Shown here: in pieces, positions 1 to 52,592 of the stretch
How the letters are laid out: each line of letters opens with the position of its first letter
How positions within the stretch are numbered: the first letter of the stretch is position 1
Assembly (NCBI GenBank): GCA_026014485.1
Contig: JAOZIE010000012.1
Coordinates: 163,594 to 216,185, forward strand
Direction of reading: 5' to 3'
Origin: Candidatus Bathyarchaeota archaeon
Lineage (GTDB): Archaea; Thermoproteota; Bathyarchaeia; Bathyarchaeales; Bathycorpusculaceae
DNA length: 52,592 nucleotides
The notes under the pieces: model-generated
Seen by the model: only the letters and a program-made list of their open reading frames with translations
Told to the model about the DNA's origin: nothing
Databases searched by the model: none
Program-made: the position numbers and the translations under genes

Positions 1-3000
1 GTTGGTTTGATGGTGCTTGATCTACTTGAACCGTGTGGTACTCTGTGTATGCTTCTTCGAATTCAATCCAGCCTAGTTCTTCGCCTGCAAAGAGCGCTAC
101 CCAGCCCCAGTCACCTACTGAAGTCGGACTGAATGAAAAGCCGAAGTAGCCATCGTTGTCGGTTATCGCTGTCAACATTTGATTTGAACCGTCAGGTTTG
201 TCAAGTGATAGAGCAACTGATGCGTTAGCGAGTCTGTTGGTGTCGTACACGCCCAAGTTCGTCGGGTCACCTTCGGGGTCAGTGTAGGTCTTCGGAGTTG
301 GCCATAGCCTTCCTTGGATGCTTATTGTTTCGTTGTTCCACACCACATCGCCCTTGTCGGCTTCTGCGTATATTGAGAATGCCTGTGTTGGTAGGGGGTC
401 ACGGAAAGCATACAGGAAGCCGTCTTGCGCACCTATGTATAAGGTACCATTGTAGATGGCTCCTGTGCCAAACACTGGACCGCCAGTAGCGTATGCGGAC
501 AATGCTTCGCCAGTTACGGCATCGACAGCAGTTATGGAGAACACGTCGTCACCAAGGTAAATCTTTGGACCCTGCAGGTCATTCAAATAGACCGCTGAAG
601 AGTAAATCTGGTGACCAAGCCACCTCGCCCACAGTTGAGGAGCAGCAGTTTCGTTCGCGTATGCTCTGCCTAGAGTTGAGTTGAGGTTAACATTGTTTGC
701 TGTTGTAGCGTTAACAAGTACAATTTGACCAGTTGTTGTGTCGTTGTAGTAGACGTTTGTTGTAGCAGCGCCAAAGAATCCGCCTGCTTGTGTGCCGTTG
801 ACAAAGAGACCTGGACCGTACTGGAAGTTCGTCACGTCGAAGGCGATTTCCTGGAAACCGTCACCGACAAAGCAGTAGTAGCTGTTTCCAACCTGTACCA
901 CGGCAGGAGCTGTGATGGCAGGAGTCATTGTACCTGAACTCTGAGAGTACGGCAAGTAAATTGAGTTCATTATCTGTCCTGTTGTAGTGTTAATTCTATC
1001 GAGCAGGAATGTGTCAGCGCAGACCCAAAGGGAGCCGCCCCGGGGATCCATCGTCGGAGTGCTAACAAAAGCTCTTGCATCAAAGCCAGTATCAGGGTTC
1101 ACCATTGTTCGCCAAAGCAGGTTTCCGTTATCTCTGTTAAAAGCATACAAGTAAGCATCGCTGCTTGCAACATAGACTACATCACCGTCTACAAGTGGAG
1201 TACCGCCTACGGGGAATTCTGGAGTTCCAGCGGCTGATTTCCAAAGTACATCGCCATCAGAAGCCGACAGACAGTACAAGTTTCCGTCAAGCGAACCCAC
1301 GAATACTTGACCGCCATCAACCTGAGGTGAACTGCGTGGTTGCCATGCAGGAATGAACAAAACTTCTAATTTGCCGCCTGCATAGGTTTCCCAGAGTTTC
1401 TCGCCAGTTTCTGCGTTCAAAGCGTAAATGTTACCGTCGTCAGCCCCTGTGAAGACTCGACCGTTAACTACCGCAGGTGTAGATGCCACGCGGTAGCCTG
1501 TAGTGAAATCCCATATCTTTTCGCCGGTGTTAGCATTGAGGCAATAGATATTATTGTCAAGAGAGCCGAAGTACACTTTGCCGTCTGCAGCAACAGGTGA
1601 GCCAGTAATTGAACCGTAGTTGTCAGAGATCCACCAGGGTTCACTAATGTCGCTCGGACCTGGTTGCCCATTGATTACACTTGGGTTATGGAACTCGGGA
1701 TAGTCAGCTGGGTCGTCAGATATACAGTATAGTGTGCCGTCGCCTAGAGTGTAAAGATTTCCGTACGCAACGATTGGGGTGTTCCAAGTGACATCAGGTA
1801 TTTCCCAAACGATGTTACCAGTGAATGCGTCAAAGCACGAGAATGTGTACGTTTGTGCTTCGACACCGCCGGCTGTTCCTGAATATCGTTGTACATAGAT
1901 TTTGCCGTCAGCAACAACTGGAGTCAAATATGCAATGCTGTACAGTGCGGGAGTTCTCCACAGAACTTGTCCTGTGTCAGCATCCCATGCGCCGACATAG
2001 CTGTTTGGTAATGCAATGTTCTTGCCAAGATACATACCGTAGGCTAAAGAGTCACCGAACACGAAGAAGGCACGACCACCTTCATCAACATCGAAGATCA
2101 AATCGCCGTTTGTTGCGTTCCAGCAAGTCAATCTGGTGCTTGAAGCAGAGTGGTAAATCTTTCCTTCATAATAGTTGCAGGCGTAGCCAGCGTTGCCAGC
2201 TTTGAATGCTGTCCAAACGATTTCACCGTTGGTTGCGTTTAAAGCCCAGATTTGACCTTCCCCATAGCCGCCGAAAATTGCCAAGCCAGGAGCAGAGCCA
2301 AGAGCTTCAATGCCCGTGGGAGCAATCCATGTCCAGGCAACATGTGGATTAGTCGGGTCAGAGCAGTCTACCGCTGTGCCAAGGTGTACCACTGCGTCAA
2401 TACCAGGATAATAGCCAGGTTGTGCTGCTGCTGTGCTGTATTTCATTTGGTCAAAGTCAGAATAGAATCCGCCCCAATACATAACGGAGCCGCCGCCGAA
2501 ACTGTCAAAGCCGTTATCAGTCAGGTTTACTCTCAAACTTCCAGTGATTGATCCATCTGTTGTGCTTGCGATGTAGACACCGTTGCTTCCTTCCCAGCCA
2601 ACGTGTGTATCGTCAACTTTGAAGAAAGTGGCAGTGCCAAAACCTCTTGGACCCTGAGGCATAGCTGCAGTCCACAGGAGGTTACCTGTCTGAGCGTTAA
2701 GTGCGACTAAGTTGGTGGTTCCACCGCCAAAGAAGCCGCCACCGGAATAGCAGAAGATTTTGCCGTCGAAAATAACTGGGGGAGCACCAGAAAGAGCAGC
2801 TGACAGACCAAGAGAACTTTGAGTAGCAGTCCATTTAATGGTAGGAGTATTGGGCGCTGGACCCGGGTTAAACCATGTGTTGGCACCACTGCCGCCAGGA
2901 CCAACCGGGTAAGCGTACGCTTCATTGTTAGGGTCACCATAGTTCGAGGTGATCTGCGCTGAAACAGGGGTTGTAGCAGTTAAAGCACCTATAATCAATA

Positions 3001-3070
3001 TACTTGAAGCAATCAGCAGAACCGCCAGAAAGCAACTTAAGACTTTCTTTGTATTGTTCTTGTTTTCCAT
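1..3070 (-). CDS. Giant secreted PQQ-type beta-propeller repeat protein (3' end off window)
   Basis: The frame is open from an ATG at 3070 to the left window edge, at least 1,023 codons, so the C-terminus is missing. A signal peptide is visible (KKVLSCFLAVLL core, cleavage near PVSA-Q at about residue 38). The mature part is a string of PQQ-like blades, each with phrases such as ALNAQTGNLLW, CLNANTGEKIWDF, ALNAETGEKLW and CLSASDGDVLW. This is the PQQ-binding-like/quinoprotein dehydrogenase-type repeat, but no dehydrogenase catalytic motif was recognised. The last visible part is an Ig-like region (ASVALSLDKPDGSN). It is clearly paralogous to the gene at 4741-7827, which ends in a Thr/Pro-rich linker and membrane helix, so a similar anchor is expected off-window. 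A TATA box lies at 3123-3130. Likely a cell-surface protein; ligand unknown. Confidence 0.88.
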   Translation of the reverse strand, partial: MENKNNTKKVLSCFLAVLLIASSILIIGALTATTPVSAQITSNYGDPNNEAYAYPVGPGGSGANTWFNPGPAPNTPTIKWTATQSSLGLSAALSGAPPVIFDGKIFCYSGGGFFGGGTTNLVALNAQTGNLLWTAAMPQGPRGFGTATFFKVDDTHVGWEGSNGVYIASTTDGSITGSLRVNLTDNGFDSFGGGSVMYWGGFYSDFDQMKYSTAAAQPGYYPGIDAVVHLGTAVDCSDPTNPHVAWTWIAPTGIEALGSAPGLAIFGGYGEGQIWALNATNGEIVWTAFKAGNAGYACNYYEGKIYHSASSTRLTCWNATNGDLIFDVDEGGRAFFVFGDSLAYGMYLGKNIALPNSYVGAWDADTGQVLWRTPALYSIAYLTPVVADGKIYVQRYSGTAGGVEAQTYTFSCFDAFTGNIVWEIPDVTWNTPIVAYGNLYTLGDGTLYCISDDPADYPEFHNPSVINGQPGPSDISEPWWISDNYGSITGSPVAADGKVYFGSLDNNIYCLNANTGEKIWDFTTGYRVASTPAVVNGRVFTGADDGNIYALNAETGEKLWETYAGGKLEVLFIPAWQPRSSPQVDGGQVFVGSLDGNLYCLSASDGDVLWKSAAGTPEFPVGGTPLVDGDVVYVASSDAYLYAFNRDNGNLLWRTMVNPDTGFDARAFVSTPTMDPRGGSLWVCADTFLLDRINTTTGQIMNSIYLPYSQSSGTMTPAITAPAVVQVGNSYYCFVGDGFQEIAFDVTNFQYGPGLFVNGTQAGGFFGAATTNVYYNDTTTGQIVLVNATTANNVNLNSTLGRAYANETAAPQLWARWLGHQIYSSAVYLNDLQGPKIYLGDDVFSITAVDAVTGEALSAYATGGPVFGTGAIYNGTLYIGAQDGFLYAFRDPLPTQAFSIYAEADKGDVVWNNETISIQGRLWPTPKTYTDPEGDPTNLGVYDTNRLANASVALSLDKPDGSNQMLTAITDNDGYFGFSFSPTSVGDWGWVALFAGEELGWIEFEEAYTEYHTVQVDQAPSNQ

Positions 3071-3384
3071 TTATATCACATCTTATCTTTTTTCAAAGAT
3101 AATCTCACTTGGTTGTCAAGAACTTATAAGTTTTTTCCAATTACACGCATTTGCTTGCACACAAAGCAAAAATAAATCAACATCACAACAATAGCAAAAA
3201 ATCAAGCCGATTTTCACAGAATTTTCAAAGCAATCACCAACTGTACAGAAAAGCAAAAACGCCCTAAAAACGGACAAGCTAAACAAAGGTTAGAAGAGTG
3301 TCAGGCAGCAACGAGTAAAAAGGGAAACAACCTCAAAAATGACTGCTAAGAAGGTTTTTGCCGATTCACGGGTACATGACTGAG
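3071..3384. other. 314-nt intergenic stretch
   Basis: AT-rich spacer between two minus-strand genes. It holds the promoter of the left gene (TATA 3123-3130). No open frame with a plausible start, no tRNA-like fold and no long repeat was seen. Confidence 0.5.
3123..3130 (-). promoter_or_regulatory. TATA box of the first beta-propeller gene
   Basis: The minus strand reads CTTATAAG about 55 nt before the ATG at 3070, which would give a leader of about 30 nt. Inferred from sequence only. Confidence 0.5.
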
Positions 3385-4440
3385 TTAGTGTGGGAAGTAT
3401 CCTAAAGATTTTAGCAGGTTTCGGGTGAATGCCCGGTTTCTGAGCCGAAGATGCAGGGTCTGCAGTATTTCTTGAGATGGAAAAAGATAATTCAGAACAG
3501 GAGTCAACTCCGATATGGATGTGCCTTTGAATGCGAAGTTCCGTATGTAGAAAAGGAAAGCCTGCTGGCGTGTGTGAAAATGAGGCATGTAACGTTCAAC
3601 ATGGAACCTGCGGCACTGGGAAATGAATCGCCGATACAAGACGTACAAATATGCTTCATCAGGATAATACGAGTAGGAGCCATCGGGCTGTCTGTAGAGC
3701 TGCTCATACTTTGGAGCAAGATGCGGATACTGCGCTTTTAGAAACTTCTGGATTCCCGCAGGAGACCTCATGTCCAAGGCTCCGCCCAACACAAATTTCG
3801 CCCCGTTTTTTACGGCTGCTTCAACAATTTCTCCGATGTTTTCTTCAGTGTCGGTTATGTACGGAAGTATAGGGGATATCCACACGCCCGTGTTTACGCC
3901 TGCTTCTGAGAATCGCCTCAGAGTTTCCAGCCGCCTCTTCGGCGAGGCCGCGTTAGGCTCCAGTTGCTTAGCCAAAGATTCATCCAAGGTGGTTATGCTT
4001 AGAGAAACAATACAGGGCGCCTTCTTAGAGGCCTCAGCAATTACATCGATGTCCCTCAGAATCAAATCAGATTTTGTGCCAACCGCAAACGGGCAGCTGT
4101 GCTCCTTGAAAACCTCCAGAACTCGCCGAGTTAACCGATATTTTTTTTCTACAGGCTGATAGGCATCCATGGCTAAGCCTATGCTCACCACGCCTTTCTT
4201 CTTTAAACGGGACAATTCCTCGGCTAAAACTTGCGGGGCGTTTACTTTCACGCAGACTGGAACAGAAAGCTCCTCCGAAGCAGTGTGCCTAACAGCGCTG
4301 GTGTTACAGTACACGCAGTTAAACTCGCAGTTAGTGTAGGGGTCAAAGCAGTGTTTCGTCCAAAGCCTAGTGTTTAAAACTCCAAGATCCCCTAACGCAC
4401 TCTTGATGTTGACCTCTTCATACTTAACGGGCATGCACAT
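3385..4440 (-). CDS. Radical SAM protein, SPL (spore photoproduct lyase-like) family
   Basis: A 351-aa protein beginning MCMPVKYEEV. The radical SAM cluster motif CEFNCVYC gives Cys38, Cys42 and Cys45 (CX3CX2C), which would bind the [4Fe-4S] cluster that cleaves S-adenosylmethionine. The early position of the cluster, the phrase KHCFDPYTNC, and the following GLAMDAYQPVEKKYRLTR and GTKSDLILRD segments match the SPL/Rv2578c-like subfamily of standalone radical SAM proteins. True spore photoproduct lyase is not expected in an archaeon, so the substrate is unknown. A TATA-like element (GGTTAATAAG, about 4468-4477 read on the minus strand) gives a very short leader. The gene sits alone between the two beta-propeller genes, on the same strand. 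Confidence 0.8.
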   Translation of the reverse strand: MCMPVKYEEVNIKSALGDLGVLNTRLWTKHCFDPYTNCEFNCVYCNTSAVRHTASEELSVPVCVKVNAPQVLAEELSRLKKKGVVSIGLAMDAYQPVEKKYRLTRRVLEVFKEHSCPFAVGTKSDLILRDIDVIAEASKKAPCIVSLSITTLDESLAKQLEPNAASPKRRLETLRRFSEAGVNTGVWISPILPYITDTEENIGEIVEAAVKNGAKFVLGGALDMRSPAGIQKFLKAQYPHLAPKYEQLYRQPDGSYSYYPDEAYLYVLYRRFISQCRRFHVERYMPHFHTRQQAFLFYIRNFAFKGTSISELTPVLNYLFPSQEILQTLHLRLRNRAFTRNLLKSLGYFPH

Positions 4441-4493
4441 CGACTGCTAAATATGAGTAGCTTTCGTGAACTTATTAACCTTGACTGCGACAC

Positions 4494-4622
4494 ATGCAAA
4501 AAACGTTGAGAAACACAAACTCAGCAGTATTGCCAAAGGTAGACCCAATCAAAAGCAACGTTGGCGCGGTCAAGAGCATCTACAAAAAAGAAAACGGGAA
4601 AAAGCTACTTTTGGTTAATTAA
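4494..4622 (+). CDS. Possible small basic protein (42 aa)
   Basis: Small plus-strand frame in the gap between two minus-strand genes: ATG at 4494, TAA at 4620-4622. The product is lysine-rich and begins MQKTLRNTNSAVLPKV. A TATA-like CTTATTAACC lies 16-24 nt upstream, which suits leaderless transcription. No family was recognised, and the frame could be chance. Confidence 0.25.
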   Translation: MQKTLRNTNSAVLPKVDPIKSNVGAVKSIYKKENGKKLLLVN

Positions 4623-4740
4623 AACAAAATTTGATGAGAACCTCTGAAATCGGCTATTATTCTTATTCAAACAGCAACTCAGGACTCCTGTCTCAAACAG
4701 AAGTTAAAGGGAAAAACAGAAAAAGAAAAAGGGGTTGAGA

Positions 4741-7700
4741 TCACGGGTTTTTTCCGCGTCTACTGTAGGCGTATGCTCCCACGATAACTACAACTATAAC
4801 GACAACTGCAATTGCTACGTAGATCATGTCAAGGTTTCCGCCGCCACTGTTTTCAGTCGAAGTGGAAGTTGGCTCCGAAGTAGGTGTTGAAGTTACGCTG
4901 GGGGAGGAGGTTCCTGTAGGCGTCGGGGTTGGGGTTGGTTCACCTGGCGGCAAAGTTACGCTAAGGGCAGTATATTCAGTGCAGGCAGCCGTGTAAGTTA
5001 TGGCTGGTTTCATCTCGCCGTAGTAGTAAACTAGCCAATTCCATTCGCCGACTTCAGCAGGGTTGTAGGTGAAGACAAAGTTGCCCAAGTAATCTGTAGA
5101 TGTAGTCAGGTTCTCGGAGGTTCCATCAGGTTTAACAAAAGACAGGTAAATCGTAGCGTTTGGAACTCCATTTGCGCTAAGGGAACCGTATCCAGGCAGG
5201 TCGGCAGTGGGGATAGTTGCTGCGGGCGTTAGTCTACCAGCTATTTCCAAGGTTTGATTGGTCCACATTGAATTTCCTTTGTTAGATTCAGCAAAAATCG
5301 AGAATTGGTTTTGTGCTCTATCTTTGAACATGTATAGTTTAGCGTCCGCTGAGGCTACGTAGAGCATCCCAGCCCAAACGGTTGGAGAAGCCTGAATATG
5401 CGAGCCAGTGGTGTAAACTGAAAGCACACTGTTAGCTGCGTCGTTTATCATGGCGGCTGTCATGTTGAAGCAGGTTATGGCGTAGGTGTCTGAGCCGATG
5501 TAGAACTTTGGACCACGCGAATCGTTAACATAGCACGCTGAAGAGTACACTTCATGCCCAAGGAACTGATAGTATATTCTTTCTCCGCTGTTAGCGTTGC
5601 GTATGGATACGCCTAGGTTTTCGCCGACAATCATCACGCTTATGGAGTCATTCCAAGGCACAAGCACCGGCGTCTGACATGTTGGAGTGTTCCCTAAGAA
5701 GCGGTAGTCTGCGTCAGGTGTTTGATCTCGGTTGTTTGTTACGTTCCAGATTTGCTGCCCAGTTGTAGCGTCCAAAGCATACCAAATCAGTAAACCATAG
5801 ACGGGACCTGCGCCCCAGTACACGGTGTTGTTAAAAACAACGGGTGTGCTCCAGGGGAAGAAGTTCGTGTATGCTCTGCTGATGGTGGCGTTTGAAGTTG
5901 TTACCCAAATGATGTTGCCGCTGGTTGCATCTATCTTGTACAGGTTGTGGTTTGTGCAATCGATGTATATGTAGCCGTCAGAGTAAGCTGCAGAACCCGC
6001 TATTGGAAACGTCTCGTTCCCTAGCGCCCTTGTCCAAAACGGTGTTCCATCTGAGGTATCCAGGCAGTAAAGTTTGCCGTCTAAAGCGCCCACGTAAAGT
6101 CTGTTTCCGACAACAATTGGGGAGGAACGCGGTTGCCAAGTTGCGGCAAAAACGTAGTCTGTTAGACCGCCAGCGGGAGTGGTCCAGATTAATTCTCCTG
6201 TCTCAGCGTTTAATGCGTGAATTGAGCCGTCGTCAGCGCCAGTGAAGACCCTATCGCCAACCACTGCAGGGGAAGAATAAACCCTGTGCTGAGTTGTGAA
6301 ATTCCAAATTGGGGTTCCGTCGTATGCGTCTATGCAGTAGATGTTGCCGTCTTGAGATCCAAAGTATACTTTGCCGTTGACCGCTGCAGGTGAAGAAGTT
6401 ATGGGGCCTTCTGTTGTGAAACTCCATTCGGGAGCAAGACAAAGGGGACCTGTACCTTGGACAACACCTGGTGTAGCGGTATTTCCTCGCCACATGGACC
6501 AAGGTTCAGGATTGACGTCGCTGAAACAGTAAAGGTATCCGCTTTTTATTCCGTAAAGGTTCCCGTAGGCAACTGAAGGATTAGTAATTGATGTATCAGG
6601 CATAGCCCAGAGCAAATCACCTGTAAAAGCGTCGAAACATGAGAAAGTTGACGTTTGCGCTTCAACGCCTCCTGCGGTTCCTGAGTATTGCTGGATATAG
6701 AGTTTGCCATCAGCTAAAACGGGGGTTATGTATCCGATCTGGTAGAGGGCGATTTGTTTCCAAAGTAGTTCACCCGTTTTAGTATCCCAACAGCCGATGA
6801 AACCTGAAGGGAGGGCTATGTTATGCTGGTAGAAGCGACCGTAACCTGTGGCACCTGCAAAAGCAAAGAAGGCTCTGCCGCCCTGTTCTTTGTCCCAGAT
6901 TATTTCGCCGTTTGTGGCGTTGTATGCTGTTAGTCTAGTGCTGGCGGAACCCTGAATGAACATGCCGTCAACGTATGTAGCCGTATACTGAGCGAAGCCA
7001 ATTTTCTGCGAACGCCAAATAATATCGCCTGTTGTGGCATTCAAGCCTAATACGGCCCCGTTGACTGTTCCCACCAATAGGATTCCCCCGCCCACTGACA
7101 GGTCTTCGCCTGTTTCGTCAAGAACTGTGTGCCAGCCAAGTGAGGGGTTAGTGGGGTCAGTTAAATCAATGGCGTAGTAGGAGGCTTCGTTTGTCTGCGC
7201 ATCATAACCACGGACGTACTTCATGTGTGTTTCGGGAGAGTATCGGCCAGGGAAGTATCCGCCAGCGCCTGGCTGGAAACCGACCCCAACAACAGTGAAG
7301 TTAGAGACAAAAGTGCCGTCTGCGATTCTAAGAACGGTTACGGTAGCGTTAGTTAGCTCTCCAGGAGTAGGAACATAGCCTAGACCGCCTGCACCTGAAC
7401 CGCCGTCAAGGAAGAGGTAGGTATCATCGATTTTTGTTGGTGAACTTTGGAAGTTGCCGTTAGCTTGAGTGTAGGTCCATCTAATTTGGCCTGTGAATGG
7501 GTCATATGCATAAAGTGTGGTAAGAGATAAACCGAAGACAAAACCTCCGAATGCCGTTACAGTTGCAGCGAATGCGAAGGGCGGTAAACCCGTGATGGGC
7601 TGGGTCCATGCGACTGAAGGGCGGTTTGGCGCGGGACCATCGGAGTAGAGTGTCCAATCGCCAGTAGCGCCCAACTGAGTCCATTCATATTGCATAAGGT

Positions 7701-7827
7701 CAACGTCACTGGTTTGGGCTTTTGCTGTTCCAACAGAATTTGACAGAAGCACAAAAGTTGAAAATACCAAAAGTAGTACTGCGATTATCGCCGAAGTTTT
7801 AAAAACGTGTTCATGTTTATTTCCCAT
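4741..7827 (-). CDS. Secreted PQQ-type beta-propeller protein with C-terminal membrane anchor
   Basis: A paralog of the protein at 1-3070. The open frame extends up to 7986, but I place the start at the ATG at 7827: it has a GGTGAAAG ribosome site just upstream, a TATA box at 7877-7883, and the protein then begins MGNKHEHVFK followed by a signal peptide ending ...GTAKA-Q, like the paralog. This gives about 1,028 aa. Many blades carry PQQ-repeat phrases (CIDAYDGTPIWNF, ALNAETGELIW, CLDTSDGTPFW). Toward the C-terminus come an Ig-like domain (ATIYLSFVKPDGT), a PTPTPTPTG Thr/Pro/Ser-rich linker and a single membrane helix (MIYVAIAVVVIVVVIVGAYAY) with a basic tail (SRRGKNP). It should be displayed outside the cell. 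Function unknown; an enzymatic PQQ role is not shown. Confidence 0.9.
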   Translation of the reverse strand: MGNKHEHVFKTSAIIAVLLLVFSTFVLLSNSVGTAKAQTSDVDLMQYEWTQLGATGDWTLYSDGPAPNRPSVAWTQPITGLPPFAFAATVTAFGGFVFGLSLTTLYAYDPFTGQIRWTYTQANGNFQSSPTKIDDTYLFLDGGSGAGGLGYVPTPGELTNATVTVLRIADGTFVSNFTVVGVGFQPGAGGYFPGRYSPETHMKYVRGYDAQTNEASYYAIDLTDPTNPSLGWHTVLDETGEDLSVGGGILLVGTVNGAVLGLNATTGDIIWRSQKIGFAQYTATYVDGMFIQGSASTRLTAYNATNGEIIWDKEQGGRAFFAFAGATGYGRFYQHNIALPSGFIGCWDTKTGELLWKQIALYQIGYITPVLADGKLYIQQYSGTAGGVEAQTSTFSCFDAFTGDLLWAMPDTSITNPSVAYGNLYGIKSGYLYCFSDVNPEPWSMWRGNTATPGVVQGTGPLCLAPEWSFTTEGPITSSPAAVNGKVYFGSQDGNIYCIDAYDGTPIWNFTTQHRVYSSPAVVGDRVFTGADDGSIHALNAETGELIWTTPAGGLTDYVFAATWQPRSSPIVVGNRLYVGALDGKLYCLDTSDGTPFWTRALGNETFPIAGSAAYSDGYIYIDCTNHNLYKIDATSGNIIWVTTSNATISRAYTNFFPWSTPVVFNNTVYWGAGPVYGLLIWYALDATTGQQIWNVTNNRDQTPDADYRFLGNTPTCQTPVLVPWNDSISVMIVGENLGVSIRNANSGERIYYQFLGHEVYSSACYVNDSRGPKFYIGSDTYAITCFNMTAAMINDAANSVLSVYTTGSHIQASPTVWAGMLYVASADAKLYMFKDRAQNQFSIFAESNKGNSMWTNQTLEIAGRLTPAATIPTADLPGYGSLSANGVPNATIYLSFVKPDGTSENLTTSTDYLGNFVFTYNPAEVGEWNWLVYYYGEMKPAITYTAACTEYTALSVTLPPGEPTPTPTPTGTSSPSVTSTPTSEPTSTSTENSGGGNLDMIYVAIAVVVIVVVIVGAYAYSRRGKNP

Positions 7828-7876
7828 CTCTTTCACCAAAGAAGGAAATTGTGTTTTTATTTTTTCGCCAAAAGGG

Positions 7877-7883
7877 CTTATAT
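7877..7883 (-). promoter_or_regulatory. TATA box deciding the start of the 4741-7827 gene
   Basis: The minus strand reads ATATAAG 50 nt before the ATG at 7827 and lies inside the longer open frame. This argues that the frame upstream of 7827 is not translated. Confidence 0.5.
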
Positions 7884-8107
7884 TTTCATTTTTTGGACTA
7901 AAGTTTAAGCGCTTTAATCCGCAAAACGATATATTTCTAGTCTCAGCGTTGCTAATAACACTTCCGTACAGAGCCATGGAAGCCACAGCAAGCTAAAAAC
8001 AGCCAAAAAGCGCTTAACCCAATATGTATAATAGGTTGGCTATCAAGAATAATTGTTTAAACAGCGAATTGGGACACGCCATTGATTAATCGGAGAGTAA
8101 GTCCACA

Positions 8108-9481
8108 TTGATTCTGTTGATGACAACTGCTCCACCCTCAAACGCGCCATGGGTTCTTGGGAGAAAACTTCCACCGTTAGGGTTAGCTTACGTGGGCGCG
8201 GCGCTTGAAAAAAGCGGGCATAAAGTAGAGATTTTGGACAACTACCTTTTGAAGAAATCCACTGAAGAAGTCAAACAGATGATTACCAAGCTGGAACCAG
8301 AGATTGTAGGCATCACATGCGGTTCAGCAACCTATCGGCGATGTATCGAAACAGCTCAGGCAGTTAAAGAAGTGCGCCCGAACTGCAGAGTTGTAGTTGG
8401 TGGATGGCACGCTTCATACGCGCCCGACAGCCTGTTGCAGCATCCCGAAGTTGACTACGTAGTCATAGGGGAAGGGGAGCAGGCTATAAGTGAGCTTGCA
8501 GCGGCAGTAACGAAAGGTGAGGACCAGAAGGCAGTCGAATCGATTGCAGGTGTCGGTTACAGGCGCAACGGGAAGCTGATAAAGAACCCTGCGGAGTTCA
8601 TCAGCAACTTGGATGAGGTTCCGTTTCCAGCCCGTCACCTGTTACCTATGAATCTTTACGGGAGAAGAATCGAGTACCTGAATGTGGAGCCAGTTGACAT
8701 AATGACCATCACTCGTGGCTGCCCCTACAACTGCGCGTACTGCGACATCGAGAAGCTGTGGGGTAAAAAATGCCGCATGTTCAGCCCACGCAGAATCGTG
8801 GACGAAGTCAAGCATTTAGCCGACAACTACGGCTCGAAAGGCGTGTACTTTATCAGCGACAACTTCACGATTAGAAAAACCGCAACCATGGAATTTTGCG
8901 AGTTATTGAAAAAAGAGAAACTGGACCTTGAGTGGGTTTGCGACACCAGAGCAGACTTGCTTTCCAGAGACCTGTTGAAGGCGATGAGGCAGGCAGGATG
9001 CAAAACCATCTGGTTCGGGGTGGAATCGGGTTCTCCACGCATTATTGATATAATTAACAAGGGCATCACGAAGGAGCAAACGGTGAAAGCATTCAAGCTG
9101 TGCAGGGAAGAAGGCATACAAGTTGCCTGCTCATTCATGATTGGCATCCCAGGAGAAACCGTTGAAGACATGGAGGCTTCCCTCAAGTTTGCCAAGCAGC
9201 TGAACCCTGACTGGTGCGGATTCAACATCTACGTGGCTTACCCAGGCAGCATACTGTACGAGGAGATATTGGAGAAGCACCTCTACGACCATGTGGAGGA
9301 CTTCCTGTTTTACGTGAAGACCAAGGACTTCGATTTTGACGCGCTTGTTGAAATCCAAAAGAGGTTCCACATGTCATGGAACAAGTCGCCCAAGAGGATT
9401 CTTCGGAAAGTACAGCGAGAAGGCGCCTTAAACGTGATGAAACAGGTTCTGAGGCGCCCGCAAGCTCCAGCCCCGCAGTAG
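8108..9481 (+). CDS. B12-binding-domain radical SAM protein
   Basis: A 457-aa protein with a TTG start (GGAG ribosome site about 12 nt before). Residues 1-150 form a cobalamin-binding-like Rossmann domain: the LPPLGLAYVGAAL opening, VVVGGWHAS at about 95-103 and the GEGE motif at 121-124. The radical SAM domain follows, with CPYNCAYC giving Cys205, Cys209 and Cys212. This is the BchE/P-methylase architecture; members methylate or rearrange unactivated carbons using cobalamin and SAM. No classic DxHxxG B12 motif was noticed, so cobalamin binding is from family membership. Substrate unknown. It is followed after 289 nt by a second member of the same class, pointing to a shared pathway. Confidence 0.85.
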   Translation: MILLMTTAPPSNAPWVLGRKLPPLGLAYVGAALEKSGHKVEILDNYLLKKSTEEVKQMITKLEPEIVGITCGSATYRRCIETAQAVKEVRPNCRVVVGGWHASYAPDSLLQHPEVDYVVIGEGEQAISELAAAVTKGEDQKAVESIAGVGYRRNGKLIKNPAEFISNLDEVPFPARHLLPMNLYGRRIEYLNVEPVDIMTITRGCPYNCAYCDIEKLWGKKCRMFSPRRIVDEVKHLADNYGSKGVYFISDNFTIRKTATMEFCELLKKEKLDLEWVCDTRADLLSRDLLKAMRQAGCKTIWFGVESGSPRIIDIINKGITKEQTVKAFKLCREEGIQVACSFMIGIPGETVEDMEASLKFAKQLNPDWCGFNIYVAYPGSILYEEILEKHLYDHVEDFLFYVKTKDFDFDALVEIQKRFHMSWNKSPKRILRKVQREGALNVMKQVLRRPQAPAPQ

Positions 9482-9770
9482 CCACATGTGCGGTTGATGG
9501 CGGCTTCAGTGAAGCATGCACTTTTTGCGTGAATTTGCGGAAATGAGTTAAGCAGGGCATTGGAGCTTTTTGCGGGCTAAATCCAGCGTTGATGAATCAA
9601 AAGGGAGTTTGTGAGTCTTCTTTCGTTGTTTTGGGTTCATCTGCAAGGCGGCATCGTTCACCCAAACCTTATAAAGGAGGCTCAAGACAAAATTTGTTAA
9701 TCAACATTACTCAGGACAGCAACGTTTCCTAAACGATTTAACCGTTAAGCGGTTGTCGTCCGTCTGGCTG

Positions 9771-11177
9771 ATGAAAATGAAAAAAACAACCAAGGTAGCA
9801 CTAATCAATTCTCCAGTTCAAGAAGAATCTTTTCACCATCCGCTTCTTTTGCCGCTCAGTCTAGCCTATTTAGCTGCGGTTCTCAAAAAAGAGGGGCATG
9901 AAGTGAAGGTTATCGATTGCCCTGCATGCAACATTGACCATGAGAACCTGAAGGGAGAACTTTCGGCGTTTGACCCTGCATTAGTGGGCATCACCTCAAC
10001 GACTCCAAACATTTATTCTGCCCTTAAATCAGCGGTTTCATCCAAGGAGGCATGTCCCGACGCAAAAGTCATCATGGGAGGTCCCCATGTTACATTCAGG
10101 GATGAAGAGACTCTCAGCGAAAACGCAGACATAGACATCATTGTGAGGGGCGAGGGGGAACTGACGATGCTGGAGCTTGCCGAGAAAGCGCCTTACGCAG
10201 AGACCCTCAACGACGTTAACGGGATAACGATTAGGCACAACGGGGATATCGTGCGCACTGCCCCCAGAGCCTTCATCGAGAACCTCGACGAGTTACCCCG
10301 CCCAGCCTACGAATTCTTCAATTTGGAGAAGTACAAGCTTTACGGAAAACGGTTCATGCCCATAATAACCAGCAGAGGATGCCCCTTCCAATGCGCCTTC
10401 TGCGTCACAAGCCAGCTTTTCGGTCCAAAATTCAGGGCGAGAAGCGCCAAAAACGTGGTGGACGAGCTGGAATGGCTAAAGAAGGAGCATGGCGCTGACG
10501 GCGTATCCTTCTACGACGACACGCTAACGCTGGATAAGAAACGGCTGTTTGACATCTGCGACGGCATGGCAGAGAGAAAACTTGGGCTTCCATGGGGCTG
10601 CCAAACCAGAGTGGACATGGTCAACAAGGAAGTTCTCACGCAGATGAAGAAGGCATGCTGCGCTGAAGTTTCCTTCGGCGTAGAGTCAGGATGCCAAAAG
10701 ACGCTGGACAAAGTGAAGAAGAGAACGTCTGTTGACCAAAACATAAAAGCCGTCAAGTTGGCAGAGGACGAAGGGCTTTTTGTCGCCGTCTCCGCGTTGG
10801 TGGCGTATCCAGGCGAAACCCTTGACGATGTGAAGCAGACTGTTGACCTCCTGCGGCAGATGAAGCCTGACGACGCATACATATGCATCGCAACGCCCTA
10901 CCCCGGCACGGAGCTGCGCAAATTGGTGGAGAACTTGGGCTGGAAAATCAACGACAACTGGAGCCTGTACAACACCATGAACCCCGTCATCGACAACCCA
11001 CTGGTGCCCGCCGAGGAAATCGCAAAGCTCAGAACCAAATTCTACAACGAACTCTACTCGCCAAGCTACGTGATTCGCCAAACAATAAAAGGAAAAATCA
11101 GAGGCAACTTCTACAGCCAACTGATGATGAGACTTGCAATCGGCCACCTGCTATGGCGAGCCAAATCCATCTTTTAA
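9771..11177 (+). CDS. B12-binding-domain radical SAM protein (second)
   Basis: About 468 aa. The frame is open to a TTG at 9753; I prefer the ATG at 9771 (MKMKKTTKVALINSPVQ), which starts the Rossmann strand correctly, although no good ribosome site precedes it. The N-terminal B12-binding-like domain has LLPLSLAYLAAVL, VIMGGPHVT and RGEGE. The radical SAM motif CPFQCAFC gives Cys204, Cys208 and Cys211 (numbered from 9771). GVESGCQKTLD and ATPYPGTELR are typical of this superfamily. Same architecture as 8108-9481 but clearly divergent from it. A TATA-like CTTATAAAG lies near 9667-9675, so the leader would be about 75 nt. Substrate unknown. Confidence 0.85.
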   Translation: MKMKKTTKVALINSPVQEESFHHPLLLPLSLAYLAAVLKKEGHEVKVIDCPACNIDHENLKGELSAFDPALVGITSTTPNIYSALKSAVSSKEACPDAKVIMGGPHVTFRDEETLSENADIDIIVRGEGELTMLELAEKAPYAETLNDVNGITIRHNGDIVRTAPRAFIENLDELPRPAYEFFNLEKYKLYGKRFMPIITSRGCPFQCAFCVTSQLFGPKFRARSAKNVVDELEWLKKEHGADGVSFYDDTLTLDKKRLFDICDGMAERKLGLPWGCQTRVDMVNKEVLTQMKKACCAEVSFGVESGCQKTLDKVKKRTSVDQNIKAVKLAEDEGLFVAVSALVAYPGETLDDVKQTVDLLRQMKPDDAYICIATPYPGTELRKLVENLGWKINDNWSLYNTMNPVIDNPLVPAEEIAKLRTKFYNELYSPSYVIRQTIKGKIRGNFYSQLMMRLAIGHLLWRAKSIF

Positions 11178-11264
11178 CCCCAAAACCTTGAGCGCCCCGA
11201 ATAAGCACAACGCGGTTCAGCAAAAGATGATTTCACAGAATATTTTTTATCCGCAGCCGTCAAT

Positions 11265-12425
11265 ATGCAAGTTATGAAGTGGGCGGGCGGCACCAAAAAG
11301 GTTCTTTGCGTTTCTGCGGCGTTTTTGCTTGTCTTTTCCTTCGTTGCAGCTTCAGTTTTGTTTGTGCCCGAGCCCGAAGAATCGGTGTTTCCTGACGTGT
11401 TTGTCGGTGTTGACGCGGCTTTTGCGACGGTTGAGGAAACCAAACAAATCATAGACCAAGTCAAGGAGTACACGAATTTTTTTGTTGTGGGAAGCACAGC
11501 TATCACGTGGGACGTTGAGAACTTAACGGAGGTCTGCCAGTACCTCAATGACAGCGGACTGCATTTTTTGACGTTTGCGCATTCAGCCGCCGACCAGTAT
11601 TTCTCACAGCGCCAATGGGTCAAGGATGCGCAGCAGAAGTGGAACGCCAGGTTTTTGGGTTTGTACGCTTACGATGAGCCGGGAGGTCACCAGATTGACC
11701 ATGACTACATGTTTATGTGTGCGCAGAAAGCGGCGGATTACACGGATGCAGCCGTTAAGTATGTTCAAAACTTGACTTACTACCTTAACGACCTAAAGGG
11801 GGAGTGGGAAATTGGCGATTTGCCTTTGTTCACGTCGGATTATGCCCTTCACGAGTTCACTTATCGAGGCGGCTACGATGTTGTCTTCACGGAGTTCAGC
11901 TGGAACAGCAACCGACAGCTAAATGTGGCTTTGGGCAGGGGCGCTGCATCCGTCCACGGCAAGGACTGGGGGGTCATGATTACCCGAAACATAAACGACC
12001 CGACTCCGCAAACTGGGCAGGAACTATATGAAGATATGGTGTTAGCTTACCAGAACGGCGCCAAATACATTGTTGTTTTTGACTACCCGTCCTTGCAGCA
12101 GGGAATTTTGAATCAGGAGCATTTCGACGCGCTGAAGCAGTTCTGGGAGTACCTGCAGAGCCATCCACGCAGCCAAACCCCAGCCGCTGACAGAGTTGCT
12201 TACGTGGTGCCTAAGGACTACGGTTACGGGTTTAGGGGACCAGCAGACAAAATTTGGGGTTTATGGGAGGCGGACAGCCAGTCGGCGCCGATTTGGAATC
12301 AAGCAAACAGTCTTCTGCAGGAGTACGGAACAGGGTTGGATGTTATCTATGAGGATTGCCTGAAGCTTAACCTGTCTGCCTATGGCAAACTTGTGTTTTG
12401 GAATGGAACAACTCTAACAGTTTAA
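11265..12425 (+). CDS. Secreted glycoside-hydrolase-like TIM-barrel protein
   Basis: A 386-aa protein. An N-terminal signal peptide or signal anchor spans about residues 10-33 (KKVLCVSAAFLLVFSFVAAS). The mature part starts with a barrel-like strand (DVFVGVDAAF) and contains FLGLYAYDEPGGHQ, FTEFSWN and YIVVFDYPS. This pattern of acidic residues at strand ends resembles glycoside hydrolase-like (beta/alpha)8 barrels such as DUF4434/GH42-type folds. I could not assign a family or confirm catalytic residues. It stands alone between radical SAM genes. A role outside the cell in sugar or polymer turnover is inference. Confidence 0.55.
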   Translation: MQVMKWAGGTKKVLCVSAAFLLVFSFVAASVLFVPEPEESVFPDVFVGVDAAFATVEETKQIIDQVKEYTNFFVVGSTAITWDVENLTEVCQYLNDSGLHFLTFAHSAADQYFSQRQWVKDAQQKWNARFLGLYAYDEPGGHQIDHDYMFMCAQKAADYTDAAVKYVQNLTYYLNDLKGEWEIGDLPLFTSDYALHEFTYRGGYDVVFTEFSWNSNRQLNVALGRGAASVHGKDWGVMITRNINDPTPQTGQELYEDMVLAYQNGAKYIVVFDYPSLQQGILNQEHFDALKQFWEYLQSHPRSQTPAADRVAYVVPKDYGYGFRGPADKIWGLWEADSQSAPIWNQANSLLQEYGTGLDVIYEDCLKLNLSAYGKLVFWNGTTLTV

Positions 12426-12556
12426 GAAAGCACCTTAGTGTGTAAGCAAAAAAGGAAAGGTGCTTTGGTCTGTAGCGACGGGGAATGAAGTTTCTCGACG
12501 CAAACTTTATTATGTCTTCGAGCGCTTTTTAGCTCTTGGACTCTTGAGGCTTCAAG

Positions 12557-13864
12557 ATGAAAAACTCAACTCCCGAGAATAAATCAGACGCTTATGAAGA
12601 ACGCGCTAACTGGCCTCCTCACACGTACAGGGATTACCCTGACATTAAACCTGAAACTTATCAGGAGTTTATGGAGTTCCTCAATACTGAGAACACGTCG
12701 GGTAGGCTTATGGAGTTGCAGCCGTGGGTATCGGTCTGCGACAGTCGATGCGCGTTCTGCTATTTCCCAACGACCGCCAGCGCCAAGGTGAAGATAGAAC
12801 CTTACCTTGAGCTGTTGAAGAAAGAGCTTGAAATGTACGCGAAAACTAAGTACGTTAAGACAAGCGTTTTCGACGAGATTGTCCTTGGCGGGGGAACGCC
12901 CAGCGTTCTTTCAGCTGAACAGATAATTGACCTTGTCGACTTCTGTAAGGCACGTTTCAACACAAACGACGAATACTTCATTAAAGTCTCAGGCTCCTCA
13001 AAGACCCTTGCGCTGCCAAAAATTGACAAGTTAGCTGAATACGGCGTGTTCCAAGTGGACATGGGCGCCCAAACCTTTGATGATAAACTCAGAAAAATGC
13101 TGTGCCTCCCTGACTCCGCTGAGGAAGTGGAAAAAGCAATTCGGCACGCACGGAAACTCGGCTTATGCGTGTGCGTGGACCTTATGTACAATCTTCCAGG
13201 ACAGACCATGGAAAGTTGGGTAAGCTCGCTGAAGAAAGCTATAGAGTTAGATGTAGAAATTGACGCGTACTCCCTACACGTGGACCCCGGCACGCCGCTT
13301 GAAAAGATGATAGAGACAGGCGTGTCGCCTCCGCAGGGAGACACAGAATTCGAGAAGCAGATGTACTTAGCAGCCTACAAACTGTTAACTGAAGCCGGCT
13401 ACAAAGCAGTTGGACACGACCGCTATTCTCGGGTAGAGTGGCACATGAGAGAAAACTGCCTCAACGGATGGCCTTGGGGCGGAATCCTAACAACGGGCGC
13501 AGGCTGCTTCATGGGCTACCTGCAACGGTTCAGCTACAGCAACATGGAAAACATATTTGAATACATGGAAGCAGTGAAAGCAGGCAAACTACCAATTCAG
13601 AGGCTTTCAAAATCCGATGACGACGACATGATGCGCCGCGAAATGAGCCGACTGTACCTACGGTTACCCGTAAGCAAAAAAGAATTCATGGAGAAATTCG
13701 GCAAACTCCCCGAAGACGTTTTTTCCAAGCAACTGCAGAACCTGAAGGAGAAAGGCTTAATCGAAATCGACGACAAAGAAGTCAGGATAACCAAAGAAGG
13801 CGAGGTTTGGAAGGCCAACATCGCTTGGGAATTTGCTTCTGAGAGCCAAACTCAAAACAAATAG
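12557..13864 (+). CDS. HemN/HemW-like radical SAM protein
   Basis: A 435-aa protein. CDSRCAFC gives Cys61, Cys65 and Cys68 (CX3CX2C), followed by Phe67 in the position the HemN family uses for an aromatic. GGGTPS at 111-116 and the LMYNLPGQTMESW segment are hallmarks of the coproporphyrinogen III oxidase-like family. A winged-helix-like C-terminal part (KGLIEIDDKEVRITKEG) follows, as in HemN/HemW. Members include true CPO, the heme chaperone HemW and other enzymes. In archaea that use the siroheme (Ahb) heme route, CPO activity is not needed, so a HemW-like or other role is as likely. Exact function unresolved. Confidence 0.75.
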   Translation: MKNSTPENKSDAYEERANWPPHTYRDYPDIKPETYQEFMEFLNTENTSGRLMELQPWVSVCDSRCAFCYFPTTASAKVKIEPYLELLKKELEMYAKTKYVKTSVFDEIVLGGGTPSVLSAEQIIDLVDFCKARFNTNDEYFIKVSGSSKTLALPKIDKLAEYGVFQVDMGAQTFDDKLRKMLCLPDSAEEVEKAIRHARKLGLCVCVDLMYNLPGQTMESWVSSLKKAIELDVEIDAYSLHVDPGTPLEKMIETGVSPPQGDTEFEKQMYLAAYKLLTEAGYKAVGHDRYSRVEWHMRENCLNGWPWGGILTTGAGCFMGYLQRFSYSNMENIFEYMEAVKAGKLPIQRLSKSDDDDMMRREMSRLYLRLPVSKKEFMEKFGKLPEDVFSKQLQNLKEKGLIEIDDKEVRITKEGEVWKANIAWEFASESQTQNK

Positions 13865-14088
13865 AAAGCCGTTCCTCAGGAATAAGGCGGCGCCGTTGCC
13901 AGTGCGGTGCAGGTTCTTTCTTGCGTGAACTGGCGCGCGGTTTCTTTTTTCTCTTTTTCACGTGAACTTTCAGTTGCTCAAAGTTATGTTGCACTGTTTT
14001 AAGCATCTGGGTGAAGGTTTCACAGAATGATATTTCCTGCTATGGAAAACTTTGATAAAAAATGAAAAAGGAAAAGGGTGGTTATGGT

Positions 14089-14820
14089 TTAGGATTGGCC
14101 GCCTGGATAAATGCCGTACCACGTCATGACTTTGGCTACTATTGGACCGATTACGCCTAGGATTACCATTGGCAGCATTGTTGTCCAGAATGCGTATAAC
14201 GGGTCGCTTTGTGTCATCCATGCACCGAATGAGACTTGGTAGTTCAAGACGAATTGCATTATACCAACGGTGAATGCTGCTGTCATGCCTGCGCCGAACA
14301 TGCGTTTGAAGCTCCAGGATTTGTTGTTTAAAGCACCTGCGATGTATCCGATGAGTACGCCGCCGACGATGTAGTTGCCGATGAAGCTTGGGTCACGATA
14401 CAGGCCACCTGGGTAGTAGGGGGCACCCCATTCTGCAGCAATGCCGACTGAATAGTAGCCAGCATAGGCGAGGTAGTACAGTGTGCCCAGCAAGAAGCCT
14501 GCTGCGCCGCCAGCCCATTTATTCCAGATTAAGCCGACGAGAATTGGGATTGCGAACATGACCATGAGTGCGAAGCCGTGGGTGAGAATCTGTGGCAGTG
14601 GAGATTCAGTTCCGAATGCGCTGTTTGCTGCTGGACCGATGAAAACGGGGAACAGCATGATTATGACGGCAACGATTATTGGCACTACTAAGCCGAAGCC
14701 TAAGTCTTTCAGTTTAAATTTTTCTGTTTCCGTGTTTATCCCTCTTTTAATTGTTCTATTACGTTTAGGCGCGTTTATAAATTTAATCCCTAAACAGAGC
14801 AGGAAACGACAGAAGCACAC
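14089..14820 (-). CDS. Polytopic membrane protein of unknown function
   Basis: The frame is open from a GTG at 14820 to the stop at 14089, but a TATA box (TTTATAAA, about 14774-14781 on this strand) sits inside it, so the real start is probably nearer 14751-14739. There the frame has only ATT (14751) or ATA (14739), not ATG, GTG or TTG. The protein has about five to six membrane helices (GLVVPIIVAVIIMLFPVFIG, ALMVMFAIPILVGLIW, GNYIVGGVLIGYIAGAL and others) and a Gly-rich GGAAGFLLG turn. It follows the RnfD-RnfC-like gene on the same strand, with 128 nt between. The pattern vaguely recalls ECF S components, but no family was recognised. Confidence 0.7.
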   Translation of the reverse strand: MCFCRFLLCLGIKFINAPKRNRTIKRGINTETEKFKLKDLGFGLVVPIIVAVIIMLFPVFIGPAANSAFGTESPLPQILTHGFALMVMFAIPILVGLIWNKWAGGAAGFLLGTLYYLAYAGYYSVGIAAEWGAPYYPGGLYRDPSFIGNYIVGGVLIGYIAGALNNKSWSFKRMFGAGMTAAFTVGIMQFVLNYQVSFGAWMTQSDPLYAFWTTMLPMVILGVIGPIVAKVMTWYGIYPGGQS

Positions 14821-14947
14821 AGATAAGTGTTCCAGAAACTGGACAGCCCATCAACAGGCGGGGGTTTTTCTGTTTAAGAAATTAAACAAGCTGGCTTATC
14901 ACAGCTAACAAAAAACAATTTACGCTAAAAAAGGAAAATAGGGGGAT

Positions 14948-16318
14948 TTACTGTCCCCGTAATGCGCCCTTTGCTTGGAGGACGCTCTTTCGCAAGTCAA
15001 TCCTTGAGGGGCAAATGAACGTGCAGTGTCCACAGCCAGTGCAGTAGTCAGCGTGCAGTTTCACTAAAGCATCGAAGTCCTGCTTGTCAAATGCCTGCTT
15101 AATCAGAATTGGGCTCAGATTGTGGCAGCAAACACGCATACAAGCGCCGCATTTCATGCATCCGTATTCTTTGACTTTCTCTGCTGGGAAAGCTTTAGCT
15201 TTGGGTAGCTTGGGTTCTTTGGTATCCGTCGTAGGTTTCAGTTTACCAACTTGGTCAAGCTTAGCTACGGCTAAGTTCATGATTATCAATGCAAGGATAG
15301 AGCCGCCGAAGAAGTTCATGTAGGTCTGAATCAGCACCGTCAGTACACCTAAGCCGACACCGAAGATTATCTGTCCTGTATACGTTATAGGCGTGGTCGC
15401 GGGGTCAGTAGCCATGAAAAACCCTAGAAATATCGAACTGCCGATGAAGACTTCGAACACAAGTCTAGTGATTAAGTCTGCGTCCGCGTACACGGTGGAC
15501 ATGATAACAGACATGATGGCGATGGATACGAAGTAAGTCAGAGTGATTCTCCATTTAATGTAGCGACGAGCAACGATGAACAAAGCGACACCAACGATGA
15601 TAACGGCGAGGCTTGAAGCGCCACCTACCCACCCGTGATACTTCTCCAGCATCATGATGTTGTTAACATCAGGGTAAGTCATGGCAGTTGGGTCTGGGAA
15701 AGAGTAGCACTGCTGCAGGTATGTTCCGAAAGAGGCTAAACCGTTATTGTTAATCGCTTCCATGCCGCCGCCGATTGGCCCTGCAAGTTTAGGTACACCT
15801 AAACCGCCGGACATGTAGTCGGCGAAGTGTTCTTTTGCTAGAAGCACTGTGGAAACGAAGGGTAGCAGAACTATGAATTTTGCTGCTGCTGCGGGGTTGA
15901 CTTTTTTGCCGAGAAGTTTCTTGAACAGCACTAGACCGATGAGTGAGATAAGTGCAACGTAGATAAATGCGCTGGGTGGCTCCAACATGGAGGAAGCTAC
16001 GGCGCTTCCCTCAGTTTGACCCATCAGGGGAGAACCAAGAGAGTACGAGAGGGCAACGATTAAGCCGAAGACTGCGGCGGACATAGTGTTTAGTGGGCTG
16101 TCAGCGGTTAGTTTGTAGAGAAGTGCATCAACACCAACAGAGATGCCGACTGCGATAACAGAGATTATGGCAACTGAGAGACCAAGATTCCAGCCTGAAG
16201 GTTCAGTTACGGATGACCACATAACTGCGGATACAATTGCGAGCACTAGAAGCGCGATGAAGGTGTATGTCATTAGTTTGTCTTTTGTCATAGAAGAATA
16301 TTCTTTTGGTTTTGACAT
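14948..16318 (-). CDS. RnfD/NqrB-type membrane protein with RnfC-like double [4Fe-4S] tail
   Basis: A 456-aa protein. Residues 1-355 hold about nine to ten membrane helices with the RnfD/NqrB pattern, including MATDPATTPITYTGQ at about 302-316. GGAS at 232-235 sits where RnfD/NqrB proteins carry the (S/T)GA(T/S) covalent FMN site, so Ser235 would be the attachment residue. Residues 387-398 (CX2CX2CX3C) and 426-436 (CX2CX2CX3C) form two [4Fe-4S] sites of the kind found at the C-terminus of RnfC; the first has Cys-Cys-His instead of Cys-Pro after it. Rnf complexes move electrons between ferredoxin and NAD with ion translocation. No RnfA, B, E or G is in the window. Strong promoter: TATA at 16371-16378 and ribosome site GGAGATTTAGGT. 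Confidence 0.8.
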   Translation of the reverse strand: MSKPKEYSSMTKDKLMTYTFIALLVLAIVSAVMWSSVTEPSGWNLGLSVAIISVIAVGISVGVDALLYKLTADSPLNTMSAAVFGLIVALSYSLGSPLMGQTEGSAVASSMLEPPSAFIYVALISLIGLVLFKKLLGKKVNPAAAAKFIVLLPFVSTVLLAKEHFADYMSGGLGVPKLAGPIGGGMEAINNNGLASFGTYLQQCYSFPDPTAMTYPDVNNIMMLEKYHGWVGGASSLAVIIVGVALFIVARRYIKWRITLTYFVSIAIMSVIMSTVYADADLITRLVFEVFIGSSIFLGFFMATDPATTPITYTGQIIFGVGLGVLTVLIQTYMNFFGGSILALIIMNLAVAKLDQVGKLKPTTDTKEPKLPKAKAFPAEKVKEYGCMKCGACMRVCCHNLSPILIKQAFDKQDFDALVKLHADYCTGCGHCTFICPSRIDLRKSVLQAKGALRGQ

Positions 16319-16370
16319 CTTTACCTAAATCTCCTTTTTTAAATCTGCCAAAACGTTCTATGACATTGAG

Positions 16371-16378
16371 TTTATAAG
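16371..16378. promoter_or_regulatory. Bidirectional TATA box
   Basis: TTTATAAG on the plus strand, CTTATAAA on the minus strand. On the minus strand it is about 55 nt before the RnfD-like ATG. On the plus strand it is about 45 nt before the small frame at 16422. Confidence 0.5.
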
Positions 16379-16421
16379 ATTTTCTAGTGTAATCACCAGA
16401 TAAGTCAGGGGGAAAGCAATT

Positions 16422-16550
16422 GTGGCTTTTTCAGAATGGCTTATGAACAGGAATGTGCCAAAAGGGTTTTCTATGCCCATTTTAGAACCCAACAGTCAAC
16501 TTTTGAGGAGGAACAAAATTTTTCAAGTTCCAAAGATTTTCACAAAATGA
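16422..16550 (+). CDS. Possible small protein (42 aa)
   Basis: GTG at 16422 is preceded by AGGGGGAAAG at good spacing and by a TATA box at 16371-16378, so the expression signals are unusually complete for a chance frame. The product begins MAFSEWLMNRNVPKG and is basic (LLRRNKIFQVPKIFTK end). No family was recognised. An overlapping ATG frame (16436-16573) competes with it. Confidence 0.28.
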   Translation: MAFSEWLMNRNVPKGFSMPILEPNSQLLRRNKIFQVPKIFTK

Positions 16551-16615
16551 TTTTGCCTAAATTCAGCAGTTAGCTCAAAAGGAAGATGCAGTTATAGGTC
16601 CATTCTAGTAGGAAA

Positions 16616-16623
16616 TTTTATAT
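16616..16623 (+). promoter_or_regulatory. TATA box of the SPASM radical SAM gene
   Basis: TTTTATAT about 26-33 nt before the GTG at 16649, consistent with a leaderless or near-leaderless transcript. Confidence 0.5.
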
Positions 16624-16648
16624 CCAGAGGCATCGTCTATTTGGTTTC

Positions 16649-17737
16649 GTGAGTTTGATGGCTGACTCAAAAGCGCCATTGTGTATGATCACATGGCGAT
16701 GTACACGCAACTGTGTAGGCAGTTGTCTATACTGCAGCTACACTAAAGAATACGCAAAAGACTCCGAAGTAAACACCGAGCAGGCAAAAAAAATTGTGGA
16801 TGGAATTCACGATTTTGGCTGTGAATATTTAGGGATAAGCGGCGGAGAACCTCTGGTTCGCCCAGACATTTTTGATATTATAAAATACGCCAAAGAAACA
16901 TATGGCATGCAAGTTAGCTTAATCACAAGCGGTTTTGCTTTTGACCAAGAACGGCTTGACAAGCTTGCCAGATATGAAGTTTACACAGCTGTAAGCGTGG
17001 ACGGCAACAGAGAATCAAATGACATAATACGCCGCAAAGGTGGCTACGACAAAGCAATCCATGCAATGGAGAAGCTGTCGGAACATGGCGTTTTAGACTG
17101 CATAGTCACAACAATGACGAAATTCAACATCAAAGACATGGCGCACCCTGCAGCTCTAGCTGAAAAATACAAAGCTCGAATGGTTGTTTACCACAACTTG
17201 GTTCCAGTAGGCAGAGCAGGAAGCAACATGCCTGATTTGGCGCCTTCACCAGAACAGTATGAAGAGGCATTCGACGAAATCTACGACCTTCAAGTGAAGT
17301 TGAAAGGAAGAGTCAAAGTAAACGTTTACGCACCCTTCTACGCCCGTATTGTCCGCCAAAAGAACCCTGTAGACTTCTGGGACTGGTTCCAAACCAGCTT
17401 CTTAGGACGCTGCAGCATAGGCGGCAACTACATGGGTATAACGGAGAATGGTGATTTCCGAAGCTGCGGGTTCCACGAAGGATACCGCTTAGGCAACATA
17501 AAAGACAAGAATGCAAAGCAAGCGTGGAATGAACTGCAACACAGCGAACTGCACCTCAAGCTAAGAGACAAAAGCAACCTTAAGGGTAAATGTGGTGTTT
17601 GCGAGTACAGAGAAATCTGCGGCGGATGCCGAACCCGCGCCGAATACTACACCGGCGACCTCTTCGAATCCGACCCCGCATGCAACTACATACCCAAAGT
17701 TCTCCGAGAAGACCCCAACTACCTCAAAAAGCAGTAA
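16649..17737 (+). CDS. Radical SAM/SPASM protein, AhbC/AhbD-like
   Basis: A 362-aa protein (GTG at 16649; the ATG at 16658 is an alternative). CVGSCLYC gives Cys22, Cys26 and Cys29, and GGEP lies at 65-68. A C-terminal SPASM region binds further Fe-S clusters: Cys255, Cys273, then CGVCEYREICGGC (Cys315, 318, 324, 327) and Cys345. The CGGCRTRAEYYTGD...DPAC ending is typical of the group that includes AhbC and AhbD (heme from siroheme) and peptide-modifying enzymes. No precursor peptide is obvious nearby, so a porphyrin role is possible but not shown. A T-rich terminator region follows the stop. Confidence 0.8.
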   Translation: MSLMADSKAPLCMITWRCTRNCVGSCLYCSYTKEYAKDSEVNTEQAKKIVDGIHDFGCEYLGISGGEPLVRPDIFDIIKYAKETYGMQVSLITSGFAFDQERLDKLARYEVYTAVSVDGNRESNDIIRRKGGYDKAIHAMEKLSEHGVLDCIVTTMTKFNIKDMAHPAALAEKYKARMVVYHNLVPVGRAGSNMPDLAPSPEQYEEAFDEIYDLQVKLKGRVKVNVYAPFYARIVRQKNPVDFWDWFQTSFLGRCSIGGNYMGITENGDFRSCGFHEGYRLGNIKDKNAKQAWNELQHSELHLKLRDKSNLKGKCGVCEYREICGGCRTRAEYYTGDLFESDPACNYIPKVLREDPNYLKKQ

Positions 17738-17770
17738 ACACCCTTTTTTTCCTTCTCTTTTATTTTTTAG
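17738..17770 (+). terminator. T-rich archaeal-type terminator
   Basis: Directly after the SPASM gene stop there are several T runs (ACCCTTTTTTTCC, CTCTTTTATTTTTTAG), the usual archaeal termination signal without a hairpin. Confidence 0.5.
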
Positions 17771-17990
17771 ATGCAAGTTAGCTTTTAGCTGCGCTTTTCC
17801 CAGTGGATATCTCTGCTTTTTCTCTATGGAAAGTTTATTGAGCCAGTTATGAAGCAAGCGCGGGCGCGGTAGTAGTTTGCTGTCGCTTTGAGTAAACCGA
17901 AAGCCACGTGGGGAATGATTTTCAAGATTGTTGGATGTTTAGAAAAAGTTCTTTTAGGCAACTAGCCTATATAGGTAAAGTTCTATTGGT

Positions 17991-18086
17991 ATGGGATTGT
18001 CGGATTCCTCAAGAAAAAGGGGCAAGCTGCTACCAGTGATAAAGCGCTTTTTCATGACACTTCTGACGGGAAATATAAGGGGATAA
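17991..18086 (+). CDS. Possible 31-aa leader frame upstream of the OB-fold gene
   Basis: The ATG at 17991 is about 20 nt after CCTATATAGG, as for a leaderless transcript. The frame (begins MGLSDSSRKRGKLLP) ends with TAA at 18084-18086, is in the same reading frame as the next gene, and contains that gene's ribosome site AAGGGGAT. Either a coupled leader peptide or chance. Confidence 0.3.
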   Translation: MGLSDSSRKRGKLLPVIKRFFMTLLTGNIRG

Positions 18087-18089
18087 TCA

Positions 18090-18758
18090 GTGAATCAGAG
18101 AAAACCAGTGCTAAGCGAGCATCTTGCTTTCCTTTCAGTAAGGTACGATGTTTACTTAGAAGAACTTTTTGAAGCCACCGTTTTGGCAAAGCAAAAAGGA
18201 GAAGCAACCTGCGCAAACCTGAAAATCGAGTACCGAGGCAATGTTGAAGGTGAAGCAGTCTTCCTCATTACAAAAGAAAACACGGTGATAATGCAGTTCC
18301 GAACATCAGAAGAGCTTCTGCTTAGAAAAAATATACCGTTTGAAAGCTGGCTGAATACAGACAAAATTCGTAAACAGATAGCTAGACAAAACAAATCTCC
18401 CGGCAAGTTTAGTCTAATTCAGGACCTGCGTCATGGAATGAAAAAAGTCAACTTAGAGGCTCAAGTTCTTGAAACCCCGAAAAACTCGCTTGTCCATACA
18501 CGTTACGGAAACAGTGCAACCGTAAGCAGCATCTGGATAGGGGACGAAACGGGAAAAGTTAAGCTTTGCCTGTGGAACGAACAGATAAGAGCGGTCTCGG
18601 TGGGCAACTTCATACAGATTAAGAATGCTTCGGTCTCCACCTATAAAAGTGAAAGGCAGTTGTTTATAGGAAAAACGGGAACAGTTACCGTATTGCCTAA
18701 CCTCACCTCAAAAACGGTGCATCGCGGGGATATAACAAAAAAGGTTATTTTCGCCTAA
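18090..18758 (+). CDS. OB-fold nucleic-acid-binding protein
   Basis: A 222-aa protein with a GTG start preceded by AAGGGGATAATCA. The C-terminal half (about 135-215) looks like an RPA/SOSS-B-type OB fold: KVNLEAQVLETP, ATVSSIWIGDETGKVKLCLWNEQ, VSVGNFIQIKNASVS and RQLFIGKTGTV are the usual strand phrases. The N-terminal half, with a KxE-rich helix and VIMQFRTSEELLLRKN, was not recognised. Likely role: single-stranded DNA or RNA binding in repair, replication or RNA metabolism. It appears to be monocistronic. Confidence 0.65.
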   Translation: MNQRKPVLSEHLAFLSVRYDVYLEELFEATVLAKQKGEATCANLKIEYRGNVEGEAVFLITKENTVIMQFRTSEELLLRKNIPFESWLNTDKIRKQIARQNKSPGKFSLIQDLRHGMKKVNLEAQVLETPKNSLVHTRYGNSATVSSIWIGDETGKVKLCLWNEQIRAVSVGNFIQIKNASVSTYKSERQLFIGKTGTVTVLPNLTSKTVHRGDITKKVIFA

Positions 18759-18795
18759 AACCCTAATTGAAAACTCGGGTTTTCGAGAGGCGAAA

Positions 18796-18921
18796 TCAAC
18801 GCTTGATTATGAGCATATGTCCTTTGTGTTTGACCATTCTGTGTTCGCGTAGCTCTTCAGGAGTGGAGAAATAGGCTGAGCATAACCTGCATTTAAAGGT
18901 ACATATTTTGGGGTTGAACAT
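18796..18921 (-). CDS. Tiny C2H2 zinc-finger protein (41 aa)
   Basis: ATG at 18921, TGA at 18796-18798, with a ribosome site GGTGG about 7 nt before the start. The protein is essentially one classical C2H2 finger: Cys11-X2-Cys14-X12-His27-X4-His32, with Phe18 and Leu24 as core hydrophobics. It lies 15 nt after the small Cys-rich gene at 18937-19083, so the two are probably one operon. Likely nucleic-acid binding; target unknown. Confidence 0.65.
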   Translation of the reverse strand: MFNPKICTFKCRLCSAYFSTPEELREHRMVKHKGHMLIIKR

Positions 18922-18936
18922 TTCAATTCCACCGTT

Positions 18937-19083
18937 TTAAACAGGATTCGCGATGCTTGCGCCTTTCTTCTTGGTAGCGGCGAAAGATTTCTTGCTTGTT
19001 TTCTTTTTTGCCGTGCAAGTTATTCGAATGGAAGATTTACATTTCCTGCAGTTTTTTACTAATCCCGCTCTTAACATACACAT
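18937..19083 (-). CDS. Tiny basic Cys-rich protein (48 aa)
   Basis: ATG at 19083 with GAGGT about 7 nt upstream; TAA at 18937-18939. The protein begins MCMLRAGLVKNCRKCKSS: CXXC at 12-15 and a further Cys at 23, then a Lys/Ser/Thr-rich tail (KKKTSKKS). It is followed at 15 nt by the C2H2 protein. The good ribosome site and the spacing are the main support; no family was recognised. A plus-strand frame over the same bases looks hydrophobic and has no signals. Confidence 0.5.
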   Translation of the reverse strand: MCMLRAGLVKNCRKCKSSIRITCTAKKKTSKKSFAATKKKGASIANPV

Positions 19084-19185
19084 TGATGTTTACCTCGTCA
19101 TGACATTTAGAAAAGAATCAGATACTTTGAACCCTAAGCCCAGAACGTAAGAGAAACTCTTCAACAGTACACATGTTTACCCCCG

Positions 19186-19193
19186 CTTATAAA
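19186..19193 (-). promoter_or_regulatory. TATA box of the small zinc-finger operon
   Basis: TTTATAAG on the minus strand about 100 nt before the first ATG at 19083. A short frame of 18 codons (19118-19174) with GGGGGT before its ATG lies between, possibly a leader. Confidence 0.4.
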
Positions 19194-19324
19194 CGCATTT
19201 GCCAAAAAAAGAATCCGGTAGAGTAAAAAATAATTCTAAAAAAGCGCGGTGTAGATTCATAAAAATAAACAGATATACAATTTTTTCGAACAGCATTCCA
19301 TTTGGCGATTTCTCGGCAGTACGC

Positions 19325-19332
19325 CTATATAT
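19325..19332 (+). promoter_or_regulatory. TATA box of the aIF1A gene
   Basis: CTATATAT about 140 nt before the aIF1A ATG, implying an unusually long leader of about 115 nt. Confidence 0.45.
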
Positions 19333-19436
19333 CCCCGTATACAATGCTATCAGGGTTAGAATTCTTTAGAGGAAGAGGACATCAACCAAGCACATGCGTG
19401 CGTCACTTTTTCTCAAACTATTCTGATTACAAAAAA

Positions 19437-19460
19437 CTGGCTGCTCAAAAAAGCAGCTGG
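19437..19460 (+). promoter_or_regulatory. Hairpin next to the aIF1A ribosome site
   Basis: CTGGCTGCT pairs with AGCAGCTGG (central 6 bp perfect, outer pairs wobble or G-C) around a CAAAAA loop. The 3' arm overlaps the GGGGTG ribosome site at about 19459-19464, so folding could limit translation. Confidence 0.35.
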
Positions 19461-19472
19461 GGTGTTGAAAAA

Positions 19473-19778
19473 ATGGGTAAACGCAAAATAACCAACGAAG
19501 GAAGACTAGACCAGATGGTGCTACCCTCACAAAACGACGTGTTCGGCGTGGCCGTCAAGATGCTTGGAGCAGACAGAATAATGGTTAAGTGCCAAGATGG
19601 CAAAGAACGATTATGCAGAATTCGAGGAAAACTAAAACGCCGAGTGTGGATTAGGGACGGAGACATCGTTTTGGTTTCGCCGTGGGAATTCCAGTCGGAC
19701 ACCCGCGGAGACATCTTCTGGAGATACAGACAAAACCAAGTTAACTGGCTGCGAGAACGCAACTACCTCAAATTGTAA
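19473..19778 (+). CDS. eif1A: Translation initiation factor 1A (aIF1A)
   Basis: A 101-aa protein starting MGKRKITNEG. The frame is open 57 codons further upstream, but the family start, the GGGGTG ribosome site and a TATA box inside the upstream part support the ATG at 19473. The S1/OB-fold core is clear: QNDVFGVAVKMLGADRIMV, GKERLCRIRGKLKRRVWIRDGD and DIVLVSPWEFQ, ending in the usual WRYRQNQVNWLRERNYL. aIF1A binds the A site of the small ribosomal subunit and helps start-codon selection. A zinc-ribbon frame follows within 40 nt. Confidence 0.95.
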   Translation: MGKRKITNEGRLDQMVLPSQNDVFGVAVKMLGADRIMVKCQDGKERLCRIRGKLKRRVWIRDGDIVLVSPWEFQSDTRGDIFWRYRQNQVNWLRERNYLKL

Positions 19779-19813
19779 GAGGCGAAAAAACGGCAAATCT
19801 AATAGTTAAATGC

Positions 19814-19969
19814 ATGGAATGCGGAAACACATTCAAAATTGCAGACCACCCAGACGATGAGTTGGCGACCTGCCCTGTTTGCGAGGCAACCTACAAAGTA
19901 CGGGTGGAAAACGGGAAAGCAAAATTAGAGGAATTCATCTACGAGGATTCAGATGAACGTCTAGAGTAG
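19814..19969 (+). CDS. Small zinc-ribbon protein, LysW-like size (start uncertain)
   Basis: The only ATG start (19814) gives 51 aa, beginning MECGNTFKIADHP, with TCPVCEATYKVRVENGK and an acidic tail (EEFIYEDSDERLE). The codons just before that ATG read ...VKC, which would complete a CMEC knuckle to pair with CPVC in a two-knuckle zinc ribbon. No ATG, GTG or TTG lies upstream in frame before the stop at 19742; only ATA (19802), ATT (19772) or CTG (19745) would include the first Cys. GAGG at 19779-19782 is the nearest ribosome-like site. It resembles LysW-type carriers in size and acidic end but lacks a visible EDW-type terminus. Coupled to aIF1A. Confidence 0.55.
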   Translation: MECGNTFKIADHPDDELATCPVCEATYKVRVENGKAKLEEFIYEDSDERLE

Positions 19970-20126
19970 CAGCAATCAAATTAGCAATCATCCTTAGATA
20001 TAACCAGCAAACGGTAATTCAAGTTTTCTAAAGCAGCTTACACTGAGACAAAACCCCGCAGATTTAATTATTCAAAAAAAGGGAAGCGGCGAAGCACCCG
20101 CTAAAACTTGGATGTTGCCAGCGCAG

Positions 20127-20639
20127 TTAGGGTGTCTGGTTGCCGCCTTGCCGTTTTTGGTTCTGGTAGCTGTAGGCATAGCAGTAACAGTTCTGCTCCG
20201 CGTCGGCGTCGCCGCTGACGGTTGTTTGGTTACCTGCACCTTGTTGCAGGCGCGTCTGGGTTTGCTGCTGGGTTTGGTTGCAGTCGCCGTCACAGGTGCC
20301 TGTGGAGTTGCAGTCGCGGGTTTGTAGTTGTTGGCGTTCCTGAGTCTGGGTCTGGTTTTGGTCTTGGGTCTGCTGTGGCTCTTCTGTCTGCTCGGCTAGG
20401 GGGGCTACGGTGCTTGCGTATTGCTGTGTTTGCATTTGCTGCTGACTGGGGGTTTGCTGGGCGCCCCCTTGCGCTGCGGTTCCTGTGCAGTCTTTTGTCT
20501 GCAGCTGAGTCGGGTCTTGTAGTTGATCCTGAGTTTGCAAAGTTTCCCCGTTCTGAGCCATCATGGGGGCAGCCGCAACCAGCGGCGCAACAATAAGTCC
20601 CAACGCGAGGGTAGCTAACAGGATTGCTTTCACATTCAT
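20127..20639 (-). CDS. Secreted Gln/Thr-rich low-complexity protein
   Basis: A 170-aa protein. ATG at 20639 with GGAGGTGA 7 nt upstream. A signal peptide (MNVKAILLATLALGLIVAPLVAAA) is followed by a mature part dominated by Gln, Thr and Asp in phrases such as LQTQDQLQDPTQLQT and QTQDQNQTQTQERQQLQT, with a few spaced Cys (DCTG, DCNSTGTCDGDC, NCYCYAY). No family was recognised. It is transcribed divergently from a membrane winged-helix regulator, with paired GTTTCAG boxes in between. Surface adhesion or matrix roles are guesses. Confidence 0.75.
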   Translation of the reverse strand: MNVKAILLATLALGLIVAPLVAAAPMMAQNGETLQTQDQLQDPTQLQTKDCTGTAAQGGAQQTPSQQQMQTQQYASTVAPLAEQTEEPQQTQDQNQTQTQERQQLQTRDCNSTGTCDGDCNQTQQQTQTRLQQGAGNQTTVSGDADAEQNCYCYAYSYQNQKRQGGNQTP

Positions 20640-20711
20640 TCATTGTTCACCTCCATTTCTCTCAAGCACCAATTGGGTGAAACGGAGGTTTAGTTGTTGG
20701 CTGTAACATGC

Positions 20712-20761
20712 GTTTCAGAAACTGAAACACCTTATAAGCCCAACGTAACATACTGTTTCAG
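20712..20761. promoter_or_regulatory. GTTTCAG operator and TATA box between divergent genes
   Basis: GTTTCAG-AAA-CTGAAAC (20712-20728) is a perfect 7-bp inverted repeat. It abuts CTTATAAG (20731-20738), the likely TATA box of the winged-helix gene. A third GTTTCAG lies at 20755-20761, near the expected transcription start. This is the layout of a repressor operator, most simply autoregulation by the neighbouring winged-helix protein. Confidence 0.65.
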
Positions 20762-20772
20762 GCGACCTCAGC

Positions 20773-21312
20773 ATGCAGAAAACCCTCCTTGCAGTAATTG
20801 CAGTGCTTATACTGGTGAGTTTAGCGGGGCTGGTTCTGTTCTACTCGGCGGAAGACGTCAACGGCGGCAGAGGATACGGCGCCCAGAACGCGCAAAGTCA
20901 GCGTTCCAGTTGGCTTCTGGTTTTTGCAGTTCCCTTGGCTGCCGCGTTAGTAGTGGTTGTTTACTGGGTGCTGTTTCCTGAGATAAAAGTTGAAAAGCAA
21001 AAAACCGCGAGCGACGAGTCGCCGCCTGCTGCCCCCGTTCCAGCCGAAAGGAACATGACGCTTGATGCTGTTCTGCGTGTGCTGAACAATGACGAGCGAA
21101 AGGTGGTTGAGGCACTGGCTGCCTCTGGGGAAGGGTGGCTACTGCAGAAGGATATCCGCTGGAAAACGGGGCTGTCCAGAGTGAAGACTCATCGGGTGCT
21201 GGCGAGGCTGGCGGCTAGAGACATCGTTAAGGTGGAGAAATACTACAACACCAACAAAGTAGCTTTAGCAGGCTGGGTAGGCGAAGACGCCAAAGCCCCT
21301 GACGCAAACTAA
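20773..21312 (+). CDS. Membrane-anchored winged-helix transcription regulator
   Basis: A 179-aa protein. Helix one at about 4-24, a short Gly/Gln/Ser loop, a second membrane helix at about 47-68, a charged/Pro linker, then a winged-helix domain (about 95-165) with LNNDERKVVEALAASGEGWLLQKDIRWKTG and LSRVKTHRVLARLAARDIVKVEKY. Two N-terminal helices plus a cytoplasmic wHTH is a common archaeal membrane regulator layout. It probably senses something at the membrane and controls the adjacent Gln-rich secreted protein through the GTTTCAG boxes (20712-20761); this is inference from position. Confidence 0.75.
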   Translation: MQKTLLAVIAVLILVSLAGLVLFYSAEDVNGGRGYGAQNAQSQRSSWLLVFAVPLAAALVVVVYWVLFPEIKVEKQKTASDESPPAAPVPAERNMTLDAVLRVLNNDERKVVEALAASGEGWLLQKDIRWKTGLSRVKTHRVLARLAARDIVKVEKYYNTNKVALAGWVGEDAKAPDAN

Positions 21313-21435
21313 TCCACCACGCATAAGCCGTTTGGCTACGCTACTTTTAAGCTCCTGAGGGTTCAGGCGAATGTGTCCATTGATGAAAAATGTTTGCGGC
21401 AGCGGGGTGTAGCTGTCGAAGTGAACCAACAAACG

Positions 21436-21443
21436 GATATATC
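21436..21443 (+). promoter_or_regulatory. TATA box of the 21489 gene
   Basis: GATATATC about 46-53 nt before the TTG start at 21489. Confidence 0.4.
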
Positions 21444-21488
21444 CCGTCGGCAGCCTGTCTAAGGCTCAGATAGCAGGTGTGATTAAAA

Positions 21489-21827
21489 TTGAGTCAGGTT
21501 TTCAAGAAACAAGATGTCTCAAGAATCCTGTCCGCTGTGCCCCCCGAAAAAGTTTTTCGATTCTGCACCGCAAGCGGCGTGTACACAAACGTGACCGCCA
21601 ACAGCCTCGAAGACTTCACCAACAAACTAGAAAGCGTAGATGCCTCAGCCATCCTGTTTCATTACCCAAGGGGCGACTTCCAAGCTTGGATAAACAATGT
21701 GGTCGGCGACAACGTGTTAGCTGACCGAATGTGCTTCATTCAAAGAAACATCCCAGGAGAACGCCTCAGACAGGACCTGCAGAAAATTCTCAACAGAAGA
21801 ATCACAGAACTCAAGACACAAAGCTAA
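21489..21827 (+). CDS. DUF5752-like conserved archaeal protein
   Basis: A 112-aa protein with a TTG start (GGTGTGATTAAAA upstream). The text FRFCTASGVYTNVTANSLEDF, ILFHYPRGDFQAWINNVVGDN and LADRMCFIQRNIPGERLRQDL matches my recollection of the small archaeal DUF5752 family, in which a conserved FHYxRGDFxxWI segment and a GD motif recur. Function unknown. It is alone, convergent with the cobalamin operon. Confidence 0.55.
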   Translation: MSQVFKKQDVSRILSAVPPEKVFRFCTASGVYTNVTANSLEDFTNKLESVDASAILFHYPRGDFQAWINNVVGDNVLADRMCFIQRNIPGERLRQDLQKILNRRITELKTQS

Positions 21828-21969
21828 ACACCCCACACCCCTCCCCCCATTTTCCACCAAGCCCAACTAATCCAGTCTGTTCACAAGTGTATGCTTCAGG
21901 ACAAAAGTTTCCCACATCAAAAGACAAGCCGTTTGGCAGCCGCAAAACTCACAATACAACCATTTCAAA

Positions 21970-22052
21970 CCATTCTAAACCAAAATCTGCCTTTTTCACC
22001 CTTTTCTAGACGCAACATAAACCCAAAACAGGTTCTGAAACAAAAAAGCAAC
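21970..22052 (-). repeat. 83-bp dispersed intergenic element, copy A
   Basis: Read on the minus strand from 22052 to 21970 it aligns without gaps to the plus strand at 38894-38976, differing at about 8 of 83 positions by eye. The first ~58 bp (GTTGCTTTTTTGTTTCAGAA... to ...TCTAGAAAAGGGT) differ at only two positions. It lies just downstream of cobY. Partial extra copy: ACCCAAAACAG is repeated at 22021 and 22051 (plus strand). Confidence 0.75.
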
Positions 22053-22119
22053 CCAAAACAGACGCTGACAAAAAGCGGGGGAGGTACAAACCGCACACAA
22101 GCATCTGACAAACGCTGCA

Positions 22120-22743
22120 TCAGGGTTTTTGTGTAGAAAACTTGGGGAACTGTTCTTTTGCAATGCGCAGTTCGTCTACTGTGTTTATGTTCACGGCGAC
22201 TTCTGCTTTGTCTAAAACGTAGATTTCCTGTTCCAGTTCTGCATCGTCAATTCGGCTTCCGTCGTTAACGTTTATTCCAGCGTAGACTACGCGTTTTCCT
22301 TGGTGCTCAAAAGTGTAGCCGCCGATAAAACCGAGTTTTTCGCGTGTTTCTTGGGGAACCGTAACTGCCAAAGCGGCTTTCCCGCAGAGTTGGTAGCGCT
22401 CCAAAATGTCGTCGACAACTGCGCCGGTTAAAAGCGGTAAGTCAGCGGCCACAGCCAAAACCGTTTCTAGTCCAAGCGTCTTAACTGCGTAACCCATGTC
22501 GGAAACGTACTCTTTTCCAGGGGTCATAAGCACCTTCACAGGTAAAGCCGCTAAATGCTGTGCAGTTTTAGGAGTATTACGGCTGACCGCGACCACCACG
22601 GAATCTACGCGTTTCGCATCATGTAAAGCGGATAGCACCAGGTCAACGAGGGATTTGCCGCCGACGCGTAGAAGCGGTTTCTCCTCTGTCAAAGCCAAAC
22701 GCGTGCCTTTCCCGCCAGCCATCACAAGCGCAGTTGTGGTCAT
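22120..22743 (-). CDS. cobY: Adenosylcobinamide-phosphate guanylyltransferase (CobY)
   Basis: A 207-aa protein starting MTTTALVMAGGKGTRL at 22743. The longer open frame to 23031 overlaps cobS in another frame and is not real. The nucleotidyltransferase motif GGKGTRL (10-16) with EKPLLRVGGKSLVDLVL, AADLPLL (the metal-binding Asp) and the ...NVNDGSRIDD segment match the archaeal CobY family, which adds GMP to adenosylcobinamide phosphate before nucleotide-loop attachment. Its ATG overlaps the TAA of cobS, so the two are translationally coupled. Known archaeal counterpart of bacterial CobU. Confidence 0.88.
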   Translation of the reverse strand: MTTTALVMAGGKGTRLALTEEKPLLRVGGKSLVDLVLSALHDAKRVDSVVVAVSRNTPKTAQHLAALPVKVLMTPGKEYVSDMGYAVKTLGLETVLAVAADLPLLTGAVVDDILERYQLCGKAALAVTVPQETREKLGFIGGYTFEHQGKRVVYAGINVNDGSRIDDAELEQEIYVLDKAEVAVNINTVDELRIAKEQFPKFSTQKP

Positions 22744-23522
22744 TACAGCACCGCCAACAAAACCACAATGCAAACTGCCCTGACCAGCTCGTTGGTTGCG
22801 CCTAAAACGTCTCCGGTTACGCCGCCAAAGTGCCGATGTGCAATCACAACCATGAAAAGCCCAGCTAAAGCTGCTGCAAACACTGCTGCAAAACCAGCTA
22901 AACCCAACAGCGGCACTGCAACCGCAAACGACAACGCCAAAGCAGTTGCCAAACGTAAGCCGCCATTTTTCCCGTGCATTACATCCATAAACGGCGAGTT
23001 CATGCCTTTGTGCACGGCTTTTCCCGCCCAAGTTGCTACAACCATCGACAACTTGGCTGCGAGTTCAACCACAATTATGCCTGAAATGATTACGGGGACA
23101 CCAAGGTAACCTGCACTGAAGGTATTGCCATAGCTTGCAAGGGAAACAAATGCAAACGCGGTCGTCAAATAGGTCATGACGCCCAGTCCGATGGCACCTG
23201 CGCCTGTTAACTGGTCATGCATAACCTCGATTTTGCGTTCCGCTGAACCGTGACACATGATGGCGTCACCTAAATCCAAAAGCCCATCTGTGTGGTGCAG
23301 ACCGGTCAGAAACAGCAAGGCAGCCAACGAAAGGGCACCGACAACTAGGGGGGGAAGAACAAAATTTGTTGCCCAGCCGAAAACGCCGGCTAGTAAACCC
23401 AGAAATGCGCCGACAAGCGGAAAAAACCACATGAGCTTTGCGGAATCGGTTAAGCAGTCCATGTCCATGCTGAACGGCAGTACAGACAGAAAAGCAAAAA
23501 GATTCCGTATTTTCTTCCACAT
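22743..23522 (-). CDS. cobS: Adenosylcobinamide-GDP ribazoletransferase (CobS)
   Basis: A 259-aa membrane protein. The acidic motif HTDGLLDLGDA gives Asp79, Asp83 and Asp86, followed by ERKIEVMHDQLTGAGAIG; the C-terminal GDVLGATNELVRA is also typical. CobS joins adenosylcobinamide-GDP to alpha-ribazole (phosphate) at the membrane. About six to seven hydrophobic helices. It overlaps cobY by three bases and follows the Dph6-like gene by 6 nt. A second, altered CobS-like protein is encoded at 37980-38816. Confidence 0.9.
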   Translation of the reverse strand: MWKKIRNLFAFLSVLPFSMDMDCLTDSAKLMWFFPLVGAFLGLLAGVFGWATNFVLPPLVVGALSLAALLFLTGLHHTDGLLDLGDAIMCHGSAERKIEVMHDQLTGAGAIGLGVMTYLTTAFAFVSLASYGNTFSAGYLGVPVIISGIIVVELAAKLSMVVATWAGKAVHKGMNSPFMDVMHGKNGGLRLATALALSFAVAVPLLGLAGFAAVFAAALAGLFMVVIAHRHFGGVTGDVLGATNELVRAVCIVVLLAVL

Positions 23523-23528
23523 GGCGAC

Positions 23529-24209
23529 TTAGGCATCCTGTTTTTTCGGCTCTACCTCAAACCGCAAAATCTCTAAGCGTCCAAACCCGTTCCGCGAAGA
23601 CTTTTGGGTTTCGACAAGTTTTATGGCGCTGCTGAAAGCTGGTCCATCAGTTACTACTGTGTGGTATTCGCCGCCTTCTCCGCAGGGGTCAACGTTTCCC
23701 AGTGCAAGAACATCTGCCAAGAACTTTTGGTCTAGTTCGCGACCCAGCCACTCTTCGCCTAGCATAGACATGTTAGTGCGGACAACTGTAGCCTTGAATC
23801 CTTCCGTCGTGAACTCCTGGAAAATCCGTTTTGTGTCACCCATCCATAGCGGTCGAACAGGCTCTAAACCTACCTCGCCGCAGACACGTTCAAGCCAGCC
23901 TTCCTCGTGACCCGCCACCTCATAAATGTCGCCTGTAACCAAACCCACTGCCCCCTTCGCTTTACACTCTTTTAGGGCATCCTTGAACTGCTGCTCGTAG
24001 GTTCCAGGATTAGTGACGTTTTTTGTGATAGGCAAACCGAGGGCTTTTGCTTGGGCGTCCAGAAGGTCAGAGCGTATGGCATGGAAATTGGATGCTTTTT
24101 CGTTCTGCATAAAAGTAATCAAGCCCACAACTTCGAAACCCTGCTTTACCGCTTTGTGGTATGCAAGGCAGCTGTCTTTTCCGCCGCTCCACGCGGCAAC
24201 AACCTTCAA
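23529..24209 (-). CDS. Dph6-like ATP-pyrophosphatase amide ligase
   Basis: About 226 aa. I start at the TTG at 24209 because AAGGAGG (24218-24224 on this strand) lies 8 nt before it and the protein then begins MKVVAAWSGGKDSC, as the family does. The PP-loop SGGKDS (8-13) activates substrates by adenylation. NEKASNFHAIR, GLVTGDIYEVAGHEEGWLERVC, EWLGRELD and CGEGGEYHTVV match diphthine-ammonia ligase (MJ0570-type). In diphthamide synthesis it amidates diphthine on EF2. Here it lies inside a corrinoid transport and assembly operon (24 nt after the btuD stop, 6 nt before cobS), so a role in corrinoid amidation is an alternative. Confidence 0.82.
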   Translation of the reverse strand: MKVVAAWSGGKDSCLAYHKAVKQGFEVVGLITFMQNEKASNFHAIRSDLLDAQAKALGLPITKNVTNPGTYEQQFKDALKECKAKGAVGLVTGDIYEVAGHEEGWLERVCGEVGLEPVRPLWMGDTKRIFQEFTTEGFKATVVRTNMSMLGEEWLGRELDQKFLADVLALGNVDPCGEGGEYHTVVTDGPAFSSAIKLVETQKSSRNGFGRLEILRFEVEPKKQDA

Positions 24210-24217
24210 TGTTGCAT

Positions 24218-24224
24218 CCTCCTT
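24218..24224 (-). promoter_or_regulatory. Strong ribosome binding site deciding the Dph6-like start
   Basis: AAGGAGG on the minus strand, 8 nt before the TTG at 24209. An upstream TTG (24230) lies before this site and is unlikely to be used. Confidence 0.6.
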
Positions 24225-24230
24225 ATTCAA

Positions 24231-25586
24231 TTATGCATTTTCAACCTTGTTTGTTATATCATTTTCCGTGGAGTCATCCTTTTCTTTCAGTTGCTCAACG
24301 GCGCCTTGTTTCCCGCAGCCCTCTTTTGCTTTCTGTTCAGAAACATTCAGCAGATGTAAAAGCGCTTCTTGACCATTCACAAAAACGGCGCCTAACTTTT
24401 TCAGTTCAGAAAACAGCGTCTTCGCTTTTCCGCCCGTGAAATCCCTGATTTCGATAGGCACCTCATCAAGCACATACGTTGCGATGCCTGCCTTTAACGC
24501 CTCTTTTGCCGCCTCCAAATTCTGCAGGTTCCCCGAACCGAACGGAACCGAAGCTAAAACCACGATGCTTGCTTTGCGTATCATTTCCAAGTTGGCTTTT
24601 TGGGCTTTTTCAGTAACTGGAGAAAACGGCGCCTCACTAACCACTGGAATCTTTAGGTACTGCGCTGTTGAGAAGTCCGTGTCCAACACGTTCAAAACGC
24701 CTGCGGTCACGTTGTAGCCTGAGTCAGTTAGGATTTTCATAAGTGTGCTACCTGTTCCAGCTCCAGAAATCAGGTGAACAGAAAGGCTTCTTTGCCGTTG
24801 GTCTTTAGGCTTAGAAACGGGGATAACAAAGGGCAAATCAGTGACGGGGTGCTTGTTTACGATGACGTTTATTCCAAAGACGTTTCGGATGTTCTCACAG
24901 GTTAAAGTTTCTGACGCTTTTCCTGCAGCCACGATTTTGCCGTCTTTTAGCATAATGATTGAATCGCAGTAGCGAGCAGCCAGATTGAAGTCGTGGAACA
25001 CCCCCACAATCAGCAGTTTCTTTTCGACACAGAGTTGCTTGAGTAAATCCATAATCTCAAGCTGATTACTTATGTCCAGATGGCTTGTGGGTTCATCCAG
25101 CAACAGGATTTTCGGCTGCTGAGTCAAAGCCCGCGCAATTATGACCCGCTGCCGCTCGCCACCGCTCAGTTCAGTGATTAATCTGTTGGCAAGATGTATC
25201 GTTCCTGTGTACTCCATGGCTTGCTTGGCTATGGCTATGTCTTTGGCGCCTTCTGAAGCTAACCTAGCCAAATGGGGAGTGCGCCCCATCAGAACGATGT
25301 CGAAGGATTTGAAGCTGAAGGTGATGTTGCTGTCCTGCGGAACCACAGCCATGCTTTTTGCGACATCTGTGTTTTTCATGCTGTAAATGTCGGAGTTATC
25401 GAGAACTATGGTGCCTTTGCGGGGTTTCAGCACTCTGCTGATGCTTTTTAGCAAAGTTGTTTTTCCTGAGCCGTTTGGACCCAGAATGCCCAGAAAAGTA
25501 CCGGTTTCCACGGAGAAGCAAACGTCTTCCAGAATCTTTGCTGAATCGTAGTAGCAGGCTACGTTTTCAATTTTCAGATTTACCAT
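24231..25586 (-). CDS. btuD: Corrinoid ABC transporter ATP-binding protein with extra C-terminal domain (BtuD)
   Basis: A 451-aa protein. The ABC ATPase spans residues 1-250: Walker A GPNGSGKTT (36-44), signature LSGGERQ (140-146), Walker B LLLDEPTS (161-168) and a switch His in GVFHDFNLA. It is of the iron-siderophore/B12 type. A further ~160-residue domain (about 267-420; LSVHLISGAGTGSTLMKIL...) has a Rossmann-like pattern with LNVLDTDFSTAQYL and YVLDEVPIEIRDF, followed by a charged tail. Longer BtuD proteins with such a tail are known in other archaea; its job is unclear. Energises import through BtuC. Confidence 0.88.
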   Translation of the reverse strand: MVNLKIENVACYYDSAKILEDVCFSVETGTFLGILGPNGSGKTTLLKSISRVLKPRKGTIVLDNSDIYSMKNTDVAKSMAVVPQDSNITFSFKSFDIVLMGRTPHLARLASEGAKDIAIAKQAMEYTGTIHLANRLITELSGGERQRVIIARALTQQPKILLLDEPTSHLDISNQLEIMDLLKQLCVEKKLLIVGVFHDFNLAARYCDSIIMLKDGKIVAAGKASETLTCENIRNVFGINVIVNKHPVTDLPFVIPVSKPKDQRQRSLSVHLISGAGTGSTLMKILTDSGYNVTAGVLNVLDTDFSTAQYLKIPVVSEAPFSPVTEKAQKANLEMIRKASIVVLASVPFGSGNLQNLEAAKEALKAGIATYVLDEVPIEIRDFTGGKAKTLFSELKKLGAVFVNGQEALLHLLNVSEQKAKEGCGKQGAVEQLKEKDDSTENDITNKVENA

Positions 25587-25597
25587 GTTTTACGTCC

Positions 25598-26680
25598 TCA
25601 GAATACATCCACTCGTTTCTTTTTGCGAAGCAGGAACAGGAAGAAGGTTACTCCTGAAAGAACAGTTATTACGCCAACAGGCACCTCGCTGGGCATTGAA
25701 ATAATCCTTGCTAAACCATCACACAGTACAAGGAAAGAGGCGCCCATAAGAATGGATGCTGGAAGTAACACCCGATGGTCAGGACCAACCAGCAGCCTAG
25801 TCATGTGTGGAATCATTAAGCCTATGAAGCCTATTAGTCCGCTTATGGAAACTGCTGCAGCAGTCATTAAGGCACCGGACATTAAAAGAATAAACTTTAC
25901 GCGCTCGGTATTGACGCCTAGATGCTGAGCTTGGTCTTCGCCTAGTGCAATTATGTTTAGGTCACGAGAGTACAGGAAAGTAACCGCAACACCAAGAAGT
26001 ACAAAAGGCAAAATACTAAACATCCCCGACCACGTAATGCGGGAAGAGCTTAAGCTGCCTATTATCCAGAATGTCAGGTCACCAAGCTTGTCACCTGCAA
26101 TTGACTGAAGATAGGTTATAATCGCCAACTCAAAAAGCCCCACGGCTATTCCTGAAAGCAGCAAAGTAGTCATCGGAACCTTTGAACCAACTCTAGAAAT
26201 TGCATAAACCACTAGCACCGAGATGATGCAGCCGATGAAAGCCGCCACAGGCAATGCGTTTGCGCCCAAAGCTGATGAGCCGATGCCTAAAACAATTGCT
26301 AATGCGGCACCCAGCGCAGCGCCTTGTGATGCACCTACAACGAAGGGGTCAGCCATGGGGTTACGGAACATCCCTTGAAATACGGTACCTGAAGCGGCTA
26401 ACGCTGCCCCGACAAGCGCGCCTGTTAGAATTCGAGGCAGCCTAACCAGCGTTATTATTGCTTCTTTGTTGGCTTGGAAGTCGGTTAGCTGAATGTAGTT
26501 CCCTATGCCAGGTATATTTTTCAGCAGAATCTGGGTTATATCCTGAAATGGAATTTGACTGAAACCGAAGTTGAGAGACAAAAAGACGCAGCCAATGAAA
26601 AGCAGAATTAGCAAACCAAAATGCCTTCGCCATTTGGAAGACCGCGTAATTTGAGGGGGCTTACTGCTGCCTGTCTGCAA
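25598..26680 (-). CDS. btuC: Corrinoid ABC transporter permease (BtuC, FecCD family)
   Basis: A 360-aa protein with about ten membrane helices. FecCD/BtuC family phrases are clear: RLPRILTGALVGAALAASGTVFQGMFRNPMADPFVVGASQGAALGA compresses to the RLPR, FQ..FRNP.ADP and G.S.GA motifs; GLIGFIGLMIPHMTRLLVGPDHR and PSEVPVGVITVLSG are the C-terminal signatures. It carries corrinoids (or a siderophore) through the membrane. Gene order btuF-btuC-btuD with gaps of 41 and 11 nt, followed by cobS and cobY, points to corrinoid rather than iron uptake. Confidence 0.9.
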   Translation of the reverse strand: MQTGSSKPPQITRSSKWRRHFGLLILLFIGCVFLSLNFGFSQIPFQDITQILLKNIPGIGNYIQLTDFQANKEAIITLVRLPRILTGALVGAALAASGTVFQGMFRNPMADPFVVGASQGAALGAALAIVLGIGSSALGANALPVAAFIGCIISVLVVYAISRVGSKVPMTTLLLSGIAVGLFELAIITYLQSIAGDKLGDLTFWIIGSLSSSRITWSGMFSILPFVLLGVAVTFLYSRDLNIIALGEDQAQHLGVNTERVKFILLMSGALMTAAAVSISGLIGFIGLMIPHMTRLLVGPDHRVLLPASILMGASFLVLCDGLARIISMPSEVPVGVITVLSGVTFFLFLLRKKKRVDVF

Positions 26681-26721
26681 ACTTTTGCTCTCCGATGCGC
26701 AAGATAAAGAAAAGGGGATAT

Positions 26722-27717
26722 TTATGTTGGATTGATGTATTCCCCGAATATCTCAGGGTGAATTATCTTTGCCAATGCCTCTAAAGCGTCCACTTGCCTT
26801 GGTCCAGGTTGGTTTATGGCGTCTGCGTTTACAACGTAAAGCTTCTGGTTCTTGATTGCACTTATACTGCTCCAGCCCGGTCTGTTTGACACATCATCAA
26901 AGCTTCCCCAGAAAGCTGTTGGACCCATGTCACTGGGGAAAACTATAACATCAGGGTTCAGTTCGATAACCGATTCAGAATAGACAATTGGATACGGTTC
27001 CGTTGCATTTTCGAAAATGTTCTGCCCACCTGCAAGTGCGATTAAGCCGTCTATGAATGTGCCGCTGCCAACACTCATGTATGGGTCGCTGAAGATTTCA
27101 TTGTAAACTTTTGGTCGAGTCGTGGCGCCTTCGACACCGGCAACTACCGCGTCTATCCTCTGCTGAAGGCTACTCACCAGCGCTTGAGCATCCGCGGCGT
27201 GGTTCGTGGCGTTCCCAACTAGCTGTATGTTTCTGAGGATACCAAAGATGTCAGGAGGATTCAAAGTTAACACGTTGTAACCCAAGCTTCTCAACTGAAT
27301 TGCGCAGTCGTCACTTCCGAGGGCGGCAACGACCAAATCAGGGTTAAGTTCAACAATGGGCTCAACAGTTGGATTAAAGTAGCTTCCGATACTGGACATG
27401 TTACCTGCCTCTACCCAAGCAGAGAAATCGTATGGATAATTGTCGTAATCGGTTACGCCAACAACTTTGTCTCCTGCGCCAACTGCAAACAATATCTGTG
27501 TGTTAGCGGGAGCCAAAGAAACTATCCTCTCAGGGTACTCTGTAAGAGTCAAAGTATAGCCGCTGTCGTCAGTCAAATCTAGCGACATCGGCGAGCCAGA
27601 GGGACTCGGAGACGGACTGCCTTCAGGTCCAGGATAAAGCGAAACAACAGCCACGGAAGAAACCGCTATAACAACGATGGCTGCCACAACTATGAGGTAC
27701 AAAGTATTCTTTTTCAT
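26722..27717 (-). CDS. btuF: Corrinoid-binding protein of the ABC transporter (BtuF)
   Basis: A 331-aa protein. N-terminal signal anchor (LYLIVVAAIVVIAVSSVAVVS) and a SPSPSPSG linker lead into a class III periplasmic-binding fold: YPERIVSLAPANTQILFAVGAGDKVVGVTDYDNYP, VEPIVELNPDLVVA and SVIELNPDVIVFP. It captures the corrinoid outside the cell and delivers it to BtuC. Promoter: TTTATATTTT around 27762-27772 on the minus strand. First gene of the btuFCD-dph6-like-cobS-cobY operon. Confidence 0.88.
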   Translation of the reverse strand: MKKNTLYLIVVAAIVVIAVSSVAVVSLYPGPEGSPSPSPSGSPMSLDLTDDSGYTLTLTEYPERIVSLAPANTQILFAVGAGDKVVGVTDYDNYPYDFSAWVEAGNMSSIGSYFNPTVEPIVELNPDLVVAALGSDDCAIQLRSLGYNVLTLNPPDIFGILRNIQLVGNATNHAADAQALVSSLQQRIDAVVAGVEGATTRPKVYNEIFSDPYMSVGSGTFIDGLIALAGGQNIFENATEPYPIVYSESVIELNPDVIVFPSDMGPTAFWGSFDDVSNRPGWSSISAIKNQKLYVVNADAINQPGPRQVDALEALAKIIHPEIFGEYINPT

Positions 27718-27876
27718 TTTACAAACCCATATCAGTTGGATTATCCAGCCGATAATGAAAATATAAACATTCCTAAAACAACAAGAGAATTTGCACTTCC
27801 CGTCCTGATGATGCGTTTTGGGGGTTGAGCGCGTAAGGCTTATGAAAAACCCTGCTGTAAGAAGGATGGATTAAAC

Positions 27877-28377
27877 ATGAACTCTAATTCAACTGCCCCA
27901 CAGCCGCCGCTGCTAAAGTTCCTTGAAGAGCACGGCGTGACGCTAAATGACCTCATAGATGCAACGCTTGAGTTTTACGTTCCCCATCCAGGCGTGGAAA
28001 CAAAAGAAAAGGCCATCCAGATACTTACAGAAGAGTTTCTTGATGTGCTTTGGGACGTGAACATATCCACTTTGGTGGCGGGCGCTTTTCTTATGCAAAA
28101 AGAAGCTGAAGCAGAACGAATCCCGGGGCTTTCAAAGAAACGGTTCGAGGGCAGACCAGGCTTGGTTGCTGACGAACTCATCGGGATGGCAATAGCATCC
28201 TACATTGCAGGTTCAAGAGGCGTGTTTGAGTTCACACGGTTTGACCAAGCTAAACCAGGCATTTTGAAGCGGCTTGGAGCAATAACCAACGACGCCATCG
28301 GCGGATTAGTTGCAGGCGTCTCTTCGAACATGTACACTAAAGCCACCAAGAAGGCGGGAAGTCAAGCGCTGTTTTAG
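27877..28377 (+). CDS. cobZ: Alpha-ribazole-5'-phosphate phosphatase-like protein (CobZ, PgpA-related)
   Basis: A 166-aa protein. The C-terminal part matches the PgpA fold signature: VADELIGMA (Asp99, Glu100), FTRFDQAKPG (Arg121, Asp123, Lys126, Pro127) and NDAIGGLVAG (Asn138, Asp139). Archaeal CobZ proteins are PgpA relatives that remove the phosphate left after nucleotide-loop assembly. The N-terminal part (LEEHGVTLNDLIDATLEFY...) fits this group. It is divergent from btuF across a 159-nt gap, which strongly favours CobZ over a phosphatidylglycerophosphatase. Confidence 0.78.
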   Translation: MNSNSTAPQPPLLKFLEEHGVTLNDLIDATLEFYVPHPGVETKEKAIQILTEEFLDVLWDVNISTLVAGAFLMQKEAEAERIPGLSKKRFEGRPGLVADELIGMAIASYIAGSRGVFEFTRFDQAKPGILKRLGAITNDAIGGLVAGVSSNMYTKATKKAGSQALF

Positions 28378-28380
28378 AGG

Positions 28381-28611
28381 TTATTCAACCAACATAAGCG
28401 TGGTTATAGTGTAGACTCCGCTTAGCCCCCAAATAGACAGGGTAATTATTTCTTTGAGTTTATCTACGGAGGTTGCTTTAACTTTGAGGGCTAAGTTGTA
28501 AACGCTGTAAACCGCATGTGCCTCTTCAACGCCTTCGACACGTTTGAGGCGCTCCAAAATTTTTGCTTGGTCACCTAAATCTGTGTTAACTAGAAGTACT
28601 GCAGAAACCAA
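28381..28611 (-). CDS. Stand-alone Lrp/AsnC ligand-binding (RAM) domain protein
   Basis: A 76-aa protein. TTG at 28611, with GGAGG 8 nt upstream. It is only the RAM domain of Lrp/AsnC regulators: VSAVLLVNTDLGDQAKILERLKRVEGVEEAHAVYSVYNLALKV..., the beta-alpha-beta pattern with GVEEAHAVYSVYN at the dimer edge. No DNA-binding domain. Such proteins bind amino acids or modulate full Lrp proteins. Convergent with cobZ (3-nt gap). Confidence 0.75.
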   Translation of the reverse strand: MVSAVLLVNTDLGDQAKILERLKRVEGVEEAHAVYSVYNLALKVKATSVDKLKEIITLSIWGLSGVYTITTLMLVE

Positions 28612-28814
28612 AAAGTCATCCTCCGAGGTTAGGCATCTATGTTTCAGAAAATGTAGTTAAGCATATGTTGTCGCAAAATGTAACTACAGGTCATAAAAGA
28701 TTGCATCAGCAACAGAGGGGAGTTATCTTTATAGGCGTAACCTGTCGGAACACGGCAGCCACCATAAGATTCTAATACTTTCCTTGGTGAGAAAAATGTG
28801 CAGCGCGGGACACC

Positions 28815-29972
28815 ATGGCACCGACCAAATTGTGCATCGTCACCCACACATTTCTGCCTCATGTGGGCGGAATCGAAAGAGTGGTTTACGAGCAAAGCAA
28901 GCTTCTTATAAAGAAGCGTTTTGAACTGGTGGTGCTTACCCACAAAAACTTCACTCCCAGCCACTACGTTTACGACGGCATAAATGTTCGGTGCTACGAC
29001 GCCATGAACCTTGGATTCAGGCTTGGAATCCCCTACCCCATCCCAAAAGTCACCAGTTGCAAGCCCTTCTTGGAGGTAATCAAGTCCAGCGAGGTCATTC
29101 ACGCGCATGGGCACCCATACTTGTCTTCTCTTGCTGCAGCGAAGCTGGCAAAGAGGTATGGGAAACCGTTTGTGTTAACTCAGCACAACACTTTCATAGA
29201 ATACAATAGCATTTGGGATAACGTTGAAAAAATAAATGACTGCGCCATAGGAAAACAAAATTTGAAAGAAGCAAAAAAGATTATTGCCGTCAGCAACGCC
29301 ACCAAAGACTACGTTTTGCGTTTGGGGGCTGACCCCGATAAGGTGGAGGTGATTCATAACGGTGTTGATTTAGAAAGGTTCAAGCTTATAGCTGGCGCGG
29401 GAGCTGCAGTGAGAGAGAAGCTGGGTATCCCAAAAGATGCAGTCGTCGTCGCCACCGTCCGCAGGCTCGTCTACAAAAACGGCATAGATACGCTTCTGGA
29501 AAGCGCAAAAATCACGGTTCAGAAGAACCCGCAGTTAGTTTACCTGATTATCGGTAAAGGACCAGACTTTGACGATGTGAAAGCGCGGGTTGGACAGTTG
29601 GGGCTGGAGAAGAACTTCCTGCTGGCAGGCTTCGTGTCTGACGAGGATTTGCCGAGTTTCTACAACGCCGCAGATTTCTTTGTTGTGCCCAGTAAATCCG
29701 GCGAAGGCCTGCCTCTTGTGACGCTTGAGGCGATGGCTTGTGGGCTACCTGTTTTAGCAACTGATGTGGGAGGCATAAAAGAAGTGATGATTAAGGGCTA
29801 CGGCAAAGTGATTCCTCCCAATGACCCTCAAGCGATGGCTGAAGGAATGCTGGAGTTGGCAGGCATCGAATTCACCAGACTTAAGCGGGAACTCCGCAAA
29901 ATCATGACGAAAAAGTACAGTTGGAACACAAATGTGGAAAGGTTAGTGAAGATTTATGAGGAAATTATTTAA
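28815..29972 (+). CDS. GT4-type glycosyltransferase
   Basis: A 385-aa GT-B protein. N-terminal HTFLPHVGGIERVVYEQSK and HAHGHPYLSSLAAAKLAKRYGKPFVLTQHN; C-terminal VIHNGVDLERF, ATVRRLVYKNGIDTLLESAK and KSGEGLPLVTLEAMACGLPVLATDVGG, the EX7E-type donor-binding motif of retaining GT4 enzymes. TATA near 28728-28734. It precedes a GT2 gene by 51 nt, so both may act in surface glycan or glycolipid synthesis. Acceptor unknown. Confidence 0.88.
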   Translation: MAPTKLCIVTHTFLPHVGGIERVVYEQSKLLIKKRFELVVLTHKNFTPSHYVYDGINVRCYDAMNLGFRLGIPYPIPKVTSCKPFLEVIKSSEVIHAHGHPYLSSLAAAKLAKRYGKPFVLTQHNTFIEYNSIWDNVEKINDCAIGKQNLKEAKKIIAVSNATKDYVLRLGADPDKVEVIHNGVDLERFKLIAGAGAAVREKLGIPKDAVVVATVRRLVYKNGIDTLLESAKITVQKNPQLVYLIIGKGPDFDDVKARVGQLGLEKNFLLAGFVSDEDLPSFYNAADFFVVPSKSGEGLPLVTLEAMACGLPVLATDVGGIKEVMIKGYGKVIPPNDPQAMAEGMLELAGIEFTRLKRELRKIMTKKYSWNTNVERLVKIYEEII

Positions 29973-30023
29973 ACCCTGCAGAAATTATATTAGACGCCTA
30001 TATATGAGGACGCAGGGTGCCCC

Positions 30024-30704
30024 ATGACATCAAAAGTAGAGATGGTTTCGGTAGTAATCCCAACGTTAAATGAAGCCGGAAACATCCGCGAGGCTTTGGA
30101 CACGCTTGATAGGGAACTTATTTTTCCTAATGAAATTATTGTGGTAGATGGTAACTCCACTGATGGAACCATCGAAATCGTCAAGGATTCTAAGGCGCGG
30201 CTTATAATTGAGCCACGGCGGGGTTACGGGTTAGCTCTCCGAGTAGGAATGAAAGCCGCCAAAGGCAACGTGGTCGTCATGGTCGACGGCGACGGCACAT
30301 ACGAGTTCAAGCACATTAACCGGTTAGTTCAGGGAATGGTTGACAACGACGCGGAGATGTGTTTGGCGACCCGCATGTATGACCCCAACAAGGCGATGGG
30401 GTTGTTCAACTTCGTCGGGAACAAGCTAATCACGTTCTGCTTCAACATGCTCTACAAGCAGAACTTCAGCGATACCCAATCAGGTTTTCGGGCGATTTCA
30501 CATTCTGCCTTAGAAAAGGTGAATTTCAAGGAAACCGACATGCCTTTTGCCACTGAAATGCTCATCAAGTTTTCCAAAAAACGGTTTAAGATTGTTGAGG
30601 TTCATTCGACGTACAAATTCAGAAGGTACGGTAAAACTAAACTTAAGCCCTTTAATTCAGGCATAGAAATCTTAGCCACTATACTTAAGGGGCTGAGAAG
30701 TTGA
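30024..30704 (+). CDS. GT2 glycosyltransferase, dolichol-phosphate sugar synthase-like
   Basis: A 226-aa GT-A protein. VSVVIPTLNEAGNIREAL, EIIVVDGNSTDGT, GYGLALRVGMKAAKGNVVVMVDGDGTYE (metal-binding DGD) and NFSDTQSGFRAISHSALEK match dolichol-phosphate mannose/glucose synthase-like enzymes, which load a sugar on a lipid phosphate. No C-terminal membrane helices are present, so it is the soluble type. Follows the GT4 gene; next gene starts 15 nt later. Confidence 0.88.
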   Translation: MTSKVEMVSVVIPTLNEAGNIREALDTLDRELIFPNEIIVVDGNSTDGTIEIVKDSKARLIIEPRRGYGLALRVGMKAAKGNVVVMVDGDGTYEFKHINRLVQGMVDNDAEMCLATRMYDPNKAMGLFNFVGNKLITFCFNMLYKQNFSDTQSGFRAISHSALEKVNFKETDMPFATEMLIKFSKKRFKIVEVHSTYKFRRYGKTKLKPFNSGIEILATILKGLRS

Positions 30705-30719
30705 GGGCCTCTGGTTAGC

Positions 30720-31244
30720 ATGGAAAAGGTAAGTGGAAACCTGAACGGGAAAAGTAGTCAAAGCGTTTTTGTTGTGTCAGTGGCTATTGCGATTGTGCTG
30801 GCTTCGGTTCTTCTGGGAACCTATTATGTTGCGCTTAGACCCGCGGGTAGTGAGTATGCAACTATTTATCTGCTTGACAGTCATCAGCGGGGAACGGATT
30901 ATCCGGAATTTCTGGTTGCCGACGTGAACAGCACCTTCAGCGTTTACGTTGTAGTAGAGAACCATATGGGATACACTTTGAACGGCACGCAGGTTCAAGT
31001 GAAGGCGGTTAACAGCAACAGCGTTAATCTTGAGTTTCCCCTTGACGTTAACGCCACTCAGACCTTTGAGGGAACAGTGGATGAGGGCAAAACATGGGAG
31101 AGCATCGCAACCGTGACGTTAAATCAGCCCGGCAACTATCTGGTTGGTTTTGAGCTTTGGCTTCCAGACGGGGCAACGGGTGAGCGGGCGTTTTCGGGTG
31201 AAGTCTGCGTTTTGAACATTGAGGTTGCTACGGGAACTCCGTAG
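30720..31244 (+). CDS. DUF1616-like membrane-anchored protein
   Basis: A 174-aa protein. One N-terminal membrane helix (VFVVSVAIAIVLASVLLGTYYVAL), then an extracellular beta-rich domain: ATIYLLDSHQRGTDYPEFLVADVNSTFSVYVVVENHMGYTLNGTQVQVKAV. The phrase pattern (xIYLLD..G...DYP..L..) matches the C-terminal domain of DUF1616 proteins, which often accompany archaeal glycosyltransferases. Five N-X-S/T sequons suggest glycosylation. Tightly linked to the preceding GT2 gene. Confidence 0.65.
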   Translation: MEKVSGNLNGKSSQSVFVVSVAIAIVLASVLLGTYYVALRPAGSEYATIYLLDSHQRGTDYPEFLVADVNSTFSVYVVVENHMGYTLNGTQVQVKAVNSNSVNLEFPLDVNATQTFEGTVDEGKTWESIATVTLNQPGNYLVGFELWLPDGATGERAFSGEVCVLNIEVATGTP

Positions 31245-31373
31245 CCTAATTTAGGATGGCTGCCGCGATAAATTTTATATTGTTTTTTGTTTGTTTTTCT
31301 GACAGGGAAGTTGAGGATTAAAGCTGAATGGTCAGTTTCCGCTTTCTGATGTATTGGAGGATAAATCGGGTTA

Positions 31374-32735
31374 ATGGGTAAAATAGAAAACGGACTGGGT
31401 AAGGCACCAAGCAGCAGCCCCGAAAAAGTAGCAGCCCAAAAATTCATGTCGCGCTTTCTCGGACCTGCAAACAGTTCAGGCTGGGTTAACGCGGTTTTAC
31501 CCTTTAACATTGCTTTGGGACCTGTAAGCACTTTGATTCCGCTGTTGATTTTGAACCTCAACGGAAGCGTAGTGGAAGTTGGTTTAGCGCTTACCCTGTT
31601 TAATGCTGTGGGTATCCCAGCGGCTCTATTTTGGGGTTTCATAACGGACCGTTTCCATCGGCGGCGTCCTCTGGTTCTGGTCAGTTTTCTGGTTACCGCG
31701 CTGATTCTGGCGCTGTTTCCGTTTGCGAGAACAGGTTACTGGGTTTCTTTTCTGTACGCCCTGTTTTCTTTCTCGACCACCGCCTCGACTACGCCGCTTA
31801 ACCTTCTGGTCATGGAAACGGAGCAGAAACCTAGGTGGGCTTCAGCGTTTGCCAAGTTCTCCATGTTTTCCAGTGTCGGACAGACAGTGGGGTTGCTTTT
31901 GGGGATGGTTTGGTCAGTTTACGCGCCTTTGGTTTATTTGGTGATTCCTTTAGCTGTTTCGTCGTTGGTTTCCGCAGGTTTGGCTGCTTTCATGATTAAA
32001 GAGCCAGAGGTTGTTTTTGAACGGAAAGCTATGGTTATGCATAAGCACAGTTTTTTTCACAGACTCCGCCACTCGCCTTACCTGTTCCTGAAAGTCCCAA
32101 GCGGAAACGACTTTAAACGCATGTTCAGGAACCTACGCCACGAGTTTACGAGACATACGCCGCTGCTTTATATGGCTATTTTTGGTTTCTTCTTGTCCGC
32201 AGGAATCTTCAACACTTCACTGATTCCCGCTTTAAAACTCCAAGGCGTATCCAGCTTGCTGATTTTCTGTGTCATAATGCTGGGGCTGGTTGTCCAGATA
32301 GTCTCCTTCAGGTTTGCGGGACCATACACTGAGCGGAAATCGCCCGTGAAAAGCGCCATCGGCGGATTGCTGCTCAGAGCCGTCGCCTACGGCATGCTGG
32401 GTGTTTGCGCCTACTTCCTGACGGGGCTGTGGTTTCTGCTGCCGGTCATGATTTGTTACCCGCTGGCTTCTGGACTTGCATACTCGATTTACTACACCGC
32501 TTCAAACACCATGGTCTTCAACACACTAAGCCCTCGACGAAACGGCTCCGCTTTGGGCGTGTACAGCGCCTTGGCTGGGTTTGCAACGATGGCGGGCTCG
32601 TTTGTTTCGGGCTTCTTGTCCTTCTACGGGGGTTTTTATGTAACCTTCATAGTTTCTGCCGCATGCTTAGTGGTCTCGGCGTGGCTACTGACGCATCTAG
32701 AGGTTTTAATGATACCCAATCAGCCACAAAGATAG
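31374..32735 (+). CDS. MFS transporter
   Basis: A 453-aa protein with about twelve membrane helices and the MFS loop motif GFITDRFHRRRPL between helices 2 and 3. A polar loop of about 50 residues (HKHSFFHRLRHSPYLFLKVPSGNDFKRMFRNLRHEFTRHT) separates the two halves. ATG at 31374 preceded by GGAGG at 15 nt. Substrate unknown. Not clearly in an operon; the next gene has its own promoter region. Confidence 0.82.
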   Translation: MGKIENGLGKAPSSSPEKVAAQKFMSRFLGPANSSGWVNAVLPFNIALGPVSTLIPLLILNLNGSVVEVGLALTLFNAVGIPAALFWGFITDRFHRRRPLVLVSFLVTALILALFPFARTGYWVSFLYALFSFSTTASTTPLNLLVMETEQKPRWASAFAKFSMFSSVGQTVGLLLGMVWSVYAPLVYLVIPLAVSSLVSAGLAAFMIKEPEVVFERKAMVMHKHSFFHRLRHSPYLFLKVPSGNDFKRMFRNLRHEFTRHTPLLYMAIFGFFLSAGIFNTSLIPALKLQGVSSLLIFCVIMLGLVVQIVSFRFAGPYTERKSPVKSAIGGLLLRAVAYGMLGVCAYFLTGLWFLLPVMICYPLASGLAYSIYYTASNTMVFNTLSPRRNGSALGVYSALAGFATMAGSFVSGFLSFYGGFYVTFIVSAACLVVSAWLLTHLEVLMIPNQPQR

Positions 32736-32823
32736 AAAGCTACTTTTCGTGTCCGTGAAGTGTCAAGAATCGCATGTACAAAGGCACCGAAAAGGCTACT
32801 CAAAATCTTGTCGCATCACATCA

Positions 32824-32843
32824 TGATTAAACATGTTTAATCA
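32824..32843. promoter_or_regulatory. 20-bp perfect palindrome, probable operator of the ECF S gene
   Basis: TGATTAAACATGTTTAATCA is fully self-complementary. It lies about 20 nt upstream of a TATA-like AATTTTTATG and 70-90 nt before the ECF gene, the expected place for a regulator site. Confidence 0.6.
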
Positions 32844-32912
32844 GTTCATAGGAAATTTTTATGTAGAGTAAAGATTCTAAGAACCAAAAACCGTTCAACA
32901 AGTGTGCAGAAC

Positions 32913-33749
32913 ATGAAAAAAGAATCTTGGCGACAACCATATTCACTTATCATTGTAGCAATGGCAGTCAATGCGGCACTGTATGCTGCAGGATCCTACC
33001 TCACCGCTTATATTCCCTCACCGTGGGGGATAGGTCAATTCCGACCAGCAGTTGTGGTTCCCGCGTTCTTCTCGGTTATTTTTGGTCCGTGGGCTGGCGG
33101 CGTCGGCGCCGCGTTGGGCACTTTGATTGTGGATTCTGCTAAGCATGGAGGAATCTATCCTGGAAGCTTACTTGCAGCGGTTCCAGGCAACTTCATCGGC
33201 TTTTTCGTCTTTGGCTACCTCCTACGTAAGAAGTTCAATTGGGCTAGATTCATCACAGTAACCAATGTAGCCTTGATTCTTGCTAACGTCATCGTGGCGT
33301 TTCTTTACGTGTTCACCTACAAGCTGCTATACATGCAATCTTCAGCCTTTACTCAAATGTCAGCGGAGGCCTTGATTGTGCTATCGTTAGGACTCACCGT
33401 ATTCTGGTTCGTCACGATGCTGCCATTTGTGCTCCTCATTGTGCCCGCATTAGTAGCAGTAACCGCCAAGGCGTTTCCATCGATAGTACCCGAAGAGGTC
33501 AGAATCAACGGCATGAAACGTCTCCCCAAGCGCCTGCTGGGTGCATCAATGATAGTTCCAGGCATAGCCATGATTGCAATTGGGCTCACGGTAACCTTCG
33601 CATCCCTCAGCAGTTACCTACCAACAAACTTAGCCGCAAGCTACTTCCCAGCAGCCACCCTCACCCTAATCCAAATACTACTATATGCAGGCGGCGCTAC
33701 CCTGACAGCTTTGGGAAGCATATTCATCGTCAAAAAAAGCACACACTAA
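32913..33749 (+). CDS. ECF transporter S component-like membrane protein
   Basis: About 278 aa from the ATG at 32913 (a GTG at 32904 is in frame). About six to seven helices. The YSLIIVAMAVNAALYAAGSYLTAYIP, VVVPAFFSVIFGPWAGGVGAALGTLIVD and SLLAAVPGNFIGFFVFGYLL stretches match substrate-binding S components of energy-coupling factor vitamin transporters. The C-terminal ~90 residues extend beyond the usual core and include extra helices. No A or T component is adjacent. Substrate unknown; the upstream palindrome (32824-32843) suggests ligand-responsive control. Confidence 0.68.
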   Translation: MKKESWRQPYSLIIVAMAVNAALYAAGSYLTAYIPSPWGIGQFRPAVVVPAFFSVIFGPWAGGVGAALGTLIVDSAKHGGIYPGSLLAAVPGNFIGFFVFGYLLRKKFNWARFITVTNVALILANVIVAFLYVFTYKLLYMQSSAFTQMSAEALIVLSLGLTVFWFVTMLPFVLLIVPALVAVTAKAFPSIVPEEVRINGMKRLPKRLLGASMIVPGIAMIAIGLTVTFASLSSYLPTNLAASYFPAATLTLIQILLYAGGATLTALGSIFIVKKSTH

Positions 33750-33957
33750 ATAGGACAAATACAGGCAGGGTTCTTGTTCTGTGTTAAAAGGTGTAAGAAG
33801 CCACGGAGTGGTTTTCCTTTTTTACACACTTTACAAGTTTCAGAAAAACGCGGCGTGTTTGCTATACTTCCGATTGAGTAAAAAGCCAAACAGGAATTTT
33901 TGAGTTCAATACAAAATTAGATATAGGGTGAGGTAACAAATAAGGAAGGGAACCTCA

Positions 33958-34467
33958 TTGGGCACAAACGGGCTAATTAAAATAGATGGATATTACGTCG
34001 AAAGTGTGGAAACATGTCGTAGAGCGCTGTTGAAGTATTATACGTCTCAGGCAATGACGCGTAGTGGATACCTTGTAACAACAGCTATTGCAACCATTAC
34101 ATTAGTTTCAAGCAGGGGAGCCTTCCCGCAGACTACAATCGGGTTGATAACTTTTGCTTTGCTGTTGAGTGCGTTATTAACTGCTGGCGTCTATATTTTG
34201 TTGCGAACGTTGTACTGGGGTTGTTTATCCCATCTAATCATTATTACGAAATTAACTGGATATTATAGTGACAGCACTTTAATGGCAAATCTTCAGTGGA
34301 AAACAATTGAAAAAATGCAAGAGGCAAAAAAAGAAAAGGGTACACCTGCATATTGGTACAAACTGGTTTATTTTTTGAACAAACATATTAGATTAAGCAC
34401 AACCTTATTTTTGTTCAGCATTCTCTCGTTGGGCTTGTATTTTTCCTTATTATTGTTCCGAATGTAG
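33958..34467 (+). CDS. Hypothetical membrane protein
   Basis: A 169-aa protein from a TTG at 33958 (GGAAGGG upstream). Four hydrophobic stretches (about 40-55, 60-82, 88-100 and 140-165) around a charged segment (KTIEKMQEAKKEKG). No family was recognised. The coding region is more AT-rich than its neighbours, and the codon use looks different, which may reflect recent acquisition. The N-terminal soluble part (LIKIDGYYVESVETCRRALLKYY) has no known motif. Confidence 0.6.
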   Translation: MGTNGLIKIDGYYVESVETCRRALLKYYTSQAMTRSGYLVTTAIATITLVSSRGAFPQTTIGLITFALLLSALLTAGVYILLRTLYWGCLSHLIIITKLTGYYSDSTLMANLQWKTIEKMQEAKKEKGTPAYWYKLVYFLNKHIRLSTTLFLFSILSLGLYFSLLLFRM

Positions 34468-34641
34468 GCAGTGTTTTCTGCTATTTCTCCATTTAAACAG
34501 CCGCGGAGAAAATGCTAATGCTCATACTTGTGAAACAGGTTACTGTAAAGACGTTTCACAAACTTATCTTTGTATGAATGCATAGGATGTCGCAGGCAAC
34601 CTTTCCTGAATGACGAGGGGAGAGGGGGTTGTAGAAGAAAA

Positions 34642-34660
34642 AATAGCTTCATCAGCTATT
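34642..34660 (-). other. Hairpin at the end of the Tes-like gene
   Basis: AATAGCT-TCATC-AGCTATT is a perfect 7-bp stem that overlaps the stop codon of the minus-strand gene. It may stabilise or end the transcript. Confidence 0.35.
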
Positions 34661-36119
34661 TAGCGCTTTTCTGTGCATAGGTTTCTTCAGTATCGATTCG
34701 GTGGATGTTGTTGTAGGCGCAGAACGGGATAACCTTCAAGTTCGGAGTAACATAGTGCACCACACACCGCTGCACACGATTCACGTCGAAAGTGTATGGA
34801 TCCATGAAAGCCATGCAGCCCAAAAGGAAAATCCGCCGTCTGATGGGACCCAGCGACTGGTAACTTGGAGAAACAAACATCTTCAAGATAGCTTTCATCA
34901 ACGTGAAGATGCCAACTTCTTTAGTTACCAACAGCATATTCATTGAAAGCATAGACGACATAAACAACGTTGCAAGCAAAGAAAACTTGCCTTGATCTTT
35001 TGCGTTCTGAGCTGTTTTTTGAATACCTTTGAAGAACTTGCCGAAGTTTACGAAATGGTTAATCGGAATCATTTTGCCGCTTTTGGAAACATACACCCAA
35101 TTCACGATACCGCAGTGGGGGCTACAGGAGAAAAGCGGCCAAGGCTTCTTCATGAACTTGCGCATGATTTTTATGGGGGAAGTCATCACGGAAAGCGGAA
35201 ACATATCCGACGTTTTGACTTCGCCGTCTGTTTGGGATTCCACTTGTTCCGCGAAACGCCAGTCGCGCCAAGCCTCTTGGAAGGGGTTATCCGTTGCGCG
35301 ACCAGTAAACGCGATAGGCTGGAAAATTAAGCCGCGGATGATGTCGGAGTTTGCAGCGGCGAACTTTATGATTTTGCCGACTTCCTTGTCGTTGAAGCCG
35401 TTCATTAGCGTGCAAACCAAAATTACCTCCATGTCCAGCTTGCGGCAGACGTCGATTGCTTTGTATTTGAGTTTGAGCAGTTCGCGTCCGCGGATCTTCT
35501 TGTAAAATTCGTCGCGGAAGCTGTCAAACTGTAAATAAACAATGTTTAGCCCACACTTCTTGAGTTGCGCTGCACGTTCAGGTTCCTCAGCGATGTGAAT
35601 GCCGTTAGTCGCCAAAATCGTCATGAACTTTAACTCATGTGCAGCAGCGATGATTTCATGCATGTCCTTGCGCTCCATCGGTTCCCCACCTGAAAACAGA
35701 ATCGCTGGAGGTTTTGGATTGCGCTTGCTGAGAAAAGTCAGGATGTCGATGAGTTCTTGTTTGGTGGGTTCGTAATCCACGATGTGGTCGGAGAACGTGG
35801 AGAAACAGATGGCGCAACGTAAATCGCACTCTTTGGTTACGTCGATTACGCCGATTACCGTGTCCGAAATGTGGCTTTTACAGGACGCACATACGTAGGG
35901 GCAACCCGCAGCCACCTTGTGAGTTTTGGCTTCCTCAAAGTCCTTAAAGAAGTCATACTCCTCAGTGAAGTTGTAAACTGTTGGGCTCTGCCAATGCGTA
36001 GCCTTGAAAACTCCATGTTCAGGACATTTTTTGGTGATTTGGATTTTTCCGTCTTTCACTGTCAGTTCCGCATCGATTGCCTTTTGACATTCAGGACAGA
36101 TACTCTTGGTTTTTTGCAT
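34656..36119 (-). CDS. Tetraether lipid synthase (Tes)-like radical SAM protein
   Basis: A 487-aa protein starting MQKTKSICPECQKA at 36119; the frame to 36158 overlaps the UbiA gene and is not used. The layout matches the Tes/MJ0619 group: a zinc-ribbon-like start (Cys8, Cys11, Cys32), the CPYVCASC cluster (Cys73, 77, 80), then the radical SAM motif CDLRCAIC (Cys98, 102, 105) and GGEP (144-147), plus a long Cys-containing C-terminus. Tes couples two archaeol chains into membrane-spanning tetraethers. It starts 1 nt after the stop of the DGGGP-synthase-like gene, which supports a lipid role. Paralogs of unknown function exist in this family. Confidence 0.7.
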   Translation of the reverse strand: MQKTKSICPECQKAIDAELTVKDGKIQITKKCPEHGVFKATHWQSPTVYNFTEEYDFFKDFEEAKTHKVAAGCPYVCASCKSHISDTVIGVIDVTKECDLRCAICFSTFSDHIVDYEPTKQELIDILTFLSKRNPKPPAILFSGGEPMERKDMHEIIAAAHELKFMTILATNGIHIAEEPERAAQLKKCGLNIVYLQFDSFRDEFYKKIRGRELLKLKYKAIDVCRKLDMEVILVCTLMNGFNDKEVGKIIKFAAANSDIIRGLIFQPIAFTGRATDNPFQEAWRDWRFAEQVESQTDGEVKTSDMFPLSVMTSPIKIMRKFMKKPWPLFSCSPHCGIVNWVYVSKSGKMIPINHFVNFGKFFKGIQKTAQNAKDQGKFSLLATLFMSSMLSMNMLLVTKEVGIFTLMKAILKMFVSPSYQSLGPIRRRIFLLGCMAFMDPYTFDVNRVQRCVVHYVTPNLKVIPFCAYNNIHRIDTEETYAQKSAK

Positions 36120-36120
36120 G

Positions 36121-37005
36121 CTACAGTAATCCTCCAATAATCTTTGACAAAGCTTCAAGAATCAAAGCCATAGGAAGCAGAATCATCGACATCGTAATCA
36201 TCCGTTCATACTTCCGAACATTCGCAATCTTCAAATCCGACGAAACAAGGCGCACAGAAGAATAAATCAGAAGTACACTCCACAGCAGAATAAACGGCAA
36301 ATAATAAACCGTGAACTCACCGATCAGAAAGGGCAATGGGGCAAGCACGCCGCACGCAACAAAGAAAACCGCTGCGACCTCGACAGATTTGAAGTTTCCG
36401 ATTTTCTGCGGCAAAGTGGGGTAACCAACTTTGGAGTCCCCGTCAAGGCTGAGGATGTCGCGCAAAACGTTTCCGCCGATGGTTCCAAACGCAATTGGGT
36501 AAAGGCTCATTGAAAGCAGAGTTAGAGTTGGCGGATTCGAAATGGTGGCTTCGCCGTATAGGAAAGCAGTTCCAGTCAAGATGCCCACCAAAACGTTAGC
36601 GACAAAACCAGATTTACGCTTAACCGCCGCAGAATAAACCAGAAGCAAAACGGAATCCACAGCCAGAATGGCGAAACTGAGCCAGTTGATGAGCGCAGCT
36701 AAAACCAGCCCAACCACGAAAAGAACAGAGGAAACCGCAATCACTTGCCTAAGAGACAAAGCGCCCGAAGGAATGGGACGTTTCGGCTTAATGACAGCAT
36801 CGCTTTCTTTATCGAAGTAGTCGTTTATGGCGAACCCTGCTGAAGTGATGGCTGCCATCGAAAAGAAAATCAGCGGCACAACCTGCAGGCTGCCAAAGTC
36901 ACCTTTAGTGATGGCAAATGCCGTTAAAAGAGCAAGTCCACCTGTCATAAGCCAGTAGGGAAGACGCAGAAGCGCAATTAATCCCTTGGCGGGGTTCTTG
37001 CTCAA
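36121..37005 (-). CDS. UbiA prenyltransferase, DGGGP synthase-like
   Basis: A 294-aa protein with about eight to nine helices. First Asp motif NDYFDKESD (61-69), second Asp motif DILSLDGDSKVGYPTLP (183-199), both typical of geranylgeranylglyceryl-phosphate geranylgeranyltransferase, which adds the second C20 chain to the archaeal glycerophosphate backbone. KPKRPIPSGALS is another family hallmark. ATG at 37005 overlaps the stop of the epimerase gene (ATGA), and the Tes-like gene follows within 1 nt, forming a lipid operon. Confidence 0.85.
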   Translation of the reverse strand: MSKNPAKGLIALLRLPYWLMTGGLALLTAFAITKGDFGSLQVVPLIFFSMAAITSAGFAINDYFDKESDAVIKPKRPIPSGALSLRQVIAVSSVLFVVGLVLAALINWLSFAILAVDSVLLLVYSAAVKRKSGFVANVLVGILTGTAFLYGEATISNPPTLTLLSMSLYPIAFGTIGGNVLRDILSLDGDSKVGYPTLPQKIGNFKSVEVAAVFFVACGVLAPLPFLIGEFTVYYLPFILLWSVLLIYSSVRLVSSDLKIANVRKYERMITMSMILLPMALILEALSKIIGGLL

Positions 37006-37931
37006 ATCATTTTCCTCTCAGCAATCAACGTACGCAGGTGGTCATTAAAACGGATTTTGGGGCTCCAGCCAAGCTCCTCTTTGGCTTTAGAGATGTCAAA
37101 CCATATCGTGACGATGTCGCCTTGCCACGATTGCCCCGTAGTGGACACTTCAGTTTTGTCGGTAAGACCCAAAATGTCCAGCATCATCTTAGCTAAGTCA
37201 ATAATCTTTAAGGTTTCACCAAAACCCAAGTTGAAGGTTTTGCCAACAGCGTTATCGCCAGCAGCCAAAACCAACGCTTCAGCGACGTCAGATGCATGAA
37301 CAAAATCTCGGCTTTGCTGCCCAGTTCCAATGATTTCCAGTTTCGAAGGATCCTTTTGCAGTTTATCTAAAAAGTCGTTTATGACTCCATGGCAGCGGGA
37401 ACCGTAAACGTTAGCGAACCGTGTTATGGTGATTTTTAAGCCGTACTGAAGCGTGTAGATTTCACAGTACTCTTCACCTACGACTTTGGATAATCCGTAG
37501 CAGCTAAAGGGGTGAAAACCGTACGCTTCAGGAGTAGGTAACTGAGTGGGGTTACCATAAACTGCTGCGCTGGACGCGAAAACCAGTTGCGCATTGTCTT
37601 TGCGGGCTTTTTCAAGCACGTTTAGGGTTCCATGCGCGTTAGTTTCAAAGTCTTCAGTTGGGTTTTCCATGCTGTAGGGCACGACTACTTGTGCTGCTAA
37701 ATGGTAGATTAAATCGAATTTTGGTAGGCTGCAGAGTTTTTTAAGGTCAAGTATGTCGCCTTGGACAAAATTGGCTTGGGGATTGTCTTTGACGTTTTCA
37801 ATTTTGCCGCTGCTGAGGTTGTCGTAGATTGTTACGTCTGCGCCCATTTCCAGAAGTTTCTTGGTGAGGTGGAAACCTATGAAACCTGCACCACCTGTCA
37901 CCAGGATTTTCTTTCCCTTGAGTTGTGTCAT
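37002..37931 (-). CDS. NAD-dependent nucleotide-sugar epimerase/dehydratase
   Basis: About 309 aa from the ATG at 37931 (GTG at 37940 also possible). Extended SDR: TGGAGFIG NAD-binding loop (12-19), Tyr145-X3-Lys149 catalytic pair in CYGLSK, and SSAAVYG. It resembles UDP-glucose 4-epimerase-like enzymes. First gene of an operon with DGGGP synthase-like and Tes-like genes, so it may supply a sugar for glycolipid head groups. Divergent from the CobS-like gene across 48 nt. Confidence 0.85.
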   Translation of the reverse strand: MTQLKGKKILVTGGAGFIGFHLTKKLLEMGADVTIYDNLSSGKIENVKDNPQANFVQGDILDLKKLCSLPKFDLIYHLAAQVVVPYSMENPTEDFETNAHGTLNVLEKARKDNAQLVFASSAAVYGNPTQLPTPEAYGFHPFSCYGLSKVVGEEYCEIYTLQYGLKITITRFANVYGSRCHGVINDFLDKLQKDPSKLEIIGTGQQSRDFVHASDVAEALVLAAGDNAVGKTFNLGFGETLKIIDLAKMMLDILGLTDKTEVSTTGQSWQGDIVTIWFDISKAKEELGWSPKIRFNDHLRTLIAERKMI

Positions 37932-37979
37932 GAAGCTCACGGATAAAGCTATATCCTAAATGGACTTTTGATAGGGTAT

Positions 37980-38816
37980 ATGTCGAAGTTGGATGCTATA
38001 AAAACTTTTAGGGAATTACTGTCTTTCCTAACGGTTATCCCGCTGGGCGAAACAGAAGACTTCGTTTTCGCCAGCGCCCGAAACATGTTTCTTTTTCCGT
38101 TGGTTGGCGGGTTAATCGGCGTGTTGGGCGCAGGATATTTTCTGGGCAGCAGCCTCATCATCGGGTACCTGCTTGCCGCTGCAAGCTCCGTTCTGCACGT
38201 TTCCGCTTGGTGGCTTCCCAGAATTCTGCCTGCGGCAATGACGCTGGCGTTTCTGCTGGTTTTAACGGGCTTTCAACATTTCGACGGCTTAATCGACTTA
38301 GGCAACGCCATAGGCGTGCGAAAAGTTGAGGACCGAAGAGAAATCGCCCACAGGTGGGTGGTAACCTACAAAGGCGCATTTTTAGCGCTTTTCGTAGAAT
38401 TATCAGCAGTTGCGGGGCTGTTTCTGCTGGACTGGAATGTGGCGTGGAGAGCGCTGATTCTGGCTGAGGTCGCCGCGAAGTTGGCGATGGTGACAATTGT
38501 GTGGCGGGGCAAACCTGCACATCAAGGCTTGGGCGCAAGATTCATCGAATACGCCAAACGAAACCTGAACATTGCCGCCTATGCATTAGCCGCTGTGTTG
38601 GGCTTTGCGCTTCTAGGCTGGGCTGGACTCCTCGTGATTGCCGCAGCCGCCGCGTTCGGCTGGTTCATGGTGCAGGTCGCGAAGGGCACGTTCGGCGGAG
38701 TTTCAGGTGACATGATTGGAGCCACAAACGAATCCGCAAGAGCGTTAGCACTGGTTCTGGTCGCGGCAGTGCTTGTTTATGCTTCGGCACTGTTTGGTGG
38801 TGCACTGTTTTTCTGA
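37980..38816 (+). CDS. CobS-like membrane protein, second paralog with altered acidic motif
   Basis: About 278 aa from the ATG at 37980 (a TTG at 37968 is in frame). The fold and phrases match CobS: FRELLSFLTVIPLG, TGFQHFDGLIDLGNAIG and GVSGDMIGATNESARALAL. Compared with the CobS at 22743-23522, the motif has Asp102 and Asp106, but Asn109 replaces the third Asp, and the following MHDQLTGAGAIG region reads AHRWVVTYKGAFLA, losing another acidic residue. It may use a different substrate or be poorly active. It stands alone, divergent from the lipid operon. Confidence 0.78.
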   Translation: MSKLDAIKTFRELLSFLTVIPLGETEDFVFASARNMFLFPLVGGLIGVLGAGYFLGSSLIIGYLLAAASSVLHVSAWWLPRILPAAMTLAFLLVLTGFQHFDGLIDLGNAIGVRKVEDRREIAHRWVVTYKGAFLALFVELSAVAGLFLLDWNVAWRALILAEVAAKLAMVTIVWRGKPAHQGLGARFIEYAKRNLNIAAYALAAVLGFALLGWAGLLVIAAAAAFGWFMVQVAKGTFGGVSGDMIGATNESARALALVLVAAVLVYASALFGGALFF

Positions 38817-38856
38817 ACATGTAAAACAGTAATTCTGAGCGATTCGTTTTTTCTGC

Positions 38857-38868
38857 GGGGTATACCCC
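38857..38868. promoter_or_regulatory. GGGGTATACCCC palindrome
   Basis: A perfect 12-bp palindrome 40 nt after the CobS-like stop. Could be an operator or part of a termination structure. Confidence 0.3.
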
Positions 38869-38873
38869 CCGTT

Positions 38874-38904
38874 TTCTGCAGGCGCTGCAGAACGTTGCTT
38901 TTTT
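38874..38904 (+). terminator. Hairpin plus T-run after the CobS-like gene
   Basis: TTCTGCAG-GCG-CTGCAGAA is an 8-bp perfect stem with a 3-nt loop, followed by CGTTGC and six T. It looks like an intrinsic terminator, which is unusual in archaea, where T-runs alone suffice. Confidence 0.45.
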
Positions 38905-38976
38905 GTTTCAGAACCCGTTTTGGGTTTATGTTGCGTCTAGAAAAGGGTCAAAACGGTTGAATCTGGTTCAGAATGG
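38894..38976 (+). repeat. 83-bp dispersed intergenic element, copy B
   Basis: Aligns without gaps to the minus strand at 22052-21970 (about 8 differences in 83). The first ~58 bp are nearly identical, and conservation fades toward the end. Both copies lie downstream of genes of the cobS family. A TTG frame crosses the copy here but is broken by TGA in copy A, so conservation is not protein-driven. Confidence 0.75.
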
Positions 38977-39023
38977 CGCAAGTTTCTTAAAGTCGCAGGT
39001 ATGCATTCAGTTCGAGGGATTAT

Positions 39024-39962
39024 TTGCTTACTCCCGCTGCCGTCGTCTATGTGTATCCCTACAAGCTGCTAGTTGCCCCTGCGCTCGTAATAGTTTTGGC
39101 AGCTACGTTGACGTTTCTTGTAAAGTTTCCCTCCATGAAGAGGCATGTTGGAGCCGTGTTGATTGCGTTGGGCGTTTTCGAGGCGTTTGGGTCGTTGCCT
39201 CTCATGTTTTTTGAAGGTTACATCATAGGGTTGGCTACGTTGACGGTTGGAGTTGCGTTGGTTGCTAACGCCGTGCAGATGAATCAACCAGTGCATTTGA
39301 GTAAGCAGAGCAGGTTTTCCCCGAGAACCGCCGTCTCCGTTGCTTTTCTTGCCATGGGTTCGGCGGGTGTTTTTGCTGGGGGATTTGCACGGTCATTTTG
39401 GGTTGTTGCGTTGGGGATAGGCGCCCTAATTATTGGAACAACCATGGGGCTAAACGTCTTGTCGGTGTTTATGAGGCAAAACGCGGTCAGGAAAACCAGA
39501 GTTAAACTGCGAAGGGCTGCGTATCTGGTTCTTGCGGGGGTGATGTTAACGTCGGGCATGTTGATTACGCTGAGGGCAACTAACGTTTTGCATGAGCAAC
39601 GTCTGGAAAACTGGGGCGTCAGCACGGTTAACTTGACCGTGCAGGGCACAGTATCAGAAGTAAAATACAATCATGAAATAAACAATGGGTACAGCTACCA
39701 CATCTTCCCCGCTTATGTGACCCTGAACGTGACCAGACTAATTTGGGGAGACGCATCCGGGTCAAACCAGACATCCGCGGCGGAGTACTGGCAGAACCGA
39801 ACGGTTGCAGTCGGCTACGACAAAACCAGCCCGCCGCAGTTGATTGCGGGGCAGCAGATTGAGGTTAACGGGTACTTCTGCGGCTGGATTGAGGATTCGC
39901 TGTACTCAAACAAACTAATTGTGACTTCCAACATGAATGAAGGCTACATCAAAAAAATGTAA
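39024..39962 (+). CDS. Membrane protein with C-terminal extracellular domain
   Basis: A 312-aa protein with a TTG start after GAGGGATTAT. Six membrane helices in residues 10-190 (for example LLVAPALVIVLAATLTFLV and YIIGLATLTVGVALVANAV), then a soluble domain of about 120 residues (VNLTVQGTVSEVKYN..., VAVGYDKTSPPQLIAGQQIEVNGYF) with strands and a closing loop that look OB-like. No family was recognised. Several N-X-S/T sites lie in the soluble part, consistent with an outside location. Alone. Confidence 0.65.
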   Translation: MLTPAAVVYVYPYKLLVAPALVIVLAATLTFLVKFPSMKRHVGAVLIALGVFEAFGSLPLMFFEGYIIGLATLTVGVALVANAVQMNQPVHLSKQSRFSPRTAVSVAFLAMGSAGVFAGGFARSFWVVALGIGALIIGTTMGLNVLSVFMRQNAVRKTRVKLRRAAYLVLAGVMLTSGMLITLRATNVLHEQRLENWGVSTVNLTVQGTVSEVKYNHEINNGYSYHIFPAYVTLNVTRLIWGDASGSNQTSAAEYWQNRTVAVGYDKTSPPQLIAGQQIEVNGYFCGWIEDSLYSNKLIVTSNMNEGYIKKM

Positions 39963-40120
39963 CACTTTGCTTGCGGATAAAGACAAAAGCGTCATTGAAA
40001 GAACAAGTATGGTTTTCCTGAACTCACCAAGAGTAACAAACGAATATTTTAACTGCCGCAGTTTTGAGAGAATCAGAAGCTCAAACAATGGACTATCAGT
40101 AGGAACCCAAATTTTAATTG

Positions 40121-40795
40121 TCAACAATCGCTTTCCACTAATTCGAATGCAAAATAATGTTGAGGAAACGCTACTTCGACAACATCTTTATCTTTTAATA
40201 GAGTTAAGACGCCCAGCTTTTCCTCAGAACTTAAAGACTGCCATTGGGCTTTTCCACTTGCTCCAGATTGGAATCCAGCAAGCATAATTAAATGGTCCTC
40301 AATCATGTGCTGATTGCAGGTAAACTCAGCCAAACCACTCACTACTGTTATGACCGCAAAATGTCGATTGCCTATTGAGCATTCATAAAGTCGAACCTTC
40401 TCTGTGTCACCAAAAGTTCTGTTTAGCTGAAAAGTGATGCCTTGTTCTCTGAAAATTGATTCAACCGTGCTAAATATGCTTTCTAGACTGCTGGTGTCTT
40501 GGTCAAGGATAAACAGTAATTTGTTTATGCTTCTTATTTTCAGGTACTGCCGTATTTCTCTGAAGGCATCTGTAGAATGCTTCTCAGGTTTTGTTATTCC
40601 GACCGTTTTGTTCCCTTGATGGCAAGCCAGAATTCCCACGATTTCATCTTCAGGAGAGCCATCCCCCAAAACAACCAACGTTGAAAGCTCGGCAACAGTG
40701 CTCAGGATTAATCGTTGAACGGGAAAACTGAGGCGTCGGAGTCTACGAATGTTAATTGAGACTCTGCTGGTTGGGTCTAGAAAGTACATTTTCAT
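40121..40795 (-). CDS. Partner of the AAA ATPase, unknown fold, possibly TOPRIM-like
   Basis: A 224-aa protein whose ATG overlaps the stop of the ATPase gene (ATGA, 40792-40795), so the two are translated together. The middle shows a LVVLGDGSPEDEIVGIL segment and, about 60 residues later, LLFILDQDTSS; the Glu/Asp cluster followed by a D-X-D after a hydrophobic strand is what a TOPRIM-type nuclease domain would show, but the match is weak and unproven. Basic N-terminus (RRLRRLSFPVQR). No homolog was recognised. Confidence 0.6.
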   Translation of the reverse strand: MKMYFLDPTSRVSINIRRLRRLSFPVQRLILSTVAELSTLVVLGDGSPEDEIVGILACHQGNKTVGITKPEKHSTDAFREIRQYLKIRSINKLLFILDQDTSSLESIFSTVESIFREQGITFQLNRTFGDTEKVRLYECSIGNRHFAVITVVSGLAEFTCNQHMIEDHLIMLAGFQSGASGKAQWQSLSSEEKLGVLTLLKDKDVVEVAFPQHYFAFELVESDC

Positions 40796-41859
40796 ATCAG
40801 GAGTGCCTCAGTGGTTCGAGCATCAATTCCTGCAGTCTTCAAGTTTTCCATTTGCTCAATAGATAGGCTTCTTGTGTCAAGCACTGAATCTTTAAGAAAA
40901 CTTAAACAAACACAAGTTTGTTCTTGATTTATCCCAGCAATAACTCTGGCTGCTTCAAGCGAATGTGTTGAAATAACCACTTGCTTTCCTTGTTTAACTA
41001 AATCTCCGAACCATTCAGCTAGGGCGGTTAGTATCCGGGGGTTCAAATGGGATTCGATGTCGTCCCAAAGAAGGATTTTCGGGTTAGCCAGCTCGAAAAG
41101 GATTCTTGATAAGAAGTAGCTTTGGATGCCTTCGCCTAAATCGCCAAGCCGAATTCTTCGACCGTCTTCAAGATAGGCATTTATGTCTAATTTACCGCCA
41201 ATTACAGGTTCCATAGTAAAATCAATGTATTGTTCGGGTGAAAGAGTAGAGATATCTTTTGCCACAGTTCTGGCGATTTTTGAATTCACCACAGTCGCCC
41301 ATTCGTGGCGCAGATAATCATACCCTGCCACAATCAATTTTGGGCTTACCAGAAGCGTTTCTGCCAAAAGTGTGTCAAAAGTGAAAACATCACACTTTGA
41401 GTCATCCATTGATGCACGCCCAAAGTAACGTATTGTTTCCTCATCCATTTGCGTTTTTTCCGTATTTACAGCAGAATTTGAAGAGGTGAAATAAATTTTG
41501 TGATAAAATCTTCGAAGTTTTAGCCAATTTTTGTTTTGTGATTGATTAGCCTCTAACTCTTTAGAAACATATTTAATCTCCGCTTCTTTCGCAGAATAGT
41601 TATAAAGCAAAAAGGCAAAACCTTCATAATCCAAAGTTTTATGCAGGTAAGATAGGACGTCTATCACCGTTGATGGGTTATTCACTGCCTTAGGAATAAA
41701 ATAGGGCACAGGTCGAAATGGGTTCATGCCCATGAACAAAGCTTCGAGTATAGTCGACTTTGCCGAATTGTTGGACCCCACAAGGATTGTTATCGGAGAT
41801 AAGTCTATTGACCCTTCTTTTACACCCTTGAAGTTCGTCATCTGAAGGCGCTCAATCAT
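40792..41859 (-). CDS. AAA (OLD/AAA_15-type) ATPase
   Basis: A 355-aa ABC-like ATPase of the OLD/AAA_15/AAA_21 class: Walker A GSNNSAKST (28-36), signature LGDLGEGIQSYF (238-249), Walker B KILLWDDIESHLNP (261-274) and H-switch STHS (297-300). The signature uses GEG rather than the classic SGG. Such ATPases commonly pair with a nuclease in OLD, Gabija or PARIS-type defence, and this one overlaps a second gene of the operon. No nuclease domain is fused to it. ATG at 41859 with GGGGATT upstream. Confidence 0.8.
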   Translation of the reverse strand: MIERLQMTNFKGVKEGSIDLSPITILVGSNNSAKSTILEALFMGMNPFRPVPYFIPKAVNNPSTVIDVLSYLHKTLDYEGFAFLLYNYSAKEAEIKYVSKELEANQSQNKNWLKLRRFYHKIYFTSSNSAVNTEKTQMDEETIRYFGRASMDDSKCDVFTFDTLLAETLLVSPKLIVAGYDYLRHEWATVVNSKIARTVAKDISTLSPEQYIDFTMEPVIGGKLDINAYLEDGRRIRLGDLGEGIQSYFLSRILFELANPKILLWDDIESHLNPRILTALAEWFGDLVKQGKQVVISTHSLEAARVIAGINQEQTCVCLSFLKDSVLDTRSLSIEQMENLKTAGIDARTTEALLI

Positions 41860-42052
41860 GGCAATCCCCGATACTTGTTAGTCTAATGACCTAATAAAAC
41901 TAATCAATTATGGCAACAAAGCAGGGGTATGTCATTCTGAGTGAAAACGCGGCATACGAAAAACCTAAAGAGGATATATTGCTCAGGGAAATCTTTAACA
42001 TTCTCACATAACAAACTTAATACATTCAGTTTGCTGCTTCAGGAGAATCCCT

Positions 42053-43474
42053 ATGAGTCTGCTTAGCCACGACGGCTTCTGGAACGCTGTCATCAGTTTC
42101 CCCACTACACGGAAGATGCTGCAGCTGTCCCTGCGTAGGTGCCCTGCCTGCGGTAGAACGGTCTTGGAGGCTGCGTTGGATGATTATGTGGGTAAAGCTG
42201 ATGCTAAATGCCAGAAGTGCGGCGGTACTTACTCGCGGATAATTGGGTTCTGGATAGAGTTTCTCCGTAAAAGCCTCAACATTAAACGGGAGAAAGTTGA
42301 AAAGCTCCTCGCCGACCCCTACGCGCGCCGGGCCGTGCTTAACATTGTGCGCTCGTTTGACTATTTTGGCATCAAGAAGCCCTTGAGCATTTATGCGCCG
42401 TTTCTTGTCGTCTGGGACTTCACACACAAATGTAACTTGCGGTGTAAGCACTGCTATAGCAAAAGCGGCGCTGTTCGAGAAGAAGAACTTACCACTCAAG
42501 AAGCATTGGATGTGGTGGATCAGTTGGGGGATGCGGGGGTGACGGCGCTGGCTTTTTCAGGCGGCGAACCTCTCACACGTAAAGACTTCTTTGAGGTAGC
42601 AGGGCACGCGGTTGAGCGAGGCATGTATGTTTCCTTAGCCACTAACGGTACGCTGCTCACAAGGGATATGGCGCGCAGGCTCAAGGAAGCAAAAATCCAC
42701 TACGTCGAAATCAGCATTGACGGCGCCACCGCAGACACACACGACGCCTTCCGCGGGGTGTCTGGAGCCTTCGACAAGGCGGTGGCAGGACTCAAAAACG
42801 CCGTCGCAGAAGACTTGTGTGCCTGCATCGCAACGACCGTCACGAAAAGCAACTTTGACGAGATGTCCGACATCATCACGTTGGCAGAAGGAATCAACGC
42901 GGAACGCTTCACCTACTTCAACTTTGTCCCCACAGGCAGGGGCAAAGAACACTTCGACCAAGACCTCACGCCTGAGCAACGCGAAGAACTCATGCGGTAC
43001 CTGCTTAACAGGATGTCCAGCGGCTGCAAAACCACCATATTAACAACAGCACCGCAGTTGGCTCGCGTCGCGTTGCAGTGTCAAGGATCATCGGGTACAG
43101 GCGAAGTGACCATGTCGATGGCGCACATGCAAACAGCAAAAGTGAGTAAGAAGGCGGTGCCGCTGGCGGACTTCATCGGCGGATGCGGCGCAGGCAGACT
43201 CTACTGTTCACTATCTCCACAGGGCGATGTACACCCATGCGTGTTTTTACCTGTCAATGTGGGGAATCTGAAAAAAGAGAAGTTCATCGACATCTGGCTC
43301 AAAAGTCCACTTTTCAACGCGTTCAGAGACCGCTCTAACCTGAAAGGCGCCTGCGCAGCATGCCACTATAAGTTCATCTGCGGCGGATGCCGAGCCCGAG
43401 CCAACGCCTACCACGACGACTGTTTTGCTTCTGACCCTGGCTGCTTGTTGGCAAAAGAGTCAGGAGATACTTGA
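42053..43474 (+). CDS. Radical SAM/SPASM protein with N-terminal zinc ribbon, AhbC/AhbD-like
   Basis: A 473-aa protein. Residues 27-60 form a zinc ribbon (Cys30, Cys33, Cys53, Cys56). The conserved spacer LRKSLNIKREKVEKLL...LSIYAPFLVVWDFTHK leads to the radical SAM motif CNLRCKHC (Cys127, 131, 134) and GGEP (170-173). The SPASM tail has CGAGRLYCS, CAACHYKFICGGCRARANAY and SDPGC. Archaeal AhbC/AhbD heme enzymes and several unassigned relatives look like this. The DUF362 gene follows at once (1-nt gap), so the two probably act together. Confidence 0.82.
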   Translation: MSLLSHDGFWNAVISFPTTRKMLQLSLRRCPACGRTVLEAALDDYVGKADAKCQKCGGTYSRIIGFWIEFLRKSLNIKREKVEKLLADPYARRAVLNIVRSFDYFGIKKPLSIYAPFLVVWDFTHKCNLRCKHCYSKSGAVREEELTTQEALDVVDQLGDAGVTALAFSGGEPLTRKDFFEVAGHAVERGMYVSLATNGTLLTRDMARRLKEAKIHYVEISIDGATADTHDAFRGVSGAFDKAVAGLKNAVAEDLCACIATTVTKSNFDEMSDIITLAEGINAERFTYFNFVPTGRGKEHFDQDLTPEQREELMRYLLNRMSSGCKTTILTTAPQLARVALQCQGSSGTGEVTMSMAHMQTAKVSKKAVPLADFIGGCGAGRLYCSLSPQGDVHPCVFLPVNVGNLKKEKFIDIWLKSPLFNAFRDRSNLKGACAACHYKFICGGCRARANAYHDDCFASDPGCLLAKESGDT

Positions 43475-43475
43475 G

Positions 43476-44435
43476 ATGCCGCAAAGAAAGGTGAAAATTT
43501 ACAGAGTTCAGGATGATGATGTTAGTCAGATTCTTAAAGAAGCGGTGAAAGAGGCAGATTTGCGTGGAAAGAAGCGGATTTTCATCAAGCCTAACCTGAG
43601 CCACTATGAATACCTCACTGGCGTAGTCACTAGCCCAGAATTGACCTATGAGTTAGTTGGTTTGTTACGGGACACGGCTGAAGAGGTTATTGTGGGCGAA
43701 TCTGAGGGGTATAACTACAGTTGCCGGTTAGCGTTTAAGCAGACGGGTATGGAAGATGCCGTGGAAAGGGCAGGGGGAACCGTCATTAACTTGTCAGAGG
43801 ACAAAGTGGTTGAGGTAAAGTTTCCCAAAAGCACCAGTCCCCTCAAACGATTATTCTTGCCCAAAACGGCGTTGGATGCGGACGCGGTTGTGGATTTGCC
43901 GCTGATGAAGACGCATGAGTTCATGATGTATAGCGGTGCCCTCAAGAACCTGTTTGGCTGCGTACCCAGCAACCGCCGCATTTACCTGCATCCGTACCTG
44001 ACGGAGGTTCTGTGTCGGCTTTACTGCATATTCAAGCCCGCCTTGACTATAATGGATGCACGGGTAGGCATCGAAGGCAACGGACCAACCAAAGGCATAC
44101 CCGTCCCCATGGGACTTATGCTAACAGGCAATGATGCGTTAGCCACTGACATAGTCGCGACGCAGGTCATGAAGCTCAACTGGAAAAACACCTACCTGAA
44201 CTACGCCGCCAGACAAACAGGACTCAAAGAAACAGACCTCAAAGTCGAGGGGCTGCCAGTTGCGGAGGTTGCACACAGGTTTATGCCGCCCCGAATTGAC
44301 CTGCCAGTCAAGGCGCAGATGGCAATTTATAAGCATGAGTACCTGACTAAGCTGCTGTTTTGTTCGTTGGGTGTAGTCAGGCTCTTTCAGAAAGTCACCG
44401 TAGCGTATCGTGGCGAACCTGTAGAGGTTGCCTAA
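43476..44435 (+). CDS. DUF362 domain protein
   Basis: A 319-aa protein from the ATG at 43476 (GGAG at good spacing; the frame runs further back into the previous gene but is not used). The DUF362 core is clear: KKRIFIKPNLSHYEYLTGVVTSPELTYELV, VIVGESEGYNYSCRLAFKQTGM, DAVVDLPLMKTHEFMMYSGALKNLFGCVP and NDALATDIVATQVM. No ferredoxin cluster motif follows, unlike the longer DUF362-ferredoxin proteins. Function unknown. Directly coupled to the zinc-ribbon SPASM protein. Confidence 0.82.
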   Translation: MPQRKVKIYRVQDDDVSQILKEAVKEADLRGKKRIFIKPNLSHYEYLTGVVTSPELTYELVGLLRDTAEEVIVGESEGYNYSCRLAFKQTGMEDAVERAGGTVINLSEDKVVEVKFPKSTSPLKRLFLPKTALDADAVVDLPLMKTHEFMMYSGALKNLFGCVPSNRRIYLHPYLTEVLCRLYCIFKPALTIMDARVGIEGNGPTKGIPVPMGLMLTGNDALATDIVATQVMKLNWKNTYLNYAARQTGLKETDLKVEGLPVAEVAHRFMPPRIDLPVKAQMAIYKHEYLTKLLFCSLGVVRLFQKVTVAYRGEPVEVA

Positions 44436-44525
44436 CTTAAATCACCACTGAATCAACCCGAGTTGAACTCTGCGTGGAAAAAGTTAAGTATCATAATACA
44501 GAGATAATTTTACTGGGCACACCAA

Positions 44526-45092
44526 ATGAAACGGCACTCAAACGCTATCCTAGCAGTCATAGTCACTTGCGGATTACTCCTAGCGTGCTTCTCACTTGCA
44601 GAAACCGTTAGCAGCTCACCTTCGGGTGTAAGCAACTCTGACGTGTCGTGGGTAACTGCAGCAAATAGCCCAACACCAACCGCTGAATTCACCGTGCTAA
44701 AATCAAACAGCACACTCTCAGAACCCATTTTCAACCGCACCAGTTCTGAGGTAACCTTCACCGTCACGGGTCCCTCAGGCACATCAGGTTACGTATGGTG
44801 CAAAATCGCAGAAAACCTGATTCCACACGAAAACGTAGACAAAAACGTAAAGGTGCTGATAGACGGCAACCAAATCAGTTATATGCACACCTTCGATGAT
44901 GGCGCATGGGAACTTTACTTCAACTACATGCACAGCACACATCAAGTCACCATAGGCTTACCCAAAGAAAACACCATCTTCGGAATAGACAGCTTAACCT
45001 TTGCCGTAGTGCTTGCCGCCTTATGCGTCATATTAGGCACGACGATTGCCATTTGGCACAGAAAACAAAAGCCCATGACGCCGCACCAGTAA
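44526..45092 (+). CDS. Secreted protein with C-terminal membrane helix
   Basis: A 188-aa protein. Signal peptide (LAVIVTCGLLLACFSLAETVSS), Ser/Thr-rich region with many N-X-S/T sites, a small beta domain (VTFTVTGPSGTSGYVWCKIAENL, VTIGLPKENTIFGID) and a C-terminal helix (LTFAVVLAALCVILGTTIAIW) with a basic end. It looks like a surface protein held at its C-terminus. No family was recognised. Confidence 0.6.
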   Translation: MKRHSNAILAVIVTCGLLLACFSLAETVSSSPSGVSNSDVSWVTAANSPTPTAEFTVLKSNSTLSEPIFNRTSSEVTFTVTGPSGTSGYVWCKIAENLIPHENVDKNVKVLIDGNQISYMHTFDDGAWELYFNYMHSTHQVTIGLPKENTIFGIDSLTFAVVLAALCVILGTTIAIWHRKQKPMTPHQ

Positions 45093-45183
45093 ACCAGCAG
45101 CTGACTTTCTGGAAAGCTCTGCCTGTTCCAATGTTTAGTCTTAAATACGAAGCTAAACCATAGGTTTCGTGAGCGGGTCAATT

Positions 45184-45660
45184 ATGAAGAAACTGCTTTG
45201 GGTTAGCCTCGCGCTGATTGTATTAGTGGTCCTTGCGGGTTTGGGAGTTTTTAGAGGCGCATGGCTACCCGCTTCGGAAGACGGATTTCAACTGGTTTCT
45301 GTGGAAGACAATAGTTTGTTTGTCTCTGACCCAGACATTGTGTCTTATAACTCTACAAGCCAAGAGATAACCCTCACCGCTCAAGCTTCCCAGCGGTTGA
45401 CGCAGATGGGCGACGAACTGTACAGGTCTGTGGTTGCAATAAGGATAAATGGCGAAGAAATGTGCCAAGGTCTCTTCAGAACGGCGTACATGTCCTCCAT
45501 TCCCCCGCCCTCGAAAATCTCAATCTTTTTCCCCTCGGATTTGACAGACGACCACGCATTGAGGCTGCTATACGCCCAATCTGAGCCGTCCAGCAACCTG
45601 CAAGAAAACTACGTAAAGTTCATCCAATACTTTGATGACGCAAACAAACTAACCCAATAG
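45184..45660 (+). CDS. Membrane-anchored extracellular protein of unknown function
   Basis: About 158 aa from the ATG at 45184 (a GTG at 45169 is also in frame). One N-terminal helix (LLWVSLALIVLVVLAGLGVF) then an outside domain with EDGFQLVSVEDNSLFVSDPDIVSYN and ITLTAQASQRL, which resembles small beta-rich domains that bear an ISYNSTSQEI pattern. Not recognised. It follows the previous secreted protein by 91 nt and is convergent with the glycosyltransferase cluster. Confidence 0.55.
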   Translation: MKKLLWVSLALIVLVVLAGLGVFRGAWLPASEDGFQLVSVEDNSLFVSDPDIVSYNSTSQEITLTAQASQRLTQMGDELYRSVVAIRINGEEMCQGLFRTAYMSSIPPPSKISIFFPSDLTDDHALRLLYAQSEPSSNLQENYVKFIQYFDDANKLTQ

Positions 45661-45680
45661 CAAGGTTGCCAGCGCGATTG

Positions 45681-46880
45681 TTAGGTTCCCTGTAGAACTT
45701 CCTCGTAGACGTTCATGGCGTCTTTGACGACTATACGCCAGTCCAGCTGTTCTTCGATTGTTTTGCGTGCCAAGCGACCCATTTCCTGCGCCGCCGCAGG
45801 GTGCTCTAGCAGGTAAAGAATGCGACTACTGAATTGCTCTGCATTAAAGGGTTGGCACATGAAACCGTTTTTGCCGTCCACTATGGTTTCGGGGATGCCG
45901 CCCACGTTGGTAGTCACCACGGGCAAGCCAGTGGACAATGCCTCAAGCACGGCAAACGGGTGATGCTCATAGAAGGTTGAGAACGCAAAAACGTCGGCTG
46001 CCTGATACAGAGTGGGCAGTTTCTCGTCGGGGGTGTAGCCTGTGAACACGATGCTGCTTCGGATACCCAGCCGCTCAGCGTGGGCGATGAGTTTTCGCAT
46101 CTCGTCACTTTGCCCTTTGCCGCTGATGACGAATTTGGCTTTGGGAAACCGCTTCACAACCGCAGGCATGCTTTCGATGAGCGTGAAGAGTCCCTTGCGG
46201 GCGTAGAGCCTACCCACCGAAACGATGGCGAGCTCATCAGGGTTTAAGCCCATTTCCTTTTTAGCCTTGCGCTTGTCAACGGCGGGCTGAAACTTGGTGG
46301 TGTCTACCCCGTTGTGGATGACGCGGATTTTGTCCTCTTTGATGCCGTAGTAGTTGACGAGTTCGCGGCGGGTGAAGTCGCTGACGGCTATAAGCTTGTT
46401 TGCCCTCCTCAGCAGGCCTTCCTCGAAGATACGCAAAAACCACGTGAAACTAACCATAAACTTCTCGTTAGCGTTAAGCCGCAGGTAAGGCTCATCAGAT
46501 ATGGCGTCCGCTTCGCCCTTCCAAGTCGAATGAACCGTACACACAAGGCGGCTGCCAAAGTTCTTGGGCACTGCAAAGTCAGGCACCAACGGAAGGTTCA
46601 CGTGGGTTATGTCCACTCCTACGGTTTCGCTGATGCTGCGCAGTTTGCGGCTGCAGGAACTGGCAAACAGGAAGGACTTGACGATGGGGGTTTTGACGTT
46701 TTTGAGGAAGTACACGGACAGGTGGTCGTTGACTTTTTCATCTTTGGCTGTTGCTGCTCCAGTAACTATGCTGAGGTCATAGCCGTTCTTTATGAGTTCG
46801 TTGGAGAGGTAGTAGACGTAGGAGCCTGTTCCGCCAGTAAGCGGCCAGTATTCGGGAGATATGAAACAGACTTTGGTCAT
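45681..46880 (-). CDS. GT4-type glycosyltransferase
   Basis: A 399-aa GT-B protein starting MTKVCFISPEYWPLTGGTGSY at 46880; its ATG overlaps the TGA of the upstream GT2 gene (ATGA). HNGVDTTKFQP, SVGRLYARKGLFTLIESMP and STFYEHHPFAVLEALSTGLPVVTTNVGGIPE are the GT4 donor-binding signatures. Last gene of a three-gene glycosyltransferase cluster read right to left. Likely surface glycan, glycolipid or N-glycan assembly; substrate unknown. Confidence 0.88.
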   Translation of the reverse strand: MTKVCFISPEYWPLTGGTGSYVYYLSNELIKNGYDLSIVTGAATAKDEKVNDHLSVYFLKNVKTPIVKSFLFASSCSRKLRSISETVGVDITHVNLPLVPDFAVPKNFGSRLVCTVHSTWKGEADAISDEPYLRLNANEKFMVSFTWFLRIFEEGLLRRANKLIAVSDFTRRELVNYYGIKEDKIRVIHNGVDTTKFQPAVDKRKAKKEMGLNPDELAIVSVGRLYARKGLFTLIESMPAVVKRFPKAKFVISGKGQSDEMRKLIAHAERLGIRSSIVFTGYTPDEKLPTLYQAADVFAFSTFYEHHPFAVLEALSTGLPVVTTNVGGIPETIVDGKNGFMCQPFNAEQFSSRILYLLEHPAAAQEMGRLARKTIEEQLDWRIVVKDAMNVYEEVLQGT

Positions 46881-47860
46881 TTCGGTTTGCCTCCGAGGAA
46901 ACGAATTGCGGTTACTGCGGCGCCGCAAAGCCAAGCACAGGCGCGGATAAAGTAAAGCACCACCAAACGCATGGCAGAGCGGTCACCAAATTTTAGGGTA
47001 AGCTTCGCCGCCGAATAAAGGTAGTAAAGCAGAATTGCAGCCAGCAGTCCCCCTGAAACGAGCCAGAGCAGCCTAAGCAGCGGCACAATACCCAAAAGCG
47101 CCAAAGCGGCCACTGCCAGATACAGGGCAGGCTGAAGGTTCATGCCTACATCAGTGATTTCGTCGCCTCGGGCTAGCCGTCCATGCTTAAAGTAGAGCCG
47201 CAGGGTGTTTTTGCCGTACTGCAGTTGCTGGCGCCAGTAAGCATTCAGCGTTGGTCTGTTGAAGTGGAAACACTTGGCGTCGGGGGCATAGGCGATTTTG
47301 TAGCCCAGCTTGCTCATGCGGAAACCGAAGTCGGTGTCGTATTGGGAGGGGAAGTCTTCGTCCCAGCCGCCTACCTCCTCGATGACGCCTCGTTTGAGCA
47401 GCAGGTTCATGGTGGCTATGCGCCCCGTGTACTTGCCTAATCGGCTGTAGCGGCTCTTGATTTCGTAGCCGATGCTGCGCGCCCACGGATTCTCCACGTT
47501 CCATGTTTCTATGGCACCGCTTACCCCAGCCACCCCCGACTCGGCAAGGTACGGAACCAGCTTCTTGAGCCACATCGGCTCCACTTTTGCGTCTGCATCC
47601 ACAAAACCCAAAACGTCGAAGTGGACGACTTTCATGGCGTAGTTGTAGGCTGCTGCCGCGTTCAGGGGCAGAGAGTAAACGTTGGAGGTGAATTGTTTGG
47701 CTATGTCTAAGGTGCCGTCGGTCGATTTGGCGTCGATGACTACGATTTCGTAGGCGTCTTTGGGGTAATCTTGGTTGGCAAGCGATTGGAGGCAGTCGCC
47801 TATGGTTTGCGCGTTGTTGCGGCAGGTGACAACTATGGAGACTCCAAGCGGGGCGTCCAT
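46877..47860 (-). CDS. GT2 glycosyltransferase with C-terminal membrane helices
   Basis: A 327-aa protein. GT-A domain with SIVVTCRNNAQTIGDCLQSL, EIVVIDAKSTDGT, LGFVDADAKVEPMWL (metal-binding DAD) and GGWDEDFPSQYDTDFGFRM (catalytic base region). After residue ~230, helices ALYLAVAALALLGIVPLL and SGGLLAAILLYYLYSA hold it at the membrane. It transfers a sugar on the inner face. Middle gene of the cluster, 3 nt after the GT2 gene at 47864. Confidence 0.87.
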   Translation of the reverse strand: MDAPLGVSIVVTCRNNAQTIGDCLQSLANQDYPKDAYEIVVIDAKSTDGTLDIAKQFTSNVYSLPLNAAAAYNYAMKVVHFDVLGFVDADAKVEPMWLKKLVPYLAESGVAGVSGAIETWNVENPWARSIGYEIKSRYSRLGKYTGRIATMNLLLKRGVIEEVGGWDEDFPSQYDTDFGFRMSKLGYKIAYAPDAKCFHFNRPTLNAYWRQQLQYGKNTLRLYFKHGRLARGDEITDVGMNLQPALYLAVAALALLGIVPLLRLLWLVSGGLLAAILLYYLYSAAKLTLKFGDRSAMRLVVLYFIRACAWLCGAAVTAIRFLGGKPK

Positions 47861-47863
47861 TGG

Positions 47864-48574
47864 TCAGCGCCCCCTCAAGAACGCGGAGATTATAGACACC
47901 AGAATTTTGAAGCCGTCCATAAGCGGGTCTATGCCTGACCTGCCGTAAGTGCGTTGCTCAAAGGTAATGGGCACCTCGCGGATGCAAAACCTGCCTTTGA
48001 CGGTTTTCACCAGCATCTCCGATTCTATCTCGTACTCGCCCGACAATAAGTCCATGCTTTCTAGAACTTCTCGGGTCATAACGCGGTAACCTGACTGGGA
48101 ATCAGAAATCGGAGTTCCCGTGAGGAAGTGAATAAGAACGTTGAAGAGTTTGTTTCCAGCTTGGTTTCGGCTACTGGTGGCAGACGTTTGGGTGGAGAAT
48201 CGAGAGCCGATGACCAAATCCGCCTTGCCCTGCATCACGGGCAACAGAAGCAGAGGTAACTCCTCGGGAAGATGCGACCCATCCGAGTCTATGGTGGCGA
48301 TTATGTTGCCCTTGGCTTTCGCAAAGCCCGCCCTCAACACGTAGCCTTTGCCCAGGTGCTGCTTCAACTTCAGAACTCGCACGCCGTATTTAGCCGCTGC
48401 CGCCACGGAGCCGTCTAGGGAGCAGTCATCCACCACAAGTATTTCATGTCGAACCCCAGTTTCTGAGAGAACAAGTTTTAGGCGGCGGATAACGTTGCCT
48501 ACGGTTGGTTCCTCATTGTACATGGGAACTACGACGGAGAGCAGCGGACCATCAGTTTGCATCTTAGGTAACAT
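47864..48574 (-). CDS. GT2 glycosyltransferase, dolichol-phosphate sugar synthase-like
   Basis: A 236-aa protein (ATG 48574, or 48562 if leaderless). LSVVVPMYNEEPTVGNVIRRL, EILVVDDCSLDGS, ATIDSDGSHLPEELP and ISDSQSGYRVMTREVL are typical of dolichol-phosphate mannose synthase-like GT-A enzymes. No membrane helices. TATA at 48589-48596. First gene of the glycosyltransferase operon; probably makes the lipid-linked sugar donor used downstream. Confidence 0.87.
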   Translation of the reverse strand: MLPKMQTDGPLLSVVVPMYNEEPTVGNVIRRLKLVLSETGVRHEILVVDDCSLDGSVAAAAKYGVRVLKLKQHLGKGYVLRAGFAKAKGNIIATIDSDGSHLPEELPLLLLPVMQGKADLVIGSRFSTQTSATSSRNQAGNKLFNVLIHFLTGTPISDSQSGYRVMTREVLESMDLLSGEYEIESEMLVKTVKGRFCIREVPITFEQRTYGRSGIDPLMDGFKILVSIISAFLRGR

Positions 48575-48588
48575 GCTGAATAATACAG

Positions 48589-48596
48589 TTTATAAA
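48589..48596 (-). promoter_or_regulatory. TATA box of the glycosyltransferase operon
   Basis: TTTATAAA on the minus strand, 15-35 nt before the two candidate ATGs. Confidence 0.5.
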
Positions 48597-48648
48597 GTTT
48601 GGCTGGCTGTTCTATTCATCATTCGCCTAGCGAAAGTGAACGCATAAA

Positions 48649-50298
48649 ATGGAAACACCGATGCTTAACTTTGCAGAAAAGGAGAAAGTAACGTGGTTTT
48701 CCATGTGGTTTTTGGCGTCTGTTGCCAGCTTTGGCGCCGCGTTTTTCCCCATGTTCTACCGTTTGGTGGAGAACCGAAACAGGCATTTTCGGCGTGAAGC
48801 TGAATTGGAGAAGCGCATCGTCGAGTTCTTAAAAAGCCAAGGAAAAGAGCCTCCGCGGACCGCTGGGGAGCCACGGGAGATGAATGCGAAGGTGTGGGCT
48901 GCCTCGATTATTCTGATAATCCCCGTGTTTGTCTTAATGTACTACTTGACGCGGGATTTGGTGGTTCACGAGAAACATCAGGACACTTTTCTGGCTGATG
49001 CGTTCCCAGAACGGATGTTCATGACGCAGACGATACCGATAACAAAATATGCATTAATAACAATAGCTACGTTGGGCATAGGCGGCATCTACTGGCTCTA
49101 CAAAATAGTGAACAGTTATAATGCTCACTTTGGTGCCCAGTGGAAAATAGAGCAGGAGATAACCCGTTTAATGGAGGACACCAGGTTAGAGAGTCCATGT
49201 AAAAAGAAGAGGTTTGTAAGCCACGGGGGAGACGTTTGGGGCTTCAGCCGAAAATACAACATCCCACTGGAAAAAGTGCGGGATTTCAGCGGACCCATCA
49301 ATTATCTTGGACCCTCACCTAAAGCTGTGGAAGCCATTAGAGAATACGCCAAGCTAGTCAGGTTCTACCCCGACCCCGACCCCGTGTCGTTCAGGGAGGA
49401 AATTGCCTCTTACATTGGGCACGGCGTAGGCGCAGACAACATCATCTTAGGCAACGGCTCCATAGAACTAATCTACATGGTGGCAGAGTACTTCCAATGC
49501 AAGTTTAAAGCAGTCATTCCTGTGCCGTCTTTTAGTGAATACGAGAAAGCCGTGTTGCGGGTAGGCGGCGACGTAATCTTTGTGCAGTTACCCAGCAACT
49601 TCGCGTTGGAACTGGAAAACATAAAGAAGGCAATAACCGACGACACAAAAATAGTCTACATCTGCAACCCACACAGCCCCTCAGGAACACTCTACACCCG
49701 CGATACCCTACTGGAACTGACAGAGTTCTGCCAGAAAAAAGGCATAATTGTCAGCGTCGACGAAAACTATATCGAATTCACAGAGAAAGGGCAAGACACA
49801 ACCTTAGCAGGGTACGCCCAAAAATATGACAACCTCTTTATCATACGCTCAGTCACCAAGTTCTACGGCATGCCAGGCATCCGCTTCGGCTACGCCATAG
49901 CCTCAGAAAAACTCATCGACCAACTGCAAACCGTTCGGCAGCCTTGGAGCATCAACAGCTTAGCAAATTACGCAACTTCAGCGGCTTTCAAAGACACAGA
50001 ATTCATCCAAACCACCAGAAACACCCTCGCAGTGGAGAAAGCCCAGTTTGCCAAGAACATTCTGGAAATCGGCGGGTACCACGTTTACCCCTCAGAAACC
50101 AATTTCCTGCTGGTAAAAATCACATCACCCAAAATTACCTCCACCGAACTTAGAGAGCAACTGGCTAAAGACGGCTTGCTCATCCGCGATTGCTGCACGT
50201 TTGTGGGGTTAGACAACACCTACTTCCGCGTGACCGTGCGGTCGGCAAAGGACAACCTTAAGCTTGTGCAGGCATTGAAGGAAAAAATCAGGGCTTGA
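48649..50298 (+). CDS. CobD-like PLP aminotransferase fused to an N-terminal membrane domain
   Basis: A 549-aa protein. Residues 1-190 carry three hydrophobic helices (about 16-37, 83-101, 132-152) with charged loops (ENRNRHFRREAELEKR), which is not part of the usual enzyme. Residues 195-549 are a complete fold-type I aminotransferase of the HisC/CobD group: FSGPINYLGPSPKAVEAI, ICNPHSPSGTLY, VDENYIEF and SVTKFYGMPGIRFGYA with PLP Lys404. The opening INYLGPSP...VRFYPDPD fits CobD, which makes aminopropanol phosphate from threonine phosphate. Cobalamin genes elsewhere in the window and CbiB nearby favour CobD over histidinol-phosphate aminotransferase. Confidence 0.78.
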   Translation: METPMLNFAEKEKVTWFSMWFLASVASFGAAFFPMFYRLVENRNRHFRREAELEKRIVEFLKSQGKEPPRTAGEPREMNAKVWAASIILIIPVFVLMYYLTRDLVVHEKHQDTFLADAFPERMFMTQTIPITKYALITIATLGIGGIYWLYKIVNSYNAHFGAQWKIEQEITRLMEDTRLESPCKKKRFVSHGGDVWGFSRKYNIPLEKVRDFSGPINYLGPSPKAVEAIREYAKLVRFYPDPDPVSFREEIASYIGHGVGADNIILGNGSIELIYMVAEYFQCKFKAVIPVPSFSEYEKAVLRVGGDVIFVQLPSNFALELENIKKAITDDTKIVYICNPHSPSGTLYTRDTLLELTEFCQKKGIIVSVDENYIEFTEKGQDTTLAGYAQKYDNLFIIRSVTKFYGMPGIRFGYAIASEKLIDQLQTVRQPWSINSLANYATSAAFKDTEFIQTTRNTLAVEKAQFAKNILEIGGYHVYPSETNFLLVKITSPKITSTELREQLAKDGLLIRDCCTFVGLDNTYFRVTVRSAKDNLKLVQALKEKIRA

Positions 50299-50388
50299 GC
50301 CGCTGGCGACAACACTTCTCTTTCTTCTGAAAGGATTATCTTAAATACGCCTTAGCCCCAGAGGAAACCTTCAAAGGAAGGCACGAAC

Positions 50389-50952
50389 ATGAGAAAAATC
50401 TTCAAAATACTAATAGCTATACTTGCCGTGATGATAGTTGCAGTCGGACTCTTAGGTGCCGTTGTAGTTCTGAACCTATCCGCATACACTGCCACAGGAA
50501 GCCAAACCTTAACGCCTACAGGAACTTCGGTAGGCAACGCATTGGTCGTCTATGACCCCGGATTGTCAGGAGCCCCAAAAGTCGTAGCTGAAATAGTTGC
50601 CGCGGAACTGCAAGCTCAAGGCTTCACCGTTGAGTTGGCAGGCATAAAAAGCGCAGCTGCCGCAAACACCGCAGGCTACAACATCATAATTGCAGGTGGA
50701 CCAATCTACGCGGGTACCCCAACAGCCTCAGTTAAAGACTTTCTCACAAACCTAAACCTAACACAAACAACAAAGGTCGGCGTGTTCGGAAGCGGTTCAG
50801 GCGCAACAACCCCCGAAGACGTAGCGCAGATAACCAACGCCATAGCAGCTCTACCAAACGGCGACACACTGGCAAACGCAGTTGTTGTAAAAATCGGCAA
50901 CAACGAAGACATTAACGCCCGCGCCGCAGACTTCGTTTCCCAACTAATATAG
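50389..50952 (+). CDS. Membrane-anchored flavodoxin-like protein
   Basis: A 187-aa protein. N-terminal signal anchor (ILIAILAVMIVAVGLLGAVVVLNL), a Thr-rich linker, then a flavodoxin-like alpha/beta domain: NALVVYDPGLSGAPKVVAEIVAAELQAQGFTVELAGI, NIIIAGGPIYAGTPTASVKDFL and VGVFGSGSGATTPEDVAQI. The phosphate loop reads DPGLSGAPK instead of the usual S-X-T-G-N-T, but GGPIYAGTP fits the second FMN loop. If the anchor is N-in, the domain faces outside. Located between cobD-like and cbiB, so a corrinoid-reducing role is possible but unproven. Confidence 0.65.
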   Translation: MRKIFKILIAILAVMIVAVGLLGAVVVLNLSAYTATGSQTLTPTGTSVGNALVVYDPGLSGAPKVVAEIVAAELQAQGFTVELAGIKSAAAANTAGYNIIIAGGPIYAGTPTASVKDFLTNLNLTQTTKVGVFGSGSGATTPEDVAQITNAIAALPNGDTLANAVVVKIGNNEDINARAADFVSQLI

Positions 50953-51030
50953 CAAACTTACGGCTACATCAATTTTTTTTCTTTTCCAATTGTCTAGGTC
51001 AGAGGTACCCCTGCAGAAACTTGGGATTTT

Positions 51031-51996
51031 CTAAAAAGGAAAAACGAACAGCCGCACCGCAACCAAAACAGGCAGAAAAATCAGTAGACACAACACTATG
51101 GAAACGTCACGGATTTTCAGGGCATCCAAAATCTTGGTGCCATCCAGGGGTTCGGTGGGGTCACCCAAGATGTATTTGTCGGGTTTCTCAAACTGCACAT
51201 GAAGGGCGCCGGCCATGGCTGCCATGGGCCACCCGTGGTTTCGGCTCTGGGTTTTTTTGTGGTCACGTTTGGCTATGCGCCACGCATTTTTGTAGTCCTT
51301 GCCCAGCAACGCCGCCGAAGCAATTATGAGCGCGCCCGTGAGCCGTGCAGGTATGAAGTTAACGATGTGGTCAAGGTTGGCGCTGAACCAACCCGTGTTT
51401 ATGTGGTCTTTATCTTTGAAGCCGACCATGCCATCCAGCGTGTTTATAGCACGAAAAGCCACGGCGCCCGCTACGCCCAGAAAACTGTACCAGATGATGG
51501 GGGAAAACTTGAAGTCAATTATGTTCTCCGCCATGGACTCAATTATACCCGAAGCAATTTGACCCCCATCAAGGCTAGCGAAGTCGCGGCGGCTAAAATG
51601 CGCATATTTGCGCGCTTCCACGATGTTACCCTCATTGATGGCTTTAGCGGCAGCCCTCGCCCAATCCGTCTCCAACTTAATACACACCGTAAACTTCACC
51701 AACACCACACCAACAACCACGTAAACGGCGGCTGCAAGCCAGAAACTAAAGGCACCAAGGAAAAACCAAACTGCCCAGAGACCAAAAAACGTAAGCAACC
51801 CAAAAGTCAAAACCGTCGCCAGCCCCAGAAAGACTCCGTTGAGTTTCTCCCACTGCGGATTCGGGTTCTTGAGGCGACGCTCCAAACCAGCAATAAACCG
51901 ACCCATCAAAACAGTAGGATGAATTCGGTAGTAGGCACCGTAGGGGCTGTTCGGCGAAGGATCACCCACCGCTACGTCTAACAAGATGCCCAGCAA
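51031..51996 (-). CDS. cbiB: Adenosylcobinamide-phosphate synthase (CbiB)
   Basis: About 321 aa. The best start is the TTG at 51996; a CTG further up (about 9 nt after a GGTGA ribosome site) would add a few hydrophobic residues, and no ATG fits. GILLDVAVGDPSPNSPYGAYYRIHPTVLMGRFI is the family opening. NEGNIVEARKYAHFSRRDFASLDGGQIASGIIESMAENIIDFKFSPIIWY and NTLDGMVGFKDKDHINTGWFSANLDHIVNFIPARL are further hallmarks. It links aminopropanol phosphate (from CobD) to adenosylcobyric acid at the membrane. The cobD-like gene lies on the other strand, 733 nt away. Confidence 0.88.
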   Translation of the reverse strand: MLGILLDVAVGDPSPNSPYGAYYRIHPTVLMGRFIAGLERRLKNPNPQWEKLNGVFLGLATVLTFGLLTFFGLWAVWFFLGAFSFWLAAAVYVVVGVVLVKFTVCIKLETDWARAAAKAINEGNIVEARKYAHFSRRDFASLDGGQIASGIIESMAENIIDFKFSPIIWYSFLGVAGAVAFRAINTLDGMVGFKDKDHINTGWFSANLDHIVNFIPARLTGALIIASAALLGKDYKNAWRIAKRDHKKTQSRNHGWPMAAMAGALHVQFEKPDKYILGDPTEPLDGTKILDALKIRDVSIVLCLLIFLPVLVAVRLFVFPF

Positions 51997-52479
51997 GAGG
52001 ACGAGGACGCTAATTGAAATTAACTCGAACAGGACGCGTGTTCACCAGCCGAAGCTGAAAGTTACTTGCTGAACACTCAGAGAAAACCGCATATATCAAT
52101 TACGGTAAAGACCACAAGTTACCAATATTTCTCGGAGAAAAAAGAAAGAGTAAAGCTAAACAGAAAACGGAAAAACACAAGCATAGTTGGATGCTAATAG
52201 CGATTCATTGCAAAAAACGATAGGGGGAGGGTCCCTATTGGCGTGTTTTCAGTCCATTAACCAAATTCTGTAAAATAAAATATGCTCAGAACAGACAGAT
52301 AAAAGAAAAAACACCAGAACAGAAATAACGGAAAATACAGAAACACCCAAAATAAAGTGGAACCAAAAACCAGCAAAAATAACCTCTTATGACACACACG
52401 CATAGGCCTAAACGTTTCCGCGCACGAACACACTTTTTTCGTAAGTTCACCAAATATCGACCAGACACCATCAGAGGGC
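51997..52479. other. 483-nt intergenic region between cbiB and 23S rRNA
   Basis: Both flanking genes read leftward. It holds a TATA-like GATATATGC (minus strand, near 52090) for cbiB, an ATAGGG...CCCTAT hairpin (52220-52238), and, on the minus strand just past the rRNA end, repeated T-rich tracts (52290-52385) likely to end rRNA transcription. No tRNA or 5S gene was recognised. Confidence 0.5.
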
Positions 52480-52592
52480 CTGGCATCTCGGGCGATTGGA
52501 AGATGCAGGCTGAGCTAGTCGCCCGAAGGCTTCTAGCTTACACCCCAACTCCATCAAACCCATCTTCTATGGGAGCCCTCGTCCCGTGAAAC
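52480..52592 (-). rRNA. 3' end of 23S rRNA (partial, 5' part off window)
   Basis: Read on the minus strand from the right edge, the sequence begins with the conserved GGACGAGGGCTCCCATAG stretch, followed by TTTGATGG...GGGTGTAAGC and ...CTAGCTCAGC...CCAATCGCCCGAG, the last helices of archaeal 23S rRNA (compare GGGUGUGUAAGCG...GUUGAGCUAACC in E. coli). The exact 3' end is uncertain by about 10 nt. Overlapping protein frames here are artefacts. Confidence 0.85.

What the first reader, a model, noticed from the sequence alone, without database searches (positions are those of the whole stretch)
21970..22052. 83-bp intergenic element present twice in opposite orientation, each time downstream of a cobS-family unit
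Seen: the minus strand at 22052-21970 and the plus strand at 38894-38976 match at about 75 of 83 positions without gaps; the first ~58 bp differ at only two. Both lie 3' of cobS/cobY and of the second CobS-like gene. Copy A has a stop in the frame that is open in copy B, so conservation is at the nucleic-acid level. It could be a miniature mobile element, a shared 3' RNA element, or a scar of a duplication that also produced the two cobS genes.
Basis: seen in the sequence. Interest (0 to 1): 0.6.

Follow-up and report, generated by a model that had tools for sequence, protein, structure and literature searches.

The report
Genome-wide phased A-tract intergenic element, Bathyarchaeia
The 83-bp match is two of about 37 copies of an undescribed, roughly 118-bp DNA element that sits between genes all over this uncultured archaeon's chromosome, carries a tail of A-tracts spaced one helical turn apart, has nothing special to do with vitamin B12 genes, and coincides unusually often with places where related chromosomes have been rearranged.

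Summary
In detail: window 21966-22085 (-) and 38863-38980 (+) are two copies of one element (the 83 bp match at 90%). The cobS link fails. The same genome (a Bathyarchaeia archaeon) has 37 copies at E<1e-6, almost all intergenic, next to unrelated genes and in every orientation to them. Copies have a sequence-specific head (C-rich tract, TTTTCTGC, TGCTTTTTT, GGGTTT) and a tail of A/T tetrads followed by GG every 10 bp. The tetrads switch freely between AAAA, AATT and TTTT, yet TpA steps occur in 5 of 331 against about 48% background. RNAalifold finds no pairs. Selection therefore appears to act on DNA shape. Congeners have 14-42 copies; a sister family has an extended version with a variable decamer array. 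Copies often stand at orthologous sites, and gene order breaks across them far more often than across comparable element-free boundaries. Neighbouring inverted copies, such as the window pair, are unusually often closest relatives (10 of 37; 1.6 expected). Best reading: an oriented, curved-DNA chromosomal element, probably a nucleoid- or histone-binding site, that is also a recombination hotspot. Main rival: a MITE-like or BOX-like mobile repeat. The binding partner is unknown.

The parts
21966..22085 (-). copy A of the element (head at 22085, A-tract tail towards 21966)
   Evidence: R1 model match C7:185559-185678(-), E 1.7e-25 (window = C7:163594-216185)
38863..38980 (+). copy B of the element (head at 38863, A-tract tail towards 38980)
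   Evidence: R1 model match C7:202456-202573(+), E 3e-26
22053..22085 (-). copy A, C-rich tract plus TTTT-CTG block (element positions about -33 to -1)
   Evidence: column conservation
22034..22052 (-). copy A, G(T/C)TGCTTTTTTGNTTC-G core (positions 1-18), mostly invariant in this genome
21970..22005 (-). copy A, phased A-tract tail: A/T tetrads at 48-51, 58-61, 68-71, 78-81, each followed by GG, 10-bp period
38863..38893 (+). copy B, C-rich tract plus TTTTCTGC block
38894..38912 (+). copy B, GTTGCTTTTTTGTTTCAG core
38941..38976 (+). copy B, phased A-tract tail
22086..38862 (.). 16.8-kb interval enclosed by the head-to-head (-/+) pair; holds both CobS genes and other genes. Not part of the element itself, but the segment a recombination between the copies would invert
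   Evidence: geometry; head-to-head excess among close pairs

Best explanation
What it is: an oriented, non-coding intergenic DNA element family with about 37 copies in this Bathyarchaeia genome. It has a sequence-specific head and a tail of A-tracts in helical phase (10 bp), i.e. expected to be intrinsically curved DNA with a regular narrow minor groove. SHOWN: copy number, intergenic placement, lack of RNA structure, lack of indels, A-tract constraint, decamer turnover, species-specific consensus, persistence at orthologous sites, and coincidence with synteny breaks. INFERRED: the head is read by a sequence-specific protein and the curved tail is wrapped or bent by a nucleoid protein; the histone of this order is a candidate. 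The element would act as a chromosome-organising or boundary site, as its close head-to-head pairs and somewhat even spacing would suit. Recombination between copies (inversions between inverted neighbours, exchange of flanks, conversion tracts) homogenises them within a species and makes them rearrangement points. The two window copies are one such head-to-head pair 16.9 kb apart; their position 3' of two cobS genes is coincidental.
For: 37 copies at E<1e-6 in the own genome. 33 of 37 show no net indel over ~118 bp although copies average ~59-61% identity. RNAalifold: 0 pairs on 27 and on 68 sequences. At five tetrad positions 331 all-A/T tetramers contain TpA in 5 cases (1.5%) against 44-49% background, and column shuffles of the own-genome copies give p<=0.0255 in every window. 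GG and AA/TT period about 10 bp in most species. 114 of 116 copies do not overlap predicted genes; orientation to genes mixed 36/30/28/20. Copies at orthologous sites with the same orientation in other species, yet orthologous copies are no more alike than random cross-species pairs, while copies within several species are more alike. Gene-order junction kept across the element 28/93, against 38/55 at element-free non-operonic boundaries and 36/38 within operons. G029/G050: both flanks of L245 are found in G050, each beside a different copy. Closest paralog is the chromosomal neighbour in 10/37 (1.6 expected); the reciprocal neighbour pairs are all inverted. Exact 195-bp shared block starting inside two G005 copies 392 kb apart. 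Histone family present in own genome and nearly all relatives. Archaeal nucleosomes favour 10-bp AA/TT repeats offset from GG/CC (PMC3691661).
Against: No binding protein is identified. Histones occur equally in relatives without the element, including congener G004, so histone alone does not explain it. The same paper says A/T-only pentamers are excluded from archaeal nucleosomes, which fits the TTTTTT run badly. A simple wedge-model curvature is clearly above shuffles only in G6, G3 and the 4 copies of G1 (mean z 0.8-1.1), marginal in this genome (0.22) and absent in G5 and G2. Distribution is patchy. Spacing regularity is weak (P 0.026) and the head-to-head and alternation tests were made after looking. 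Copies in a genome are related, so the counts are not independent.
Confidence: 0.45

Rival explanations
1. A non-autonomous mobile repeat of the MITE or BOX kind: a modular ~118-bp (extended in G029/G050) element spread by a transposase in trans, with an internal tandem array, now scattered in intergenic DNA where it is tolerated; rearrangements follow from homologous recombination between copies.
For: Patchy distribution: multi-copy in a few genomes, absent or single in many. Species-specific homogeneity. Variable array length and right-truncated copies in G029. In G050 a copy joins at its 5' end to an HTH gene that is intact in G029. Sharply bounded pairs such as L096/L097 whose identity starts near -25 and ends near +83.
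Against: I saw no terminal inverted repeats or target duplications. Copies persist at orthologous sites between species whose intergenic DNA is otherwise too diverged to follow, with few indels and with TpA-free A-tracts, which decaying insertions would lose. No clean empty-site/filled-site pair was found in two attempts. No transposase was looked for by family search.
Confidence: 0.33
2. A site-specific recombination system: the elements are crossover sites for a recombinase that inverts segments between head-to-head pairs.
For: Flank exchange at copies, closest paralogs are often inverted neighbours, excess of head-to-head close pairs, 14 against 2.
Against: No inverted core or recombinase found. 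Conversion tracts extend past the element (195 bp exact block), as homologous recombination would give. Crossover points were not mapped to one spot.
Confidence: 0.08
3. A transcription terminator or insulator between transcription units: TTTTTT and the T-rich head end transcripts, the tail blocks read-through.
For: T6 run and pyrimidine-rich left flank; the copies lie between transcription units; the window copies lie 35-46 bp after stop codons.
Against: Half of the copies face the 5' end of the upstream gene (30 divergent, 28 reversed tandem). The T-run is one small part of a long conserved element, and the tail GG positions are as conserved as the T-run.
Confidence: 0.08
4. A family of small non-coding RNA genes.
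For: Independent of gene orientation, dispersed, long conserved block.
Against: Zero consensus pairs in two alignments, no Rfam match in the window over the copies, A to T switches of whole tetrads without partner changes, no archaeal TATA box recognised in the alignments.
Confidence: 0.03

Closest known systems
BOX elements of Streptococcus pneumoniae (from memory)
   Same: short intergenic modular repeat with a left module, a variable number of internal tandem units and a right module; many copies, both orientations
   Different: archaeal; the unit is a 10-bp helical-phase A-tract decamer, the right module is seen only in G029/G050; no RNA fold
Prokaryotic MITEs, including the P. gingivalis MITE with an internal minisatellite (PMC4596501, abstract only)
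   Same: short dispersed non-coding repeat, patchy distribution, internal tandem array
   Different: no terminal inverted repeats or target duplications seen; kept at orthologous sites with DNA-shape constraint and few indels
Phased A-tract curved DNA and 10-bp nucleosome-favouring repeats such as kinetoplast bent DNA or (TATAAACGCC)n (from memory); archaeal nucleosome code (PMC3691661)
   Same: A/T tracts and G/C dinucleotides alternating with a 10-bp period
   Different: here it is the tail of an oriented element with a sequence-specific head; occupancy is unknown; GG follows the tetrad centre by about 3-4 bp instead of exactly half a turn
REP/BIME elements of enterobacteria (from memory)
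   Same: intergenic, many copies, protein-binding, linked to chromosome architecture
   Different: REP units are palindromic and form hairpins; this element is not palindromic

Membership tests
MITE / non-autonomous transposon | terminal inverted repeats | tested here: not met
   ends of aligned copies compared by eye; only a 10-bp GACCCCCCTA / TAGGGGGGTC similarity in G029, not seen in this genome
MITE / non-autonomous transposon | target-site duplications and empty sites | tested here: inconclusive
   no duplication seen by eye; L259 and L252 sites compared between G029 and G050 gave breaks or variant elements, no clean empty site
MITE / non-autonomous transposon | related autonomous element with transposase | not tested
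   no transposase family search was made; genes between close head-to-head pairs are housekeeping genes
BOX-like modular repeat | left module, variable tandem units, right module | tested here: inconclusive
   met in G029/G050 and partly in G6 (variable decamers), but no right module in this genome
Structured RNA element (riboswitch, 3' UTR element) | conserved base pairing | tested here: not met
   RNAalifold 0 pairs with 27 and 68 sequences; no Rfam hit over the copies
Structured RNA element (riboswitch, 3' UTR element) | fixed orientation to the gene it regulates | tested here: not met
   36/30/28/20
Intrinsically curved DNA (phased A-tracts) | TpA-free A/T runs of about 4 in helical phase | tested here: met
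   5 of 331 with TpA, period about 10 bp
Intrinsically curved DNA (phased A-tracts) | measured curvature or anomalous gel mobility | not testable with these tools
   dinucleotide wedge model gives support in G6, G3 and G1 only
Histone / nucleoid-protein positioning site | in vivo occupancy | not testable with these tools
   histone gene present; no occupancy data for an uncultured archaeon
Cobalamin-linked element | association with cobalamin genes across copies | tested here: not met
   37 copies beside unrelated genes

The most novel reading that the evidence does not exclude
A dedicated chromosome-organising site of Bathyarchaeia: an oriented, curved-DNA anchor read by an unknown protein, arranged in head-to-head pairs and spaced along the chromosome, whose specificity co-evolves within each species (own consensus and own decamer), and whose recombination drives gene-order evolution.
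Probability: 0.25. Interest if true: 0.85.

Novelty: new variant of a known kind. Interest (0 to 1): 0.62.

Why it matters
Chromosome organisation and gene-order change in Bathyarchaeia, abundant uncultured archaea, are little known. A repeated, oriented element with a clear DNA-shape signature that coincides with synteny breakpoints gives a concrete place to look for a nucleoid or architectural protein and for the cause of rearrangements. The three literature searches aimed at it found no description. It also shows that two alike intergenic sequences near paralogous genes can be a genome-wide element with no link to those genes.

Tried and rejected
Cobalamin link and cobS duplication scar: rejected. 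RNA structure: rejected. Upstream hairpin: a stem-loop just left of the C-rich tract is present in perhaps a third of copies, with different sequences, and absent in many; no control was run and it was left open. Composite transposon between the recurrent 2.6-2.8-kb head-to-head pairs: rejected, they enclose pgk-gapdh, thiL and other housekeeping genes. Terminator tied to the upstream gene: rejected by orientation. Pattern scans of public collections: in genomes only two Bathyarchaeota isolates (DYS_1, palsa_989) stand out among scattered bacterial matches that look like chance; the three viral-contig matches were not examined. G152 and G252 (genus g12) have 13-23 copies but 6-9% contamination, so they may hold contigs of the element-bearing genus; they were given no weight. 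Clean empty sites: two attempts, none found. Literature: three searches aimed at this element found no description; a search for archaeal histone positioning and one for prokaryotic MITEs supplied the comparisons.

Full report
OBSERVATION. The two 83-bp stretches are there and match as described. The conserved unit is longer: 21966-22085 on the minus strand and 38863-38980 on the plus strand. The window is C7:163594-216185 of a 2.37-Mb, 26-contig genome.

GENOME-WIDE FAMILY. A sequence-only model of 27 copies finds 37 copies at E<1e-6 in the own genome. Aligned copies show a C-rich tract and TTTTCTGC block (-33 to -14), an almost invariant GYTGCTTTTTTGNTTC.G core (1-18), WWWWGGG-TT (25-34), TTGCGTC (38-44), and then A/T tetrads followed by GG at 52, 62, 72 and 82, i.e. 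every 10 bp. There is no net indel in 33 of 37 copies over about 118 bp, although copies are only about 60% identical on average.

DNA, NOT RNA OR PROTEIN. RNAalifold predicts no pair in 27 copies or in 68 copies from six species aligned without gaps. The six-species set was extracted gap-free, so its lack of gaps is partly built in. Copy A has a stop in the frame open in copy B. 114 of 116 copies do not overlap predicted genes in sequence that is 70-82% coding, and all four orientations to the flanking genes occur (36/30/28/20). My gene calls come from a simple hexamer-based caller, not a standard annotator.

DNA SHAPE IS CONSTRAINED. At the tetrad positions 25, 48, 58, 68 and 78 the sequence switches between AAAA, AAAT, AATT, ATTT and TTTT from copy to copy, but a TpA step, which breaks an A-tract, appears in 5 of 331 all-A/T tetramers in five species, against 44-49% of such tetramers in the surrounding DNA. 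Shuffling columns among own-genome copies never or rarely reproduces this. This is the strongest evidence of function: gene conversion alone would copy one sequence, not keep a shape while the sequence varies. A dinucleotide wedge model shows clear extra curvature only in G6, G3 and G1.

OTHER SPECIES. In the genus, G001, G002, G003, G005 and G006 have 14-42 matches; G004 has none. In the order the element is patchy. Two genomes of another family, G029 and G050, carry an extended version: CTCTCTC-TAGACCCCCC-TATAATTTTTT, GTTGGTTTTTTGAAAATAAGCTTGAAAACGGTTTATCCCACG, a decamer array, and a right module ending in CCTTAACCGCAGGTTCCCCTACCTAGGGGG. The decamer is largely species-typical: NNRAAAAGGC in G006, GTTAAAATGG in G003, GATANNAAAA in G029, GGTTGNAAAA in G050. 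At an orthologous site beside a ribosomal protein S12 gene (identified by reading the flanking sequence), flanks are 95-97% identical between G029 and G050 but the array differs in unit and number.

SITES PERSIST, SEQUENCES ARE HOMOGENISED WITHIN SPECIES. Many copies stand at orthologous sites in several species, usually in the same orientation. Orthologous copies are no more alike than random cross-species pairs, while within-species similarity is higher (0.69 in G6, 0.66 in G3, 0.61 in G0, against about 0.53-0.60 between species). G5 is an exception, with 0.56 within.

REARRANGEMENT. Gene order is kept across the element in 28 of 93 comparisons, against 38 of 55 at element-free non-operonic boundaries and 36 of 38 within operons. 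These comparisons share loci and are not independent. Several copies have an upstream side matching one copy and a downstream side matching another copy of a different genome, e.g. G3:L222 and L225 against G0:L104, and L222/L225 are the most alike pair in their genome (0.90). Between the close pair G029/G050 I tested a prediction: the right flank of G029 L245, missing beside its left flank in G050, should lie beside another copy. It does, at G050 C27, next to the copy at 24619-24736. The far side of that copy joins, at the element's 5' end, a truncated gene that is intact and element-free in G029, so not every junction is a simple exchange between two copies. A second case, L252, has its flanks on two G050 contigs, each near a variant element lacking the array.

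THE WINDOW PAIR. Among own-genome copies the closest relative is the chromosomal neighbour in 10 of 37 cases (1.6 expected, no permutation of 5000 reached it); the reciprocal neighbour pairs are all in inverted orientation. Copy A's closest relative is copy B. Close pairs (<25 kb) are head-to-head in 14 of 23 and tail-to-tail in 2, a test made after seeing the pattern. The window copies are one such pair, 16.9 kb apart, so their likeness follows a genome-wide tendency and needs no cobS duplication; the CobS proteins are 37% identical.

HOW IT PROBABLY WORKS. Inferred: the head is a specific protein site and the phased tail a bending or wrapping platform for a nucleoid protein. A histone gene is present in this genome and in 38 of the 41 genomes surveyed, but also in those without the element, so histone can at most be the generic partner. 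Archaeal nucleosomes prefer 10-bp AA/TT repeats offset from GG/CC but exclude A/T-only pentamers (PMC3691661), which fits the tail better than the T6 core. Recombination between copies would then be a consequence of repeated sequence, homogenising them and shaping gene order. The main rival, a mobile repeat, explains the patchiness and some junctions better, but not the shape constraint and site persistence; both may be true, with an old mobile repeat now kept for its shape.

LIMITS. Relatives are draft or single genomes without names; several tests are post hoc; no transcript, occupancy or strain-level data exist here; no transposase search was made.

Noticed in passing
L245-L261 (G029/G050): extended version of the element with variable decamer array and a right module; some copies are truncated on the right, L250/L258 carry a second partial left module upstream
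   Followed up: partly
L284 and L286 (G050 C31 and C22): variant elements with tandem left modules (TCTCTCTCTTATAGACCCCCCTATA...CCCCCTAATTTTTTTATGGTTTCG) directly joined to the right-end hairpin, lacking the decamer array
   Followed up: no
L196, element near 4001-4118 and beyond: G006 copy with a long near-perfect tandem run of the decamer TAGAAAAGGC extending past the aligned element
   Followed up: no
G005 C1, last 14 strong copies from 999843 to 2645618: strict strand alternation of successive copies (post hoc P about 6e-4, weaker if weak hits are added)
   Followed up: partly
L091, L109, L134, L209: head-to-head element pairs 2.6-2.8 kb apart enclosing housekeeping genes such as pgk-gapdh, an OB-fold protein or thiL, in several species
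   Followed up: partly
L134 (rc) and L135, G005 C1:2441185 and 2049815: exact 195-bp identical block starting inside the element and running about 100 bp past it, 392 kb apart in inverted orientation: a very recent conversion or duplication
   Followed up: partly
window 22743-23468 (-) and 37980-38816 (+): two CobS paralogs, 37% identical, about 15 kb apart
   Followed up: partly
window 52476-52592 (-): 3' end of an archaeal 23S rRNA gene at the window edge (and contig end)
   Followed up: no
about 35-60 bp upstream of the core in perhaps a third of own-genome copies: a short stem-loop of varying sequence just left of the C-rich tract, absent in many copies
   Followed up: partly
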